Virus record (IMG/VR): IMGVR_UViG_3300027499_000005
Span: 62,001-126,000 of that record
Origin: a virus
Strand: one strand, 5' to 3'
Length of the DNA: 64,000 bases
Shown: piece by piece, positions 1 through 64,000 of the stretch
How the letters are laid out: each line of letters begins with the position of its first letter
How positions within the stretch are numbered: position 1 is the first letter of the stretch
Notes under the pieces: model-generated
What the model saw: the letters and a program-made list of their open reading frames with translations, nothing else
Databases searched by the model: none
Told to the model about the DNA's origin: nothing
Program-made: the position numbers and the translations under genes

Positions 1-1
1 A

Positions 2-421
2 GAGACTGTATCCTTCAGATACTTCAACGTTTATGGGAATAGGCAACCGACGAAAGGACAATACGCTCCAGTAATCGGATTATTCTTGAAACAAGTTGCA
101 GAAGGAAAGAGCATGACAATAGTTGGAGATGGACTTCAAAGAAGAGATTTTACACATGTAGACGATGTAGTAGAAGCTAATATTAAGGCAGCGTTCTTAC
201 AGAATAAGGCAATACTAGGCAACCTGTTTAATATCGGTACTGGTAAGAACTATTCAATCGTTGAAATAGCTAAAATGATTGGTGGCGAAGTTGAATATAT
301 CCCTCCTAGACTCGGGGAGGCTAGAAATAGTCTATGCGACAATACAAAAGCAAAAGATTTACTTGGATGGAATCCAACAGTGACTCTAGATACATGGATC
401 GAGGCAAACAAGAATGCATAG
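2..421 (+). CDS. NAD-dependent sugar-nucleotide epimerase/dehydratase, C-terminal part (partial)
   Basis: The reading frame is open from base 2, so the gene begins upstream of the window. The first visible residues include RYFNVYGNRQ, the substrate-loop signature of extended short-chain dehydrogenases of the UDP-glucose 4-epimerase/dTDP-glucose dehydratase type. GDGLQRRDFTHVDDV follows, also typical of this family's C-terminal half. The Rossmann fold and the catalytic YxxxK would be upstream and cannot be checked. The likely role is interconversion of a nucleotide sugar for modification of surface glycans or of phage DNA or proteins; the substrate is not readable. The end overlaps the next gene by 8 bases, and that gene is also a nucleotide-sugar enzyme, which suggests a small sugar-modification operon. 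Confidence 0.85.
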   Translation, partial: ETVSFRYFNVYGNRQPTKGQYAPVIGLFLKQVAEGKSMTIVGDGLQRRDFTHVDDVVEANIKAAFLQNKAILGNLFNIGTGKNYSIVEIAKMIGGEVEYIPPRLGEARNSLCDNTKAKDLLGWNPTVTLDTWIEANKNA

Positions 422-1271
422 AGTAGGAATAGTCGGTAACGGGTTTGTGGGAAATGCGGTGTATCAGAACTTCAAAGATTCTTTCGAAACAAGTGTCTAC
501 GATGCATCGCCCGCAAGAACATACAACTCTCTTGGACAAGTATTACAAAGCGATTTCGTTTTTGTTTGCTTGCCAACTCCAATGGTAAGTCCACAAGGTG
601 GTGGCTGTGATCTAACAATACTAATGGATTTCTTTAATAATCTTCCAAATAATCTAAAGTGCTTATTTATTATAAAGTCTACTGTTCCAATCGGAACAAC
701 GAAATCGATATCCGCCAACAGGCCAGATCTGAAGATCGTCCACAGTCCAGAGTTTTTAACTGCAAAAAATGCTGTTAATGATTTTGCAAATCCTAGCAGG
801 AATGTAGTGGGTGGTCCCATCGAGCTTGCCACGACGGTGAAAGAGCTATACCAGCAAAAGTACGGGGTCCAGATCCCTATCTTGTTGACTTCTTCTGACG
901 AATCTGAAGCGATAAAGTATTTCTCAAATAGCTTTTTAGCTCTCAAAGTCAGTTACTTCAACGTTTTATTCCAGCTAGCTGATAAGATGGGATTTGATTA
1001 TCGTACTGTAGTCTCTGGGATAATCTCCGATCCAAGGATCGGTTCATCCCATACAAGTGTCCCCGGTCCAGATGGTTTTCTGGGCTATGGAGGAACTTGC
1101 TTCCCTAAAGATATCAACTCTTTGATATCTACTTTAAACAGTCACAATGTTAACTGTTCTATTTTAGAACAATCGTGGGAATACAATAAAGAAATAAGAG
1201 AAATGTGGGATTGGGCTTCCAATCCTTCGGCTGTGTCACAAACACTTAGTGTTCAAAATACAAAGGAGTAA
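414..1271 (+). CDS. UDP-glucose/GDP-mannose dehydrogenase-like protein, short form
   Basis: The N-terminus carries a Rossmann glycine motif (VGIVGNGFVGNAV, about residues 4-16). STVPIGTT and SPEFL follow, both characteristic of the UDP-glucose/GDP-mannose dehydrogenase family. The central domain has the conserved lysine region NSFLALKVSYFN and the GGTCFPKD active-site segment with the nucleophilic cysteine at about residue 229. At 285 residues the protein ends soon after the central domain, so the usual C-terminal UDP-binding domain (full-length enzymes are about 400 residues) is absent. Known members oxidise a nucleotide sugar to the uronic acid in two NAD-dependent steps; whether this short form is active is uncertain. 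It overlaps the upstream epimerase, which suggests a shared pathway. Function inferred from motifs only. Confidence 0.8.
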   Translation: MHRVGIVGNGFVGNAVYQNFKDSFETSVYDASPARTYNSLGQVLQSDFVFVCLPTPMVSPQGGGCDLTILMDFFNNLPNNLKCLFIIKSTVPIGTTKSISANRPDLKIVHSPEFLTAKNAVNDFANPSRNVVGGPIELATTVKELYQQKYGVQIPILLTSSDESEAIKYFSNSFLALKVSYFNVLFQLADKMGFDYRTVVSGIISDPRIGSSHTSVPGPDGFLGYGGTCFPKDINSLISTLNSHNVNCSILEQSWEYNKEIREMWDWASNPSAVSQTLSVQNTKE

Positions 1272-1275
1272 TAAA

Positions 1276-1473
1276 ATGAGTGAGATGAGTCTAACCGATC
1301 AAGCAATCGGTGCATTAATGATGGCATTGCAAAAATCATTACTTGAACAAAGCGACATCGTTCCAGTTCTTAAAGGGTTTCGATTCAAGATGTCCGAAGA
1401 CGGATTGATAGTTATGAATCCGCCAATCGTAAAGTTTGATGAAGACTCTTTTGGCGAAGAACTAGAAGACTGA
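1276..1473 (+). CDS. Small hypothetical protein
   Basis: A 65-residue protein with no motif I recognise. An upstream in-frame ATG at 1249 exists, but the ATG at 1276 is preceded by a good ribosome-binding site (AAAGGAG at 1262-1268) and lies just past the stop of the previous gene, so I start here. The C-terminus is acidic (DEDSFGEELED). It ends 2 bases before the zinc-ribbon gene, so it is probably cotranscribed with the sigma-factor operon. Confidence 0.65.
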   Translation: MSEMSLTDQAIGALMMALQKSLLEQSDIVPVLKGFRFKMSEDGLIVMNPPIVKFDEDSFGEELED

Positions 1474-1475
1474 TC

Positions 1476-1739
1476 ATGCCGAGGTATGATTATCTCTGCC
1501 AAAAATGCGATAAGTCGCTGACTCTGGTACATGGTATATCAGAGTCAGTTGACTGTTGCGATTGTGGCCAGAACGGTAAGCTAGAAAGGCAACTATCAGA
1601 TTTATTTTGCAAAAGTTCTAAATCTTCCTTGTCAAAACCAGGCCAGCTTGTTATAGAGTATATAGAACAAACCAAGAGAGACCTCATAGAAGAAAAGAGG
1701 TCTTTGGCCAAGGAGTACAAAGATGATAGTCGAGATTAA
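1476..1739 (+). CDS. FmdB-type zinc-ribbon protein
   Basis: An 87-residue protein that opens with MPRYDYLCQKCDK, closely matching the FmdB/CxxC_CXXC_SSSS family start (M-P-x-Y-D/E-Y-x-C-x-x-C). The second half of the ribbon is at C27-x-x-C30 (CCDCG). The four cysteines would bind one zinc ion. The rest is a charged helix. Function in the family is poorly known; a regulatory or nucleic-acid-binding role is usually assumed. It overlaps the start of the next gene and lies two genes upstream of the late sigma factor, so a role in transcription is possible but only inferred from position. Confidence 0.7.
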   Translation: MPRYDYLCQKCDKSLTLVHGISESVDCCDCGQNGKLERQLSDLFCKSSKSSLSKPGQLVIEYIEQTKRDLIEEKRSLAKEYKDDSRD

Positions 1740-2124
1740 TGGTTGGACAATAGCTTTTCTGCTATCACTAGCCATTATGGTTGGGCTTGTCGCTTACATC
1801 CGTTTCTTACTAAAGAACATCAACTTTGTATCAAAAAACATTACTGAACTAAACAATGAAGCAGTAAGTTTCACTTCGCACTTAAAGAGTCTTTATGAAC
1901 TAGAGAGTTTTTATGGCGACGAAACACTTGGTGGTTTGTTAGAGCATGGTATGTATTTTACATCGAAGATCGAGCAGTTCTCAGAAATCATGGATTTGAC
2001 AAACGAGCCGTTGCAAGATCTTCCCGACGAACAAGAGGAAGACGATGAAGAAACAGAGAATGAGCCGCAGTTCAAAGCCAACCAAGAAGTATTTTACGCA
2101 GGATCACGAAGACGCGATTCTTAA
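1723..2124 (+). CDS. Small protein with N-terminal membrane segment and acidic tail
   Basis: 133 residues. Residues about 8-30 form one hydrophobic segment (AFLLSLAIMVGLVAYIRFLL), followed by a mostly helical region and a strongly acidic stretch (DEQEEDDEETENE, about residues 100-112). The topology would be one membrane anchor with the bulk on one side. It overlaps the upstream zinc-ribbon gene by 17 bases and the downstream sigma gene by 80 bases, which indicates translational coupling. I do not recognise a family. Confidence 0.6.
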   Translation: MIVEINGWTIAFLLSLAIMVGLVAYIRFLLKNINFVSKNITELNNEAVSFTSHLKSLYELESFYGDETLGGLLEHGMYFTSKIEQFSEIMDLTNEPLQDLPDEQEEDDEETENEPQFKANQEVFYAGSRRRDS

Positions 2125-2743
2125 GTATGTCGCGACAAACGACAAAAGAATAAGAACGGAACTATACAGTAAGTTGATCGGCCCCGCGTTCGATGAAATG
2201 GTCGATAAGATTGTTTTCACTTACAAGTTCACTACACTTCCAAATATTGATTATTTGCGTGATGAATGCAAGATCTGGCTCATTACCATCCTTGATAAAT
2301 ATGATGTAAGCCAAGGTTCAAAAGCCTTCTCGTATTTTTCAGTCATCACTAAGAACTGGTTTATCCACAAGGTCAAGAGAAAGTCTAAGAAGAATCAGAC
2401 TGAACTTGACATTCAAGAAATGCCAAAAGATTTAGAGCTTCGGTATCTATCAGAGGATAACCCATACGAAAATATTAGAGAGCATAACGAGCTTATTGAT
2501 AATCTTCGTGCCAACATGATTGATTGGATGGAAGAGTCTGATAAGCCGAACGATGAAAAGGTAATAAAGGCTATTCAAGTACTTTTCGAATCAGCCCATG
2601 AAATCGAGATTTTTAATAAGAAAGCTATTTACTTATATCTAAGAGAGATTACCGGTCTTAATACAAAACAGATCGTATCTTGTCTTAAGAGATTGAAAGT
2701 AAACTATCAAGAGTTTCGAAAGGATTGGGACCAAGAACTATGA
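2045..2743 (+). CDS. 55: T4 gp55-like late-transcription sigma factor
   Basis: 232 residues, somewhat longer than T4 gp55 (185). Residues about 72-112 resemble sigma region 2: a helix ending IWLITILDKYD, then KAFSYFSVITKNWFIHKVKR, the pattern seen in gp55 and its marine homologues, with aromatic residues for promoter melting and a basic end. gp55 redirects host RNA polymerase core to late promoters, in T4 together with the sliding clamp and gp33. The ATG at 2045 has GAGGAA just upstream; a second in-frame ATG at 2060 has a weaker site. The next gene starts in an ATGA overlap with this stop. The repeated CTATTTAT elements upstream of structural operons are the natural candidates for its target. 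Family assignment is by pattern, not alignment. Confidence 0.75.
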   Translation: MKKQRMSRSSKPTKKYFTQDHEDAILKYVATNDKRIRTELYSKLIGPAFDEMVDKIVFTYKFTTLPNIDYLRDECKIWLITILDKYDVSQGSKAFSYFSVITKNWFIHKVKRKSKKNQTELDIQEMPKDLELRYLSEDNPYENIREHNELIDNLRANMIDWMEESDKPNDEKVIKAIQVLFESAHEIEIFNKKAIYLYLREITGLNTKQIVSCLKRLKVNYQEFRKDWDQEL

Positions 2744-3033
2744 GTAATGAAGTAGACAAACACATAGCTAGTGCCATTAAGAACATCGAAGATGATAGAG
2801 AAGTTACGAGAGAGCTTCTAGACGATGTAATGCGTCTTTTGGCGAAAGATGAAGAGAACCACAAGTTTGCCGGTTCCGTTGCAGCAAAGTATGTTGAAAC
2901 ACTACAACGTTCGAACGAGCAGCTTGTGAAGATCGCTATGATACTCCAGAAACGCGAAACAGCCGCTGCTGATATTACTGAGTTAGACAAGGACAAGATT
3001 TTCGACCTCTTGCAGAATGACGGAGGAAACTGA
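2740..3033 (+). CDS. Small helical protein next to the late sigma factor; possible gp33-like partner
   Basis: 97 residues if started at the ATG at 2740, which forms an ATGA overlap with the gp55-like stop; an upstream TTG at 2725 is less likely. The sequence is highly charged and should be almost entirely helical. It ends KIFDLLQNDGGN, a short hydrophobic-acidic tail reminiscent of sliding-clamp-binding peptides. T4 gp33 (112 residues) is a late co-activator that bridges polymerase and clamp. The size, translational coupling to the sigma gene and tail make a gp33 analogue conceivable, but I see no sequence match. Otherwise unknown. Confidence 0.55.
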   Translation: MSNEVDKHIASAIKNIEDDREVTRELLDDVMRLLAKDEENHKFAGSVAAKYVETLQRSNEQLVKIAMILQKRETAAADITELDKDKIFDLLQNDGGN

Positions 3034-3035
3034 TA

Positions 3036-4373
3036 TTGGCCCAACCAGTACAACCGTCTGGATCTGCTAAGCTCCCAAACGATGTATTCGTAGTCGCTAA
3101 TCAGAAAGAAAATAACGTTATTCACGATTATGCTGCTCAATCGATCAATCCAATGTCATCGATTAAGCAAGCATATCGTGATTCTTTATTTTCAAGCACA
3201 AAAACAGAAGTAAACGAGAGATTGGCAGAAGTAATGGCCGTAGATATGACAGTGAAGGTGCCGAGTGATTTGAACTATTTCGGCAACTCCTCTATCGCAA
3301 CTGAATACGGTAACAGAGATTGGATTTCTGTTGTTTGTAGAGTAATGGATCTTCATAGTGGCATACCAGATCCAGAACAAATAGTAATCGATGGAACAAC
3401 TACTCAAACTTTTGGTGATATCACAAAGCTGAGATCTAGCATAGGCAAGTTCTACGCCCCAGCAGATGATATCCGAGCAAAGGGAGCTACTAATATTGAA
3501 GTTGGAGATTGGCTTATAGTTGAGTTTCAAGATAAAACAACAATGTCAAATGGCATTATAAAAGACGTTTATTTCAAGAAAGATAAGTCAACTTGGGGTT
3601 CATCTGGCGGAGGTTTTTCTGCTGGTAGCTCATTTGACGGTGCTTATCCTAATCTTCCGGCGGAATCAGCAAATCTTGATAATCCTCCATTAAATCAAGA
3701 GTTTTGGACTCTATTAACCATTTGTTTTGCTGAAGGTGGCGCTAGCGACCAAGGAATGGCAGATGTAGCACAATCAATATACAATCGATATTATATAGCA
3801 AATACCTATAATGGTTATTATTCTAAGAGTATTACTAAGAATGTCGCAGGCGGCAAAAACTACGAGCCAACTTATAAAAACCAAGCTGATTGGCAAAGAA
3901 TAACAGATGAAGCTTCCGCTATAAGAGCATTCAGAGGATATAAACCGTCTTATTCGCAACAGCAGATACAGAATGGACTAAAACGAGCTTTAGCTGCTAT
4001 TAGGGATCCTGTTTTACAAGAAAACGCGGCTCTGCATGTTCAGATTAGACCAGACTTTTTGGCTGGCAAACCCGATCAGGATGTTGGTGGTGTATATCAA
4101 GTGGAGAGGGCATCACCATTATATAAGGATCATAATAACTTCCATATTCGAAAAGACAACCAAGCTATGGGAAAACTTCTTCTGAATGGTTCGCTACGGC
4201 CAGCAGCGTCGATTCCAGAACATATACGTCCTTTTATCGAAGGGAACGAACTACCTACGAGCCAGCCGCTGGAAACGGCACCCACAGAACTTCCAACCTC
4301 ACCAGTATCTCCTCTGCAAAGTCCGGTAGCAACTTCAGAAGCACCAACAGATTTTGGTACATCGGAGATTTAA
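3036..4373 (+). CDS. Spike/hub-like protein with SleB-type cell-wall hydrolase domain
   Basis: 445 residues. Residues about 12-185 form a domain shared with the next gene (KLPNDxFV, YGNR, DITxLR, IGKFYAP, NIEVGDWLxVEFQDKT, GIIKxVY); its short beta pattern would suit an OB-like hub fold. Residues about 220-390 resemble SleB/Hydrolase_2 cell-wall hydrolases: CFAEGGASDQGMADVAQSIYNR, with candidate catalytic Glu233. The C-terminus is Pro/Thr-rich. The likely role is local peptidoglycan cleavage during DNA injection, carried on the virion. The start is a TTG: a strong site GGAGGAAA (3022-3029) is correctly spaced and no ATG lies near. Part of the tail/baseplate region that runs from here to 40 kb. 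The enzymatic call is by motif; the OB-like fold is inference. Confidence 0.65.
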   Translation: MAQPVQPSGSAKLPNDVFVVANQKENNVIHDYAAQSINPMSSIKQAYRDSLFSSTKTEVNERLAEVMAVDMTVKVPSDLNYFGNSSIATEYGNRDWISVVCRVMDLHSGIPDPEQIVIDGTTTQTFGDITKLRSSIGKFYAPADDIRAKGATNIEVGDWLIVEFQDKTTMSNGIIKDVYFKKDKSTWGSSGGGFSAGSSFDGAYPNLPAESANLDNPPLNQEFWTLLTICFAEGGASDQGMADVAQSIYNRYYIANTYNGYYSKSITKNVAGGKNYEPTYKNQADWQRITDEASAIRAFRGYKPSYSQQQIQNGLKRALAAIRDPVLQENAALHVQIRPDFLAGKPDQDVGGVYQVERASPLYKDHNNFHIRKDNQAMGKLLLNGSLRPAASIPEHIRPFIEGNELPTSQPLETAPTELPTSPVSPLQSPVATSEAPTDFGTSEI

Positions 4374-4374
4374 A

Positions 4375-5556
4375 GTGGCATCTCCGAATAATAAGTTACC
4401 AAATGATACGTTTGTTCCGGTAAGTCAGAAAGAGAATATATCGTTACCGAACTATGAAGCCCAAGTTATCGACCCGTTCAGTACTATGAACGAAGCGGTA
4501 AGACATAGATTATTTGGTTCGAAGGGTACGGAAATAAAAGAAAGATTCGTGGAAGTCTTATCGGTGGATAATGACGTAAAGCTTCCCGCGCAGTTAAGCT
4601 ATTTCTCAAGCGCAAATATCTTAACAGAATATGGAAATAGAACTTTTGTTTGTGTTATAGCTAGAATCAACGACGCCGATGCCGGTGTCCCAGATCCAGA
4701 ACTTCTGATAGACGATACAAGCGGTGCTACTTCTTTAGGCTTTAGAGATATCACTAGACTTAGAGGACATATTGGTAAGTTTTATGCTCCAAAGGAAGAC
4801 TTAGACGGTAAATCAGTTGGGAATATAGAAGTTGGAGACTGGCTTGTAGTAGAGTTTCAAGACAAAACCAACTTTCAAAGTGGAATAATAAAAGAAGTAT
4901 ATATCAAGAAAGATGTAAGCACTTATGTTAGAAGAAGTTACGGAGGAAATAGAGCTACTGGGACTTTCGCAAATGGAGGGGTAGTTCCTACCGGTCCATT
5001 AAATACGACAGGTGATATTATCTTTGTTGGTGGTTCTATGAGTCCTTTGGTAGCTTCTAAGATTGGCGCGCCGACAACAGCGTATAGACATCAGTTGTAT
5101 AAGGATGGCAGCGGATTAGCAAGATTAAACGAAGTACTTCCTCGGGCTACACCATCTGAAACGATTAGCAAGGTCATAATAAACGTCGGTGGTAACGATG
5201 GATTTGCAGTTAACCACGATGGAATAAAACTACTACATGAGAACCTTAGAAGAGCATTCCCAGCGGCCCCACAGTTTTATGTTATGAGATCTCCTTTACA
5301 CTTGGGAAACCTAAAGTATAGAACAAATCAAGAGGTACCGAACGGATATTACACCAATAGTGGACAGTTTTCTGGATTTAGCCCGCCTTTTTATATTCTC
5401 TCGCCGGTCATAATACCACCAGAAGGCACCGGTCCTAATGCACACGCTGGTCACGCTAACACATGGTCTTGGCCGGGATCTGATCAGCTTTTGGCTGTGT
5501 GTAAAAAGATACTGGATGGAACGACACTAGCCCCAGAAGACTACTCAATACCATAA
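4375..5556 (+). CDS. Spike/hub-like paralogue with SGNH/GDSL hydrolase domain
   Basis: 393 residues from a GTG at 4375, chosen because the protein then begins like its paralogue (short leader, KLPND) and CGGAGA lies just upstream. Residues about 5-180 are clearly homologous to the preceding gene. After a linker, residues about 212-390 look like an SGNH hydrolase: block I FVGGSMS (candidate Ser221), block III VGGND (G272-D275), and a C-terminal HAGHA (His357/His360) in the place of the DxxH block. Such enzymes often remove O-acetyl or other acyl groups from glycans, so surface polysaccharide or peptidoglycan deacetylation is plausible. The serine motif is GGS rather than the usual GDS. It is immediately followed by a hairpin and a late-promoter-like element. 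Confidence 0.65.
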   Translation: MASPNNKLPNDTFVPVSQKENISLPNYEAQVIDPFSTMNEAVRHRLFGSKGTEIKERFVEVLSVDNDVKLPAQLSYFSSANILTEYGNRTFVCVIARINDADAGVPDPELLIDDTSGATSLGFRDITRLRGHIGKFYAPKEDLDGKSVGNIEVGDWLVVEFQDKTNFQSGIIKEVYIKKDVSTYVRRSYGGNRATGTFANGGVVPTGPLNTTGDIIFVGGSMSPLVASKIGAPTTAYRHQLYKDGSGLARLNEVLPRATPSETISKVIINVGGNDGFAVNHDGIKLLHENLRRAFPAAPQFYVMRSPLHLGNLKYRTNQEVPNGYYTNSGQFSGFSPPFYILSPVIIPPEGTGPNAHAGHANTWSWPGSDQLLAVCKKILDGTTLAPEDYSIP

Positions 5557-5570
5557 CAAACTTTTGTTAT
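5553..5570 (+). terminator. AT-rich hairpin at the end of the spike gene pair
   Basis: A perfect inverted repeat, ATAACAA / TTGTTAT, with a four-base loop overlaps the stop codon and is followed by TTCTATTTAT. The stem is AT-rich and lacks a proper U-tract, so it is at best a weak terminator or a transcript-end stabiliser. Confidence 0.3.
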
Positions 5571-5572
5571 TT

Positions 5573-5580
5573 CTATTTAT
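5573..5580 (+). promoter_or_regulatory. Late-promoter-like element CTATTTAT
   Basis: Exact copy of the octamer found upstream of operon heads in this window; it ends 17 bases before the ATG at 5598. I infer a -10 type element read by the gp55-like sigma. Confidence 0.55.
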
Positions 5581-5597
5581 AATGAGAAGGAACATAC

Positions 5598-6623
5598 ATG
5601 TTCGAAAATGATTCATTTAAGTCTGCCCGCGCCGACGACAATCCTTTAGATTACATACCAAAATCTAAAGGCGGTATTCGATTACTCGACGCATCCAGAA
5701 AACTGTCAGATCCCAACTATAGACCAGAACAGAGTCAGTTGTTCATTGGCAATCAGTTGCAATCTGATAGAATATTTAAAGGTGGTCTTAATGGTGACTC
5801 ACTTCCAGAGAATGTGCCAGAACATAATGCTGCTGATTACGAGAAAGTATTAGCTAGTAAGAACAACTCTGCTATCATTATTGGTCGTGATAGACCTAGC
5901 AGCAAATCAAGCGGATATGGTAATATTGGCGCAACCGGAGCCGGTTCGATTTACCTCAAGGCCGGTATGGCATTCCCTCCAAAGAGTCGCGGTAAAGAGC
6001 AGATATATGCTGATAACAACCTTAAGACAGATGCAGCAGGTATCTATATCTCTCAACTAACAGATATCGATAATAACTATGAACTAGCCAGAGGTTCAAT
6101 GAGTCTCCGTGCTAGATCTGGTATTGGTCTGAAAGCTGACGGAATCAGAATCATTGGTCGTGAAAACATAAAGCTTGTAACTGGCCCATTTGTTAAAGAA
6201 CAAAACACTTTGGGAGGTAAGAATATCTCTTATTACGGTATTGATATTATTGCGGGTAATGATGATTCAGAACTGCAACCTATGGCATTGGGGGATAATG
6301 TCGCAGATTGTATTGGAGAGTTGGTTACGATTATAACAAATCTATCTGCCATGATTGATCAGATGATAATCGCTCAAGATGCATTTGAAAAGTCTCTATC
6401 TAGTCACGAACATCCACTATCAGTCACCGCCGATGGAGTACCATTAAAGATACAACAAGATCCAGTCGTAAAAACAGCAAAAGCCACAAAAGCTGCTAGA
6501 ATGACAGAAAAAGTCAATACGAAACTCTTAGAATGGAGATCTGATATCGCTGATTTTAGAAGTAGATATCTATTTGATAAGGGCGAAAAATCCATAAGAA
6601 GTCGCCACAACAGGGTAAACTAA
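5598..6623 (+). CDS. Beta-rich spike/puncturing-device-like structural protein
   Basis: 341 residues with AGAAGG upstream of the ATG. The middle part (about residues 150-200) has short alternating strands such as GSMSLRARSGIGLKADGIRIIGRENIKLVTG-type repeats, the kind of pattern seen in the C-terminal beta-helix of T4 gp5 and in VgrG/gpV spikes (strands ending in a G, N or D turn). A SHEHPLS motif at about residue 272 is of the His-x-His type found near the tips or trimer bases of such spikes. The C-terminus is helical and basic. Placed between the paralogous hub-like genes and the baseplate genes, it is probably a baseplate spike component. No direct family match, so the call is inference from pattern and context. 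Confidence 0.5.
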   Translation: MFENDSFKSARADDNPLDYIPKSKGGIRLLDASRKLSDPNYRPEQSQLFIGNQLQSDRIFKGGLNGDSLPENVPEHNAADYEKVLASKNNSAIIIGRDRPSSKSSGYGNIGATGAGSIYLKAGMAFPPKSRGKEQIYADNNLKTDAAGIYISQLTDIDNNYELARGSMSLRARSGIGLKADGIRIIGRENIKLVTGPFVKEQNTLGGKNISYYGIDIIAGNDDSELQPMALGDNVADCIGELVTIITNLSAMIDQMIIAQDAFEKSLSSHEHPLSVTADGVPLKIQQDPVVKTAKATKAARMTEKVNTKLLEWRSDIADFRSRYLFDKGEKSIRSRHNRVN

Positions 6624-9049
6624 TGGCATACATACCTCCAGACATTTCGCTAATCCAACGTAACACTCCCGAATCTGTTACTTATGTCCCTAATGACGGA
6701 ACTTACAATGACAACTACGATCCCAAAGTGGCACAGCAAGGCGAAAGCCCATTTGGCGTTGAGCTAGTCGTTGGTACTCCAAATAGTAACTGTTATGGAC
6801 TTTATGCCGAACCATTTAACGAATGTGCAAACTTTTTATCGATTCTCCAAAAGGATGAAAGAATCGTTGCTTACTATAATCTTATTGTTGGAAATCTAAC
6901 TGGTCAAAACATTTCGTTGCCGTTTGTAGAAGGTGTTAATCGCTCAATATTCAATGAAGCAGCTAGTCTGAAACCGGTTGGAAATAAGTTTATAGACTCG
7001 ATCATGGGGCATGTTTCGCCTAATCCATATTGGATTGATTTAGAAGGTAACACGATAGGTCCGACTGAAGATGCATTTTTTGACCCATCAGTCGATAGGA
7101 CCGGATGGACTTATTCTGGTGATGCTCCTAGTTCTATTGATTCTTTGATTCAAAATACTTACAAAGAAACTTTAGATATCATTGCACAAGCGATAAATCC
7201 ATATAGAATCTTTGATATAACAGGCCAGATATATGAAGGTGGATGTCGCGAAATCAACGGTCTTCCTTTTACACTACAGCTAAGCAATGGATTCGCTTCT
7301 AGTATTGGATGGGTACTTGCTGTTGCTGAATACGGACCAGATGCTATTCGAAGAAACGAATATCGTGGCGATTACGTCAGATATCAGGGGCAAGATGTAC
7401 CAACTAGCTTGATAGAAGAAGCTACCTTTTACAATATGTGCTTACAAGCAAAAGAGTGTATTAAAGAATATCGTCAAAGCTACCCAGATTCCTACGAAGC
7501 CGATGTGGCTGCTTTAACAGACGATCAACTAGCTAGCTTGCAGGGAGTTCAGGAGTTCGATGCAGTAACTACAAAAGCAACTCTGAATCAAGCACTAGAG
7601 AGAATAAATCTTTGTTATTCATATGTGACTGATCGTAACTACTATAATCAGCCAGTAGTTGGAGACAACGGGAAGTTAAATCAAGAAGTGCTATATAGAA
7701 CTGCTATCTCCGTAGCGGCAATAAGAAATATTATTGTTGTATTACTTGAATCTATAACTGGTGTTTCAACAGCCACAACTGTTGCAGAATACAATGATTA
7801 TGTAAATCAGATACAACAAGATCTACAAGAAGAGTATGAAAGAAACTTAGCTGAAGCAGAAGCTAAAAGGCTAGCAAAAGCCGAAGCTATGGCGGAAAGA
7901 TTGCTTGTTTGTAGAGAAGCAGACGCTGCTGTTGGAGACAAGTGCCGTGATGTACCTAATCCAACAAAAACATTCTTACAAGATTGGACGGTCAGAGACA
8001 GAACAAGTCCTTACTATGCACCTGAACTAAAGAAATATTTTATTGTTTATGATGTGGTAACAAATAACTTTACTGATTTCCAAAAAAAGATAGATACCTA
8101 TAAGTTACAAGCTTTTAATATACTGGATTCAACTTTTAAGTTCAATATTTTTAACTCTAATACTACTCAACAAGCAAAAGAAGAGAAAGCTATGCAAATC
8201 GTAAGGTTAGAGGAGAATGGACTCTATTTTGAGCCAAGATCATTCAAACCTTCGAAGATACTTTTCAGCGTCAGCGAAAATGATTTAAGTTTAGAGCCTA
8301 AGAGCATTGAAGTTATACCACGTTTTACTGAGCAACCACCAAGTTCAGAGTATATTCGCTCTTATAGCATGACAATCAGAGACTTTTTCAGTTCTCTAGA
8401 AGCGTTCGAAAACATATTAAAGAAATATGTGTTTGACCATGCACTTTGGAAAGTCACTTTTGGCAATGAAAATCCTTCAGTAACAAATCTGGCAATATCA
8501 TCAAGTAAGATCTTCAATAAACTCAAGTTTGATATTCTGAAGCAAGACTCTAGAAACTTCCAGAAGTTTAGGCCCATATTCACAAAGCTACTTTCCAAGA
8601 ATGGAATCTCGTTAGCAGATGATATTAGACTTAGCAAAAGCGGACAATATATGCTGGATGATAGGATAATGCTTGTATTTGCATTTGAGAATCCATCAGA
8701 TGTTCAGGCTCCTACGACAGTAGAGGGGACTTCCGTTGTCGCACCACAAGGCAGCAAACAAGTCGATCCAAAACAAATCAATACACAGACCAAACCGCCC
8801 ACAAATAACTCTGGATCAGGTTTGGCAGATGGGTTGACAGCCGGTACAAAGATTAAAATGTACAGAGTCCAAGTAATGAACGGCTCTAGACCTCCATTAG
8901 ATTTAATCTGGAAAAATCTAGATGGTTCTGGCTCAAATCTAGAAGGTTTAAACTCCCAAGATGTATTTATGCAAGAAGTGGTCATGAACTACTTGATGAA
9001 CTTGGATGTTCTACTAGCACTTCTAAGACCAAACAAAAATGATAGGTAA
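6623..9049 (+). CDS. Large virion structural protein, baseplate region, unknown family
   Basis: 808 residues; the ATG overlaps the previous stop as TAATG. No recognised domain. Residues about 390-430 form an Ala/Glu/Lys-rich heptad-like helix (a short coiled coil) followed by a few cysteines. Residues about 690-750 are a Pro/Thr/Gln/Gly-rich linker, and the last 60 residues are a compact helical segment. Its place among spike and baseplate genes, and translational coupling to the spike-like gene, suggest a baseplate or tail component. Function not assignable from sequence. Confidence 0.6.
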   Translation: MAYIPPDISLIQRNTPESVTYVPNDGTYNDNYDPKVAQQGESPFGVELVVGTPNSNCYGLYAEPFNECANFLSILQKDERIVAYYNLIVGNLTGQNISLPFVEGVNRSIFNEAASLKPVGNKFIDSIMGHVSPNPYWIDLEGNTIGPTEDAFFDPSVDRTGWTYSGDAPSSIDSLIQNTYKETLDIIAQAINPYRIFDITGQIYEGGCREINGLPFTLQLSNGFASSIGWVLAVAEYGPDAIRRNEYRGDYVRYQGQDVPTSLIEEATFYNMCLQAKECIKEYRQSYPDSYEADVAALTDDQLASLQGVQEFDAVTTKATLNQALERINLCYSYVTDRNYYNQPVVGDNGKLNQEVLYRTAISVAAIRNIIVVLLESITGVSTATTVAEYNDYVNQIQQDLQEEYERNLAEAEAKRLAKAEAMAERLLVCREADAAVGDKCRDVPNPTKTFLQDWTVRDRTSPYYAPELKKYFIVYDVVTNNFTDFQKKIDTYKLQAFNILDSTFKFNIFNSNTTQQAKEEKAMQIVRLEENGLYFEPRSFKPSKILFSVSENDLSLEPKSIEVIPRFTEQPPSSEYIRSYSMTIRDFFSSLEAFENILKKYVFDHALWKVTFGNENPSVTNLAISSSKIFNKLKFDILKQDSRNFQKFRPIFTKLLSKNGISLADDIRLSKSGQYMLDDRIMLVFAFENPSDVQAPTTVEGTSVVAPQGSKQVDPKQINTQTKPPTNNSGSGLADGLTAGTKIKMYRVQVMNGSRPPLDLIWKNLDGSGSNLEGLNSQDVFMQEVVMNYLMNLDVLLALLRPNKNDR

Positions 9050-9052
9050 CAG

Positions 9053-9060
9053 CTATCTAT
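9053..9060 (+). promoter_or_regulatory. Variant late-promoter-like element CTATCTAT
   Basis: One mismatch from CTATTTAT, ending 16 bases before the ATG at 9077. Supported only by resemblance and position. Confidence 0.35.
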
Positions 9061-9076
9061 AGTATAAGGAAATAAA

Positions 9077-12000
9077 ATGGCTACTTCTAGAAAAGGTACA
9101 AACTTCAAAGAGTTTGCAGCTACTCTGCGTTATCCCCCATTAAGGTTTGAAGACGGAACCACTACAGATCCGCTACAAACTCCAAGAGCGCAGTTTCTAA
9201 AAGATTTTGCAACCAATGTCCTGAATGATATACTCCGTGATATCAAGGAAGACGGGCTTGAATATTATGCAAATCAATACAACGAACAGCCATTTAAGAA
9301 CTATGCTCAAAAGGTAAAAGAAGACGAGTTATTAAAAAACCCCATTAATAAGGCTGCTAAAGCGGCTTTGGTAGATCAGCAACAACTACATGCTGGTGAT
9401 CCATACGCATTAGTACTAAATGATGTAATCGATAGTTTCACAGATAACGTCACATTCGATACAAGTGGAGTTTTTGCCAAGGGCGATACTGGCGCACTAG
9501 CTAGAAAACAACTTTTAGATGCTATGGGCGTGAACTCCCTTAAGTTATTAGGGTTTATATCACTCACTTCGTTAGCTAGATCTATACCAATCGAAACCAT
9601 AACACAGTTTAACGTACAAGAATATTTGAAGTATTTAGATCCTGTATTCTTGTTAAATAAGCTTATTGCTGGCATAAAAGATAAAAGCATCTCTGAGGCT
9701 ATAAACGATTTTAAGTTAGTCGGAAGATTCGTTAATGGTGTTCTAACTTCTAGTCAGTTTGAGCCAAAGCTACAACAAGCTTATCTGGATTATCTCTCGA
9801 CTAGAGAGGATGTTCCTGCATCCTTGCAAAACATCGCCAAGTTTGATGAAATAATAGCAATCGTAAATCCAGACAATATCGATGAACAATCTGACGAAGA
9901 GGCTTTTAAGGCTGTATCAACTGCCTCTATCGATTTCTTGCAAAATGGAAAACTCGGTATTGATCTTAAGATTGTATCTAGAGATCTGAACGGGTCAGTA
10001 TTGGGGGAGATATCACTTAACGATCTCTCGGAAGATATGACCGGTTTGATTACTGGCGCACAAGACGACCTACAAAAAATCTTCGATGGTCTTGAGAATA
10101 GATGCGATCTGCCAGATGCGAATATGTTTAACAAATATCGTAATCTAGGTTTGGCAATAAAACAGTTCTTTCAAGGTTTCAAGCCAATCCGTCTTAAGAA
10201 GACAAAGCTAGGTAAGATCAAGATAGCTGACAGGCACGAACTTATTGAATCGGCATTAGCTAGCGTATTGATTTCCAGTTTCTACGTTGCGACTACAACT
10301 CTGTTTAAGCTTGTATTGTCATACCTCCAGAAACTTGTACCGGATCTATCATGTGCCGAAATCGCAGCTATGATTGTCCCCGAAGAAGAACTAGGCCCAG
10401 CAACTCAGAATAGAGCAGTAAGCTCCGATGCAATGGCCAGAAAGATAGCTGCTAGTATAAAAGCTAATAATCCAAATAATACTTCAAACATAAACATAGC
10501 CGATATCTCTGCGTTGTTAGCAGAGATAGCCTCTTCTATTGGTATGTTCAACGGCATGGATATCAACTCATTAAACGAGTTTTTGTCTTTGGCTACAAGT
10601 GTATTAACAGAGAGGGAATACTGTGAACTCCTCGGCGGTAATCCAACGCAAGATACGATCCTAATAATCCAGAACATAATCGATTTCAGATATCCACAGG
10701 CAGGTATCAGCAAAGATCCCCAAGATATAACAGCATTTTTTAAGTCATTATCAAGTCTGTCTAACGCAGGGTGTGATCAAATAAGTAGAACTGTAGATAT
10801 GCCGGTAAATACACTACTATGTGCAACACCGGAATACTACAGGGTCTATAACGATTTGAGAATCGCTTTATTAAAAGAGAAGGGCCTTGCAGATTCGGAA
10901 GTAGAGTTACAAATCAATAAGATTTGTGATCTCAACTCTTTACAAGCACAACAGTTTTTGGATCTTTTGAATAACGACGATCCACTTGATAGCATGATTC
11001 CGTTGATTCAAACTGGTAATCCGAACTGCGGTATTGAATCTTCGATTGAGCCTATTAACGAACTAGTCAAAACTGAGTTGGTACGTTCGTACACAAACAT
11101 TTTTGAGCCTTTGAAGGAATCTCTTGATTTATCGATGGTCGGTGACAGAGGATTCATAACCAAAGTACTTAGTGGCAAAAATGGTCTACCATATCCTCTT
11201 TTCTTGCAGATCGCGCAAGGTTTAACAAATGCTCTAACAGCAGAATCATACGTTGCTAAAGTCACTAATACATTTGATCCCACTAGCGATACCTCAATCG
11301 TGCAAAGTCCTACCTTAAACACTTTTGAGCCTTCTCTAGTAGCTAGCTGGATGAGACTTAACCAAGAAGAGTTCTGTAGCCTTGACAGGGCTAATCGACT
11401 AGCTATCACACCCTTCACAACCAACCCCCAGCTATTTGATAATCTAGTCGATCCATTCAATGCTCGTATCGGGTTTACTGATGAAGATAAGGAAAGACTA
11501 AGATACTTTGCCTCCCTAACTAACGAAGATCTACAGATGCAATCGATGACTTTTGAACAACTTCTAACATATGAAGACTTGTTCAAGAGACTTGGAAACA
11601 TTTTCTTTTCCGTCAGAGGTCTAAGTTTTACTGGTATATATGACCTAAGCCAGAGCAGTATTGAAAACCTAAGCGTCGATGGTATAAGACAAGCCAACCT
11701 TGAGGCTGGAGCTTTCGTGGAAGTTTTGGTTCCAAACAAGAATCTAATAAACACGATATTATTGAGTATGGTACATCCTGTTTATGGACTAAAGAATGCT
11801 ATTACTGCTATTTTTAATCCAAGAACAATGTATATTCCTGCAACTCAAGAGCAACTTTCTAATAAAAATCCTCCTGCTCTTCCCGGTGTGAACAAGAAGA
11901 TCTCTTCAAAGCAGCCATTGTACAGAGTCAAGAGTTACAACTTCTTTATCATGCCACTCACACCAGCAGGAGCAGAGGACGGTTTAATAAGGACTAAGAT

Positions 12001-15000
12001 TATTGACTATTATCCTTCTTCAATCCGTGGCTTGGATAATCTAGGACCGAACAGTTTTAATGAAAATCCTGTCATCGGATCCTTCCAAACAGTAGAAAAC
12101 CTACAGATAATCAATAACAATAAGTTTGTATTTGATCAGTTAAACAAACGGATTGAGCTAAAAGATATCGTTAAGAAATCAAGTGATTACTTTATCAATG
12201 TGAAGGATCCAAGTATTGCTAATCCGTCAATAATGGATATTCTTCCTCCGAATCAGTTAGAAGGTGCTTCCAAACAATCACTGGTATTTGCTGATTTGGT
12301 TTTGAAAGCTATACAAGATAACGTTGGTATTAACTTCGAGGAAATGCCAGACGGTAAGAAGTACGCCGAATATATCCAAAAAGAACTTTACAACTATGTG
12401 TACAATAGCTTTATGGATGGTATGAACAAGATTCCAGCCTTGAACGGAAAAAACCTTAACTTTGGTGTCACGGATCAAAGGATTAATCCACTAAACAGTT
12501 TCCACACGAATACTATTACTGGATATCCAGATCCGGTAAATCCAGAAGATTTCGGTGGTACTGAAACCGATCCTGCTTATTATATCTACAACAAACTTTC
12601 GGATGATTGGAAGAATCTTTATAATCTATATGTCCGTGATAGGAACGAAGAAGCAAGACCAGCTAGAACTCCCATTCCAGATTTTGCTGGGTTTTCAGAG
12701 CAAGCGGCAGATCTATATCTTAGGCTCAGTGAAGAAACTAGAGAAGCCAATGATTATAGCAATCAAGCTCCGTTTGACTTGATTGTTAGTAAAGCCTCCC
12801 TTGTAACGATGGACAGTTTAGTCGATATGATGATTAAAGTGTTTTCATTTGAGCATTATTATAAAGGTTTTGCTTTCCTAAACACAGTCGAAATAACTGA
12901 TAACGTTTTTGATAATGTATTCTTTACCTTCTTGGCGAATAGGTTTAAGGACTATGCCGTTCAAGCTGGTCCTACAGTTGGCAGAGACAGAAGAAAAACA
13001 TCAAAGTTCTACCATATGCTTATGGAGATGTATGTTTCCTTGATGTTCAAGAAGAGAGAAGCTAGGATTTTGTCTGTTACCCCAAGAGAAGATGAACTCT
13101 TGAGATTGATCGGTAGAAAGACGAATATCTGGCGTTTTGGTATACCAAAGACCGGTCTAACAGATAAAGAAAGTCAATATCTAGAGGCTTCCTCTATAAT
13201 CTCACAGTACGAACAACCCAGTTATCCGCTAGGAACAATCAGTAATGCTGTGGCATCTTCCCAGAACTCTCTAGGACCAATGAACAAGATCTTTGCTGAA
13301 GCCAAGAAGCAAAGACAAGAACAGATTAGGATTCGCAATAACTATTGGAATCTGATAATGGAAGATTGCGAGCCACTATTCGAAGAACTTCTTAGTATAA
13401 GATTACGTTCTGAGCTAAATACTATTTCGAATCAGCTAGCAATCCTAAACCCAGATTTGATCAAAGAAAATAGCATTCTAAATATGCCCATAAACGGCGG
13501 CCCTATTGTACAGAATGGCGAGAAGATCCCAGATCCAGACGGTACAGCTTATATGAGGAATATTTACAGTCATCACCCAGCGATGCTATACTCCGCTGGA
13601 AACGTGTTGATTTCTGATTATGCCTATAGAGCGTTCTATGGAACTCTTGAAGATAATAACGACCGTAACTTTAATGGATTCTTGTTCAATAAGTTTTACA
13701 CTATGCAGCCACATCCTTCAGGATCTGTCGTGCTTAAGAGTGAACCAAAAGAGCCTGTGTATAGCTTCTCTGCTAACTATGATGCTGATTTAGCTGATGA
13801 CATAGGTAGGGAGTTTAGAAGTACGAATCCATTCGGTGGTTCACAAACGATGGATATGTTTAGATACAGTCCCGACTTTTTGACACCAAGCGTCTTGAAC
13901 TACATTGAGTTGAATAAACGAGACATTGTAACTAATGAGTTCTTACTCAAAAATGAATACTCAAAAGCAGGATACGATTCAGATTGGAATAGTTTCTTCC
14001 TTTTCCAAGATGAAGCAACAAGAATGCAAGAAATCAATGATATCACTAATAATATCGGTAATCAGAGAATCAATGATTATCTTGAGAGTATTGATCCGTA
14101 CAATCAACAAAATATTAACTTTGATCGTGTTCTAAGAACAACTGAAAATCCTTACCATAGGATTAAGCGATTCAAAGTATTCAAAACAGATGGTACAACA
14201 CTTAAGAAGCTTGGTACCGATACCTACATAATAGGTGGTATGTCGGCTTCAAACATGCCAATAGTTTTGAGTCAAGTTGGCGCTCCCATCGTAGTTGAAC
14301 AATATATAAATCTAGATTTTATGCCAAGAGATGAAATACTTGTTTCTCCTATGGCTGGAGCTTATATCGATAGAGATACGGGTCAAGATGTTTTCCTAAA
14401 CTTGCATTCTGCTTTGGAAAGTGCGTTGTACAACACCTCTGGCAGATTCACGGGTGGATTCTTGGGAGACTCACTTAGCCCAACAGCAGAAGGTATTTTT
14501 AGGGGTCCATCAAGTTTGACTAACTTGATTTACTGGCTAGGAGCTAGTGGATTCTTGAATGCATCCGTAGCTTTCGCCGGTCAGCAGCAGAGCGATTATT
14601 TTGACTACCTAGATTTTAAACTGAAAGATTTCTTTAGACCCGGTACATTTAACGCTGGATTAAGATTAATGTTGCTACAACCAGATTCTAATCTAACCAT
14701 CGATAAAGGATTGCATTCGTATTTTGAAGATGATTTGATTCCCGTCAAAGAAGGAGATCTAGATCCTATTACCAATATAAGAGATAGAATCAAAAATACT
14801 AAATCATTTAGTAAAGAGACAGGATATTCTATTCCTATCTTCAAAGCAGAAGAGTCAGTCGAATGGACCCTCAGAGACTTGAAAGCCATTTACGATGCGT
14901 ATATCTCTTCAAACAATGGAGATGGATTTGGCGATATTAATGTTACACCAACGAAATGGATTGATCATAGTCCTTTGACAAGAATGATGAACATTAGATT

Positions 15001-15529
15001 GTCTAGAGCTATCTCTTGTAGCGAAGAATATAAGAAGATGTTTGATTTCTGTGTACCATTGCGATACATGGCATCGCTAACAGCTATCTACACGACCAAA
15101 GCTTTTACCAACTCAATAGGCTCAGCCGTAGATTGGGGAGGAATCAAGAGGGTAGACGATAAAGTTTTCAAGAAAGACGAAACCAATGTTTTAGCTCCGT
15201 TCTATGAATCAGTAAGAAAGGTATTCTATCATTCTTACAACTCATTTGATCCATCATACAATGGCGAGAATGATGACAACACTAGTCAACAAACTGAAGA
15301 AGAAAAACTCATTAGAACCTCAAGACCACTACTTGATGCAGATAGGGGAGAATCTATTGTAAAGATTTCCGAAATCCAAAACGATATCCTACATGCCAAT
15401 AAAGTCGATCCGCTTTTCAGAGAGGGGTTGGGTGATCTTCGCTCGATTATAGGCACAGGGTACGAACGCTCTATCATCCCAGATCCAACAAATGCGTGTG
15501 GTTCGGCTAATGATGAGGATATCTGTTGA
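9077..15529 (+). CDS. Giant virion structural protein (2150 residues), probably baseplate
   Basis: An uninterrupted 2150-residue frame started at an ATG with AAGGA 6 bases upstream. It is mixed alpha/beta with many Asn- and Leu-rich segments and no domain I recognise. It lacks the long regular coiled coil expected of a tape-measure protein. It is not secreted: there is no signal peptide. It is directly followed by gp25- and gp6-like wedge genes, so a large baseplate or tail-associated scaffold role is the best guess. The size is far above any T4 baseplate protein (T4 gp7 is about 1030 residues); it may replace one or several T4 wedge proteins such as gp7 or gp10. That replacement is inference from location only. 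Confidence 0.6.
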   Translation: MATSRKGTNFKEFAATLRYPPLRFEDGTTTDPLQTPRAQFLKDFATNVLNDILRDIKEDGLEYYANQYNEQPFKNYAQKVKEDELLKNPINKAAKAALVDQQQLHAGDPYALVLNDVIDSFTDNVTFDTSGVFAKGDTGALARKQLLDAMGVNSLKLLGFISLTSLARSIPIETITQFNVQEYLKYLDPVFLLNKLIAGIKDKSISEAINDFKLVGRFVNGVLTSSQFEPKLQQAYLDYLSTREDVPASLQNIAKFDEIIAIVNPDNIDEQSDEEAFKAVSTASIDFLQNGKLGIDLKIVSRDLNGSVLGEISLNDLSEDMTGLITGAQDDLQKIFDGLENRCDLPDANMFNKYRNLGLAIKQFFQGFKPIRLKKTKLGKIKIADRHELIESALASVLISSFYVATTTLFKLVLSYLQKLVPDLSCAEIAAMIVPEEELGPATQNRAVSSDAMARKIAASIKANNPNNTSNINIADISALLAEIASSIGMFNGMDINSLNEFLSLATSVLTEREYCELLGGNPTQDTILIIQNIIDFRYPQAGISKDPQDITAFFKSLSSLSNAGCDQISRTVDMPVNTLLCATPEYYRVYNDLRIALLKEKGLADSEVELQINKICDLNSLQAQQFLDLLNNDDPLDSMIPLIQTGNPNCGIESSIEPINELVKTELVRSYTNIFEPLKESLDLSMVGDRGFITKVLSGKNGLPYPLFLQIAQGLTNALTAESYVAKVTNTFDPTSDTSIVQSPTLNTFEPSLVASWMRLNQEEFCSLDRANRLAITPFTTNPQLFDNLVDPFNARIGFTDEDKERLRYFASLTNEDLQMQSMTFEQLLTYEDLFKRLGNIFFSVRGLSFTGIYDLSQSSIENLSVDGIRQANLEAGAFVEVLVPNKNLINTILLSMVHPVYGLKNAITAIFNPRTMYIPATQEQLSNKNPPALPGVNKKISSKQPLYRVKSYNFFIMPLTPAGAEDGLIRTKIIDYYPSSIRGLDNLGPNSFNENPVIGSFQTVENLQIINNNKFVFDQLNKRIELKDIVKKSSDYFINVKDPSIANPSIMDILPPNQLEGASKQSLVFADLVLKAIQDNVGINFEEMPDGKKYAEYIQKELYNYVYNSFMDGMNKIPALNGKNLNFGVTDQRINPLNSFHTNTITGYPDPVNPEDFGGTETDPAYYIYNKLSDDWKNLYNLYVRDRNEEARPARTPIPDFAGFSEQAADLYLRLSEETREANDYSNQAPFDLIVSKASLVTMDSLVDMMIKVFSFEHYYKGFAFLNTVEITDNVFDNVFFTFLANRFKDYAVQAGPTVGRDRRKTSKFYHMLMEMYVSLMFKKREARILSVTPREDELLRLIGRKTNIWRFGIPKTGLTDKESQYLEASSIISQYEQPSYPLGTISNAVASSQNSLGPMNKIFAEAKKQRQEQIRIRNNYWNLIMEDCEPLFEELLSIRLRSELNTISNQLAILNPDLIKENSILNMPINGGPIVQNGEKIPDPDGTAYMRNIYSHHPAMLYSAGNVLISDYAYRAFYGTLEDNNDRNFNGFLFNKFYTMQPHPSGSVVLKSEPKEPVYSFSANYDADLADDIGREFRSTNPFGGSQTMDMFRYSPDFLTPSVLNYIELNKRDIVTNEFLLKNEYSKAGYDSDWNSFFLFQDEATRMQEINDITNNIGNQRINDYLESIDPYNQQNINFDRVLRTTENPYHRIKRFKVFKTDGTTLKKLGTDTYIIGGMSASNMPIVLSQVGAPIVVEQYINLDFMPRDEILVSPMAGAYIDRDTGQDVFLNLHSALESALYNTSGRFTGGFLGDSLSPTAEGIFRGPSSLTNLIYWLGASGFLNASVAFAGQQQSDYFDYLDFKLKDFFRPGTFNAGLRLMLLQPDSNLTIDKGLHSYFEDDLIPVKEGDLDPITNIRDRIKNTKSFSKETGYSIPIFKAEESVEWTLRDLKAIYDAYISSNNGDGFGDINVTPTKWIDHSPLTRMMNIRLSRAISCSEEYKKMFDFCVPLRYMASLTAIYTTKAFTNSIGSAVDWGGIKRVDDKVFKKDETNVLAPFYESVRKVFYHSYNSFDPSYNGENDDNTSQQTEEEKLIRTSRPLLDADRGESIVKISEIQNDILHANKVDPLFREGLGDLRSIIGTGYERSIIPDPTNACGSANDEDIC

Positions 15530-15533
15530 TAAT

Positions 15534-15541
15534 CTACTTAT
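15534..15541 (+). promoter_or_regulatory. Variant late-promoter-like element CTACTTAT
   Basis: One mismatch from CTATTTAT, ending 19 bases before the gp25-like ATG at 15561, in a 31-base intergenic gap. Confidence 0.45.
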
Positions 15542-15560
15542 CGATATATGAGGGTATAAA

Positions 15561-15935
15561 ATGGCTACTGGATATTCTGTAAAGCTTCCGCTTCAATTAA
15601 GCCCATCAGACGGACCATATGCTTTAAACAAGAATCTAGCATCTGTTGTAAAGCAAAATGTCAAAATGATTATCTTTACATCTCCCGGCGAAAGAATCAT
15701 GGATTCTAACTTCGGCGTAGGGATACGAAACTATCTCTTTGAGCCACTTACAGAGATAACCAAGATCAATATTAGAGATAGAATCATTAAACAGTTAAAT
15801 ACGTATTTGCCATTCGTAACTATCAAAAGCCTTGGTGTATATTCCAATGACGAAGAACCGAACACCATACAGATTAAGATGGAATATACTTTTCCATCAA
15901 GCAATGCACAAATATTAGATCTTGTGATTAGATAG
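15561..15935 (+). CDS. 25: gp25-like baseplate wedge protein
   Basis: 124 residues, matching T4 gp25 in size (132). It shows the GPW/gp25 family hallmarks: an N-terminal strand region, NLASVVKQNVKMIIFTSPGERIMDSNFGVGIRNYLFEP (TxPGERxxxxxFGxGxxxxLFEP core, about residues 26-63), then paired strands ending in the C-terminal VIR. In contractile tails this protein is the conserved wedge element that nucleates sheath assembly. The start has GAGGGT upstream. It is followed by the gp6-like gene, the same pairing found across contractile injection systems. Confidence 0.92.
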   Translation: MATGYSVKLPLQLSPSDGPYALNKNLASVVKQNVKMIIFTSPGERIMDSNFGVGIRNYLFEPLTEITKINIRDRIIKQLNTYLPFVTIKSLGVYSNDEEPNTIQIKMEYTFPSSNAQILDLVIR

Positions 15936-15946
15936 TTACCCTTTAA

Positions 15947-15954
15947 CTATTTAT
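15947..15954 (+). promoter_or_regulatory. Late-promoter-like element CTATTTAT
   Basis: Exact copy ending 21 bases before the gp6-like ATG at 15976, in a 40-base gap. Inferred gp55-type promoter. Confidence 0.55.
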
Positions 15955-15975
15955 TTGAGGAACGGTGAACCATAA

Positions 15976-17784
15976 ATGTCAAATATGAAGAAGCCACTTA
16001 TTAGATATACCTCGCGTGACTTTGAAAAGATTAAAGCTGATCTTATCGAGTTTGCAAAGAGGTACTACCCAGATTCTTATAAAGATTTCAACGAAGCTAG
16101 CTTTGGCTCGCTTATGATTGACAGCGTTTCTTATATTGGTGACATTCTATCGTTTTATATCGATTATCAAGCAAACGAATCATTTCTACCAACAGCCGTA
16201 GAATACGGAAACGTAAGGAAGTTAGCCGAACAAAACGGATTTAAGTTTAAGGGTCCATCGACTTCTAGCGGTATTGCACAGTTCTTCGTTCTAGTGCCAG
16301 CATCATCCGTTTCTCCAACTTCAGGACCGGATCCATCGCTTATCCCTGTTCTAAAGAAGAACTCGGTCTTCGGCGCACAAAGTAATGCGGTATTTACTTT
16401 GCTTGATGATGTCAGGTTCGACTCAGTTGATACCGACATCGTTCCAGCAAGGATCAATCCAGCTACAGGACAACCCACATTCTATGCTCTTAGAAAGAAT
16501 GGTGTGGTTATTTCTGGCAGGTTTAGAAGCGAGGTAATCTCAGTAGCAGATTATGAGCGTTTCAAACGTGTAATGCTAACCGGTAGAAACATTAACGAGA
16601 TCAGTCAAGTCATGGATGCCGAAGGGCACGAATACTATGAGGTGGATTATCTAACACAGAATGTTATCTACAAGGAAATAGAGAATAAGGGCGGGGATAA
16701 CGTTGTTGTTCCATCTATTTTGCGTCCTTTTGCTGTTCCAAGAAGATTTACTTTTGAAGTAATGCAAGATGGAACTTCTTATTTGCAGTTTGGATTCGGT
16801 GGCGAATCGGAACTAATAAACACTGGTTACGCAGAACCAAATACAATCCTTTTAAATCGCTATGGCCGTAGCTATGAAACAGAGCAGAGCTTCGACCCAA
16901 ATAAGCTACTGCAATCTGATAAGCTAGGCGTTTCACCATCAAACACAACTTTGACTGTGACTTATCGTTATAATGACAGCACGACAGTCAACGTACCAAC
17001 TGGTAAGCTTACAAGAGCCATAACGCCCATACTAGAGTTCAAAGATGAGTATCTTTTAAACACCGATACAGTCAGAACAATCCGCGCTAGTCTTGAAATA
17101 AACAATGATGAACCAATCGTTGGGCAAGCTTCCTTACCAAGCGCCGACGAGATCAAGGTCAGATCCGCTTCGTTTTTTGCATCGCAGAACAGGGCAGTAA
17201 CACAGCAAGATATGGAATCTATTTGCTATGCGATGCCTTCTAAGTTTGGTGCCATAGCTAGAGCCTCAGCCTATAAGGACAGTAACTCTTTTAAGAGAAA
17301 CATCAATCTTTATGTACTTACCGAAGACTTCAACGGTAAGCTAGCACGACCTTCCGGGCTTTTGAAGGATAATCTTAAGAACTGGATTAACCGTTACAAG
17401 ATGATTCATGATACTGTTGATATCTTGGATGGTCTTGTCGTAAACTTCGGGGTTGATTTCAGTATTCTAGTTGATAAAGCTTACGATAAAGAAATGGTAC
17501 TATCTGATGCCCGCGCTAAGTTGGCAGAACATTTCTCCAAACCCGGCTATTTCGGTCAAATGGTATCCATCTCGGAGATCTATTCGGTCCTCAACAAACA
17601 AGTTCGTGGTGTTATCGACGCAAAAAGGGTAAGATTAATGCCAAGAATCGATGGAGTTTATTCTTCTAATACTTTTGATTTTACCGAGGCTTTATCTGTT
17701 GATGGTACATACCTAATCGTTCCAAAGAACGTCTGTATGGAAATGAAGTTTACAGATCTAGACATAGCAGGAGTGGCTGAATAA
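15976..17784 (+). CDS. 6: gp6-like baseplate wedge protein
   Basis: 602 residues, close to T4 gp6 (660). The N-terminus has the typical wedge-protein opening: YTSRDFEKIKADLIEFAKRYYPDSYKDF, then SLMIDSVSYIGDILSFYIDYQANESFLPTA and VRKLAEQNG (about residues 10-85), shared by T4 gp6 and the related gpJ-like family. Later parts contain the characteristic SVVPSxx-like beta core and a second conserved segment, RAVTQQDMESICYAMPSKFGAIARA (about residues 405-430). The protein forms the inner baseplate ring that joins wedges around the hub. It ends in a TAATG overlap with the next gene. Confidence 0.88.
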   Translation: MSNMKKPLIRYTSRDFEKIKADLIEFAKRYYPDSYKDFNEASFGSLMIDSVSYIGDILSFYIDYQANESFLPTAVEYGNVRKLAEQNGFKFKGPSTSSGIAQFFVLVPASSVSPTSGPDPSLIPVLKKNSVFGAQSNAVFTLLDDVRFDSVDTDIVPARINPATGQPTFYALRKNGVVISGRFRSEVISVADYERFKRVMLTGRNINEISQVMDAEGHEYYEVDYLTQNVIYKEIENKGGDNVVVPSILRPFAVPRRFTFEVMQDGTSYLQFGFGGESELINTGYAEPNTILLNRYGRSYETEQSFDPNKLLQSDKLGVSPSNTTLTVTYRYNDSTTVNVPTGKLTRAITPILEFKDEYLLNTDTVRTIRASLEINNDEPIVGQASLPSADEIKVRSASFFASQNRAVTQQDMESICYAMPSKFGAIARASAYKDSNSFKRNINLYVLTEDFNGKLARPSGLLKDNLKNWINRYKMIHDTVDILDGLVVNFGVDFSILVDKAYDKEMVLSDARAKLAEHFSKPGYFGQMVSISEIYSVLNKQVRGVIDAKRVRLMPRIDGVYSSNTFDFTEALSVDGTYLIVPKNVCMEMKFTDLDIAGVAE

Positions 17785-19244
17785 TGAGTATCAAGCGTTA
17801 CAATGCTACCAAGGACAACACAATCACTAATGCATTCAAGGGTGATTTAGTCAACAGGGCTACCGGTTCAAATACCGGACTAGCAGATGTGTTGGAAACC
17901 TATGTAATCTACGGACAGGCTTCCACCTCTTCGATAGAGAAGAGCAGAATCTTGGTGCAGTTTGATACAGACCAGATGACTCTAGACAGAGCCGCAGGCA
18001 CACTACCCGCATCTGGAAATGTTAGCCACTATCTAAGATTATTTAACGCCCCACACGCTTATTCACTTCCAAGGAACTACTCTCTTGAAATAAGAGCGAT
18101 TAGTGGATCATGGGATGAAGGTCGCGGCTTAGATCTCGATGAATATTCAGACTCTGATACATCTAACTGGATAAGTGCTAGTTCAACTGCTGGATGGGTA
18201 TCTCAAGGGGGAGATTACTATGCTACTCCTTTTTACACACAGTCTTTTGGATTTGATGGTACACAAGATTTACAAGTAGACGTATCAGACATAGTAGAAC
18301 AATGGTTAGCTGGCACAAAACCAAATAACGGTCTTTTGATTAAGATATCTGGTTCTGCTGAAAGCGCACCAACAACTTCACTTTACACCAAGAAGTTTTT
18401 TGCAAGATCTTCTGAGTTTTTCTTCAAGAGACCAGTAATCGAAGCGCGCTTTAATAACGCAAGAAAAGACAAGAGGACTAACTTTTATTACAGCAGTTCC
18501 CTCTCCACCGCAGCCGAAAACCTAAATACAATCTACTTCTACAACTATCATCGTGGTATTCTTAGGAATATTCCAGCCGTTGGAACGGGTAACATCTATG
18601 TATCGGTTTTCTCTGGCTCGACCGTTCCGACCGGCTCGGCATTGACCCTTGTGACCGATGGTGTAAACGTTACAGCAGGCTCTCCAACGGTCGTTACAGG
18701 CGGTTGGGTGTCTACGGGTATCTACTCGGCTAGCTTTGCGCTAACCGCTGCCACAACCCCATTAGAAACGATTTTCGACGTATGGCACAACGGAAATCTA
18801 ACTACTCAATATTTCACAGGTTCTATCGAACCACAAGTTCTCGTTGGAGAATCTTCAGTCAACGCAGAACAGTTTACTACTCAAATAACAAATCTCAAAC
18901 CTACTTATACAAGGGGGCAAACAGAAAGATTTAGAGTTTACGCAAGACCTAGAAACTGGACTCCTACCGTATATACGATTGCAACGGCTACCCCTGTTGC
19001 AGCCACAATAGACAGCGGATCTTACAAGGTTTATCGCGTTATTGACGATCTTGAAGTAATAGCTTACGGAACTGGTAGTACACAACATACGGCTCTTTCC
19101 TACGACTCAGAAGGAAACTATTTCGATTTAGATATGAATCTTTTTGAGGCCGGATATAGTTATGCTATAAAGTTCTCTTATTACAATGGATCTATCGGAT
19201 CTTATGTAGAACAACCCGAGACTTTCAAGTTTAGAGTAGAGTAG
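17784..19244 (+). CDS. DNRLRE-like baseplate/tail structural protein
   Basis: 486 residues. The first about 225 residues resemble the DNRLRE beta-sandwich domain: a start with an ATKDNTITNAF-type repeat-like strand, SSIEKSRILVQFD, and the diagnostic VDVSDIVEQWLAGTKPNNGLLIKI (V-T-x-x-V-x-x-W pattern). The rest is beta-rich, Ser/Thr-heavy, and probably contains one or two Ig-like or FN3-like repeats. The start codon overlaps the gp6-like stop. In phages, such domains occur in tail-associated or fibre-network proteins. The role beyond tail structure is not readable. Confidence 0.6.
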   Translation: MSIKRYNATKDNTITNAFKGDLVNRATGSNTGLADVLETYVIYGQASTSSIEKSRILVQFDTDQMTLDRAAGTLPASGNVSHYLRLFNAPHAYSLPRNYSLEIRAISGSWDEGRGLDLDEYSDSDTSNWISASSTAGWVSQGGDYYATPFYTQSFGFDGTQDLQVDVSDIVEQWLAGTKPNNGLLIKISGSAESAPTTSLYTKKFFARSSEFFFKRPVIEARFNNARKDKRTNFYYSSSLSTAAENLNTIYFYNYHRGILRNIPAVGTGNIYVSVFSGSTVPTGSALTLVTDGVNVTAGSPTVVTGGWVSTGIYSASFALTAATTPLETIFDVWHNGNLTTQYFTGSIEPQVLVGESSVNAEQFTTQITNLKPTYTRGQTERFRVYARPRNWTPTVYTIATATPVAATIDSGSYKVYRVIDDLEVIAYGTGSTQHTALSYDSEGNYFDLDMNLFEAGYSYAIKFSYYNGSIGSYVEQPETFKFRVE

Positions 19245-19246
19245 TA

Positions 19247-22200
19247 ATGAGCATAAAAGATCTATTTGGACTACAAAAACAAGGTACGTTTCCGGTAGCT
19301 GACAACACAAACAGCGACGTTTATCTTTATGCAGAGTCTAAAGATAATATCGCAGCTAAGTTCGAAGCTATTGAGAAGTTCATACCACTGGTGGACTTCT
19401 CCGATCCAAAGAACTTCGTTAAGTTCGGATCAGCAGAAAACTACTATTCTGCTTCTGTAACGAATATTGTAAATGAGTTTCCTTATGACGGTTCAAGGAA
19501 AGAGCTAAATCTTTATCTATCGAACTGCACATATCTAGATCTATATCTGTTGAACCACAAGTATCCAAGAACAAATGGATACATCAACTTTTCTTCCAAC
19601 AACTACACATTCTCTGGTGCTAAAGTTGGGGGATACGGTAACCCAACTAGCAAAGAGTACATCTATTTCTTTGGTGGACCTCATACAGCCTCGCAGGGTA
19701 TGATCGGAAGTCCGCTTGCTAATACCTTTGATGACGCAAATAAGTTTGAACTAGATGTCTATACTACCGCTTCACAAGCGGCAGACGGAAGAACCGGTAC
19801 AAGAACTACAAATCTATTGATGAATCCGTCCTATGGCATGGCGGTAGAGTTCTGGTTAAAGAAAGACGGGTTCGCAACTTCCTCGACAGAAAAAGAAATC
19901 GTATTCGATCTTTGGAACTCAGCAGTCTCGTCTAGTACTGATTATGGTCGTCTTCTCATTGGTATTACTGGATCTGCTGACGGACTATCTACTTTCTTCT
20001 TCGAAATCTCTTCGGGTTCGACAACCGTATCCCAAGCCCTTTCGATTAGTGGCTTTACAACATCTTCATTGGCAGATGGAACATGGCGTCATTATGCCTT
20101 TACCTTCCAGAACACTGGCAGCAATCTAGAGGCTAAAGCATATATTAACGGTAACAGGGAATACTCTAACGTTTTTGCCAGTAAAGCTATGGGTATTGTT
20201 GACGGTGCTTTGTCTGCTAATATCGGCGCTCTCCGTACATCACCTTCTGGTTCTACTTTCAACGGAATCAACATGCTTGGTTACGGCAAGCTATCTGGTT
20301 CACTTGACGAGTTTAGGTACTGGAAGTCTGTCAGAAACGAAAAAGAAATCAACTTCTATTATAAATACCAAGTTGCTGGTGGTACAAACACTGATGTTTC
20401 AAATACAGAACTCGGCGTCTACTTCAAGTTCAACGAAGGTATCACAGGCGTATCCGCTGTAGACTCGACTGTACTCGATTACTCTGGCCGTATCACAAAT
20501 GGTACATGGTATGGATATCCCGGCTCAGCAGCCAGAAATACCGGTTCTGCTATGGTATTGGCAGGAGCTACCGCAACAGAATACCAAGATCCGATTATTA
20601 GAGCAGACCATCCAAGTATTACAAGCCTATATGGCGAACTAATCGCTTCCGGTAGTGAATACGATATTAAGAATAATGCATCGCTATATTACTCGATGCC
20701 ATCGTGGATTATCGAGGAAGATAGGCCAGAAGATGGTTCAAATGGCGGCGATCTTTTTAACCTAACCCAGATCATGTCATACCAGCTAGATGAACTATAC
20801 GCTGGTATCTCAAGCTTGAGTAAACTCAAAAACAAAGAATACTTAAGCTCTAGTTTTGAAAAACCATTACCATTTGCAGAATATCAAGTAGCAAATCAAG
20901 GTTTTGTTACTCCTTTAATCTTCGAAAACTCATCTCTATACGAAAAGATTCTAAATGTAGATAATACAAATCGTTTTGAAGAAGAACTAGAGGATATCAG
21001 GAACTCTATATATCAAAATGTGTACAACAATCTAGTATACATTTATAAGTCTAAAGGAACTGATAAATCATTTAGAAACCTTATTAGAACATATGGTATT
21101 GATGATAACGTAGTAAATGTATCTGTTTATCCAAACAATACAAGATATATTTATGACAATAGGTATGACTTTACGGCAGCAGGTAAGAAGTTTATTAACT
21201 TCAATAAGCCAGAAAACTTTGCTGCTACAATCTACCATAATGCTGGAGCTAACTCGTTTGTTTCAGGCAACTTAGTAGATTACACTCTTAAAGAGCTAGG
21301 CTTTACTACCGAAGCGGAAGTAATATTCGCTAAGAAGCCACTGTTTAGTGAGGCTGGATACTTCTACACCGATTTCGTTACTTCCTCGGTTGCAGGATTC
21401 CATCTACCCAACACTTCTAGCACATCTGATCTAACCTTCCAAAGCGCCGACACGACATTGCGTATATACGCTGTTCGAACTGGCGTTGAATCAAAAGATG
21501 TTTACTTCCTTCTTACGGGTGCAGTTAACGGTACGACCGATGTTAAAGTAACGAGTAGTGTATTCTATTCAGTATACGACAACAAGAAGTGGAACTTTGG
21601 CGTAACATTAGCACCAGACAAAGCTTTACACTATGAAGCAATCACTGGAAGCGCAAACACAACCTATACTCTTGCATTTTATGGCGTGAATAAAGAACTA
21701 GACATAGTGCTGGATTCTTTCTACCTAACAGCTTCTTTGTCCAATACAGCAGGCAAAATACTTGCTTCATCTCCAAAGAGATACTACGCAGGCGCTAGGA
21801 ATACAAACTTTAGCGGAAGCGTGATCGACAGAAGTGATATCAGACTCGGTTCACTACGTCATTGGGTTTTGCCACTTCAAACAAGCTCCATCGATTTCCA
21901 CGCACAAAATCCATTTAGTTTTGGCACCCAGAATCCATCTAGAAATGCGTTCTTGAATCAGAACGCAGTAACCGGTACATATATTCCAGAGATTGAGACT
22001 CTTGCCCTACATTGGGATTTCAGTTCTGTAACTTCATCCAACACAAGCGGTGAGTTCCAAGTATTTGATATTACATCTGGTTCTTATGATAAAAACTTGT
22101 TTGGTGCCGTATCTAAGGTAACAAATGTTATTTACAACGCTACTGCACACAACTTCCCAGCTTCTGATTCTGATGTAGTCACCAAAGAGTTCATCAGTTT

Positions 22201-25200
22201 CGCAGAAACAACTCTACCTGATGAAATCAACAGTTATGATCTGGTAAAGACACCAGATACCGATGACGAAGTATTCACCAAAGAAATACTTCCTGTGAAC
22301 TACTACTTCTCATTTGAAAAGAGTCCATTCAGGAATATTTCTAAAGATATGTTGAATATGTTCTCTTCTTTGAAAGAGTTCAATAATCTATATCATCAAC
22401 CAGTACAACGTTACAGGGACGAACACAAAGAGCTACGTCAGCTTAGAGAACTCTACTTTAAAGACATTTCGAATACAGTAGATGTTGATAAGTTCTTCGA
22501 ATATTACCGTTGGATCGATGCTTCATTATCTGAAATGTTGAGGCAGTTAGTTCCACTAACCGCTGATGCCTCAGACAGAGTTAACAGTGTTATTGAAAGT
22601 CATATTCTCGAAAGAAATCACTACAAGTACAACTACCCGATTCTAAAGTACAAAAACCGAAACTACGAAGGAAGTGTCTTTGGTATTTCGGAACTTCTGT
22701 ATCCTTGGAATAGAGGCTATCATCCGGTAGCAAATGTTGAAAATGAAAACTGCTATTGGTGGAATCGTAGAGCAGAAAGAAATGGTTCCGTTATTACATC
22801 CGGTAAGGCTGTTGTTGATGAACAGAGAGAAACTATCCGTAGAACCATAACTACGCACACTTCTGCTTCTGGCCCACTTCTATCACAACCAGATGGTACT
22901 GCATATTACGGAAGCGATTACGCTAATCGTAAGTTTACACAGCTTTATAACTTCGATATGTCTCTGGATTCGAAGTTCTATCAGATTATAGAACAAGTTC
23001 TTTTTGTTGGCTTGAACGCCCCAAAGGGATTCGTTACCAAAGTATGGAAGTCCATTGTCGCTAAGCTCGCAAATGAAACCTTGGTACTTGATAACTTTGA
23101 GGAAAAAGAAGATTGTAAAGATACAAGCACCATTAAACTTCTAGAACCCGTCAAAACCCCTCTAGAACTACAGAAAGTAAGAATGAAGTTCCGTGCCACT
23201 TTTGGCACAACACAGATTGGAGCATACTCTGTACTTCCTTTCACATTTATGAGTGCTTCTGCTGGTGTGCCAAATACCGGCTACCAAGCACAGCTAGTTG
23301 CCGGATTCGGTTCTGGTAAGCGATTCGATATCGTTGGTCACCACTCAGATGTCTATGACATGGACTTTGAGATCCCAATGCAAGGTCCATTTACCGAAAG
23401 ATATGTCGGTGGTCATGCCCATAGGCACGTTGAGTTAAACCAATACGACTCTAACACTAGACCAGAAGCTTATGATATGAATCTATCTTCTGGTGTCATC
23501 ACTATAACAAATCGTAGTATTACAAAACCAAGATCTACAGTCTCTAGAGATGGTATGGCAAAGAGGCCAGTAAACCTTGCAAATATAGCACATTCTACTG
23601 GTTCCACTTCCACAGTTGCTGGTAACTACAATCTTGCTCTAGATATTGTTGCTACAACCGGTAGAAGTGAAAACGATCTATCGTTTAACGACACTCCATT
23701 TAGTGCTTCTGCAACCGGGTCGTGGGCCGTTAGTGGTACTTCTGACTACACGAAACTAGCACGCACCACGAATAAGAACGTGATCGTACAACGCTTCTCA
23801 GCCCCCGGCGATCCTTCTACAATGGGTGACAACCTAGGTGGTCCCGGTCTAGATGCCGCTCATGGCGAATACAGCGTTTACAATGCTCTACCATTCAGGA
23901 ATCTATCCGTCAGACTACCACTCAGGACGTTCTTAACAACCCGTTCTGAGATCAATGGATTAACTAGCGGTTCGGTACCAGTAGCTGCTGATTATAGCGG
24001 TACAGCATCGTTCCACGGTGTTTATAGAAATAAACTAGGAGTTCTAAAGCAAACTGATACTGCTTTCTATAGCTCTTCGATCTCCGATAACTATTTCGTC
24101 CAATACCAGATTCCAAGAAGTGATCTAAACTACTCTTGGATTACTGGCGCAGCAGTTACCTACAATAAGTTCCCTGTTACCACCGGTGGCGATGTTCCAA
24201 CTGGTTTCGTATCTTCTGACGGTACCTTCTCTTCGTCTACTGGTGTCGATTCAGCAATAACTTTCGTCACAGCTTCTTCTATTGTCAGCTATGCAACTAG
24301 CTCAAATGGTAAGAATATTTTCGGATTTGTAGACGGCATCACTACCGGATACTCGGTTGTTGCCAACTCTCAGATAAGAACAGGATTTAACGGTGTTGTA
24401 ACAAATATTGTTGATCCATTTGACATTGACACAATGACACTAGGTTTAAGCTTAACTGCGAGTGTTAGTGGGTACTTGAATCCAACCTTGATTTCATCCT
24501 CGATTAACTCTAACAATGCTTATATTCTTAACTCCATAATAGCAAATCGAGGCGGTAAGTTTGCAAAGTCTACTTGGTATCAAGTACGTCATACCGATAA
24601 GAAGTACATTCAGAAGCTGAAGAATACCAATACCATCTCACATACTCCAAAATATGGCGATCAAGTCACCATAGTCGATGGCAACGTTGTTATTTCAAAG
24701 GCTTTAACAAACCAGAGAACATACTCTTTTGTTGAACCAGCAGTTGAGCTTGACAATCGCCCAATGGGATTACTATTCCAAGCTCCTAACTCAACTTCCA
24801 ATATTCTAGTTAATCTTTCACTCAATAATGAGATTTCACATTTCACTAACGAAGAGCTAAATCTAGTACTGGAAATGGCAAATCAAAGCAAGAGTAAGGT
24901 TAATCAAATAAAGAGCTTTATTTCTAATAACAAGAAGCTACGACTAAAGAATATCTTGCTAGCTGATACAGTATATCCACAAGCAGTATACCAAAGTCTC
25001 GGAATCATGCGTGAGAGAGTTAACTTTGATAATAACTTCTGGCGCGATTCAAGAACAGATAGAAATGCTAAGGGTTTTGTAGCTAAGAAATCTATGGTTA
25101 CGAATGGTACCTTGACCGCGATTAGTCAAAGTTCGTGGGCACTAGATGCCTCTACTAACTTTGAAACCGTATCGACTCTAACTTTCGGTGTCACCAACTC

Positions 25201-28162
25201 ACAAGGCGCAAATTACAGAGAAGGAATCCTACAAAATAACTATGTAATGATTCATACTGGAACTACAGATTCCAAAGCTTCTCTAAGATTGGCACCTTTG
25301 TACGCCAGAAAACACCTTCTTGGGTCTGCGTATTCTTTCACACCTAAAACCTCTATCATTAATGAGACAACTGCTTCTCTTGGCGCACTTGGAACCTTCC
25401 CAGTTTCCTATTCTTTAGGTAACGCACAGATTCTTGGTGGTAATACTAAGTGGCAAGCTGGCGAAAAAGCAGGTTACTTTAACTCAAATGGAACTTTTGT
25501 AAGTCAAGCTTTGACACCATTCTATGATAACTACAAGTTGTTTGCAGAAGATTTGCGCCCTCATAACCAATCATTCACAGTTATTCCAGAGTTCAGGATT
25601 TCTAACTTTATCGAATACTATGTTAAGTCTAAGCAAGGTAACTTCTTATCTGAAAATACCGCTTCTTTTGATATCTTTGGTGTTTGTGCGCTAACAGCTA
25701 GTACAACTGTACCTTCAAGTAGTGCCGATACAGACTTCTACAAGGTATATGCAACGTCTGATCTGTTTGAGAATCTAGAAGAAACTATCAACGAACTACA
25801 AGATGTGACAAAACTAGACGCAGTTAAGCTACGCTTTAAGGCAATCAAGAAGTTTGTTCCATACGACAGCTTCTACCCATCTGAAAGAACCGTAGATCTA
25901 GCATTCCAGTTCTCTAAGTCATACGGTAGTTACATTCAGACAAGAGGCGCAGATACCGCAAGTCTAACAGCAGGTGCTGATAACGTTAAACTAAGACCAA
26001 TCTACGCTCCTCTGTTTACTCCCGGTATTCTATTTAACAGCATCAAGTCTGGTATAGCTGTAGATTACCCAATCTATACAGCCTCATTTGAGCGCGTACA
26101 GATGCAGAATGCCGTTTTGAGTGGTGATCCAATCCCTACACAAACTGTTACCACAACTGGAAGTTTAACAGGATACTATCTGTTAGGAACGGGTTCTGGG
26201 GGCACAAATGGATTTGACTTTAGAGTACCATTTGAAGCTATCTACAATCCCAAATCTTATCTAAAAGATGTCAGATTCCTCGATATGGAGCCTCACCCAA
26301 GTTCTGCTTTGAATCTGAGCGCCAGTTGGGACGGTAATGGAGATGATCTATACGAGCTAATGGCTAATAACTTCTTAGCAGAGGTAGTAGATTTCTTCTT
26401 GGATAAGGGCGAAATGAGTAGCCTTGTATCTGAGCCACAATCTACCTTTGATGGTTTTAAACCCGGTACTTACTATTCAATGCGTGTTAGACTGCGTAGA
26501 AGCACGAATGTTCCAAGAACATTTAGCAACAACTACCCTACACCCCAGAACTCTTTCACTCAAACAGATTTGAGGGAAAGTCTAACAATGTATTCTAGAC
26601 CATCAGCTTTCGGCCCTCCAGTAGCTGCTAGAAAGTGGATTGATACCAGTTCCTACGCAAACTCAGCAAGGCCAGATAGTTTGTTTGCATACGATCTAGC
26701 TTTCACTCCCCCATACTATGACGGAGAAGCTTGGGCAGACGTAATCTTTAGCGCCTCTAGTACTACGCATACACTAGATGATATCTTTGGAAATAGCAAT
26801 GTTTTCTGCTGGAGAGTGGACTCTGGATCCGATTGGGCTAGAGGCAATCTATACAATAGCCACCCATATGGTGAGTATGCAAATAGATTTGCAATGCAAC
26901 TAACTTCATCAGTTGATCTATTCGCAAAGATTCCGGTAAAATCTGTAGAGTTTGACGCCAATGGGAACCCAACTGTCATCAAGGAAGATAAGACTTCTAA
27001 TGATCATATCTGGGTAATCCAGCCTAAGTTTGAAACTCCAGTTTTGAACTTCAGAGATTCTATTAGTTCTTCTTCACTCTCGCTTCCGACTGTCGCTTCT
27101 GAGTCGGTAGCAGTAGGTATGTGGCATCAGTTCGGTATAGTACCAGACTCCCCAGATAAGGGTATCTTCCTAGAAGTTTCACCAATCGAAGATGTCTGGA
27201 TCAATAACCGCTTGAAAGACAGCATGCCAACAGCAATAAAGAACGCTTACGGCGCTAGCTCAGAGATGGCTTCATTGTTGGATATTGTTAAGTTCCGCAA
27301 GAAGTCTACGAGAGTTGGCAACGTTGGCAAAGAAAAGACCGTCTTCGAAGCTGTTGTAGCTGTTCCTTTCGTAGAAAGTGAAGGTAAGAGAAAGTTCTTT
27401 GAGCTTGATAGAAAGCTTGCTATTGAAGCGCGCAGAGTAGCTTTGAATCCAAGCTATGAACCAACTGCCCCAGCTATCCCCGGTCAATCAATGGTTGATA
27501 TGTACAAGAAGATGCAAAAATACGTCTTCCCACCAACTTTTGATTTCTACAACTACGACGAGGATGATTCAAACTACTCGCCCGTTTCAATGTACATATT
27601 TGAGTTCTCGCACACGTTTACTCAGAATGATCTCGTAAGAATGTGGCAGAATCTACCACCCGAAGCTGCTTCGAAGGCAGAGATTTCTGAAAGCTTTATA
27701 AGTCATGCGTTGAGTGGGTACGAAATCCTAGATGCGATCAGAACAACTGGTGATAATGCAAACTCAAAGATGAAGTGGCTCGTATTCAAAGTGAAGCAAC
27801 GCGCCAAGACAAACTTTGAGGATAAGCAGCTAGGTAAGAGATCAAATCCAGATCCAAGGTTCAGAGGATTCAGGACACAGATCGGAAAACGTTCTAATGC
27901 CGTAGAAGAGAGATATTCATACAACTGGCCATATGATAACTTCTCAATCGTAGAGTTCGGAAATATGAACTTTGAGATAGTAGGAAGTCCTGTTATAAAT
28001 GCTGGTTCTTCTGTCGGAGTAACTGGAGCGCAGATAAACACAACCGGGATTTCACAGCCTTCAACTATAGTTTCTGTCCCACAACAAACCGCTACTCCTA
28101 CTACTCCCGGCCAATCAGTAGAAACAGGCATTACTCCAGCCCCTAAAACTAGGGTAAGATAA
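19247..28162 (+). CDS. Giant tail/baseplate protein with LamG-like domain (2971 residues)
   Basis: The largest gene in the window, a single open frame of 2971 residues started 2 bases after the preceding stop. Residues about 190-375 look like a laminin-G/concanavalin-like carbohydrate-binding fold: AVEFWLKKDGF, GTWRHYAFTFQN, AYINGNREY, GSLDEFRYWKSVRNEKEINFYY. Later parts alternate beta-rich Ser/Thr segments with conserved aromatic patches; the last about 50 residues are a low-complexity Thr/Pro/Val tail. There is no long coiled coil, which argues against a tape measure. A lectin domain and its position after gp6 suggest a peripheral baseplate or fibre-attachment protein that contacts host glycans. 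No frameshift is seen. Confidence 0.6.
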   Translation: MSIKDLFGLQKQGTFPVADNTNSDVYLYAESKDNIAAKFEAIEKFIPLVDFSDPKNFVKFGSAENYYSASVTNIVNEFPYDGSRKELNLYLSNCTYLDLYLLNHKYPRTNGYINFSSNNYTFSGAKVGGYGNPTSKEYIYFFGGPHTASQGMIGSPLANTFDDANKFELDVYTTASQAADGRTGTRTTNLLMNPSYGMAVEFWLKKDGFATSSTEKEIVFDLWNSAVSSSTDYGRLLIGITGSADGLSTFFFEISSGSTTVSQALSISGFTTSSLADGTWRHYAFTFQNTGSNLEAKAYINGNREYSNVFASKAMGIVDGALSANIGALRTSPSGSTFNGINMLGYGKLSGSLDEFRYWKSVRNEKEINFYYKYQVAGGTNTDVSNTELGVYFKFNEGITGVSAVDSTVLDYSGRITNGTWYGYPGSAARNTGSAMVLAGATATEYQDPIIRADHPSITSLYGELIASGSEYDIKNNASLYYSMPSWIIEEDRPEDGSNGGDLFNLTQIMSYQLDELYAGISSLSKLKNKEYLSSSFEKPLPFAEYQVANQGFVTPLIFENSSLYEKILNVDNTNRFEEELEDIRNSIYQNVYNNLVYIYKSKGTDKSFRNLIRTYGIDDNVVNVSVYPNNTRYIYDNRYDFTAAGKKFINFNKPENFAATIYHNAGANSFVSGNLVDYTLKELGFTTEAEVIFAKKPLFSEAGYFYTDFVTSSVAGFHLPNTSSTSDLTFQSADTTLRIYAVRTGVESKDVYFLLTGAVNGTTDVKVTSSVFYSVYDNKKWNFGVTLAPDKALHYEAITGSANTTYTLAFYGVNKELDIVLDSFYLTASLSNTAGKILASSPKRYYAGARNTNFSGSVIDRSDIRLGSLRHWVLPLQTSSIDFHAQNPFSFGTQNPSRNAFLNQNAVTGTYIPEIETLALHWDFSSVTSSNTSGEFQVFDITSGSYDKNLFGAVSKVTNVIYNATAHNFPASDSDVVTKEFISFAETTLPDEINSYDLVKTPDTDDEVFTKEILPVNYYFSFEKSPFRNISKDMLNMFSSLKEFNNLYHQPVQRYRDEHKELRQLRELYFKDISNTVDVDKFFEYYRWIDASLSEMLRQLVPLTADASDRVNSVIESHILERNHYKYNYPILKYKNRNYEGSVFGISELLYPWNRGYHPVANVENENCYWWNRRAERNGSVITSGKAVVDEQRETIRRTITTHTSASGPLLSQPDGTAYYGSDYANRKFTQLYNFDMSLDSKFYQIIEQVLFVGLNAPKGFVTKVWKSIVAKLANETLVLDNFEEKEDCKDTSTIKLLEPVKTPLELQKVRMKFRATFGTTQIGAYSVLPFTFMSASAGVPNTGYQAQLVAGFGSGKRFDIVGHHSDVYDMDFEIPMQGPFTERYVGGHAHRHVELNQYDSNTRPEAYDMNLSSGVITITNRSITKPRSTVSRDGMAKRPVNLANIAHSTGSTSTVAGNYNLALDIVATTGRSENDLSFNDTPFSASATGSWAVSGTSDYTKLARTTNKNVIVQRFSAPGDPSTMGDNLGGPGLDAAHGEYSVYNALPFRNLSVRLPLRTFLTTRSEINGLTSGSVPVAADYSGTASFHGVYRNKLGVLKQTDTAFYSSSISDNYFVQYQIPRSDLNYSWITGAAVTYNKFPVTTGGDVPTGFVSSDGTFSSSTGVDSAITFVTASSIVSYATSSNGKNIFGFVDGITTGYSVVANSQIRTGFNGVVTNIVDPFDIDTMTLGLSLTASVSGYLNPTLISSSINSNNAYILNSIIANRGGKFAKSTWYQVRHTDKKYIQKLKNTNTISHTPKYGDQVTIVDGNVVISKALTNQRTYSFVEPAVELDNRPMGLLFQAPNSTSNILVNLSLNNEISHFTNEELNLVLEMANQSKSKVNQIKSFISNNKKLRLKNILLADTVYPQAVYQSLGIMRERVNFDNNFWRDSRTDRNAKGFVAKKSMVTNGTLTAISQSSWALDASTNFETVSTLTFGVTNSQGANYREGILQNNYVMIHTGTTDSKASLRLAPLYARKHLLGSAYSFTPKTSIINETTASLGALGTFPVSYSLGNAQILGGNTKWQAGEKAGYFNSNGTFVSQALTPFYDNYKLFAEDLRPHNQSFTVIPEFRISNFIEYYVKSKQGNFLSENTASFDIFGVCALTASTTVPSSSADTDFYKVYATSDLFENLEETINELQDVTKLDAVKLRFKAIKKFVPYDSFYPSERTVDLAFQFSKSYGSYIQTRGADTASLTAGADNVKLRPIYAPLFTPGILFNSIKSGIAVDYPIYTASFERVQMQNAVLSGDPIPTQTVTTTGSLTGYYLLGTGSGGTNGFDFRVPFEAIYNPKSYLKDVRFLDMEPHPSSALNLSASWDGNGDDLYELMANNFLAEVVDFFLDKGEMSSLVSEPQSTFDGFKPGTYYSMRVRLRRSTNVPRTFSNNYPTPQNSFTQTDLRESLTMYSRPSAFGPPVAARKWIDTSSYANSARPDSLFAYDLAFTPPYYDGEAWADVIFSASSTTHTLDDIFGNSNVFCWRVDSGSDWARGNLYNSHPYGEYANRFAMQLTSSVDLFAKIPVKSVEFDANGNPTVIKEDKTSNDHIWVIQPKFETPVLNFRDSISSSSLSLPTVASESVAVGMWHQFGIVPDSPDKGIFLEVSPIEDVWINNRLKDSMPTAIKNAYGASSEMASLLDIVKFRKKSTRVGNVGKEKTVFEAVVAVPFVESEGKRKFFELDRKLAIEARRVALNPSYEPTAPAIPGQSMVDMYKKMQKYVFPPTFDFYNYDEDDSNYSPVSMYIFEFSHTFTQNDLVRMWQNLPPEAASKAEISESFISHALSGYEILDAIRTTGDNANSKMKWLVFKVKQRAKTNFEDKQLGKRSNPDPRFRGFRTQIGKRSNAVEERYSYNWPYDNFSIVEFGNMNFEIVGSPVINAGSSVGVTGAQINTTGISQPSTIVSVPQQTATPTTPGQSVETGITPAPKTRVR

Positions 28163-28174
28163 ATCAGCTTGTTT

Positions 28175-28182
28175 CTACTTAT
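28175..28182 (+). promoter_or_regulatory. Variant late-promoter-like element CTACTTAT
   Basis: One mismatch from CTATTTAT, identical to the element upstream of the gp25-like gene, ending 14 bases before the ATG at 28197. Confidence 0.45.
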
Positions 28183-28196
28183 AATAGGTAAATAAA

Positions 28197-29390
28197 ATGG
28201 CTGCTTTTTTTGATGACAAAGAAGAGGTAATAGATATCGAGCTTACCGAGTGGGGCAAGTATCTATTCTCTATTGGTAAGTTCAAACCAATGTACTATGC
28301 TTTTTCTGATGATGAAGTATTGTACGATGGTGCTTACGGTGGTCTAACTTCGGAAGAACAAAAAGACATCGAAGATAGAATCATGAGTAATACACCTTAT
28401 CTTAAGCCGCATGTTAGGCTTAAAGAAGCAAAGCCATATTATCAGGAATATGACTCTGCCAATGAAGTCAATGCAAATGTCTTTGCAGATCCACTAGATT
28501 CGATCACAACTGTAGACACTGAAATAGAAAACAAGGTCGATCTTATATTGCTTAAGAACTCAAGATATTCGCAATCTACTAGAGAACTACAATACCTCGT
28601 TAGAAACAAGTTGGGAACAGTTCGTACAACAACTCAGGATTATCCTGCGTTTGATTTAACGATGATTCGTTCTTCGATTGCCACAGCTAGCAATAGCATG
28701 GCCACTGATTATGGGTACTTGAAGATACCACAGATTGACGTAAATCTACAGAGTGTATTAACAGTTGTACCGTCAGGCTCCGTATTCGTCAGTAGGATGG
28801 ACGAAAAAGTCAATAGTAAAGATTTGGGCGCTGGAACTGAAACACAAAATCAAAGTACAGTATTTCCCGATGGAAGTACGATATATCTTGAGAATAACTT
28901 TATTGCACTTGATCTATTTCAGGACGGAGCCGAATACAAGAACAAGAACTTTAATATTGAGATCTTTGAGTATGTTCAGGAATCTGGCAGTTATGAAATG
29001 AAGAAACTAAAGATGCCTGTGGTTAATGACAGAGTTGATGAACAAGGGTTCTTGAAAGCTAGAGATCCAGTTGAATCATTATATCCAGCACCAGAAGTTT
29101 CTACCGATACTTCTCAACTGCTTACGCCAGATACGCAAGATGGAGATTTGCTTGAAACATATTTCTCTCTGCAACTTGACAGGCAAATACCAGATGAAGT
29201 CATTTGCGCTCTTTCCAAAGAAGTCACGATCAAAGGCGGCAATCTACGCCTGGATTATGATATCGAATGTTCGAATACTAAGTTAACTTATACTCAAGAT
29301 CAACTAAATAGGAATATAGCAGCACCGGGGGTAGAAATATCACAGGCTAGCTGCGATGAAGAACAAGGAGGTTCAGGATGCCGCAACTAG
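28197..29390 (+). CDS. Tail structural protein with ILxxxLTxxGxxxxxxGxF N-terminal module
   Basis: 397 residues. The first 50 residues (DDKEEVIDIELTEWGKYLF, GKFKPMYYAFSDDEVLYD) match a short module also present at the start of the gene at 36973 (DNSGDIILDAVLTDVGR, FALGDDEIDY). This module is recurrent in T4-like marine phage tail proteins and may be an attachment domain. The rest is beta-rich; the C-terminus has several cysteines (IECSNT, SCDEEQGGSGC). The start has a TAGGTAAATAAA leader. It overlaps the next gene by 13 bases. Probably part of the tail-fibre or baseplate periphery; receptor function not established. Confidence 0.6.
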   Translation: MAAFFDDKEEVIDIELTEWGKYLFSIGKFKPMYYAFSDDEVLYDGAYGGLTSEEQKDIEDRIMSNTPYLKPHVRLKEAKPYYQEYDSANEVNANVFADPLDSITTVDTEIENKVDLILLKNSRYSQSTRELQYLVRNKLGTVRTTTQDYPAFDLTMIRSSIATASNSMATDYGYLKIPQIDVNLQSVLTVVPSGSVFVSRMDEKVNSKDLGAGTETQNQSTVFPDGSTIYLENNFIALDLFQDGAEYKNKNFNIEIFEYVQESGSYEMKKLKMPVVNDRVDEQGFLKARDPVESLYPAPEVSTDTSQLLTPDTQDGDLLETYFSLQLDRQIPDEVICALSKEVTIKGGNLRLDYDIECSNTKLTYTQDQLNRNIAAPGVEISQASCDEEQGGSGCRN

Positions 29391-32300
29391 CTTTTCAACT
29401 TGGATCAGAGATACAGAAGCCAACTGGCGGCATTTATGAAGCTTCTGATATCGGTAAAGTAGAACTGAAGGACGAGTCTCTAACCGTCGAGATGCTTCTA
29501 TCAGATCCCGTTCCAAGCGGTCCCGGCGCTTCTAAATCTAATCCTACTGCTATTGACATGAATAGAAGAGATCAAGCCTACCAAGGAGGCTCAGATCCTT
29601 TAGTTTCGTTCGAAGACACCGCATTGTACAATAGCGCGACCTCTACCGATGATGACGGTATCGTTACCTCTGATTCCTTCTTGCCTAATAAACCGTTTAT
29701 TCCAAAACAAGATGCTGGTGTTGCGCCCCCATTTGTACCTCCAACTTTAGAGGAAACTTCGTGTTTGGCTCCGCAGGATCCAACCGATCCATCTCAACCA
29801 CCGGACCAGCCAACTCTTGAAGTACCACCAAAGACTGAAGCACCCGGTTCTATTCCAACTCCTCCAAAGGGAAGGTACTTTTATGAACCGGAATGCGATA
29901 CTTGCTGCCACTCTCCTACAGATAGCCCAGCACAGTTCTTTACGTTATGTCTTTTAGTTAGTACGGATCCAAACGTCACTAAGATGGTAGAGCAAGGAAT
30001 GATAGATGAAGTCTACAGTTCTATTCCAGCTTTACAAGGAAAGTTTGAGAAAGGCGATCCCGGCGCATTTCTACAGGAAACAAGCTTCCTCGACTTCACA
30101 AGTCAACAAGTAGCATCTTTAGTCAATAGCAACTTGTTTGTAAACCCAACCACAATGGTAAGAGTTGATCCACGCTTGAATGCTATGGCAACTTTACCTG
30201 TCATTAAAAAAGATATTTCCTCTTATCAGTTTCAGAGAAAGTACAACTTTAAGATTCCAAAAAACTGTCAGCATCTTGTGCTATTCACATTTATCAAAAT
30301 GGATGAGATTTCTTTTAACGAATATTACAAGACATCTGGTTTATCACTACCACAGGGTGTCTATACTGGTCCTATAAAAGAAGTAGCAGTTATAATGAAC
30401 TCAAATCTACAGACTGCTGCTACAGCCTTCATGAATCCCGCAACTTTAGAGATTGTGAATACGCCAGTTCAGAAGTTGAATAATGGTTCGTATTACACAT
30501 ATACACCGACTAAAGTTATGACTCCAAAAAGATTGGCAAAGATCAAACTACCGGTCGGTAATATTAGAAGCGATCAAGTTCTAGCTAGGATGATCAAGGT
30601 ATGTTCGACTTCGATCACAGATGCAATCCAATCTAATGGAATGAATGCTAGTTCAGCACCTCAAAACAAGTTCTGGTTATCTAGGAATCCAGATAAATCA
30701 AATACGTTGTATATGATGTACAATCAAACAGAACTTATAATGCTTAACTCCTTCATCAGAAACCTCAAATCTAAGGATGTATACTCAGATCAAGAGTTAC
30801 TTTCTCTTGAGTTCGAAAAGGTAGATCTATATGATGAAGACAATAATGAACTTATCAACTCTACAGTTGGCATAAGAAGTAGTCTTGGTTCTAGAATCCG
30901 TAGCAATACAGCATTTAAAACCAAAAAGCTACCAGACCAAGAAACGATTAGCACGACCGGTGGTAGAGTACCATTGGCTACTTTGATAGAACTACCAAGT
31001 CAAACTAGAGATATCAAGTTTCTGCAAGTTATTGACTCTACCCCAACTTCCGGTAAAGTGGCCTACCGTGCTGTTTACACATTTAATGATCCAACTATTG
31101 AGTTTTTAAAGAAAGCAACAAAAGAATATATGGATAAACTCGATAAGTTACAAGCTGCACACGATAGAATCTCAACAATCAGGGAAGACATTAAGAAAGG
31201 TACCTATGATGCGAAATCTGTCTACAGAGAAGTTCTAGACGTTTCTAAGTCATCTATAGCAAAAGCGGTTGCGATATTAAATATCCTGCCGAACAATGAG
31301 TTCAATCCAACTTATTTTATAAACTACTTGGCCAGTTTGGCTAATCCAAAGTCTACAAGTGATGATCACAACGATCTAATGAGAGTTCTTCGAACACTAG
31401 AGCAAACATTGATTAGTCTGTTGAGATCTTCCGGTACGAAGATTGATGGAGTAGACGATGTGGGTCCAATCGTAGAAAGCCTTGGATCCTCCAGAAAGCG
31501 CAATGGTGTAGTGACAGTTGAAATACAATCACAACAGTTCACCTATAAAGATAGTGCGGGAATAGACTTCTTGGCTCTTGGCGACACCCAAGATGCAACT
31601 GTAAACCGTTCTATTTACGATCCAAAATACCTAGACCTGAGAGCAGAAGTTGAGTTCCAAAAGTTCTGGAATGCTGAAACTGGCTCTGTTGGAGCTAATG
31701 AAGCGATTCTCAAGAATCAAGCAGCTTTTATGTTAACTCCGTCTAAAGTCTATGGGGTAGACGAGGTAATAAACTTTGATAAGCAACAAAGTTATGATTT
31801 TGCTTTCGAACAAAAGGTCAAAAAAATCAAGTTGGCCAATGATAACAAACCAAGTAAAACTAGTACTTCTTATACTATCCTAGATTCGGTTGACAATCTA
31901 CCTGCTTCGTTCCAAGTCGTACCAAGTGATTTCGATTTTGCCACAGCAGAAGAAGTAATCATTTCCAACCAAAGCTTGGTTGATAAGCTACTTCCTAATC
32001 AAACAAACTTCGCAACTGATAACATCGATACCGCAAAGTCTAAGAAACAAGAACTGACGAGATACGATAGTTTATCTGATAAGATCCTAGTATCGGTTGA
32101 AAGTACATTTGCAGAAGGATTTACTAGACTAGGACAAGGTACCATTACTGATGATTTGAATGCAAATACAACATTAGAGCAAGCTGTAGACGCAGTTCAA
32201 ATCGCTTCTTTGCCACCATCTCTACAAGCATACAAGCTTAGGGGTTCTAGCGCATCAAAGTTCACTACATTTGTCGATAACTATGGTCTTTTATCGGACC

Positions 32301-32710
32301 CATCGAACCAGATTTATCTAAAGAACTATTTTGGTGTTGTAGGTAAGTTACAATATGCTAACATGAAACCATCCAACCTGAACTCTTTAGAGTGGATTGA
32401 TATGGACAAGCAAGCTTTATCTTCTAATAAATCTTTGTTTTGTCGTATCGTGCCTATGGAAGACAAACTGTTGCGGGTTGGAGTCGATAGTAATATCCAA
32501 ATCTACAATGAGTTTTTCGTGGTTCAATCAAATATCGGTCCAACCAAAGCTAACACTAATACAAACAACATACGTCCAGCCAGAATACAAGCCACACAGA
32601 ACTCTGCTCGTACAGAAGCTTCTATCTCTGACAGGATTCAAGCCATTATGAATCAAAAGACTACTTATAATACTGGTGTACCAGTCGCATATACTAAAAT
32701 AATCTATTGA
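29378..32710 (+). CDS. Large tail structural protein (1110 residues)
   Basis: Start at an ATG preceded by AAGGAGG inside the end of the upstream gene. The N-terminal 180 residues are Pro/Thr/Asp-rich and disordered-looking, with a PECDTCCHSP cysteine cluster at about residues 169-178. Beyond that it is mixed alpha/beta with a helical charged stretch at about residues 570-605 (KKATKEYMDKLDKLQAAHDR-type). No family recognised. It is translationally coupled to the preceding module-bearing protein, suggesting that the two products act together in the tail. Confidence 0.55.
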   Translation: MPQLAFQLGSEIQKPTGGIYEASDIGKVELKDESLTVEMLLSDPVPSGPGASKSNPTAIDMNRRDQAYQGGSDPLVSFEDTALYNSATSTDDDGIVTSDSFLPNKPFIPKQDAGVAPPFVPPTLEETSCLAPQDPTDPSQPPDQPTLEVPPKTEAPGSIPTPPKGRYFYEPECDTCCHSPTDSPAQFFTLCLLVSTDPNVTKMVEQGMIDEVYSSIPALQGKFEKGDPGAFLQETSFLDFTSQQVASLVNSNLFVNPTTMVRVDPRLNAMATLPVIKKDISSYQFQRKYNFKIPKNCQHLVLFTFIKMDEISFNEYYKTSGLSLPQGVYTGPIKEVAVIMNSNLQTAATAFMNPATLEIVNTPVQKLNNGSYYTYTPTKVMTPKRLAKIKLPVGNIRSDQVLARMIKVCSTSITDAIQSNGMNASSAPQNKFWLSRNPDKSNTLYMMYNQTELIMLNSFIRNLKSKDVYSDQELLSLEFEKVDLYDEDNNELINSTVGIRSSLGSRIRSNTAFKTKKLPDQETISTTGGRVPLATLIELPSQTRDIKFLQVIDSTPTSGKVAYRAVYTFNDPTIEFLKKATKEYMDKLDKLQAAHDRISTIREDIKKGTYDAKSVYREVLDVSKSSIAKAVAILNILPNNEFNPTYFINYLASLANPKSTSDDHNDLMRVLRTLEQTLISLLRSSGTKIDGVDDVGPIVESLGSSRKRNGVVTVEIQSQQFTYKDSAGIDFLALGDTQDATVNRSIYDPKYLDLRAEVEFQKFWNAETGSVGANEAILKNQAAFMLTPSKVYGVDEVINFDKQQSYDFAFEQKVKKIKLANDNKPSKTSTSYTILDSVDNLPASFQVVPSDFDFATAEEVIISNQSLVDKLLPNQTNFATDNIDTAKSKKQELTRYDSLSDKILVSVESTFAEGFTRLGQGTITDDLNANTTLEQAVDAVQIASLPPSLQAYKLRGSSASKFTTFVDNYGLLSDPSNQIYLKNYFGVVGKLQYANMKPSNLNSLEWIDMDKQALSSNKSLFCRIVPMEDKLLRVGVDSNIQIYNEFFVVQSNIGPTKANTNTNNIRPARIQATQNSARTEASISDRIQAIMNQKTTYNTGVPVAYTKIIY

Positions 32711-32730
32711 TCAATGGTAGGATCTAAAAT

Positions 32731-34881
32731 ATGAAAGCAACCCAAAGATTTGTATTCGTTTGCGAAAATAACTATAAGCAGAGAACTCTTCCTACCGTTG
32801 ACACCACCACACCGAATATCGTCCAAAGAAATATCAAAGATAGATTTAGACAAATAATCGGAAACTATTGGTATCCAAGACTTCCAAACGGCAAGGCAGA
32901 TCCCGGTGTTAATAACTCGGATCTTGTAGTTAACGAGAAATCTACTTTAGATTGGAACGAGAAGAAGCTTTTTCCTTTTGATATAAAGCTTGGAAGTACT
33001 TATAACTTTTCGACTTATAAGACGATTCCAACATCGATTAGCGTTACACCCATTACACTGGTAGCAGATCAGAGATTTGGACCATACCCAGATTGTTCTG
33101 CATGTTGGTACAGGTATCTGTATGGCCATGAATACGGTGATCCTACTCAGACTGTTAATAAGGTATATGGTTTCGATGTTCTAAAAATACAGGATATAGA
33201 ATCTTCGTTTACTATTGTTGACCCGACAATCGCAGCTAATACTCAAATAACGCAGAAAGTCGGAGCTTTAACCCCACTATCCATGTTGCTTTTGACAGAT
33301 GCGGGGCTTCCGACCACTCAGAGACTTTCTACAATAGGCGTCGATCTAAGTTATCTTTCATTTGGAAAAGCTTTAGAAACTGCGATCCAACAGCTAACTG
33401 GACCGATACAAACACGGGCTTCTTTGTCACAGCCTGTCGGTGGTGCTGCTCCCCCAACAACTGATTCCAATCAGGCGTATGTTTTAACCTACAATGCAAA
33501 AGTGTTTAGAGATAGCAACTTTGATAATGAAATCGCCACTTTAACAGAAGTAGAACAGAATATAGAGTCTAACTTAGATTTCAGTCTCAACGCGACAGTG
33601 GAGTTTGTACACAACTATACAGCTAGGGAATACGAGAAGATCATCAGAGAGGACACCCTTCAGCTAGGATTGAACCAGTTTGGTGGTGAAACTAAACTGG
33701 CAAACATGTATGAACATGTTCTAAACAATAAGCTCGAACCAGTAATAATAAAACTCAAGAATGAACTCGACTGTTTTGCACAGAATCTTGCAGTTTTCTT
33801 TAGAAACTCTAAGTTCGATTCAAAAGTTATCTATGTTTTATCCGAAACATTACCCTTAATAAACAAGTTTTATCCATTCCAAACCTTGCTACCATATTAT
33901 GCTAGAATAAACTTCAAGCTTCAACCAACCGGTCCTGTCGGTGGTGCCACAGAAGAAACTAGAAACGATGGTCTTGTAATGAGACACTTGCAAGAGAATC
34001 CAGCTATAGCGGAGATCAACAACTTCCGTACATTCAAGGTAACTACCGCTACTAGAAAGCGAGGAAAGAAATATCTATCTCTTTTATTGCAAGAGAGTAG
34101 AGATCTGCTTAAATCCTGGGAATATTACGAATGGGTTTTGAAGCTTGGTGAAAGGCTCAATAATATCAGATCACCAGTTTATACTGGAACATATATCTCA
34201 CCAGTAGACTCGTTACCATTAGACAGCATCATCCTGAACAACAAGACGAAATCTGCTTACGCTACCAGTGGAGACAATACTCCAGATACAGCTTATGCTT
34301 TGGCTACATCAGCATTGCATATAAAGATCGCAGATCTTGTCAAGTTCTATGGTAGAAGCTACCCAGAAATGTTGAAAGGAGATAAGCCACACAAAGAAGT
34401 CATTGCTTACAAAGTAGTGAAATACTCCGGTGTTAATGCTCCAGCTATAGCTAATACTAACGAAATATTAGAAACAACTTTATACACTACTTTATTTGGC
34501 GATAATGGTATTATCAACCAAGGCAATGCAACGCCTGTACAAGAAATGTGGTTCTTCAACACGACTAAAGAAGAAGTGGTAAACTATGTCGATACGCAGA
34601 TTATGAGTGATCGATTCTATACTTACATTGTATATGCATATTTAGTTGTGTTAGAGAATGAATACTTCTACACAAATGTCGGTAACACTAAGCTTCCGTG
34701 CGAAGAAAAGTATATGGACTTTGGAGTAGAAGAAACCTTCGAACTACCAAGCGTACCACTTGTAGAGTCGTCACGCCCAGCACCGACAGGCACTATTAAC
34801 CCAAGCAGAGTAGTGGGTTCTGGCAGGACACAACCACCAGAAAACGCACCAACCATAACAAGAATCGAGAGGACAAGGTAA
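32731..34881 (+). CDS. Tail structural protein, unknown family (716 residues)
   Basis: ATG with TAGGATC upstream. Mixed alpha/beta; a CSACWY cysteine pair lies at about residues 122-127. The C-terminal 40 residues are a Pro/Thr/Arg-rich tail. It sits between two other large structural proteins with 5-20 base gaps, so it belongs to the same late operon. No domain that I can name. Confidence 0.55.
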   Translation: MKATQRFVFVCENNYKQRTLPTVDTTTPNIVQRNIKDRFRQIIGNYWYPRLPNGKADPGVNNSDLVVNEKSTLDWNEKKLFPFDIKLGSTYNFSTYKTIPTSISVTPITLVADQRFGPYPDCSACWYRYLYGHEYGDPTQTVNKVYGFDVLKIQDIESSFTIVDPTIAANTQITQKVGALTPLSMLLLTDAGLPTTQRLSTIGVDLSYLSFGKALETAIQQLTGPIQTRASLSQPVGGAAPPTTDSNQAYVLTYNAKVFRDSNFDNEIATLTEVEQNIESNLDFSLNATVEFVHNYTAREYEKIIREDTLQLGLNQFGGETKLANMYEHVLNNKLEPVIIKLKNELDCFAQNLAVFFRNSKFDSKVIYVLSETLPLINKFYPFQTLLPYYARINFKLQPTGPVGGATEETRNDGLVMRHLQENPAIAEINNFRTFKVTTATRKRGKKYLSLLLQESRDLLKSWEYYEWVLKLGERLNNIRSPVYTGTYISPVDSLPLDSIILNNKTKSAYATSGDNTPDTAYALATSALHIKIADLVKFYGRSYPEMLKGDKPHKEVIAYKVVKYSGVNAPAIANTNEILETTLYTTLFGDNGIINQGNATPVQEMWFFNTTKEEVVNYVDTQIMSDRFYTYIVYAYLVVLENEYFYTNVGNTKLPCEEKYMDFGVEETFELPSVPLVESSRPAPTGTINPSRVVGSGRTQPPENAPTITRIERTR

Positions 34882-34886
34882 ACAAA

Positions 34887-36917
34887 ATGGCTTCTAGTAC
34901 AGATTTTATCACAACTATGGCTTCGTTTTATGCCTCTTCCTTAAGGTCTGGGTTGGCATATAACTTTGCGTATGATTTAGCTCTGGCAAACACGGCAAAA
35001 CAGTACAACTTTAGCTGTACTCCAAGTCTACAAGAGCTAAAACTTCGTTTGATAATCAATCCAAATGGATGTTTTGGGCTAAAAGCTACTCCATTTTTGG
35101 AGTCTGCAACGCAAGAAAATAACAAATATCCACCGGAAATAGTAAAGCTTATTGCTATCCTAGGGCCAGAAGTAGCTCAACAGCGATTGACTGAGCTATT
35201 TGTTAGTGCGTTAGACGGTACTCTGATACAGAATGGAATGAATGAGACCGCTGTTAACTCAATCGTAGCCAAGATGCTCGATTATATAGCCAAGGGATGT
35301 ATAAATGTAAGGCTTGCTTGCGAGTGCGACAACGCTTCACAAGATCCATGTAGAGTTGTATCGTCTATGACGGTTGGAAAAAATGCAAGATATGCATTAC
35401 CAAAAGCCGCTGCTGATGAACTAACCGAAAAAGTAGAGAACTTAATAAATAATATCTCTGGTACCAACTACGAGATTGAGAATCTAACAGTTAGAGAGCT
35501 TAATGAGATCGAAAGAATATTCGAAGATACATTAAACATCCTATACAACAATAATCAAATATCTGTAGATCCAAACTCTGGTGAGGTCAAAGCAGTAATC
35601 GATGATTTCTTTGATCAAGCTAAAGAAAGAAATCCTCAAGATAGAACCAAAATAATGGGATTTGATGGTGGCGATTTTGCAGTACTACTATCGCTACTTA
35701 ACTCCAATGGGCAGTTCCCAAGAATCGCGTCAGTTTATAGCAGACTGATGAATAGGCTTAGTAACAAGCTGGGCAGATTGGCTAGTGTTTCCACACAAAA
35801 CAACTCATTTGCTATAACACCAGATTATAGTGCTAACTCTGTGCTTTTTAGCAGCGTGATACAGTTCGAATCAAAGAATGTAAGCTGCGATCCGAATAAA
35901 TATCCACTATCATCACCAGACTCAAAGATTAACATTACATGTGAATGTAAAGAGGAAAGACCAGATAGGTGTAGCATTTCGTTCTTGGCTAATGTTGTTA
36001 CAAAGCCAATGATCTATGAAGTCCCTTACTTCTATGCTTCTGGCAGAGCAGTAGCAGAACTTCCTACCCCTCCAGACGTACAGTTCATTCCTTATAAAGA
36101 TGTTGATAATACCCTTTTAATAAACTTGAACACTACAGCCGGTAAGTATACTACCAAGTTTGTTCCGATCACTATGGAAGACGAGGACTATCTTTCAAGG
36201 CTTGCAAGTTCTAGAGGTATTTCAACAGATGCATTGTTCGATTTCGAAGGAGATCCTGATGTTCAATATTACGAAGCCTTCAGGATTGACTTCCATCCAA
36301 CAACGTATAAAGATTTTGCTCTCGCAGAGATGTACACTTTCCAAAACTATCGCGATGGTTTTGATAGGTTTAGAAACAGATCAGTATTCAGAGATGTAGA
36401 TATTAAAGCCTATTCGAATGCAATCTCGCAAGAACATTCATTTATGCCAAACAAGAAATACTATTACATTTTTAGAACTATCGATATCAACGACAACATC
36501 TCAAATCCATCAAAGGTATTTGAAGTTGAGATGATAAATAACGGTGGAGCAATCTTCCCCGTCATTAGAACAGTAGATTTCTTGAAGCCGAAAGTACTTA
36601 CTGATAAAGCGGAAATGAGAAGATTAATGCTTCTAACTCCTGCTAGATCGCAAACTGATATTCTCAGTATTTCAACAGAAATGGTCGAAGAACTCGGATA
36701 TACTTCTGCTGCTGATGCTGTTCGAAACTTGAAACTTTCTAGTGCTGCTGAGAACTCTATTTGGGATAAGAGATTTAAGATAAGGTTTACTTCTTTGGAT
36801 ACAGGAAGAATGTTGGATATAAATATCAACCCAACTGTCAGAATAGTAGATCCAACAAATCTCTGTGGACCAAAGGGAATGAACAACAATCCTTCTGGTC
36901 AAGGCAGCACGACATAA
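34887..36917 (+). CDS. Tail structural protein with duplicated CEC cysteine motif and FN3-like end
   Basis: 676 residues. Two similar cysteine motifs occur: ACECDNASQDPCRV at C145/C147 and TCECKEERPDRCSI at C352/C354, each CEC-x6-7-C followed by a beta strand and a Lys-rich turn, suggesting an internal duplication and possible metal or disulfide sites. Residues about 505-560 (NKKYYYIFRTIDINDNISNPSKVFEVEM) look like the F and G strands of an FN3-type domain, a motif frequent in tail proteins of this type. It starts 5 bases after the previous gene with ACAAGG upstream. Tail component by context; exact role unknown. Confidence 0.55.
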   Translation: MASSTDFITTMASFYASSLRSGLAYNFAYDLALANTAKQYNFSCTPSLQELKLRLIINPNGCFGLKATPFLESATQENNKYPPEIVKLIAILGPEVAQQRLTELFVSALDGTLIQNGMNETAVNSIVAKMLDYIAKGCINVRLACECDNASQDPCRVVSSMTVGKNARYALPKAAADELTEKVENLINNISGTNYEIENLTVRELNEIERIFEDTLNILYNNNQISVDPNSGEVKAVIDDFFDQAKERNPQDRTKIMGFDGGDFAVLLSLLNSNGQFPRIASVYSRLMNRLSNKLGRLASVSTQNNSFAITPDYSANSVLFSSVIQFESKNVSCDPNKYPLSSPDSKINITCECKEERPDRCSISFLANVVTKPMIYEVPYFYASGRAVAELPTPPDVQFIPYKDVDNTLLINLNTTAGKYTTKFVPITMEDEDYLSRLASSRGISTDALFDFEGDPDVQYYEAFRIDFHPTTYKDFALAEMYTFQNYRDGFDRFRNRSVFRDVDIKAYSNAISQEHSFMPNKKYYYIFRTIDINDNISNPSKVFEVEMINNGGAIFPVIRTVDFLKPKVLTDKAEMRRLMLLTPARSQTDILSISTEMVEELGYTSAADAVRNLKLSSAAENSIWDKRFKIRFTSLDTGRMLDININPTVRIVDPTNLCGPKGMNNNPSGQGSTT

Positions 36918-36947
36918 AGAAGAAAAAGACTTTATTCTTATACGACA

Positions 36948-36955
36948 CTATTTAT
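36948..36955 (+). promoter_or_regulatory. Late-promoter-like element CTATTTAT
   Basis: Exact copy, ending 17 bases before the ATG at 36973, in a 55-base gap. A weak ATAAAG/CTTTAT inverted repeat lies just upstream of it. Confidence 0.55.
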
Positions 36956-36972
36956 AATGCAGAGGAGATAAA

Positions 36973-37884
36973 ATGGCATTCTTAGATAACTCAGGCGATA
37001 TTATTCTAGACGCAGTATTAACCGATGTTGGTCGTATGAGACTAGCAAGAGGAGACGGTAGTTTTCAGATCACGGCATTCGCTTTGGGCGATGATGAAAT
37101 AGATTATAGTTTGTATAACGCTAATCATCCAAGCGGCTCAGCTTACTACGATTTGGCTATTAAACAGACTCCAATCCTTGAATCGTTTACAAACAACTCG
37201 TCTTTCTTAAAGTCTAAGCTTATGTCAATCAACAGGTTCGATTTGTTCTATCTCCCTGTTATAAAGTTGAATCAGTTGATTAAAGGTGCTGCAAAACACA
37301 GTAGCGATGTCTTTGTCGTGACAGTTGATAACACAACTTCAACCAATGCATCATTACAAAACACTACTGGTATCCTTAATGGTTTTAATCCTAGCATCGG
37401 TGAAAACTTTATCAGGATCGACCAAGGTATCGATAACTCTGCTCAACCTCCTACAATCGAACTACAACCTGCTTTAAGAGAAACACAATATGCGATCAGA
37501 ATCCATAATGATCTTGGTTCTATTTATTCTCCTTCTGGCAATGGTGGTCAAGGTCGCGCTAGAGCTAGCTCAGTTGATGATGACGGTATTGCAACCTATT
37601 TCTTCTCGCTCACAGCAAATAACACATTCGTTACCGTCAACAGCGACACAACCACAACATCTACAAACCAAGTTATCGCAGGCTCAAGAGGTACAATCTT
37701 GCAGTTCAAGGTTGCCGCCAGCGAAAACCTAAGAAGTTCAACAGCTTTGTTTACAGAACTCGGTGGCACAGGCTTAACAGTAAACGGCGTATCGAACTTG
37801 AAATACATTGATAGTTTCATTGAGATCGAGGGTGTAACAACTGGTTACAAGATCGAAATCCCAATCAGATACATCAAGGCTTGA
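36973..37884 (+). CDS. Tail protein with the shared N-terminal module (303 residues)
   Basis: Starts at an ATG with GAGGAG upstream. Residues 1-50 carry the same module as the gene at 28197 (ILDAVLTDVGR, then GSFQITAFALGDDEIDY). The remainder is Ser/Thr/Asn-rich beta sequence of the kind found in fibre or collar proteins, ending with a GYKIEIPIRYIKA strand. It leads the last operon of tail genes before the replication module. Probably a fibre-type or baseplate-peripheral protein; binding partner unknown. Confidence 0.6.
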   Translation: MAFLDNSGDIILDAVLTDVGRMRLARGDGSFQITAFALGDDEIDYSLYNANHPSGSAYYDLAIKQTPILESFTNNSSFLKSKLMSINRFDLFYLPVIKLNQLIKGAAKHSSDVFVVTVDNTTSTNASLQNTTGILNGFNPSIGENFIRIDQGIDNSAQPPTIELQPALRETQYAIRIHNDLGSIYSPSGNGGQGRARASSVDDDGIATYFFSLTANNTFVTVNSDTTTTSTNQVIAGSRGTILQFKVAASENLRSSTALFTELGGTGLTVNGVSNLKYIDSFIEIEGVTTGYKIEIPIRYIKA

Positions 37885-37899
37885 TAAAGGAATAACAAA

Positions 37900-39009
37900 A
37901 TGGCTAGTGTTTATAAATCATTTACTTCTAATGATATCACCAATACAAGAACACTCTTGAATGAGTCGATTCCTATTACTGGCTCTATCATATCTGGAAC
38001 TTATAACGGCAATAACGTAAAATCATACTCACACGGTATGTTTACCTCAGTCTATGATTATCCTTACCTATCATCGTCTGCAAACCATATTTTTGATACC
38101 ACAGTCGTTATCGGAACGCAGTCTGGTCTTTACTCTTCCGTAACAAACCAACAAGCAAAAAAAGCAGCAATCTATAATCAGATGGCGCAAGTATTGGTTG
38201 GTTTTGACGAAACCGGTTCTGTTAGAAGATTTGATGAAGATGGAACCTTAACAACTGGCAGCAAAATCGACGGTGGTTTCGTCATGAGTTTTTCTCGTCT
38301 TTTGGTTAAGGACGAAATCAAAAAAGGTACTTTCTCGCTTGAGCTTGGCGTATCCGGTACCTTTAATACCCCATCCGATTTTACAAAACGATTGATTGTT
38401 ACTGACTCTGGTGCTGCATCCAACTACCGCGTTAACTCACCAGCCGGTGAGTATGGCATTCTTTACGCATCTAGTTCTGGTGCAACCCAAGTGTTTGCAA
38501 CAGCATCGCAGCAAGCTGGTGGTGCTAATGCTCAGCCAGTTGGGTTGGTATACTACCAAGCTGGTATAGTTGTACTTAATGCAGCATATCTGTTTTACAC
38601 CAATGGAGAAGGTGGGTTACTTACAAGTTCTGTAGTCCCAAGTGGCGTAGTCTCCGGTTCAGGCGCATCGTTGACAACTATCCTTACAGCGCAGACAATC
38701 GATTCTGGTTCTGCATTCTTGCGTAATCGTATCTATAATATATCGTTCAATAATACAACAGAACTAAACTCTACCGTTTACTTCTGCCGTGTAAATCATA
38801 ACGAGTTCAACTACAGCGCAAATCCAACCTATCTAAGTTCTAGTCAGATCCGTGTAAAGACACGCAGGACAGATCCACCAGTTGCTTACATTACTTCAGT
38901 CGGTATGTACTCTGCTGACCGTGAACTTTTGGCAGTTGCCAAACTCTCTGAGCCACTTCGCAAGGATCCAAACAACGAACTCACCCTAAGAGTCCGACTA
39001 GACTACTAA
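37900..39009 (+). CDS. Tail/fibre-type structural protein, paralogue A
   Basis: 369 residues, ATG with AAAGGAAT upstream. The sequence is Ser/Gly/Thr-rich and beta-dominated. Its C-terminal 80 residues (FNYSANPTYL, then ITSVGMYSADRELLAVAKLSEPLRKD, ending LRVRLDY) align well with the next gene's C-terminus. The middle also matches (FSRLLVKDEIKKGTFSL versus a related strand pair; VGLVYYQAGIVVLNAAY versus AGVVLYDEGFMILTGAW). So the two are diverged duplicates, probably parts of the same tail appendage. Confidence 0.6.
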   Translation: MASVYKSFTSNDITNTRTLLNESIPITGSIISGTYNGNNVKSYSHGMFTSVYDYPYLSSSANHIFDTTVVIGTQSGLYSSVTNQQAKKAAIYNQMAQVLVGFDETGSVRRFDEDGTLTTGSKIDGGFVMSFSRLLVKDEIKKGTFSLELGVSGTFNTPSDFTKRLIVTDSGAASNYRVNSPAGEYGILYASSSGATQVFATASQQAGGANAQPVGLVYYQAGIVVLNAAYLFYTNGEGGLLTSSVVPSGVVSGSGASLTTILTAQTIDSGSAFLRNRIYNISFNNTTELNSTVYFCRVNHNEFNYSANPTYLSSSQIRVKTRRTDPPVAYITSVGMYSADRELLAVAKLSEPLRKDPNNELTLRVRLDY

Positions 39010-39025
39010 TACGGGAGAGGGTGTT

Positions 39026-40189
39026 GTGTATCTTTACAAGTTCAAAGAAACTGATATTTTCACAAATCAGATCGAAGCTCAAGTAAAACAAGAGTTTTTC
39101 GTTCACAACACCAAAGTATACTACAATAAAAAAGGGTTGCAGTCAGGTTCGTTCACTACTAGCGTAGTCGGGCCTACTGGAACCCTTTCATTATTTGAGG
39201 AAAACGTAGATAGAAATGCTACTACTGGTTTGATATATCCATTTACAGTAAAGACCGGCGAGGCTGTAGCTTTTAGAGAAACTAGCGATTCTCAGTTTGC
39301 TACAGCATATGGATTAGGCCAAGTTATAACAGGCACTTATCCGTTAACTTCTTCACTTAGTAGAGAGTTCTTCGCGGCTAACAGCAGCCGTTCAAGGGTA
39401 ACTGCTCTCAAAAATACACTCAACTACTACAGAGTAAAATCACCTTTTTATAGATTCAGTTCAAGTGTTGGCGATAAAGCTACTATGGCTTTGAATCTTA
39501 TCAATATTCCAAACATTTTCTATGGTTCTAAGATCAGAAAAAACACTATCAGCCTTCAATACTATGTAACTGGTACATTAATAGGAGAACTGCAAGATGT
39601 TAGAGGAAATGGAGAACTGGTGCAAGTTGGTCCTTCAGGTTCTGTCGGTTCCGGCTCTGTTGCTGGTGTTGTCTTATATGATGAAGGATTTATGATTCTT
39701 ACCGGTGCTTGGGATATCACTAGCCAAACCTACGATTATCCTGATTCACCGGGTGTAGCAGATCAACCTAAGTGGATTTATTTTGGAACTGGTCTAAACG
39801 ACAGTTCTTCTTTGAATGCAGAGCTATCATCTAGTTATAATATTACTTTCGAAGCGACCAACTTTGTTCCAACGGTGACTATGCTTTGTGCCGCACCTGT
39901 TGGCGAGCTAGATTTCAGTAATAACCCAACGTATCTGCAATACACCCAAAGACAGAATAGATCCGCTTCTGTTTCAGATTATAGGTTTATAGAGCATAAC
40001 CTTGATATTAAAAATACTGTTTCTGCTTCGTATTTGACACAAACTGCTAGCTTTGAAAAGCAAGTATTTATCACGAAGATTGCAATCTACGATGAAAATC
40101 AAAACATTATTGGTATTGCAAAGTTAGCAAAACCGGTTAGAAAGACATTAGATAGAGATTATACTTTCAAACTAAAAATGGACTTCTAA
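39026..40189 (+). CDS. Tail/fibre-type structural protein, paralogue B
   Basis: 387 residues from a GTG; GGGAGAGG lies 5 bases upstream and no ATG is close. Its C-terminus (LDFSNNPTYLQY, KIAIYDENQNIIGIAKLAKPVRKT, ending FKLKMDF) is homologous to paralogue A, while its N-terminus diverges (LYKFKETDIFTNQIEAQVKQEF). It is the last structural gene of the tail block; its stop overlaps the RuvC-like start as TAATG, so expression of the nuclease is coupled to a structural gene. Confidence 0.6.
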   Translation: MYLYKFKETDIFTNQIEAQVKQEFFVHNTKVYYNKKGLQSGSFTTSVVGPTGTLSLFEENVDRNATTGLIYPFTVKTGEAVAFRETSDSQFATAYGLGQVITGTYPLTSSLSREFFAANSSRSRVTALKNTLNYYRVKSPFYRFSSSVGDKATMALNLINIPNIFYGSKIRKNTISLQYYVTGTLIGELQDVRGNGELVQVGPSGSVGSGSVAGVVLYDEGFMILTGAWDITSQTYDYPDSPGVADQPKWIYFGTGLNDSSSLNAELSSSYNITFEATNFVPTVTMLCAAPVGELDFSNNPTYLQYTQRQNRSASVSDYRFIEHNLDIKNTVSASYLTQTASFEKQVFITKIAIYDENQNIIGIAKLAKPVRKTLDRDYTFKLKMDF

Positions 40190-40722
40190 TGATCCTCGGA
40201 TTAGACATCTCGACAAGTATCACAGGCTTTACAATCATAGACGATTCTGGTAAAATCATAGCCAATGATGCTTGGGATTTTCGCAACAAAAAGAAGTTTG
40301 ATTGTATCTTTGATAAAGCATCGCATGTAAAGAAGCAGATCATTGAGTTATCAAAGAAATACAAAATCAAAAAGGTTTATATTGAGAAATCGTTGCAATC
40401 ATTCAGCACCGGCTTCTCATCTGCAAAAACTTTGTCAACCCTATCCTCATTCAACGGTACGGTAAGTTGGATTTGTTTTGAAGTTTTTGGCCACAAACCT
40501 GAATACATTGCTGCCACATCAGCCAGAAAGATGTGCGGCATCAAAATAGAAAAGGGCGTCAAAGCTAAAGAAGTCGTGCTGAAGCACCTGATTGACAATG
40601 AACCATCGTTCGTGTTATCTTTAACGAGAACGGGTTCTATCGCTCCTCTGTCGTATGACAAAGCGGACTCAATCATCATTGCTAAAGCAGGTTTCTTATG
40701 CGAACAAAACAACAAATCCTGA
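40189..40722 (+). CDS. RuvC-like nuclease (Holliday-junction resolvase family)
   Basis: 177 residues, close to E. coli RuvC (173). It has the RNase H-fold signature: ILGLDISTSITGFTIID (first acidic residue Asp5), VYIEKSL (Glu about 64), and YDKADSIIIAKAG near the C-terminus, giving the closing DxxD acid pair. T4 uses the unrelated endonuclease VII (gp49) to resolve branched DNA before packaging, and no such gene is in this window, so this protein may fill that role. It overlaps the primase gene by 25 bases. Substrate specificity is inferred. Confidence 0.8.
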   Translation: MILGLDISTSITGFTIIDDSGKIIANDAWDFRNKKKFDCIFDKASHVKKQIIELSKKYKIKKVYIEKSLQSFSTGFSSAKTLSTLSSFNGTVSWICFEVFGHKPEYIAATSARKMCGIKIEKGVKAKEVVLKHLIDNEPSFVLSLTRTGSIAPLSYDKADSIIIAKAGFLCEQNNKS

Positions 40723-41624
40723 CAGACGTTCTTGGACTCCCACGACGGTCGAGCGAAGAGTATCTGTATAAGTGCCCATTTTGCAAGCACCATAAGCATA
40801 AGCTAAGCGTAAACTTTGATAAGAACGTTTATAAATGCTGGATTTGTAATACAACGGGCAAAAGCATCGGTAGATTGGTCAAGTTGTTTGGGTCGTTTGA
40901 CGCCAAGCAACAGTGGTCTTATCATGAAGACGATGTTGACATTTCTAAGTTCGAAGAGCTTTTCCAAGACAAGAAGCCTCAACTGGAGACATTGATCAAC
41001 CTGCCTGAAGAGTTCGAATCTCTTGCCAACAGAACCCTTATAGACGGATCCGAGAAGCCTCTCAAATACCTCTATGAGCGCGGCCTGACGAGAGAAGACA
41101 TACTGAAGTGGAAGATCGGATGGTGCCCTTCTGGACCCTATTACGACCGTATTATCGTACCTTCGTTCAACAACGATGGATGGGTCAACTACTTCATTTC
41201 TCGTACATTTACGAATGCTTTTCCAAAGTATAAGAATCCGCAAGCATCAAAGAACGTTATCTTTAACGAGCTTTACTTAGATTGGGATCGCCCCATAACT
41301 CTGGTTGAGGGCGTATTCGATGCAATCAAGGCCGATAACGCAGTTCCACTTCTTGGGTCTACACTGACTGAGAACTCTCGTCTATTCCAAGAGATAATCA
41401 AGCGTAATGCGACGGTTTATCTTGCGCTGGATGGGGATGCTAAGAAGAAAGAAATGGACATTCTTGAAATGTTGCTTGCTTATGATAATCCTGTGTATGT
41501 GGTCGATGTTGATGGTTACAACGATGTTGGTGAAATGACAAAACAAGAGTTCCAAAAGAGAAAGAAAGAAGCCTCACTTATCGATCAGTCAAACTATTTA
41601 CTTACGAAAATGTTTAGTTTCTAA
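40698..41624 (+). CDS. DNA primase (DnaG/T4 gp61 type)
   Basis: 308 residues (T4 gp61 has 342). N-terminal zinc ribbon: CPFCKHHKHKLSVNF then YKCWICNTTG, a C-x2-C...C-x2-C site that recognises template (about residues 24-52). The TOPRIM catalytic half follows: LVEGVFDAIKAD (catalytic Glu at about 203), ALDGDAKKK (DxD), and VDVDGYNDVGEM. It would make RNA primers for lagging-strand synthesis with a helicase that is not in this window. The start lies inside the RuvC-like gene, so the two are cotranslated. Confidence 0.88.
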   Translation: MRTKQQILTDVLGLPRRSSEEYLYKCPFCKHHKHKLSVNFDKNVYKCWICNTTGKSIGRLVKLFGSFDAKQQWSYHEDDVDISKFEELFQDKKPQLETLINLPEEFESLANRTLIDGSEKPLKYLYERGLTREDILKWKIGWCPSGPYYDRIIVPSFNNDGWVNYFISRTFTNAFPKYKNPQASKNVIFNELYLDWDRPITLVEGVFDAIKADNAVPLLGSTLTENSRLFQEIIKRNATVYLALDGDAKKKEMDILEMLLAYDNPVYVVDVDGYNDVGEMTKQEFQKRKKEASLIDQSNYLLTKMFSF

Positions 41625-41643
41625 CTAAGCTATAGGAGAAAAG

Positions 41644-42183
41644 ATGAAGTTATCAAATGAAAAGCTCAAAAAACTAATGCTAGAAGAGCTTGGTCCTACT
41701 TTGCAAGAAGTCATGGATGAAATGGGTATGGAAGTCTCACAAGAACCGGAAAGTGTCGAGCTTGTGAACTACCACGGTGAAGAACTGCCTCCACCCGACA
41801 TGCTTGGAGATCCAGATTATGAAGGAGAAATGGCTCGTTTGGAACTTCTCAAAGCTTCTAGGTATGCTTGCGACCTTACCGATATGCTGAAGAATACTGA
41901 CCAACTCCCTGCTTGGATTCAGTCTAAGATTGCAAAAGCTTCGGACTATCTCAGTACAGTCAAACATTATCTATCTGACCGTATTGAGTTAGCTAAACGT
42001 GATGCCGGTGGCCACGCTGGGGCTATCGAAATCGAGTTGGACGAAATGCTAAAACACGAAGACGATAAGTGGAACGTATACGATTCGGAAGGAAAGAAAA
42101 AGCTTGGGTCTCATCCAAGCAAAAAGAAAGCCTTAGCCCAGATCGGTGCCATAGAAGCTAGTAAGGCTCGTCGCGCTAAGTGA
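41644..42183 (+). CDS. Hypothetical protein with MKL..LK...EE leader
   Basis: 179 residues, ATG with AGGAGAAA upstream. It opens MKLSNEKLKKLMLEELG, a short amphipathic helix very similar to the start of the genes at 52648 and 54013. The middle is helical and acidic. The end reads like a small domain seen in marine phage proteins: KWNVYDSEGKKKLGSHPSKKKALAQIGAIEASK (about residues 140-175). It is followed directly by a sigma70-type promoter. Unknown function; the shared leader suggests targeting to a common structure such as the prohead. Confidence 0.6.
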   Translation: MKLSNEKLKKLMLEELGPTLQEVMDEMGMEVSQEPESVELVNYHGEELPPPDMLGDPDYEGEMARLELLKASRYACDLTDMLKNTDQLPAWIQSKIAKASDYLSTVKHYLSDRIELAKRDAGGHAGAIEIELDEMLKHEDDKWNVYDSEGKKKLGSHPSKKKALAQIGAIEASKARRAK

Positions 42184-42195
42184 CATCTTTTTGAC

Positions 42196-42224
42196 TTGAC
42201 CGTCTGACTACTGCGCGTTATAAT
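42196..42224 (+). promoter_or_regulatory. Host sigma70-type promoter for the gp47/46 fusion gene
   Basis: TTGACC (42196-42201), a 17-base spacer, and a perfect TATAAT (42219-42224), 23 bases before the GTG start. This is close to the bacterial consensus, lies in a true intergenic gap and is the only such promoter I noticed in the window. It would let unmodified host polymerase express the recombination nuclease early. Confidence 0.75.
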
Positions 42225-42246
42225 AAAATCGTAAGTTGGAGTTCGT

Positions 42247-45200
42247 GTGAGCGTTCGTATTGCCCACATTTCGGATACCCATATCCGAAACTATAAGTAT
42301 CATTTTGAGTATAAGGCTGCATTTCAAGACCTATACTCAAAGCTAAAAGAACAGAAAGTAGACTTTATTGTACATTGCGGTGATATCGCGCATACCAAGA
42401 CGCAGCTATCACCAGAGTTTTTTGAGTTGGCTAGTGATTTCCTCTCTAATCTAGCCGACATTGCACCAACGTATGTGATCCTCGGAAACCACGATGGTAA
42501 TCTAAAAAACTCAAACCGTCAAGATGCGATTACTCCCATCGCTCAGGCATTGGGGCATTTTAATCTTCATCTTCTGAAGAACTCGGGCGAAGTACAACTG
42601 AATGAACTAGTTACGCTGAATGTTCTTTCGGTATTTGATGAAGATAAGTGGGTAAAACCAAGTGATCCATCTAAGATCAACATTGCCCTCTATCACGGTG
42701 CTATTGGTGGAGTCCAGACCGATATTGGTTGGACGATGCAAGGAGGGGATCATGGTATCGATATTTTTAGTGATCACGATTTCGCTTTTCTTGGTGATAT
42801 CCACAAGACCAATCAAATAGTGGATACAGCGGGCCGTGTTCGCTACCCCGGTTCCACTATTCAGCAGAACTTTGGCGAGACAAATGATAAGGGCTACCTG
42901 CTTTGGGATATCCATAGCAAAGACGACTTCGATTGTAACCACGTTCAAGTTACAAATCCAAAGCCATTTGTCACAATCAACCTTACTTCTACCGGCCAGT
43001 TGCCAAAGAACACCGATGTTCCGAATGGTGCTAGAGTAAGATTAGCTTCTGACTACAATCTCACCGTACAGCAGATGAGCCGTGCTGTGGAGTTAGCAAA
43101 GCATAAGTTTAGTCCAGAATCTGTTACCTTTCTGTCCCGTGCGGATAACAAACGAGGCTTGGGTTCTACAGCTATTACAAATGTTCCTAAAGAGAATCTT
43201 CGCGATCCTGCAATCTTGGAGAAGTTCATTCGTGAATATTTAAAGGATTACGAGTGTACCGAAGAAGTTATCCAAAAGGTTCTAGAACTGAACAAGAAGT
43301 ATTCGGCTATTGTCGAAGAGACGGAAGAAGTTGGTCGTAACATCAACTGGCAGATCAAGTCTCTTGAGTGGGATAATCTGTTCAACTATGGTGAGAAGAA
43401 TCGGATTGATTTTGAAAGCCTGTCTGGTATTGTCGGTATTTTCGGTAAGAACTTTTCAGGTAAGTCAAGCATTATCGATTCCTTACTATTCACTATCTTC
43501 AACACAACTTCCAAAAACGAAAGAAAGAACATTAATGTGATTAACCAGCAGAAGCTTTCAGCTTCCTGCTTGGTCAAGATTGCAGTTAATACTGATATCT
43601 TCTCGATTGAAAGAAGTCTTACAAAGTACAAGAAGAAGACAAAAACCGAAGTTGTTGAGGAAGCTAAAGTAGAACTTGACTTCGTAAAGGAATGCACCAT
43701 TTCTGATACCAAGGAATCTATGAATGGAGTTTCGCGTGTTGAAACAGACCATAATATTCGTCGTGTTTTCGGAACAATCGATGACTTCCTAAACACTTCT
43801 ATGTCTAGTCAGCTAGATGGTCTGGCATTTGTGAGGGAAGGAAGCACCAAGAGAAAGGAAATCATTGCAAAGTTCTTGGATCTAGAAATCTTCGAAAAGA
43901 AGTTTAGGTTGGCAAAAGACGATAGCTCTGATCTTAAGGGTGCCTTACGTCGTCTAGAGGGGAGAAACTTTGATTCTGAGATTGCAGTAGCGCATTCCGA
44001 ACTCACTGAAAGTGAGGAGGAACTACAATCCTCCCTAGAGAAGTGCCGGATCTTAGAACAAAGAGTTCTGGAGATAGAAGCTGAGATAAAGGCGGTTGAA
44101 GAGCAAATCAAGGCTTCTTCCACCGAAGTCATCGACGGTGCTGAGCTACGCAACCTTATTTCTAAGTATTCGCTACTAGCCCTTACGACAGAAGGACAGA
44201 TTGCAGAGAATCAGACTAAGATCACTGATAATCTTGCACTATTGGAAAAGATTCATACATTCTTACAGTCTTATGATTACCAAGGACTGATTGTTCGCAG
44301 AGAAAACGTCAAAGCTCTTCAAGAACAGCTAACTACAATCGAAAGGGAAATCAAGCTAGCTTCTAGCAAGACTTCTCTATTAGATGGGATTCCCTGCGGT
44401 ACACAGTTCCCAAAGTGCAAGTTTATTCGTGATGCGACTGAAGCATCTGAATCTATGCAAATGAAGTCCGAACAAGCTACCTCTCTACAAGAAAAGATCG
44501 CAGAGGCAAAGCCAGATTCTATTCAAGCCGATTTGGAAAAGTACACTTCGATTGTGGCTAAGAAGGAACAGCTTCTTGGTGAGATCAAGAATCTAGATTT
44601 CCATGTTGAACGTGGTCAGTTTGAACTGCGAAAAGTTAATGATGATCTGGAATCATTGCGAGAGAAAGAGCTTCTTTATGAACAAACAAAGGAGCAAATC
44701 AAGAATGCTCAAGGTCTATTGGTCACCCTCAATCGCCTTAAGATTGCTCATAAAGATGCTAAGAAGTCTCTAAATGATTGTACTGATCGTTTGACTCTTG
44801 TACACCGCAAGATTGGATCCGCCGAACAGAAGCTAGAAATGCTCACAAATCAGAAAGATGAACTTCACGCACTCAGGACAGAGTTTAGTGCTTATGAACT
44901 GTTCATGCGGTGTATGCATTCGAACGGTATCGCATATGATATTATTAAGAAGCAGCTTCCAATCATCAACGAAGAAATAACCAAGATTCTTTCTAACTTG
45001 ACTGAGTTCAATGTGTTCTTCGAAGAAGAGGGTGATAAGCTAGATATCATGATCAAGCACATTGATCAGGATCCTCGTCCTCTTTCTATGGCTTCCGGTG
45101 CCGAAAAGACTATGGCTGCTATGGCTATCCGATTGGCTTTATTGCAAGTTTCTAATCTTCCAAAGTCGGACATCATGATTCTCGATGAGCCGGGTACCGC

Positions 45201-45363
45201 ATTGGACGAGAACCACTTGCAAACATTCACACAACTATTGGATCTTCTAAAGACTCAGTTCAAAACTATTCTAGTCATCTCCCACTTGGACAGTTTGAAA
45301 GATGTGGTCGATATGACTATAGAAATCGGCAATAAAGACGGTTTTGCTTTCGTAAATCAATGA
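42247..45363 (+). CDS. 47-46: Fused SbcD/gp47-SbcC/gp46 recombination nuclease-ATPase
   Basis: A single 1038-residue polypeptide. Residues 1-about 350 form an Mre11/gp47 metallophosphoesterase: DTH (D10, H12), GD (45-46), GNHD (80-83), H150 and GDIH (183-186). Residues about 370-1038 form a Rad50/gp46 SMC-like ATPase: Walker A GKNFSGKS (400-407), long heptad coiled coil, an apex with C717-x6-C724 that may be a modified zinc hook, signature SMASGAEKT (947-955), Walker B IMILDEP (D980-E981) and H-loop H1013. T4 gp47 (339) and gp46 (560) are separate subunits of the exonuclease that prepares ends for recombination-dependent replication. The start is GTG with GGAG upstream. It has its own sigma70 promoter, unlike its neighbours. 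No frameshift or stop divides the halves. Confidence 0.93.
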   Translation: MSVRIAHISDTHIRNYKYHFEYKAAFQDLYSKLKEQKVDFIVHCGDIAHTKTQLSPEFFELASDFLSNLADIAPTYVILGNHDGNLKNSNRQDAITPIAQALGHFNLHLLKNSGEVQLNELVTLNVLSVFDEDKWVKPSDPSKINIALYHGAIGGVQTDIGWTMQGGDHGIDIFSDHDFAFLGDIHKTNQIVDTAGRVRYPGSTIQQNFGETNDKGYLLWDIHSKDDFDCNHVQVTNPKPFVTINLTSTGQLPKNTDVPNGARVRLASDYNLTVQQMSRAVELAKHKFSPESVTFLSRADNKRGLGSTAITNVPKENLRDPAILEKFIREYLKDYECTEEVIQKVLELNKKYSAIVEETEEVGRNINWQIKSLEWDNLFNYGEKNRIDFESLSGIVGIFGKNFSGKSSIIDSLLFTIFNTTSKNERKNINVINQQKLSASCLVKIAVNTDIFSIERSLTKYKKKTKTEVVEEAKVELDFVKECTISDTKESMNGVSRVETDHNIRRVFGTIDDFLNTSMSSQLDGLAFVREGSTKRKEIIAKFLDLEIFEKKFRLAKDDSSDLKGALRRLEGRNFDSEIAVAHSELTESEEELQSSLEKCRILEQRVLEIEAEIKAVEEQIKASSTEVIDGAELRNLISKYSLLALTTEGQIAENQTKITDNLALLEKIHTFLQSYDYQGLIVRRENVKALQEQLTTIEREIKLASSKTSLLDGIPCGTQFPKCKFIRDATEASESMQMKSEQATSLQEKIAEAKPDSIQADLEKYTSIVAKKEQLLGEIKNLDFHVERGQFELRKVNDDLESLREKELLYEQTKEQIKNAQGLLVTLNRLKIAHKDAKKSLNDCTDRLTLVHRKIGSAEQKLEMLTNQKDELHALRTEFSAYELFMRCMHSNGIAYDIIKKQLPIINEEITKILSNLTEFNVFFEEEGDKLDIMIKHIDQDPRPLSMASGAEKTMAAMAIRLALLQVSNLPKSDIMILDEPGTALDENHLQTFTQLLDLLKTQFKTILVISHLDSLKDVVDMTIEIGNKDGFAFVNQ

Positions 45364-45371
45364 CTATTTAT
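45364..45371 (+). promoter_or_regulatory. Late-promoter-like element CTATTTAT
   Basis: Exact copy starting immediately after the fusion gene's stop and ending 15 bases before the ATG at 45387. It would restart late transcription for the membrane-protein and packaging genes. Confidence 0.5.
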
Positions 45372-45386
45372 ATTAGAGGTGTGAAT

Positions 45387-45596
45387 ATGGTACAAAAAGC
45401 ATTTATTGATTGGGGTCTGAACAAGCTAGTATCTAGAAAGCTATTGGTTTGGACCACCGCAACCGTCTTAGCCGGTATCGGCTTTCTTTCTAGCTCTGAT
45501 TGGGTTCTAATCAGCGGCCTTTACATAGGGACACAAAGTGTTATCGATTCTATCGTCAAGCTACGCGGCGGTCGTTCAACTTCTGAAGAAGTTTGA
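45387..45596 (+). CDS. Small two-helix membrane protein, holin candidate
   Basis: 69 residues from the ATG at 45387 (GAGGTG upstream); an in-frame upstream ATG at 45360 overlaps the previous stop and lacks a site. Two hydrophobic helices (LLVWTTATVLAGIGFL and WVLISGLYIGTQSVIDSIV) are separated by a short SSSD turn, with a short charged C-terminus. This is the shape of a class II holin. It is followed by two more membrane proteins with overlapping ends, resembling a lysis cassette. No sequence family recognised, so the function is inference from topology and context. Confidence 0.5.
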   Translation: MVQKAFIDWGLNKLVSRKLLVWTTATVLAGIGFLSSSDWVLISGLYIGTQSVIDSIVKLRGGRSTSEEV

Positions 45597-45975
45597 TTTC
45601 AAGTACTTTCTAGGCTTGATAATCAGATATTGGCGTGAACTTCTTATAATCGGATTGATTATAGGATTTTCTATTGCCATTAAGAACCAAAGAAGTTATA
45701 ATAATGAAATGTATCAAGAGCTAATCAAGATACAGGGTGAAGAGATTGATAAGCTTCAAGAAGTTCATAAAGAAGAAATCAAGAAGCGAGAAGAAGCTAT
45801 TGTCAAATATCAAGCTCAAATAACAAAGATTGAAAAAGACTATCAGAAGAAACTCAAAGATCTTTCCAAAAAGAAGGATAAGAGAGTAAAGGAGATAGTC
45901 AAGAAAAGAACCGACAAGCCAGAAGAAGTAGCTTCTATGATTACAAACACATTTGGATTTGAACATGTGGAATAA
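45538..45975 (+). CDS. Membrane-anchored coiled-coil protein, i-spanin-like
   Basis: Up to 145 residues from a GTG at 45538 with AGGG 7 bases upstream; the true start is uncertain because it lies within the previous gene and other alternative codons exist downstream. One membrane helix (LLIIGLIIGFSIAIK, about residues 35-50) is followed by a nearly continuous Lys/Glu-rich coiled coil. This is the architecture of inner-membrane spanins such as Rz. The end overlaps the following exported protein's start, as spanin gene pairs often do. Function inferred. Confidence 0.5.
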   Translation: MLSILSSSYAAVVQLLKKFDFKYFLGLIIRYWRELLIIGLIIGFSIAIKNQRSYNNEMYQELIKIQGEEIDKLQEVHKEEIKKREEAIVKYQAQITKIEKDYQKKLKDLSKKKDKRVKEIVKKRTDKPEEVASMITNTFGFEHVE

Positions 45976-46420
45976 GATTGTCTTTGTCTTAATACTATTA
46001 CTACTATCCGCCAATGCACATGGCGAAGAACAAAAGGGGAAGTTTGTCCTCGTACCAAAAGATGGAAGAGTTCCATTTCAAGCAACATGCTTTGATGACT
46101 TAGCGACTGCTATCCTTATCTCTGAAAAGGAAAACAGGGAACAACAATACGACCTAGAGTTAGAAAGACAGACTGCCTTGTTAAAGACAGAGTGTGATAA
46201 GAGAGCAGAACTCGATAAGATCTCTGCTGATGCAGAACGAGATAAGCTGCTTGTACAGCTAACCTCTAAGCAAGAACAGATTGATGTCCTAAATAAGAAG
46301 CTATCCAAGATAGAACGCACCGATATTCCAGCCTTGATTGTAGCTGGCGTCTTAGGCGGTATCATCGTTGGTGGTGGTACAGCTATCGGTATTAACATGG
46401 CTGTGAATAAACAACAATGA
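45965..46420 (+). CDS. Exported coiled-coil protein with C-terminal membrane helix, spanin-like partner
   Basis: 151 residues from the ATG at 45965; an in-frame TTG at 45953 is possible. A clear signal peptide (MWNKIVFVLILLLLSANAHG, then EE) precedes a domain with two cysteines and a coiled coil (about residues 55-120). A Gly-rich membrane helix (IPALIVAGVLGGIIVGGGTAIGI) lies at the end. There is no lipobox, so it is not a classical o-spanin. An exported coiled coil anchored at its C-terminus could act with the preceding protein across the periplasm. Ends in an ATGA overlap with the next gene. Role inferred from topology. Confidence 0.5.
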   Translation: MWNKIVFVLILLLLSANAHGEEQKGKFVLVPKDGRVPFQATCFDDLATAILISEKENREQQYDLELERQTALLKTECDKRAELDKISADAERDKLLVQLTSKQEQIDVLNKKLSKIERTDIPALIVAGVLGGIIVGGGTAIGINMAVNKQQ

Positions 46421-46824
46421 GTAATCAACCAAAGCTAGATTGGAATGAGATAGCTCGTTACGAACAAGCAATAGGAAAGAAGTACGGTCAAGAGGCCGTA
46501 GATAACCTTCGAGCCTATTGGAACGACGAGAAAGAGGAAGTTTATCTAGAACAGCTAAAGCTTCTCAAAGAGAAAGACCAGTATACTTGGGACAAAGAGC
46601 GAAAAGTCTTTGCTGACGGGTTTTTTATAACCGAAAAACTACTTACTAGAGAAAGTTCTTTTATCCCTTGCCCAATCTGTAGTAAAGCAGAGAATAACGC
46701 CAAAGACGACTTCTGTATTAAGAAGTACGATTGTTGTTATACTTGCTATGTACAGTGGGTAGAAGATAGAGAAGAAAGATGGAAATCTGGGTGGAGGCCC
46801 AATAAAAATGGCAACAATACTTGA
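46417..46824 (+). CDS. Small cysteine-rich (zinc-binding) protein upstream of terminase
   Basis: 135 residues; start in an ATGA overlap. The N-terminal 80 residues are helical and acidic. The C-terminal half has CPICSKAENN then CIKKYDCCYTCY, giving a C-x2-C...C-x2-C site suited to one zinc ion, followed by an aromatic/basic segment (WVEDREERWKSGWRPN). T4 gp16 is the small terminase and lies upstream of gp17, but this protein does not resemble it. A DNA-binding packaging accessory is possible; function unknown. Confidence 0.5.
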   Translation: MSNQPKLDWNEIARYEQAIGKKYGQEAVDNLRAYWNDEKEEVYLEQLKLLKEKDQYTWDKERKVFADGFFITEKLLTRESSFIPCPICSKAENNAKDDFCIKKYDCCYTCYVQWVEDREERWKSGWRPNKNGNNT

Positions 46825-47350
46825 AGTAGTACAGACAATATCACAAATCGTCGCTGAGCAAGGTTACGATGGGGCCAGAAATAGAAAGGGCGAACCCGTC
46901 AAGATTGGGCTAAAGCGCGAGGAAGGAAATCCCTTGCTCGATAAGAGAGTAATGGATGGGTTTGGCGTGCAGTTCAATGGTGATCAACTAATCATCAAAT
47001 ATCACTCTGAGATTCTATTAGAGGATATCTATAAGGGTAACCTAGAGTCTGAGGTCGAACAAAGAATCCAAGATGTTGCTAACTTTATTAAGAAAGAATA
47101 TAGTGGCTACTCAAAGGCCAAAGGTTCTCTTTCTCTAACTCCAGTCGATGAAGTCAAGGTTCGTGCCGAAAACACTTCCCGTATTCGCTATTGGGTTACA
47201 GCACATAGGGCCTACAAGATCGGTGGGGCACAAGGCACCGATCCAGTAAAGGGCGAGAGCAAAGATTCAGTCGATGCAAAGTTCCGCTCCTTCTTAGAAC
47301 AAGGAGGCTTAGGGACTCGTCCGAAGAATGATACAAGACGAGACTCATGA
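46808..47350 (+). CDS. Hypothetical protein preceding the large terminase
   Basis: 180 residues; the start overlaps the preceding gene by 17 bases and the end overlaps the terminase start (ATGA). It contains a central compact alpha/beta segment (VMDGFGVQFNGDQLIIKYHSE, VEQRIQDVANFIKKEY) and an Arg/Lys-rich C-terminus. Position suits a small terminase or packaging adaptor, but no helix-turn-helix is evident. I cannot name a family. Confidence 0.5.
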   Translation: MATILEVVQTISQIVAEQGYDGARNRKGEPVKIGLKREEGNPLLDKRVMDGFGVQFNGDQLIIKYHSEILLEDIYKGNLESEVEQRIQDVANFIKKEYSGYSKAKGSLSLTPVDEVKVRAENTSRIRYWVTAHRAYKIGGAQGTDPVKGESKDSVDAKFRSFLEQGGLGTRPKNDTRRDS

Positions 47351-48933
47351 GCGCAACTCTTACAAAGCAGGAAACATTAAAAGAAATAGTCAAGTCCGGT
47401 AAAGATGCAGTCTATTTCATAAACAGCTATTGTAAGATCTCCCATCCCCAAAAGGGTCTTATTCCGTTTAACCTCTACGATTTCCAAAAAGAGGCTATTC
47501 AAGACTTTACTGATTATCGATTTAACATTGTATTAAAAGCCAGACAGTTAGGTTTCTCGACGGTTACCGCAGCCTACATTGCTTGGCTTTTGTTATTTCA
47601 TAGAGATAAAAACGTTCTAGTAGTTGCTACCAAGTTTACTGTTGCTGCTAACTTGGTCAAGAAAGTAAAGAACATCATGCAGAATCTTCCCAAGTGGTTG
47701 AGGATTTCTGATATTAAAGCTGACAACAGAAGCTCATTTGAACTCACGAATGGTTCTCAAGTAAAGGCTTCTTCTACGTCTGGCGATGCCGGTCGTTCAG
47801 AAGCTTTGTCATTGCTTGTTATTGACGAGGCTGCATTCGTTGAAGGTCTAGATGAGCTATGGACCGGTCTATACCCTACCTTGTCAACTGGTGGTCGTTG
47901 TATCGCCTTGTCAAGCCCCAATGGTGTTGGAAACTGGTTTCACAAAACCTATTCCGAAGCCGAGATAGGAAAGAATGATTTCCATCCAATCAATCTACCT
48001 TGGAATGTACATCCAGACAGAGATCAGGCTTGGTTCGAAAAAGAAACAAGAAACATGTCTGCTAGACAGATTGCTCAGGAGTTAGAATGTTCATTCAACT
48101 CTTCGGGCGAAACTGTCATTTCATCCGAACAACTAGCTAGGATTGATTCTGAAATCCGTGAGCCAGTATACCGTACAGGCTTTGACAGAAACCTATGGAT
48201 GTGGGAACAGTACGATTCTACTGCCACTTATTTGCTGGTGGCAGACGTTGCTCGCGGCGACGGCGCCGACAACTCAGTATTCCACTTAACAAAACTAGAA
48301 ACTATGGAAGTTATTGGTGAGTACCAAGGAAAGCCAACTCTCGGAGATTTTGCTTATCTCCTGTACAATACGGGTAGAGAGTTCGGCAACTGTTTATTAG
48401 TTGTAGAAAATAACTCTTTAGGCATTTCTGTACTTGAAAAGCTAAAGGAAATGGGTTATCCTAACATATACTACTCTGCTAAAGGAACACATGATTTCGT
48501 TGACTCCAGCGAAACGTTTGATTCCGATAGAGTAATAGCAGGATTTACTACCTCGTCTAAGACAAGACCTTTGATTGTAGCCAAGCTAGAAGAGTTCATT
48601 AGAAACAAATCTATCAAGACGTATTCCTCTAGATTGGCTGCTGAGTTTAAAACATTCATCTGGAATGATAATCGTGCCCAAGCGATGAGATCATATCACG
48701 ACGATCTAGTTATGTCACTAGCGATTAGCTGCTGGGTCAAGGATACAGCACTAACAGTAAATCAAAGAGAAATAGAGTATAAAAAAGCAATCGTAGATTC
48801 TATGTATTCCGCAAATAGCGTCTTTGTTACATCCATCCCCGGTATGAAGGGACATAATGTAAGTGGATTTAAGCAAAGCACTTGGGACAGAGCGTTGGAA
48901 CAGAGAAGCTTCAGTTGGTTACTAAAGGGATAG
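47347..48933 (+). CDS. 17: Terminase large subunit (gp17-like packaging ATPase/nuclease)
   Basis: 528 residues (T4 gp17: 610). ATPase half: deviant Walker A LKARQLGFST (Lys64-Thr72), Walker B LLVIDEAAF (D160-E161), and the coupling motif LSSPNG. Nuclease half (RNase H fold): VADVARGDGADNS (D300), VVENNS (E354) and YHDDLVMSLA (D452/D453). It cuts concatemeric DNA and drives it through the portal. The Walker Lys is at the start of the loop instead of before Ser/Thr, as in lambda gpA-type terminases. It is followed 3 bases later by the portal gene. Confidence 0.93.
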   Translation: MSATLTKQETLKEIVKSGKDAVYFINSYCKISHPQKGLIPFNLYDFQKEAIQDFTDYRFNIVLKARQLGFSTVTAAYIAWLLLFHRDKNVLVVATKFTVAANLVKKVKNIMQNLPKWLRISDIKADNRSSFELTNGSQVKASSTSGDAGRSEALSLLVIDEAAFVEGLDELWTGLYPTLSTGGRCIALSSPNGVGNWFHKTYSEAEIGKNDFHPINLPWNVHPDRDQAWFEKETRNMSARQIAQELECSFNSSGETVISSEQLARIDSEIREPVYRTGFDRNLWMWEQYDSTATYLLVADVARGDGADNSVFHLTKLETMEVIGEYQGKPTLGDFAYLLYNTGREFGNCLLVVENNSLGISVLEKLKEMGYPNIYYSAKGTHDFVDSSETFDSDRVIAGFTTSSKTRPLIVAKLEEFIRNKSIKTYSSRLAAEFKTFIWNDNRAQAMRSYHDDLVMSLAISCWVKDTALTVNQREIEYKKAIVDSMYSANSVFVTSIPGMKGHNVSGFKQSTWDRALEQRSFSWLLKG

Positions 48934-48936
48934 AAA

Positions 48937-50955
48937 ATGGCAAAGCAAGATAAAAACCCAAGAGATCCGGGATCTGAACTGTTCCAGAGATTAACAAGAT
49001 TATTCTCTGGTCCTCTCGTAAACTATCGTACACAATCGACTAGAAGATTGCGTCGTTCCTTGATGGACAAGTACGCATCGCAGTTCCGATCAGCTTCGGG
49101 ACAGCAGTTTAAGCGTTCACAACTATACGCATTCTCAAATATGCAGAATGCCATTATGATCAACCATAACCGCTCAGAGCGTTATGTCGATTTTGACCAA
49201 ATGGAATACACGCCTGAGATTGCATCTGCACTCGATATCTACGCAGATGAAATGACAACGCACTCTGCTCTGCAACCAATGTTGAATATTAAATGCCGTA
49301 ATGAAGAAATCAAAGGTGTACTTCATACTCTTTATCACAATGTGCTAAACGCTAACTTCAATCTTTTTGGTTGGTGTCGTACAATGTGCAAGTATGGTGA
49401 TTTCTTCCTTTACCTTGATATTGACGATGCACAAGGTATTACAAGCGCAATCGGTTTGCCTCCACAAGAAGTGGAAAGACTAGAAGGCGAAGACAAAACA
49501 AATCCAAACTACGTTCAGTTCCAGTGGAACTCTGCTGGTATGACGTTTGAAAACTGGCAGGTTGCACATTTCCGTATTCTTGGAAATGATAAGTATGCTC
49601 CTTATGGTACATCAGTTCTAGAAGCTGCTCGTCGTATTTGGCGTCAACTAACACTTCTTGAAGATGCTATGATGGCTTACCGCATCGTTCGCGCTCCAGA
49701 GCGTCGTGTATTTAAGATTGACGTTGGTGGTATTCCTCCAAACGAAGTAGAACAATACGTTCAGAAGGTCATTACCTCAATGAAGCGTAACACTATCTTG
49801 GACGATACAACAGGCCGCGTCGATCTTCGTTACAATCCACTTTCGGTAGAAGAGGATTACTACATCCCTGTTCGTGGTGGCTCAGCAACAGAAATCACTT
49901 CTTTGGCTGGTGGTACATTTACAGGTGACATTGATGACGTTAAATATCTTCGCGACAAGTTGTTCTCTGCCCTTAAGATTCCAGCTTCTTACATCTCAAG
50001 AGCAGAAGGAGCAGAAGAAGATAAGACTACTCTAGCTCAAAAAGACATTCGCTTTGCTAGAACAATCCAAAGACTACAAAGGATTGTCGTATCAGAACTA
50101 GAAAAGATTGGTATTATCCATCTTTATACTATTGGCTATAGAGGGGATGATCTACTCAACTTCTCTCTTAGCCTAAATAATCCATCCAAGATCGCAGAAA
50201 TGCAAGAGCTAGAACACTGGTCAAGCAAGTTTGACGTTGCTAGCAAAGCAACCGAAGGCTACTTCTCACGCCGTTGGATTGCTGAGAAGCTATTCAATAT
50301 GTCAGAAGAAGAGTTCCTTCGCAATCAACGCGAGATCTTCTATGACCGTAAGTTCGACGCACAGATTAACGCTGTCGCTGAGAAGATGCAAGAAGAAGCT
50401 GCTGGTATTGGCGGTGGCCTCGGTGCTGGTCTTGGAGGCGAGCTTGGTGGAGAGGCCGGTGGTGGTCTTGGAGATTTGGGAGCAGAAGCTGAAGCTGGTG
50501 CTGAAGAGGCCGCTCCTGAAGCTGCCGCAGAAGCCCCCGCACCTGAAGAAGCTGGTGCCGAAGAACCTCTTCTCGCTGCTCCCGGTGGTGCCCCCGGCGG
50601 GGAAGCCCCATTACAGGAAGACGAAGAAGGGGCCTATAGAGTCGGCCTCCACGGGCGTAAAGAATACCTCCGTCGTGGACCAAGTGGAAAAACTTACTAC
50701 TACGGCCAGAAACCGGGGGGTAGAAATAAAGGTTCTGTCGCAAGAAAGAAGAATCTTACATCAGTAGCATTCCCAGAGGCAGCTTTGGGAGGTACAGCAA
50801 GAACTAGGACTCCCGGCAGTAAAGAACTGTCTGGTTTAGTCTCTGGTAAAATCTACGAAAGCTCGGCAACTACTTATCTTGAAGAAGAAGCTGAGATCTT
50901 CCGAACCCAAAAAGAAGTCAATCGTCTATTAGAATCATTGGAGAAAAAGAAATGA
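48937..50955 (+). CDS. 20: Portal protein (gp20-like) with extended low-complexity C-terminus
   Basis: 672 residues (T4 gp20: 524). The core has gp20 hallmarks: RSERYVDFDQMEYTPEIASALDIYADEM (about residues 73-102), the wing/clip segment PERRVFKIDVGGIPPNEVEQYVQKV, and SYISRAEGAEEDKTTLAQKDIRFARTIQRLQR. It forms the dodecameric DNA gateway at one capsid vertex. Residues about 490-560 are an unusual Gly/Ala/Glu/Pro-rich insertion, followed by a KTYYYGQKPGGRNKG basic patch that T4 gp20 does not have. The end overlaps the next gene (ATGA). Confidence 0.92.
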   Translation: MAKQDKNPRDPGSELFQRLTRLFSGPLVNYRTQSTRRLRRSLMDKYASQFRSASGQQFKRSQLYAFSNMQNAIMINHNRSERYVDFDQMEYTPEIASALDIYADEMTTHSALQPMLNIKCRNEEIKGVLHTLYHNVLNANFNLFGWCRTMCKYGDFFLYLDIDDAQGITSAIGLPPQEVERLEGEDKTNPNYVQFQWNSAGMTFENWQVAHFRILGNDKYAPYGTSVLEAARRIWRQLTLLEDAMMAYRIVRAPERRVFKIDVGGIPPNEVEQYVQKVITSMKRNTILDDTTGRVDLRYNPLSVEEDYYIPVRGGSATEITSLAGGTFTGDIDDVKYLRDKLFSALKIPASYISRAEGAEEDKTTLAQKDIRFARTIQRLQRIVVSELEKIGIIHLYTIGYRGDDLLNFSLSLNNPSKIAEMQELEHWSSKFDVASKATEGYFSRRWIAEKLFNMSEEEFLRNQREIFYDRKFDAQINAVAEKMQEEAAGIGGGLGAGLGGELGGEAGGGLGDLGAEAEAGAEEAAPEAAAEAPAPEEAGAEEPLLAAPGGAPGGEAPLQEDEEGAYRVGLHGRKEYLRRGPSGKTYYYGQKPGGRNKGSVARKKNLTSVAFPEAALGGTARTRTPGSKELSGLVSGKIYESSATTYLEEEAEIFRTQKEVNRLLESLEKKK

Positions 50956-51776
50956 GATTGCGCCACAATAAGAAAAGAAACACCGCTTTTCTTTATGAGT
51001 TACTTGTAAAGCAACTTGCTATTGCTTCATTACAGCAGAACAAGTCAATGATAACCCAAATCAAAGAAGTCTTTTCGGCCTTCTTTAGAGCAGGCAAACC
51101 ATTGGCTAATGAGTTATCACTTTACAAGAACCTATATGAGACAAACAGCGTCGATAGCTTTACAGCAATGCGCTTGATCCAAGAAAGCTACAATGCTTAT
51201 CAAAAGCTTGATTTAAAGGAACTCTTTAATGAACAAACAAAGCTTATTAACTGGATCAATAAAAACGTTGGTCAAGATGCGTTTGATACATTCGTTCCAA
51301 ACTACAAGACCTTAGCCACAATCTCTCAGATTTTTGGCGATGAGTCCAATGTAAAGCAAAAAGTCATCCTTGAAAGAAAGCTTGTTGGAACACTTATGGA
51401 ACGTCCGGTACAACAGAAGAAAGCTGAAATGCAGCCTATCGATAACTTGGTTTATCGTACTGTTGTCCAGAACTTCAACAACAAGTACAACCAAACACTT
51501 AATGAATCTCAACGCAAGTTGATTGAAAGCTATGTTATGTCGATCAGCGACGGAGGACTTCAGTTCCAGATGCGTTTGAACGAAGAAATCCAAGTAATAA
51601 AGGAAGCCATAACTAGTTATAGAGGTGGTGATCCAAATGTCACCGAAAGACTAAAATCAGTTCTAGAGCTAATCGAATCGTTCAGGAAAACACCCATCAA
51701 CGAGCAAATACTTGAGAAAGTTCTAAAACTTCAGGCTTTAGCGCAGGAGATTACTGACAATGGCAATAACGATTAG
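50952..51776 (+). CDS. Conserved-looking hypothetical protein in the head cluster
   Basis: 274 residues; start in an ATGA overlap with the portal gene. It begins MRLRHNKKRNTAFLYELLVKQLA, a striking basic start followed by a helical protein throughout. By location between portal and protease it sits where T4 has the prohead core genes 67 and 68, although it is larger. It may be an internal head or assembly protein. No named family recognised. Confidence 0.6.
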   Translation: MRLRHNKKRNTAFLYELLVKQLAIASLQQNKSMITQIKEVFSAFFRAGKPLANELSLYKNLYETNSVDSFTAMRLIQESYNAYQKLDLKELFNEQTKLINWINKNVGQDAFDTFVPNYKTLATISQIFGDESNVKQKVILERKLVGTLMERPVQQKKAEMQPIDNLVYRTVVQNFNNKYNQTLNESQRKLIESYVMSISDGGLQFQMRLNEEIQVIKEAITSYRGGDPNVTERLKSVLELIESFRKTPINEQILEKVLKLQALAQEITDNGNND

Positions 51777-52305
51777 AATCGGATCGGCTCAGCCGCAAAA
51801 GATCGAACCAAAAGAGATCGTCAATCTTAAACTAGCAAAGTCTTTGAATGACGATGTTATGATATTCGATCATGCCGATATCTATATCGTTATTCAACCA
51901 AAAGCTTCTAAGATAGTCGCTTACGCAAAAGATGTCATGAGCGACTATGTTTATGGCGCACAGAATAGATTATTTCATTATCTTTCGAAGAGAGGTCTTG
52001 TAAGCCCAGAGTCTATTCAAGGCGGAAACGTTTACGATTCAATCGAAGCCAAATATTTCCCATCAGACAAGTTTGATGTTATTAAGCTTTTGATTTTGAA
52101 CATTCATCGCTTCATCGAAGAAGAGAAACCATACTTTGAGTTTGTTGAAGATTATGACGAAATGATGGTTGATAAGTTTACTGATCCGACCGACGAGGAT
52201 TCAACACGACTTGGTGAAGTCCCACAAGCTTCGAAGAAGGGTACTGTTGGCGGCTCACCGTTTACTTATGGTAATGCCTATTACTGGCAATCCTTTACTT
52301 ATTGA
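51760..52305 (+). CDS. Hypothetical head-cluster protein
   Basis: 181 residues; starts 17 bases before the previous stop, so it is translationally coupled. Alpha/beta with a central helical part (KDVMSDYVYGAQNRLFHYLSKRG) and an acidic C-terminal region ending in an aromatic YYWQSFTY tail. Probably a head assembly protein by context only. Confidence 0.55.
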   Translation: MAITIRIGSAQPQKIEPKEIVNLKLAKSLNDDVMIFDHADIYIVIQPKASKIVAYAKDVMSDYVYGAQNRLFHYLSKRGLVSPESIQGGNVYDSIEAKYFPSDKFDVIKLLILNIHRFIEEEKPYFEFVEDYDEMMVDKFTDPTDEDSTRLGEVPQASKKGTVGGSPFTYGNAYYWQSFTY

Positions 52306-52315
52306 TGGAATAAAA

Positions 52316-52648
52316 ATGCTACAACTTGCTTGGTTTATTCTCTGCTCTTATGGACTTACTTACCTCGTTGTTTATGCTTCTATTTTTAATAAGTTAAGAC
52401 CATCGAAAGAATGGTTAGGTGGATTTGGTAAGCTATTTCATTGTCCACTGTGTTTCGGATTCCATGCGGGATGGTTTTTATTTTTACTTTCTCCGTATAC
52501 CGAACTATTTAGTTTTGACCAGTCAGTTACAAACTTTTTGATTTGTGGCTGGACTTCAGCGGGAACTTCATACCTACTTAGTATGTTAGTAAACGACGAA
52601 GGTTTACGGTTTACTCATAAATCTATTGATATTAAAGGGGATAAATAA
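52316..52648 (+). CDS. Small membrane protein with CPLCFGFHAGW motif
   Basis: 110 residues from the ATG at 52316 with GATGGAA upstream; the frame is open further upstream but lacks a better start. Three or four hydrophobic segments: MLQLAWFILCSYGLTYLVVYASIF, GWFLFLLSPY, and a later NFLICGWTSAGTSYLLSML. Between them, HCPLCFGFHAGW is reminiscent of DUF1360-type membrane proteins (C-x2-C-x-GF). A membrane protein among head genes is unexpected; it could tether proheads to the membrane or act in lysis timing. Function unknown. TTACTTAT 14 bases upstream may be a weak late-promoter variant. Confidence 0.55.
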   Translation: MLQLAWFILCSYGLTYLVVYASIFNKLRPSKEWLGGFGKLFHCPLCFGFHAGWFLFLLSPYTELFSFDQSVTNFLICGWTSAGTSYLLSMLVNDEGLRFTHKSIDIKGDK

Positions 52649-53232
52649 TGAAACTCACTGAAGCTCAACTAAAGGCAATCGTTGCCGAAGAAGTACAAGC
52701 TGCTATCGAAGAAGGTCTTTTCGGTGCCCTTGGTGGTGCCGCAAGAGGCTTAGCTAGCGTTGGTCGCAAAGCAGCCGGTGCCGTTGGCCGCGCCGCAGGC
52801 GCAGCAGGCGAGAAAGCATATGGCGCATTAGAAAGAGGTATCGCCGCAGGCGAGCGTGGACTCGAAACTGTTGGTAAAGGTCTTGGCGCTGCTGCTGAGA
52901 AGGTAGGCAAAGCAGGTGGTGAAGTACTCGACGCCGCTGCTATGGGTTCACTCAAAGCAGATATAGCCAAAACAGTTAAAATGGCCAAAGCTACCACCAG
53001 CGAGCTAACTGGCTACGCAGGTCGCGCCAAAGGTAATGAACAGTTCGCCGCTATGCTAGCCGAGTTTGCTACCGAACTAGCCGAACTAGCTAGAACCGCA
53101 AGAGCAGCTAAGAAGGAAGCACGCAGTACTTCAAAGTTCGCTAGAGAGAAAGGCCCACTCTCTAACCTAGAAGAGCAAATCGCAGAATCAATCGTTCGTC
53201 GTATTACGCAAGAATCCAAAAGAAGGGGGTGA
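52648..53232 (+). CDS. Ala/Gly-rich helical protein, candidate internal head/core protein
   Basis: 194 residues; TAATG overlap with the previous gene and GGGG upstream. It begins MKLTEAQLKAIVAEEVQ, the leader shared with the genes at 41644 and 54013. Residues about 25-95 are an Ala/Gly-rich basic helical stretch with repeated AAG, GRA and GKA steps; the C-terminal third is a charged helix. Position between portal and prohead protease matches T4 gp67/gp68, which are core proteins cleaved by gp21. I infer an internal head or scaffold-core protein, with the leader as a possible protease-removed targeting helix. Base composition is locally GC-richer than its neighbours because of the Ala/Gly codons. 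Confidence 0.55.
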   Translation: MKLTEAQLKAIVAEEVQAAIEEGLFGALGGAARGLASVGRKAAGAVGRAAGAAGEKAYGALERGIAAGERGLETVGKGLGAAAEKVGKAGGEVLDAAAMGSLKADIAKTVKMAKATTSELTGYAGRAKGNEQFAAMLAEFATELAELARTARAAKKEARSTSKFAREKGPLSNLEEQIAESIVRRITQESKRRG

Positions 53233-53300
53233 GTTATGTGCATGACTGCTAAGTGGATGCTTCAGCCAGTTCGTCGCTGCTGTAACGGCAGCTAACTCAC
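53229..53300 (+). other. Structured RNA candidate enclosed by an 8-bp stem
   Basis: An exact inverted repeat GTGAGTTA (53229-53236) / TAACTCAC (53293-53300) closes a 72-base segment. Inside, GCTGC-TGTAACG-GCAGC (53276-53292) is a 5-bp stem with a 7-base loop stacked directly on the closing stem. A second arm, ACTGCTAAG pairing with CTTcAGCcAGT, has two single-C bulges. The size is tRNA-like, but there is no T-loop, no U33 and no CCA, so it is not a tRNA. The segment coincides with a 19-codon reading frame. Confidence 0.45.
53236..53295 (+). CDS. Micro-ORF, 19 residues (MCMTAKWMLQPVRRCCNGS)
   Basis: A short ATG-to-TAA frame placed 3 bases after the preceding stop. Upstream AAGGGGGTGA (53224-53232 region) is an extended Shine-Dalgarno sequence almost identical to the one in front of the major capsid gene, with suitable spacing. 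It is followed 28 bases later by a strong terminator, so it would be the last cistron of the packaging operon. The peptide has three cysteines, one Trp and net positive charge. It may be a real microprotein, or the frame may be incidental within a structured RNA. Confidence 0.4.
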   Translation: MCMTAKWMLQPVRRCCNGS

Positions 53301-53322
53301 GCGGGTTGCGCCCGTATTCGAT

Positions 53323-53358
53323 AAAGCCACTCTGCTAAACAGGGTGGCTTTCTTTTTT
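53323..53358 (+). terminator. Rho-independent terminator after the packaging operon
   Basis: AAAGCCACTCTG / CAGGGTGGCTTT forms a 12-bp stem (one G-T pair) with a CTAAA loop, followed by C then six T. Strong intrinsic terminator placed just before the late-promoter element of the protease operon. Confidence 0.88.
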
Positions 53359-53371
53359 GGCAAATAGACAA

Positions 53372-53379
53372 CTATTTAT
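53372..53379 (+). promoter_or_regulatory. Late-promoter-like element CTATTTAT
   Basis: Exact copy directly after a terminator and 23 bases before the gp21-like ATG. This terminator-promoter arrangement is the best single argument that the octamer is a promoter. Confidence 0.65.
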
Positions 53380-53402
53380 CTTGATAACCATAAAGGTATA
53401 AA

Positions 53403-54011
53403 ATGACTAAACAAATACTAAAAGAGTTCTACGAACTTTGTCCCGATGGAATGTGTCTCGACGTTCTAACTGAGTCTGAGAAGAGACAAATGGCAGATGG
53501 TAAAGCTCTTTATCTTGTTGGCAAATGCCACGAAGCAGAAAGACTAAACGGAAATGGTCGCGTGTATCCATTCCCTGTTCTCATGAGAGAAGTAGAGAAA
53601 TACATGGAGGTTGTCCGTGATCGCCGTGCAGTTGGAGAGTTAGACCACCCAGATGATTCGGTTGTCAATCTTCGAAACTCTTCACACATGGTTACCGACA
53701 TGTGGTGGGATGGTAAGACACTTATGGGTAAAGTAAAGGTTCTTTCTACCCCATCTGGTCAAACTCTTAGAGCTTTGGTCAACGATGGAGTTAAGATTGG
53801 TATTTCTTCACGCGGTTTAGGTTCTGTATCTAATCGTGGCGGTCAGACAATCGTAGAAGACGATTTCCAGCTTATCTGTTTTGACATTGTATCAGAACCT
53901 TCTACACCAAAAGCCTTCATGGACAACGTTGTGTACGAAGGTAAAAGAAATACAAATAAACTAGTTACTATCGACTCCATTTTGGACGATCTGCTAGGCA
54001 AGAGAGGTTGA
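53403..54011 (+). CDS. 21: Prohead protease (gp21-like, family S77)
   Basis: 202 residues (T4 gp21: 212). It has the herpes-assemblin-like serine protease pattern: ERLNGNGRVYPFPVL (about residues 46-60), VGELDHPDD with candidate catalytic His82, and VKIGISSRGLG with the nucleophile at Ser135/136; the C-terminal ICFDIVSEPSTPKAFM is also conserved. gp21 processes scaffold and capsid proteins after E in an (L/I)-x-E context, then cleaves itself. It starts an operon that runs through scaffold and capsid. The GTG start of the next gene lies 1 base after its stop. Confidence 0.92.
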   Translation: MTKQILKEFYELCPDGMCLDVLTESEKRQMADGKALYLVGKCHEAERLNGNGRVYPFPVLMREVEKYMEVVRDRRAVGELDHPDDSVVNLRNSSHMVTDMWWDGKTLMGKVKVLSTPSGQTLRALVNDGVKIGISSRGLGSVSNRGGQTIVEDDFQLICFDIVSEPSTPKAFMDNVVYEGKRNTNKLVTIDSILDDLLGKRG

Positions 54012-54012
54012 T

Positions 54013-54450
54013 GTGAATCCGGCAGAACTAAAGAAGCTATTAAAACCAATAGTAAAAGAACTGGTCAAGGAATCGGTTCAAGAAGTGCTTATAAAAGAAG
54101 GACTTCTTTCTACTGTTGTATCCGAGGTTGCTAAGGGTATAAGTGGCAATCTCGTAACAGAGGCTAGGAAACCAACCGCTGCGATCCCAGCAATGGTTAG
54201 AGGCCCATCAGAGGAACAAAAGCTCCAAGAACTCAAGAGACAAAAGAAAGAGTTATTGGATGCTATTGGAAAGGATTCTTTCAGAGGTGTGGATATCTTT
54301 GAGGGTGTTAGTCACAATGACTTGCCATCTGAGCCTACAAAGGGCGCATTAGGATCTCCATTAGCCGACATGGCTCCGAATGATCCCGGTATAGACATTT
54401 CTAGTATTGTTGCGATGGGCGGTAACGCTTGGAAGCAACTACTTAAATAA
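54013..54450 (+). CDS. Hypothetical head-cluster protein with MKL-like leader
   Basis: 145 residues from a GTG with AGAGGTTGA upstream. It opens MNPAELKKLLKPIVKELVKESVQEV, an amphipathic leader akin to those at 41644 and 52648. LVTEARKP at about residues 48-55 resembles a gp21-type cleavage context. The C-terminal half has a conserved-looking SFRGVDIFEGVSHNDLP and a GIDISSIVAMGGNAWKQLLK tail. Between protease and scaffold, it may be a minor head or core protein. No family recognised. Confidence 0.6.
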   Translation: MNPAELKKLLKPIVKELVKESVQEVLIKEGLLSTVVSEVAKGISGNLVTEARKPTAAIPAMVRGPSEEQKLQELKRQKKELLDAIGKDSFRGVDIFEGVSHNDLPSEPTKGALGSPLADMAPNDPGIDISSIVAMGGNAWKQLLK

Positions 54451-54465
54451 GTAAGGAATAAATAA

Positions 54466-54885
54466 ATGTCTGAAGCTTTCATCTATAGTGCTGGCCTTAA
54501 CAATGTAGGCTCTTTCCAAGTCTCCGGTATACCATTTGTTAGTGGTGGGGTCGATGCTACAAATGCAACGAAAGTTACATTCCCTTATGTAACAAGATGG
54601 GTGCAGGTAGCTAACGTTGGTGACGGTCTATTAAAGGTCGGGTTTTCGCAACAAGGTGTTGAAGGAACCAAATACTTTAGTGTTCCGAACTTAACAATCG
54701 GCGGTGCTGGAACTGCTCTAGTTCCTTACTCCAGTGTTTTTGAGGTAAAAGTAACAGAAATCTGGATTTCTGGTTCAAATAGCGTTGATGTTATTGCTGG
54801 TCTTACTAATATTCCAACAGCAAGAATCAACAATACCGCTAACTCGCCGTCAGGCACAAACTGGTCTGGTTCGGCAAACGTATAA
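54466..54885 (+). CDS. Beta-rich protein, candidate capsid decoration protein
   Basis: 139 residues, ATG with TAAGGAAT upstream. Short, Gly/Ser/Val/Thr-rich and apparently all beta (VGSFQVSGIPFVSGG, TRWVQVANVGDGLLKVGFSQQGV, FEVKVTEIWISGSNSVDVIAGLTNI), with a flexible Asn/Ser C-terminus. This resembles small beta-sandwich capsid-surface or head-fibre proteins. It lies between protease and scaffold in the capsid operon. Assignment is inference from composition and position. Confidence 0.5.
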   Translation: MSEAFIYSAGLNNVGSFQVSGIPFVSGGVDATNATKVTFPYVTRWVQVANVGDGLLKVGFSQQGVEGTKYFSVPNLTIGGAGTALVPYSSVFEVKVTEIWISGSNSVDVIAGLTNIPTARINNTANSPSGTNWSGSANV

Positions 54886-54900
54886 TAATAAGAAGGATTT

Positions 54901-55125
54901 ATGAAGCGTTATAATAGTTCACGACCCGCACATGTTACTGTTGAAGTGCGCGAAGGTCAATCAATCACAACAGCAATCAAAAAGTTCATGAAGAAAGTGA
55001 AGAGAAGCGGAATCATCGAAGAGTATCGCCGTTCTCTAGAATACGAAAAGCCTTCCGATAAGCGTAAGAGGAAAGAGCGTCGTAGAGAAAAGGTTCTCAA
55101 GAAACTTCGTCAGAATCGGAAGTGA
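54901..55125 (+). CDS. rpsU: Ribosomal protein bS21 homologue
   Basis: 74 residues. VTVEVREGQSITTAIKKFMKKVKRSGIIEEYRR followed by YEKPSDKRKRKERRREKVLKK matches bS21 along its length (E. coli S21 is 71 residues: V-x-V-R-E-x-E, AxRRFKR, E-x-R-R-R-x-x-YEKP, then a basic helix). bS21 sits on the 30S platform near the anti-Shine-Dalgarno region and affects initiation. Phage-encoded bS21 is known from marine and large metagenomic phages and is thought to steer ribosomes to phage mRNA. Here it lies inside the capsid operon with AAGAAGGA upstream, so it would be made late. All basic residues of the C-terminal helix are kept. Confidence 0.92.
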   Translation: MKRYNSSRPAHVTVEVREGQSITTAIKKFMKKVKRSGIIEEYRRSLEYEKPSDKRKRKERRREKVLKKLRQNRK

Positions 55126-55147
55126 TGGTTTTTGGGATAACTAAAGA

Positions 55148-55155
55148 CTATTTAT
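55148..55155 (+). promoter_or_regulatory. Late-promoter-like element CTATTTAT
   Basis: Exact copy 34 bases upstream of the scaffold gene start, the widest spacing of the set; it would restart transcription before scaffold and capsid. Confidence 0.55.
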
Positions 55156-55189
55156 TTTGAGTTTCATTATTTAGTAACGGAGTATCTAA

Positions 55190-56314
55190 ATGTCATCACT
55201 TTTGGAACAAGCCATTATCGACGCAAAAGAGCTTCGCGAGGCCGCTCTTAGATTTGCAGAAAATCAAGTTATTGAGAAGCACGCCAGCGAACTAAAAGAA
55301 GCCATTGATTCATTCCTAAGCGAGCAAGATGAAATGCCCGTAGTTGACCCAATGGCCGCTGCTCCTGTCCCCGAGGCTATTCCACAAGAGATTCCCGATG
55401 CTGCTACGCTGGATACAGCTAACGAGCCAGATGCAGGTAGCGATGAAGATGTTATCACCGTTTCGATGGATGATCTTCGTACAATGCTTTCAGCTTATGA
55501 AGATCAAGATATTCCTCCAGAAGATCTAAAAGATCCATTCGAAGTACTTGGTGATGATAAGCTCGCTTCTCATGAAACACAAGAAGAAGAACCAGAAAGC
55601 ATTGAAATCGATCTTGGTTCCGTTACCAAGGCTGCTGCTCCTCAAATGTCAGGTTTGATGGAAGAGGTAGCTCGCTTCTTAAACGAAGAAGAAGATGAAG
55701 AAGAAGAGCAGGAAGAAGAGGAAGAGCAAGAACTAGATGAAAGTACTCTTCATTCCTTAATCGAAGAACTAGTTGTCGATATTATGGATGGACAACACGC
55801 TGGCGGTTGGGCCGGTCGTCCAGAAAAAGATCGACAAGAACAAGAGAAAGTCAATCTTGCTCGCTTGGCTGATACCAAGCGCCAGCAAGAACTAAAAGAC
55901 TTACAAGATGGTATGAAGAAACTAGCTGGGGTCAATGAATCATTGGAATCCCAGAATACCATTCTTAACGAAACAGTTTCCGCATTGAAGGTTAAGCTTG
56001 AAGAAGTAAACCTTAGCAATGCAAAACTTCTGTACCAAAATGAAGTTCTTATGAATGGCTCGTTGAATGAGCGACAAAAACAAAAGGTTGTCGAATCTAT
56101 TCGTAAGGCACAAACCATTACAGAAGCGAAGGTTATTTTTGAAACCCTTCAAAGTGCAGCGGCTGCTGGAGCAACGTCTACCGGCAGGAAACTTGAGTCC
56201 CTTCACGAAGCTATCAATAGACCTTCTCACACCATTCCCGGCAAGCGTAATCTAAATGAGGGGGTTGATCCCGGTCAACTCGATTATTGGAAGAAGCTAG
56301 CTGGCATTAAGTAA
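55190..56314 (+). CDS. 22: Prohead core scaffold protein (gp22-like)
   Basis: 374 residues (T4 gp22: 269). Strongly acidic with an E-rich run at about residues 165-184, then a helical C-terminal half with LYQNEVLMNGSLNERQKQKVVESIRKAQTITEAKVIFETLQ (about residues 282-322), the segment most like gp22 of T4-type phages. It forms the internal core on which the capsid assembles and is degraded by gp21. Its place directly before the major capsid gene matches T4. ACGGAG lies upstream of the ATG. It is longer than T4 gp22, mainly by an N-terminal Pro/Ala/Asp-rich part. Confidence 0.82.
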   Translation: MSSLLEQAIIDAKELREAALRFAENQVIEKHASELKEAIDSFLSEQDEMPVVDPMAAAPVPEAIPQEIPDAATLDTANEPDAGSDEDVITVSMDDLRTMLSAYEDQDIPPEDLKDPFEVLGDDKLASHETQEEEPESIEIDLGSVTKAAAPQMSGLMEEVARFLNEEEDEEEEQEEEEEQELDESTLHSLIEELVVDIMDGQHAGGWAGRPEKDRQEQEKVNLARLADTKRQQELKDLQDGMKKLAGVNESLESQNTILNETVSALKVKLEEVNLSNAKLLYQNEVLMNGSLNERQKQKVVESIRKAQTITEAKVIFETLQSAAAAGATSTGRKLESLHEAINRPSHTIPGKRNLNEGVDPGQLDYWKKLAGIK

Positions 56315-56331
56315 AGCAAATCCTAAAAATA

Positions 56332-56342
56332 AAGGGGGTGAT
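56332..56342 (+). promoter_or_regulatory. Extended Shine-Dalgarno deciding the capsid start
   Basis: AAGGGGGTGAT matches the 16S rRNA 3' end over 10 of 11 positions and is placed correctly for the ATG at 56347. This rules out the in-frame GTG at 56338, which lies inside the site. Confidence 0.75.
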
Positions 56343-56346
56343 AAAT

Positions 56347-58092
56347 ATGTCTCGTAATCTTATTGAAAGATTGACTGAAGGCGTCGTTAACCGCGACCTC
56401 CAGAAAGAAGGTGCTGCTCTGCTCTCAAAGTGGGAGAAGACAGGTCTTCTTGAAGGACTCGGCGGTGAGCATACCCGTGCTGGTATGGCTCGTCTTCTAG
56501 AAAATCAAGCTAAGCAACTCCTCAAGGAGTCTACATCAATGGCTGCTGGTGACGTACAGGGCTTTGCCGCTGTTGCGTTCCCACTAGTTCGCCGCGTTTT
56601 CGCTGGCCTATTGGCCAATGATCTCGTTTCAGTACAACCAATGAGCCTTCCATCAGGTCTCATTTTCTTCCTCGACTTTACCGTTTCGAATGAAACAGGT
56701 ACCCGTCTTGGATATGCCGCCTCGGCTTCATTGTACGGTGGTGGCCGCGTAGCCAGCCAAATCACTGGTGGTGTTATCCTCACAGGTACACTAGCAGAAG
56801 CTGGTCCCTACGCTCTTAACAATGGCTATTCTTCAGCAACTGCCTCTGTTACCCTAGCTCCCGGCCTCGTTGCCTCTGGTTCTGTCACCAATGGTGGCGT
56901 AGCAGTCGTTGACACCGGCCTTGGTGGAGCCGCAGTCGGTGGTGCATACAATACTGTTAGCTTGCTAGCATATGATGCAGATCTAGTCAGTGGTTCTAAG
57001 TTCGCTGTTGCAACCGCTTCTTTGAGCGCCGTCGCTGATGTTGGTGGTGTTGCAAACTTCATCGCTCTAACACCAGCTTCTGCTCTAGGAAATGGCTTGT
57101 TCGTTCGTCGTTTGACCCGTATCGATCCAAACGATCCTACAAAGATCCTTCTTACCGCCGTTGCTTCTGGTACTGAAGCTGCTTCCACCATCGCTACCGC
57201 TTTGGCTGCTGCTACTTCATTCAAGACAGCCGTTAAGGATAACTTCACCGCTGGTGCAACACTCGGTTCAGTCGTTGGTACAACTACTGCTCCCGGTTGG
57301 GGCCTAGAAGGTAATCCTGACATTCCAGAAATCGACATCAAAGTTGATTCTGTTGCCGTCACAGCCGTTACCAAGAAGCTCAAGGCCAAGTGGACCCCAG
57401 AGTTGGGACAAGATCTCAACGCTTACCACAACCTCGATGCTGAAGTTGAACTCACCTCAATCCTCTCTGAGCAAATCGCTCTCGAAATCGACCGCGAAAT
57501 CCTTGAGGACTTGATCCGTGGTGCAACTGCTGGTACATACTACTGGTCACGCTCACCCGGCCTCTTCGTCAACCGCCTCACTGGTGTTGAAGTTGGTGCC
57601 AATACAGCCGCCCCAGAGTTCACTGGTAACGTATCAATGTGGTACGAAACCCTCATCGAAACAATCAATGACGTTTCGGCTCAAATCCATCGCAAGACCC
57701 TTCGTGGTGGCGCTAACTTCGTCGTAACATCGCCAGAAGTTGCCAACATCCTAGAGTTCACCGCTGGCTTCCGTGCCTCCGTCACCGCTGACGATGAGCG
57801 TGGTTCAATCGGCGCAGTCAAGGTCGGTTCAATCTCCAAGAAGTTCGACGTTCACGTTGATCCATACTTCCCACGCAACCTCCTTTTGGTCGGTCGTCGT
57901 GGTGGTAGCTTCCTAGAGTCCGGCTACGTCTACGCTCCTTACGTCCCACTACAAGTCACTCCTACCATCTTTGGTACTGAGGACTTCGTACCTCGCAAGG
58001 GTGTCATGACCCGCTACGCCAAGAAGATGGTTCGTCCAGACATGTACGGTCTAGTTGTCGTCCGTGGTCTTCTCGGTGAAGGTGGAGCCTGA
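56347..58092 (+). CDS. 23: Major capsid protein (gp23-like)
   Basis: 581 residues (T4 gp23: 521). The N-terminal region ARLLENQAKQLLKES and then FPLVRRVFAGLLANDLVSVQPMSLPSGLIFFLDF match the T4 gp23 pattern (FENQ..., VRR..., GVQPMxxPTG). The conserved YWSRSPG, VTSPEVANILE, FDVHVDPYFPRN and VPRKGVMTRYAKKM regions follow. HK97 fold with a gp21-cleaved N-terminal peptide; a likely cut is LLKE61-S62. Residues about 130-300 contain an Ala/Gly/Val/Thr-rich insertion that may be a surface insertion domain. Codon use is more C-ending than its neighbours, as expected for the most highly expressed gene. A strong terminator follows. Confidence 0.95.
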   Translation: MSRNLIERLTEGVVNRDLQKEGAALLSKWEKTGLLEGLGGEHTRAGMARLLENQAKQLLKESTSMAAGDVQGFAAVAFPLVRRVFAGLLANDLVSVQPMSLPSGLIFFLDFTVSNETGTRLGYAASASLYGGGRVASQITGGVILTGTLAEAGPYALNNGYSSATASVTLAPGLVASGSVTNGGVAVVDTGLGGAAVGGAYNTVSLLAYDADLVSGSKFAVATASLSAVADVGGVANFIALTPASALGNGLFVRRLTRIDPNDPTKILLTAVASGTEAASTIATALAAATSFKTAVKDNFTAGATLGSVVGTTTAPGWGLEGNPDIPEIDIKVDSVAVTAVTKKLKAKWTPELGQDLNAYHNLDAEVELTSILSEQIALEIDREILEDLIRGATAGTYYWSRSPGLFVNRLTGVEVGANTAAPEFTGNVSMWYETLIETINDVSAQIHRKTLRGGANFVVTSPEVANILEFTAGFRASVTADDERGSIGAVKVGSISKKFDVHVDPYFPRNLLLVGRRGGSFLESGYVYAPYVPLQVTPTIFGTEDFVPRKGVMTRYAKKMVRPDMYGLVVVRGLLGEGGA

Positions 58093-58120
58093 TAGAGCTT
58101 TTAGCTTATAGCTAATCTCT

Positions 58121-58151
58121 GGCCTCGGTCCTTCGGGATCGGGGCCTTTTT
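58121..58151 (+). terminator. Rho-independent terminator after the capsid gene
   Basis: GGCCTCGGTCC / GGATCGGGGCC forms an 11-bp stem (two G-T pairs) closed by a TTCG tetraloop and followed by five T. One of the strongest hairpins in the window. Confidence 0.92.
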
Positions 58152-58164
58152 CTTTGCCCTTAAA

Positions 58165-58172
58165 CTACTTAC
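58165..58172 (+). promoter_or_regulatory. Variant late-promoter-like element CTACTTAC
   Basis: Two mismatches from CTATTTAT, but placed between a terminator and the next start (18 bases upstream) and identical to the element before the tube gene. Confidence 0.45.
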
Positions 58173-58190
58173 TGAAGCGGAGGTTCACAA

Positions 58191-59522
58191 ATGGCATATC
58201 CTTCATATTCACCGCCAAGCAGAACTAATGTTTCTATTCTCACTTCGACCGGTTCTACTGCAACCACTGGTAATGGCGCAGGAAACATTACTCTATATCC
58301 ATTTGGCATTTATGCTGATCCATCCTCTCCGCGATATGATGTCAACTTTATTTCAGGTGCTTCTGATCAAGTTTCTTTCGTTTATAAGAAACTCGGTGGT
58401 GATGTTCTCGATCTAGAAATCACTCCCGGCAACGTCTATGCGGCTTATGAAGAAGCAGTATTAGAATATTCTTACATTATGAATCTTCACCAATCGAAGA
58501 ATGCACTTCCAAGTTTGCTTGGTAAAACCACTGGATCTTTCGATGAAGATGGACAACTAAAAGAATCAGATCTTGCTGCTGCTGGCATAAACTTAAGATA
58601 TCCACGATTTGAAGTTGGATATGCTCGTCAAGTTGCTATTGGCTTGGCCAATGAAGCTGGTGTTGGCGGCACAACTCCGCATTATAAGGCTTCGTTCTTG
58701 CTAACAAGCAGCGTCCAAGATTATGACTTACAGCAGATTATTGCAAACAATGTTGCAAACAACATAGAACCAGCAACCGGAACACCTGTTGCTTATTCTT
58801 CTTCTTATGCTAGTGCTTCTAGCAATCGTATCACCATCCGTCGTGTTTACTATAAGTCTCCTGCTGCTGTATGGCGCTTCTATGGTTATTACGGTGGTCT
58901 TAACGTAGTAGGCAACTTAAACTACTATGGTCAGTTTGCAGACGATACAACATTTGAAATCATCCCAGCATGGCAGAACAAACTACAAGCTATGGCTTAC
59001 GAAGATCACATTTATACCAGACTATCTCACTATTCCTATGAGATATTCAATAATAAACTTCGGGTCTTTCCATCGCCGGAAACAGGTATTATTAACTACA
59101 TGTGGTTTGAGTTTAGCTTTGACGATGGAACTGATCCTTGGATGCCGGTTAGTGGCTCTCAGAAAGGATCAGAACAAGGCATTTCTAACATGAATACTTT
59201 GCCATTCGATAATATTCCGTATTCCAGTATTAACGCTATTGGTAAGCAATGGATTCGTCGTTATGCTTTAGCTTTGGTAAAAGAGACACTTGGACTTATT
59301 AGATCTAAGTTTGGTGCTATTCCTATTCCCGGCGATTCGGTTCAGTTGAATGGTTCTGAACTTATCTCTTCGGCTAGAGAAGAACAGGAGAAGTTGAAGG
59401 AAGAACTCAAGACAACACTTGACGAGCTAACTTATACGAAGCTAGCAGAAACGAATGCAACTCTCATGGATAGTGTTACAAAAGTACAAGAGAAGATACC
59501 ACTTCTCATTTACCAAGGGTGA
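58191..59522 (+). CDS. Neck/head-completion protein, gp13 position
   Basis: 443 residues; GCGGAGG upstream of the ATG. The N-terminal 200 residues are beta-rich and carry an ITPGNVYAAYEEAVLEYSYIMNLHQ helix typical of head-tail connector folds. The C-terminal part has IRRYALALVKETLGLIRSKFG, then IPGDSVQLNGSELISSAREEQEKLKEEL, a pattern I associate with neck proteins of T4-type marine phages. By order (capsid, this, two connectors, sheath) it takes the place of T4 gp13 (309 residues). It is followed by the gp14-position gene after 3 bases. Confidence 0.65.
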   Translation: MAYPSYSPPSRTNVSILTSTGSTATTGNGAGNITLYPFGIYADPSSPRYDVNFISGASDQVSFVYKKLGGDVLDLEITPGNVYAAYEEAVLEYSYIMNLHQSKNALPSLLGKTTGSFDEDGQLKESDLAAAGINLRYPRFEVGYARQVAIGLANEAGVGGTTPHYKASFLLTSSVQDYDLQQIIANNVANNIEPATGTPVAYSSSYASASSNRITIRRVYYKSPAAVWRFYGYYGGLNVVGNLNYYGQFADDTTFEIIPAWQNKLQAMAYEDHIYTRLSHYSYEIFNNKLRVFPSPETGIINYMWFEFSFDDGTDPWMPVSGSQKGSEQGISNMNTLPFDNIPYSSINAIGKQWIRRYALALVKETLGLIRSKFGAIPIPGDSVQLNGSELISSAREEQEKLKEELKTTLDELTYTKLAETNATLMDSVTKVQEKIPLLIYQG

Positions 59523-59525
59523 TAA

Positions 59526-60017
59526 ATGGCTCAGAACAAATGGGTTGAACCAGAATACGCACCACCTCCTTTATTCCTTGGTCGTAAGGAAAAAGATCTT
59601 GTTAAACAAGTCAATGACGAACTTTTGGAAAGAGTCATTGGACAGGAGGTTTTTTATTATGCCATTGATATCAGAACCACTAACTATCATCCTTTGTACG
59701 GAGAAGCAATCGTAAAGAACTTCTTACCACCTGTTAGGGTTTATGCTCTGGTAGAGTGGTCAACATATGGAACAGTCCAGACAGAAGGTTTTGGTCTAGA
59801 TAAAGCTGCCGAGATTGTTGTACACTTCCATCAGCGTAGACTCCAAGAAGACCAAAATATATTTGTCCGCGAAGGCGATTTCGTAAAATATGACGGTCTT
59901 TATTATGAAATAATGACGTTAGAAGAACCTAAGCAGCTTTTCGGTCAAGTAGGCGAATCCTTGGAAGTAGCAGCCAAGTGCAAGGTATCCAGAAGAGGTC
60001 TATTCGATGCCACCTAA
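59526..60017 (+). CDS. Neck/head-closure protein, gp14 position
   Basis: 163 residues; AAGGGTGAT upstream, resembling the capsid gene's site. Beta-rich, with VFYYAIDIRTTNYHPLYGEA, an IVVHFHQRRLQE strand pair and DFVKYDGLYYEIMTLEEPKQLFGQ, the type of fold seen in connector/closure proteins. It is shorter than T4 gp14 (256 residues). Assignment rests on order and pattern. The end overlaps the next gene. Confidence 0.6.
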   Translation: MAQNKWVEPEYAPPPLFLGRKEKDLVKQVNDELLERVIGQEVFYYAIDIRTTNYHPLYGEAIVKNFLPPVRVYALVEWSTYGTVQTEGFGLDKAAEIVVHFHQRRLQEDQNIFVREGDFVKYDGLYYEIMTLEEPKQLFGQVGESLEVAAKCKVSRRGLFDAT

Positions 60018-60939
60018 AAAACCACAATCTCCACCAGAACCTCCATCAACGGACAAGTACGATTATACCGGTATCGAGAATGCTGATCGCATTCTGAGAG
60101 AGACATCTTTGATGCCTTCAACTATCGAGACAATCGATACAGCAATGTTTAGGTATCTGGATGAGGCTTTGAATCTTCATGCAAATACCAATAAGGGGTT
60201 TGCAAAAGTTCCTGTTATTTGGGTTGCTGGTGAAAGAGCATTCCAGATAAAGAATAACAGAAATCTTAGAGATGGTAATGATGTACTGATTTTTCCCATG
60301 ATGACGCTTGAGAGATCATCACTGAGGAAAGATGCATCATTTAAGGGTGTTGCATGGGCACACCTAGGAAACGTAAATGACGCCAAAGGCGGTGCTATCG
60401 AAGTTGCTAGACGCATTAACCAAGACAAGACAGGCAACTTTGTCAATGCAGATAAGCGCAGAACTCAAGCTACTTTGACCTCTGGTATTGGTCCCGGTCA
60501 GGATAACTATCCCGGCGTTGGCAAGAAAGTGGTCTATGAAACCCTCTCTATGCCAATACCAACATATGTTGAGGCAATGTATAAGATAACAATCAGAACT
60601 GAGTATCAGCAACAGATCAACGAACTTGTCACACCATTCTTTGTCAGGACCGGACAGATCAACTCTTTCTTTATGAAGCATGAGGGCCATAAGTTTGAGG
60701 GGTTCATACAGGGTGATTTCTCGCAAGATTTCAACGTTGCTTCATTTCAAGACGAAGAGCGTATCTATAAAACATCTATAGATATAAAAGTATTAGGTTA
60801 TCTATTAGGAGAATCCTCTAATGCTGAGAGGCCGAAGATAGCAGTTAGAGAAAACGCAGTTCAGTTCAAGTTCGGTAAAGAACAAATAGTATTAGATGAA
60901 AAGCCCAACTATACCAAGAGTTCTTTCTACCGTCGCTGA
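60007..60939 (+). CDS. Tail completion/sheath stabiliser, gp15 position
   Basis: 310 residues (T4 gp15: 272). ETLSMPIPTYVEAMYKITIRTEYQQQINELVTPF (about residues 180-215) is the conserved segment I recognise from tail terminator-type proteins of T4-like phages. The N-terminal part holds TAMFRYLDEALNLHANTNKGFAKVPVIWVAGERA. It would cap the tail tube and sheath and join them to the head. The start overlaps the preceding gene and the sheath gene follows after a promoter element. Confidence 0.65.
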   Translation: MPPKKPQSPPEPPSTDKYDYTGIENADRILRETSLMPSTIETIDTAMFRYLDEALNLHANTNKGFAKVPVIWVAGERAFQIKNNRNLRDGNDVLIFPMMTLERSSLRKDASFKGVAWAHLGNVNDAKGGAIEVARRINQDKTGNFVNADKRRTQATLTSGIGPGQDNYPGVGKKVVYETLSMPIPTYVEAMYKITIRTEYQQQINELVTPFFVRTGQINSFFMKHEGHKFEGFIQGDFSQDFNVASFQDEERIYKTSIDIKVLGYLLGESSNAERPKIAVRENAVQFKFGKEQIVLDEKPNYTKSSFYRR

Positions 60940-60958
60940 CGTTTGGGTTAAAAACTAA

Positions 60959-60966
60959 CTATTTAT
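60959..60966 (+). promoter_or_regulatory. Late-promoter-like element CTATTTAT
   Basis: Exact copy in the 55-base gap before the sheath gene, ending 28 bases upstream of its ATG. Confidence 0.6.
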
Positions 60967-60994
60967 TTATGAAGTTTCTATAGAGGAGAAATCT

Positions 60995-63895
60995 ATGCCA
61001 GCTAATAGTTTCAAGTTTGTCTCACCGGGTATCTTTCTAAATGAGATTGATAACTCCCAGATTCCACAGCTTCCCGGTGCTGTTGGTCCAACCGTAATCG
61101 GTCGCGCTTCCAAGGGTCGTGCAATGGCTCCCGTTAAGGTTGATTCTTTTTCTGATTTCGTTGATCTCTTCGGTTCGCCAACCGCTGGTGGCGTAAACTC
61201 AGAATACAGAACATCTGATTTTGCTGGTCCTACTTATGGTGTCTATGGTGCCCAAGCTTACTTGAATGCAAATGTTGGTCCTGTCAACTACATCCGTCTA
61301 TTAGGCGTTCCACACCCAGATGCCGCCGATGCCGGTGGATACGCTGGTTGGACAACCTACAAATACTCTAGTGGAACCCCAACTGCAAAGACTTATGCTA
61401 GCAATGGTGGTGCCCTCGGTCTATTCGTTGCTGCTTCACAGTCAAGCGGTCAACACTTAACAGGTACTCTAGCTGCTGTACTATACCTAACAAAAGGTAG
61501 TGTATTCCTATCTGGTACCGTTGATAACGATGCCAAACCCGACATCTCAACCAACGAGGTAACCAGATTTGCTGGTTCAACTGCTGCTACCGATATGACA
61601 CTGGTTGTTTACAACGGTGACACTTCTTCCTTGACAAACCAAGTTAAACTTAAGTTCAACTTCGATAGAGATAGCTCACAGTTTATTAGAAACGTTCTAA
61701 ACACAAATCCAGTTCTCACAAACGATGGTATTATTCCATCGAATACACTCACAAAGAATGAAGATGTCTACTGGCTTGGTGAATCCTATGAAACTCAAGT
61801 TGCAACTCAACTAACCGGAACTTACTCAAATGTTCTAGCTTGGTTGGCTCCTGTTGCCACTGGTTCGTTAACGAGCGGTTACTCTTACGGCGATATGAGA
61901 ATCAGCGATAGCAACGCTCTCCGCGCTAACTCTAACATCATTGATGGTAAGACAGGTTGGTTCTTCTCACAAGATCTCAGCACCGATACTGCTTCTTATG
62001 CATACACAACCATGACCAAGCTATTCCGTTTCCACGGTCTAGACGCTGGTGAATGGACCCAAAAGAACATTAAAGTTTCTATCGAGAATATCCAGATTTC
62101 TCCAAACTCTGATGTAGAAGAACATGGTAAGTTTAGTGTTGTTATCCGTAGTATCCGTGACAACGATTCTTCACCAATCGTTCTAGAAAGATTTGATAAT
62201 CTAAATCTCAATCCTTCTTCACCAGATTACATTGGTGTCCGTATTGGTGACAAGGTAAGCCGTTTCGATTACCAACAAAGAGTAAATAAAGAATACGGTC
62301 AATACAATAACCAATCACGTTTCATCCGTGTTGAAATGAATCCAGCAGTTGAATCCGCCCTAATCAGCCCCGCTGCTGTACCGTTTGGTGTATATGGCCC
62401 TCTACGTCCAAAGAGAGTTACTAATCTTCATAGCGGCTCTACCAATGTAGTTTCTTTCATTAGCTATGGTACTTGGGCGAGTGCTGATACTACGACCCGT
62501 ATCCTATCGGCGTCTAGCACATTTACAGCATCTATCCTATTCCCTGGAACCTCACAGAGAGTGTCAGCCTCAGATGGTTCTATTACCGATTACACCAAGG
62601 CTTACTTTGGCGCAAGAACAACAATCTCTGCTGACTCAAATCGCTTTGATGCAAGTATTCCCGATACTCTACGTTTGTACGGTACCGTTGATTCGCAGAA
62701 TGTTGGTCTAGAAGGTCTAGATTCAGCCGCTCCATTTGAATACCAATGGATCTTCTCTTTGGACGATGTGATCCTTCCTTCTAACTCCTACAAGGCTTAC
62801 TACGAGAGTGGTTCACGCGCTGCTGGTACCTCTAGAACAGCTACAAGCGGCGGATACACCGCTATTCTAAACGCTGGTTTCAGCCGCTTCACAACCCTCT
62901 TCCAAGGTGGTTCAGACGGTTTGAACATCCAAGAAGCAGAACCTTTCCAACATAACCGTTTGTCTGGTGTCCGTGAGTCAAACGCTCTTGTCAATACAGT
63001 TGAAGTTGCAATCGATCTTGCTGGTGATCCAAACCAACTAGAGACAAACTTGATTGTTGCTCCCGGTATTCGTCAGACCTCACTCACCAACAAGCTAATC
63101 GCAGCCTGTGAAAACCGTGGTGATGCTTTCACAATCCTTGATATTGACGATGGTTACAGAACAACAACCGAGTCTACCCAATCATTCAAGGATCGTTTGG
63201 GATCTACCACAACTGCAATCTCAAACCTCCGCAGCCGCAGACTAAACACCTCTTACGCTTGCGCTTACTACCCTTGGGTCCAAATCCGCGATAGCATCAA
63301 CGGTTCACTCGTTTGGGTTCCACCTTCAGTTGTCGCCCTTGGTACAATGGCTTCTTCTGAGCGCGTCAGCGAAGTATGGTTCGCACCAGCCGGTTTCAAC
63401 CGCGGTGGCCTATCTGCCGGTGCTGGTGGCTTGCCTGTCGTCAACGTTGCTGAGAAGCTAACCTCCAAGCAACGCGACGATTTGTACACCAACAACATCA
63501 ATCCAATCGCTTCGTTCCCATCTGAAGGTATCGTTATCTTCGGTCAGAAGACACTACAAGTTACACCTTCTGCCCTAGACCGTATCAACGTTCGCAGACT
63601 CTTGATCTACATCAAGAAGCAAGTTTCAAGATTTGCTACCAGCGTTCTGTTTGATCAAAACGTTACAGTCACTTGGAACCGCTTCAAGGCTGCTGTTGAG
63701 CCATTCCTATCTTCTGTACAAGCAAGACTAGGTTTGACCGAATACCGACTTATCCTCGATGAAACCACTACAACTCCTGACCTAGTAGATCGCAACGTAC
63801 TATACGCTAAGATCCTCCTAAAGCCAGCAAGAGCTATCGAGTTCATCGCAGTTGACTTCGTAATCTCCAGAACCGGAGCTTCTTTCGAAGACTGA
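60995..63895 (+). CDS. 18: Tail sheath protein (gp18-like)
   Basis: 966 residues, longer than T4 gp18 (659). The N-terminus FVSPGIFLNEIDNSQIP with PTVIGRASKGRAMAPVKVDSFSDFVDLFG is the classic sheath start (about residues 8-60). The C-terminal 350 residues hold AACENRGDAFTILDI, SYACAYYPWVQI, VPPSVVALGTMASSERVSEVWFAPAGFNRGG and the conserved KTLQVTPSALDRINVRRLLIYIKKQVSR. The central part is an enlarged variable region that probably forms extra surface domains. It contracts to drive the tube through the envelope. GAGGAG precedes the start. The tube gene follows after 44 bases with its own promoter-like element. Confidence 0.95.
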   Translation: MPANSFKFVSPGIFLNEIDNSQIPQLPGAVGPTVIGRASKGRAMAPVKVDSFSDFVDLFGSPTAGGVNSEYRTSDFAGPTYGVYGAQAYLNANVGPVNYIRLLGVPHPDAADAGGYAGWTTYKYSSGTPTAKTYASNGGALGLFVAASQSSGQHLTGTLAAVLYLTKGSVFLSGTVDNDAKPDISTNEVTRFAGSTAATDMTLVVYNGDTSSLTNQVKLKFNFDRDSSQFIRNVLNTNPVLTNDGIIPSNTLTKNEDVYWLGESYETQVATQLTGTYSNVLAWLAPVATGSLTSGYSYGDMRISDSNALRANSNIIDGKTGWFFSQDLSTDTASYAYTTMTKLFRFHGLDAGEWTQKNIKVSIENIQISPNSDVEEHGKFSVVIRSIRDNDSSPIVLERFDNLNLNPSSPDYIGVRIGDKVSRFDYQQRVNKEYGQYNNQSRFIRVEMNPAVESALISPAAVPFGVYGPLRPKRVTNLHSGSTNVVSFISYGTWASADTTTRILSASSTFTASILFPGTSQRVSASDGSITDYTKAYFGARTTISADSNRFDASIPDTLRLYGTVDSQNVGLEGLDSAAPFEYQWIFSLDDVILPSNSYKAYYESGSRAAGTSRTATSGGYTAILNAGFSRFTTLFQGGSDGLNIQEAEPFQHNRLSGVRESNALVNTVEVAIDLAGDPNQLETNLIVAPGIRQTSLTNKLIAACENRGDAFTILDIDDGYRTTTESTQSFKDRLGSTTTAISNLRSRRLNTSYACAYYPWVQIRDSINGSLVWVPPSVVALGTMASSERVSEVWFAPAGFNRGGLSAGAGGLPVVNVAEKLTSKQRDDLYTNNINPIASFPSEGIVIFGQKTLQVTPSALDRINVRRLLIYIKKQVSRFATSVLFDQNVTVTWNRFKAAVEPFLSSVQARLGLTEYRLILDETTTTPDLVDRNVLYAKILLKPARAIEFIAVDFVISRTGASFED

Positions 63896-63909
63896 AAAAT
63901 AAGTTGATA

Positions 63910-63917
63910 CTACTTAC
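63910..63917 (+). promoter_or_regulatory. Variant late-promoter-like element CTACTTAC
   Basis: Same variant as before the neck operon, 22 bases upstream of the tube-protein start. Confidence 0.4.
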
Positions 63918-63939
63918 TATAGAATAGGAGAATCATATA

Positions 63940-64000
63940 ATGGCAAATGCTTTCTGGACAGACGCTACCCTTAGAGATCCAAAGAGGAACTATAGATTTA
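63940..64000 (+). CDS. 19: Tail tube protein, N-terminus only (gp19-like, partial)
   Basis: The last 61 bases encode MANAFWTDATLRDPKRNYRF from an ATG with AGGAG upstream. RDPKRNYRF is the opening motif of T4-type tail tube proteins, and position right after the sheath gene matches T4 18-19 order. The rest lies beyond the window. Confidence 0.8.
   Translation, partial: MANAFWTDATLRDPKRNYRF

Follow-up and report, generated by a model that had tools for sequence, protein, structure and literature searches.

Paralogous proteins with a predicted gp5-type OB domain and exchangeable envelope-active enzymes at a probable tail-hub locus of T4-like phages

The window analysed here comprises 64,000 nucleotides (positions 62,001 to 126,000) of the IMG/VR record IMGVR_UViG_3300027499_000005, in which portal, prohead protease, major head protein, sheath, gp25, and gp6 were matched by PHROGs; the 147-kb record is a deep-branching T4-like myovirus. 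Its closest named relatives, with approximately 30% identity in gp6, are Microcystis phage Mel-JY01, the Flavobacterium “immuto” phages, and the huge phage LR756508, in which a similar order was found, namely a gp55-like protein, a protein of ~110 aa, a gp5-like protein and, further along, gp25 and gp6. The window genes from the gp55-like sigma factor to the presumed needle protein, and those for gp25 and gp6, lie on the plus strand. A gp55-like late sigma factor (2045..2743; phrog_234, E 6e-4; alignment A2, more than 500 relatives) is the conserved upstream neighbour and is followed by a protein of ~100 aa that is conserved in position (2725..3033) and by two hub paralogues. The first, P1 (3036..4373, 445 aa), is composed of an OB-type domain, a SleB-like domain, and a Pro-rich tail, and the second, P2 (4375..5556), of an OB domain and an SGNH domain. 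Downstream are a separate beta-helix-like protein, presumed to be the needle (5598..6623; alignment A5, about 550 IMG/VR relatives), and the baseplate wedge proteins gp25 (15561..15935; phrog_261, E 1e-24) and gp6 (15976..17784; phrog_219, E 8e-18). The two ORFs 3' of the needle-like gene, of 808 aa (6623-9049) and 2150 aa (9077-15529), have no Pfam match; most relatives possess a single ORF of ~2200-2500 aa at this position, and locus L013 resembles the window in having a 785-aa ORF first.

The preliminary description of two adjacent ORFs with homologous N-termini and different C-termini was borne out. By BLASTP, residues 12-203 of P1 and the first part of P2 are 51% identical over about 190-196 residues (E 8e-65, one comparison), and no alignment was returned between the C-termini. 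P1 begins at TTG 3036 with GGAGG ahead; for P2, GTG 4375 (GGAG at 4364-4367) appears more likely as the start than TTG 4354, giving a length of ~393 aa. Within the 147-kb record the shared domain was not detected a third time. A tblastn search of 50,697 phage records yielded three distant matches for P1 and none for P2, and single-protein scans of IMG/VR with P1 or P2 found a near-identical contig alone.

The pair is no chance feature, because the same gene slot was recovered from 189 distinct loci. Using the gp55 alignment A2, 80 IMG/VR loci were taken from 541 confirmed ones, with up to 10 kb downstream of each, and further loci were contributed by three IMG/VR scans with the beta-helix-like protein; near-duplicates were removed, and each of the 189 loci retained has both gp55 and the beta-helix-like gene, with the slot flanked by them. 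A single protein fills the slot in 162 loci, whereas 20 loci have two proteins there and seven have three. An HMM of the OB domain, expanded from the family of the window proteins, matched 214 of the 223 slot proteins, once per chain, with two OB paralogues in 14 loci, three in seven, and four or more in none; six “two-gene” loci carry just one OB gene. OB-only proteins of 190-227 aa occupy the slot in seven loci, the middle one of the three copies in L148 is a 247-aa protein that carries no enzyme, and the largest fusions reach 1422 aa. Pfam scans of the hub C-termini revealed at least 10 unrelated enzyme families at one position, including VanY/M15, Amidase_2, M23, Muramidase, Phage_lysozyme2, SLT, GH19, and GDSL. 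The hub is thus best read as a modular gp5-type carrier with an exchangeable enzyme, its OB gene being present in one to three copies.

The OB domain of P1 is 52% identical to that of L013 copy 1 while their enzymes are unrelated by BLAST, which points to an enzyme swap between close phages. The order of the P1/P2 duplication relative to the split from L013 was not resolved by an OB-domain tree, and the only hint, drawn from pairwise OB identities (52 vs 43% and 48 vs 42%), is that the duplication may have come first. The possibility of three fused OB domains in the hub proteins of 1200-1400 aa was ruled out, there being one OB domain per chain. Two giant hubs, L078:10952-14509 and L079:10895-14872, combine one OB domain with an alpha/beta-hydrolase (esterase-like, by eye), VanY, and Amidase_2.

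The shared N-terminal domain (residues 1-186 of P1; 3036..3593) was modelled with AlphaFold2 from alignment A8, consisting of 88 aligned N-termini with P1 as the first row, and the model attained a mean pLDDT of 73, with core strands at about 90. Its Foldseek matches in the PDB were largely OB folds (IF1, aIF1A, and PriB), along with a baseplate chain of bacteriophage P1, all of them weak (E 0.01-0.1). Three matches in a viral library passed 1e-3; the named matches weaker than this included a number of “Baseplate hub + tail lysozyme” proteins from cyanophages, a “Baseplate central spike protein”, and a “Gp5, N-terminal OB-fold” protein. Profile alignment by hhalign with T4 gp5 and relatives gave no significant match, and the gp5 assignment hence rests on fold and context. 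With moderate confidence, the domain is predicted to be a gp5-type OB fold, in support of the earlier proposal that one attachment domain is common to two different envelope-active enzymes.

The same domain bears on whether P1 and P2 are virion parts at all or could be soluble enzymes, for lysis or an accessory role, that have a binding domain in common. Slot enzymes devoid of a detectable OB domain, in L296, L273, and L303, would suit such enzymes, but the gp5-like OB domain, the fixed place between gp55 and the needle/gp25/gp6 block, and the members that consist of the OB domain alone, with no enzyme attached, make this alternative highly improbable, and P1 and P2 are presumed to be parts of the virion.

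T4 gp5 consists of an OB domain, a lysozyme, and a beta-helix, is cleaved between the last two, and is trimeric on gp27 (PMC3004832). The window hub is similar in its N-terminal OB-type domain followed by a peptidoglycan-active enzyme (clear in most relatives, sub-threshold in P1), its beta-helix-like needle partner, and its place in the baseplate cluster. Unlike gp5, however, the P1 and P2 chains stop after the enzyme, and the beta-helix-like part is a separate gene from the start, as if cleavage had become a gene split; its product (5598-6623) retains the conserved core DAARIYISQ...IKADxVRIIGREGIK (alignment A5), from which a needle fold is suggested. Since the beta-helix is absent from both chains, P1 and P2 are described as working like gp5 and not as a complete gp5. 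The window group also departs from T4 in having one to three paralogues and in exchanging its at least 10 enzyme families, an SGNH esterase included. Specialised (evolved) VgrG proteins of type VI secretion systems share the gp5-like spike, the varied C-terminal enzymes, and the several paralogues per genome, whereas the present system is a phage hub with mostly peptidoglycan enzymes and with OB and needle in different chains. The features that are new relative to gp5 and VgrG hubs are the pre-split needle, the one to three OB paralogues, and the exchangeable cargo.

The C-terminal domain of P1 (residues ~221-390; 3696..4205) had been read as a SleB-like hydrolase, a reading that stands on cyanophage relatives and a motif but falls below profile thresholds. 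Pfam Hydrolase_2 (PF07486) scored 13.6 bits against a gathering cut-off of 27 bits, P1 was left unmatched in a PF07486 search of its own genome, and its SleB identity was not confirmed by a PDB profile search or by hhalign to a clear Hydrolase_2 protein. In its favour, P1 is 36% and 31% identical to hub-region proteins of two cyanophages, of which one bears the annotation “cell wall hydrolase SleB”, and its motif E233...ADVAQSIYNR conforms to the pattern E...Q..ADVAQ..YNR that is invariant across P1 and these two relatives. We take the motif to be the SleB-family signature, E...(Q/G)..AVA..NR-like, with the catalytic Glu followed by (A)VA..NR, and Glu233 (3732-3734) to be the candidate catalytic residue. 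All profile matches being sub-threshold, the domain is likely, not proven, to be SleB-like. SleB is a lytic transglycosylase, and P1 would presumably act as one.

The two relatives belong to the Synechococcus phages ACG-2014g and S-SCSM2R, T4-like marine cyanophages whose hub regions contain a SleB-like ORF, an “endolysin”, a “tail lysozyme”, and gp5. They thus resemble the window in having several wall-hydrolase genes beside gp5, with a SleB-like domain 31-36% identical to that of P1, and differ in the larger size of their hub-region proteins, the likeness covering the SleB-like domain and the neighbourhood.

That P2 ends in an SGNH hydrolase (domain 5002..5538) was upheld. Its C-terminal 130 residues are 35% identical to L013 copy 2, which in turn matches Pfam Lipase_GDSL at 33 bits (cut-off 23.6 bits). 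Across 11 hub SGNH domains (alignment A10), S14, G38, G65-G66-N67, and H150 are invariant, and the Ser, the Asn of GGND, and the His of P2 are encoded at 5035-5037, 5194-5196, and 5443-5445, respectively. The Asp three residues before the His is missing in P2 (PNAH) and in L013 copy 2 (AGSH), whereas most other members have DGVH or similar. As judged from its sequence, P2 is an SGNH hydrolase with Ser, Gly, Asn, and His kept and the usual Asp missing; the catalytic triad whose absence was to count against the enzyme is hence incomplete in P2, with Ser and His in place and Asp gone. The missing Asp is essential in gonococcal Ape (PMC6174289), and the SGNH subunit may be catalytically dead; we presume that P2 is active despite this loss. 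A single-sequence AlphaFold2 model of P2 was unusable (pLDDT 37). The profile of P2 and its relatives found DUF459 (8gr2) and PatB (8tlb) as best PDB matches and, lower, Ape1 (4k3u), all of the SGNH family but, unlike P2, cellular periplasmic enzymes; further matches included thioesterase I / lysophospholipase L1, PAF acetylhydrolase, and an LPS-modification acyltransferase.

The comparison across loci revealed where SGNH domains occur. They are present in 17/59 multi-enzyme loci and in 0/123 single-enzyme loci (p 8e-10), and among loci fetched after the pattern had been noticed in 3/25 and 0/50, respectively (p 0.03), both p-values being optimistic because the loci are phylogenetically related. 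“Multi-enzyme” here denotes multiple genes or a fusion, a single protein being counted as such by a 640-aa limit of our choosing. A possible bias lies in the SGNH HMM, whose seed sequences came from multi-copy loci and included P2; an independent Pfam scan of single-copy hubs identified three GDSL members, and GDSL was detected in L105, L114, and L168, each a long fusion. Clustering of the SGNH domains at a threshold of 30% identity gave eight groups, that is, at least eight divergent lineages, and for all eight to be multi-enzyme against a background of 59/182 the probability is about 1e-4 by our own arithmetic.

The partners of the esterase are similarly skewed. In the window the partner is P1 (SleB-like, sub-threshold). 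Muramidase is the partner in L027 and is fused in one chain with GDSL in L105 and with GDSL and VanY in L114, while Phage_lysozyme2 accompanies SGNH in L067, L098, and L148. A further partner class, presumably GH104-like as read from a GKYQ motif, is found in L060, L067, L081, L111, L126, and L145. By eye, the partner in L013 is lytic transglycosylase-like, and those of the three later loci are a GH24 lysozyme (L273), a SleB-like protein (L296), and an SLT-like protein (L301). In all SGNH loci but L168 a partner was recognised, by profile, motif, or eye, and it includes a probable glycan-strand cleaver, as a paralogue or fused. Such a partner is present in 11-13 of the 14 first-set SGNH loci against at most 24 of 100 non-SGNH loci (upper-bound counts), with p 9e-7 for 13/14 and p 1e-4 for the 11 profile-supported cases alone.

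O-acetylation at C6 of MurNAc blocks lysozymes and precludes lytic transglycosylases, leaves peptidases and glucosaminidases unaffected, and is overcome by Ape esterases (PMC6174289); the lytic transglycosylase LtgA was also reported to form a complex with Ape1 and to stimulate it (PMC7083599). An esterase that travels with glycan cleavers as a paralogue or a fusion, and never alone, is what this chemistry predicts. We consider it probable, with some reservation, that the locus encodes a modular gp5-type hub whose SGNH enzyme removes acyl groups, probably the MurNAc O-acetyl that blocks lysozymes and lytic transglycosylases. The OB adaptor would dock on the hub at the gp27 position, above the separately encoded needle, and tail contraction would carry the hub into the periplasm, where the P2 esterase would strip acyl groups, the likeliest being the O-acetyl at C6 of MurNAc, and the SleB-like enzyme of P1 would then cut the exposed glycan strand. 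The initial suggestion of “peptidoglycan cleavage plus glycan deacylation” fits the comparison in the absence of solitary SGNH enzymes, the glycan-cleaving partners, and the profile matches to peptidoglycan O-acetyl enzymes.

SGNH enzymes act on many esters, so peptidoglycan O-acetyl is not a specific prediction, and the enzyme could instead attack outer-membrane lipid or LPS acyl chains, O-antigen, capsule, or another acylated surface glycan. The pairing with glycan cleavers would then arise because an acylated outer layer has to be crossed before peptidoglycan is reached, in keeping with the matches to lysophospholipase, PAF acetylhydrolase, and the LPS-modification acyltransferase. The composition of the L078/L079 fusions, where an apparent alpha/beta-hydrolase stands beside VanY and Amidase_2, likewise indicates that esterase-type activities may accompany non-glycan cleavers too. 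A bias towards glycan cleavers is, however, not expected if the outer layer is the sole target, and among the top matches of the profile the best characterised ones are DUF459 and PatB, Ape1 being matched as well; we hold a different ester to be unlikely, though it deserves serious consideration.

Whether the two enzymes act together is a separate matter. T4 gp5 is a homotrimer (PMC3004832), and Serratia VgrG1 and VgrG2 did not form heterotrimers (PMC4924876), precedents for P1 and P2 forming separate homotrimeric hubs as alternative tips, be it a mixed population or a host-range choice. Yet the one-chain fusions of L105 and L114 make the combination obligate, and SGNH is never the sole enzyme of a locus, although SGNH-only virions would be common if tips alternated; we accordingly give separate tips little credence. 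Specialised VgrG heterotrimers, as proposed for the T6SS, are described in a review (PMC10433429), and an asymmetric hetero-trimeric hub is conceivable, with different OB paralogues at different positions of one gp5 trimer such that one puncture brings deacetylase and glycan cleaver to a single site on the peptidoglycan; three-copy phages would then carry as many as three enzymes, or a filler subunit lacking an enzyme as in L148. The ceiling of three paralogues in 189 loci is weakly consistent with this arrangement, which we put forward tentatively and regard as rather doubtful. If true, it would mean that host peptidoglycan O-acetylation is overcome as an entry barrier.

No phage tail hub pairing an SGNH enzyme with a peptidoglycan hydrolase came up in searches of a collection of open-access papers. 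The data suggest that the T4-type puncturing hub serves as an enzyme-exchange platform across a phage group that is widespread, and that a multi-enzyme tip can be reached in three ways, namely paralogue number, fusion, and domain swapping. The loci amount to a natural catalogue both of enzyme modules that act on the envelope and of combinations matched by evolution, and they pose the testable question of whether a tail-tip peptidoglycan deacetylase unblocks the phage's own entry lysozyme.

Several minor observations accompany these results. The SGNH domains of L060, L081, and L111 are at least 60% identical, whereas the needle-like protein of L060 is less than 50% identical to the other two, which suggests transfer of the enzyme module between phage lineages. 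A hub paralogue in L023 (4863-6602) has a C-terminal part that weakly matches tyrosine / dual-specificity phosphatases, an unexpected tail-hub cargo. In the window, a 2971-aa ORF (19247-28162) lies in the baseplate/tail region, and a sugar-nucleotide epimerase-like fragment and a UDP-glucose dehydrogenase-like ORF, both recognised by eye, lie just 5' of the baseplate region (86-1271). Lastly, a single 1038-aa ORF (42247-45363) matches SbcD-like (N-terminal part) and SbcC-like PHROGs and is apparently a fusion of gp47/gp46-type nuclease subunits.
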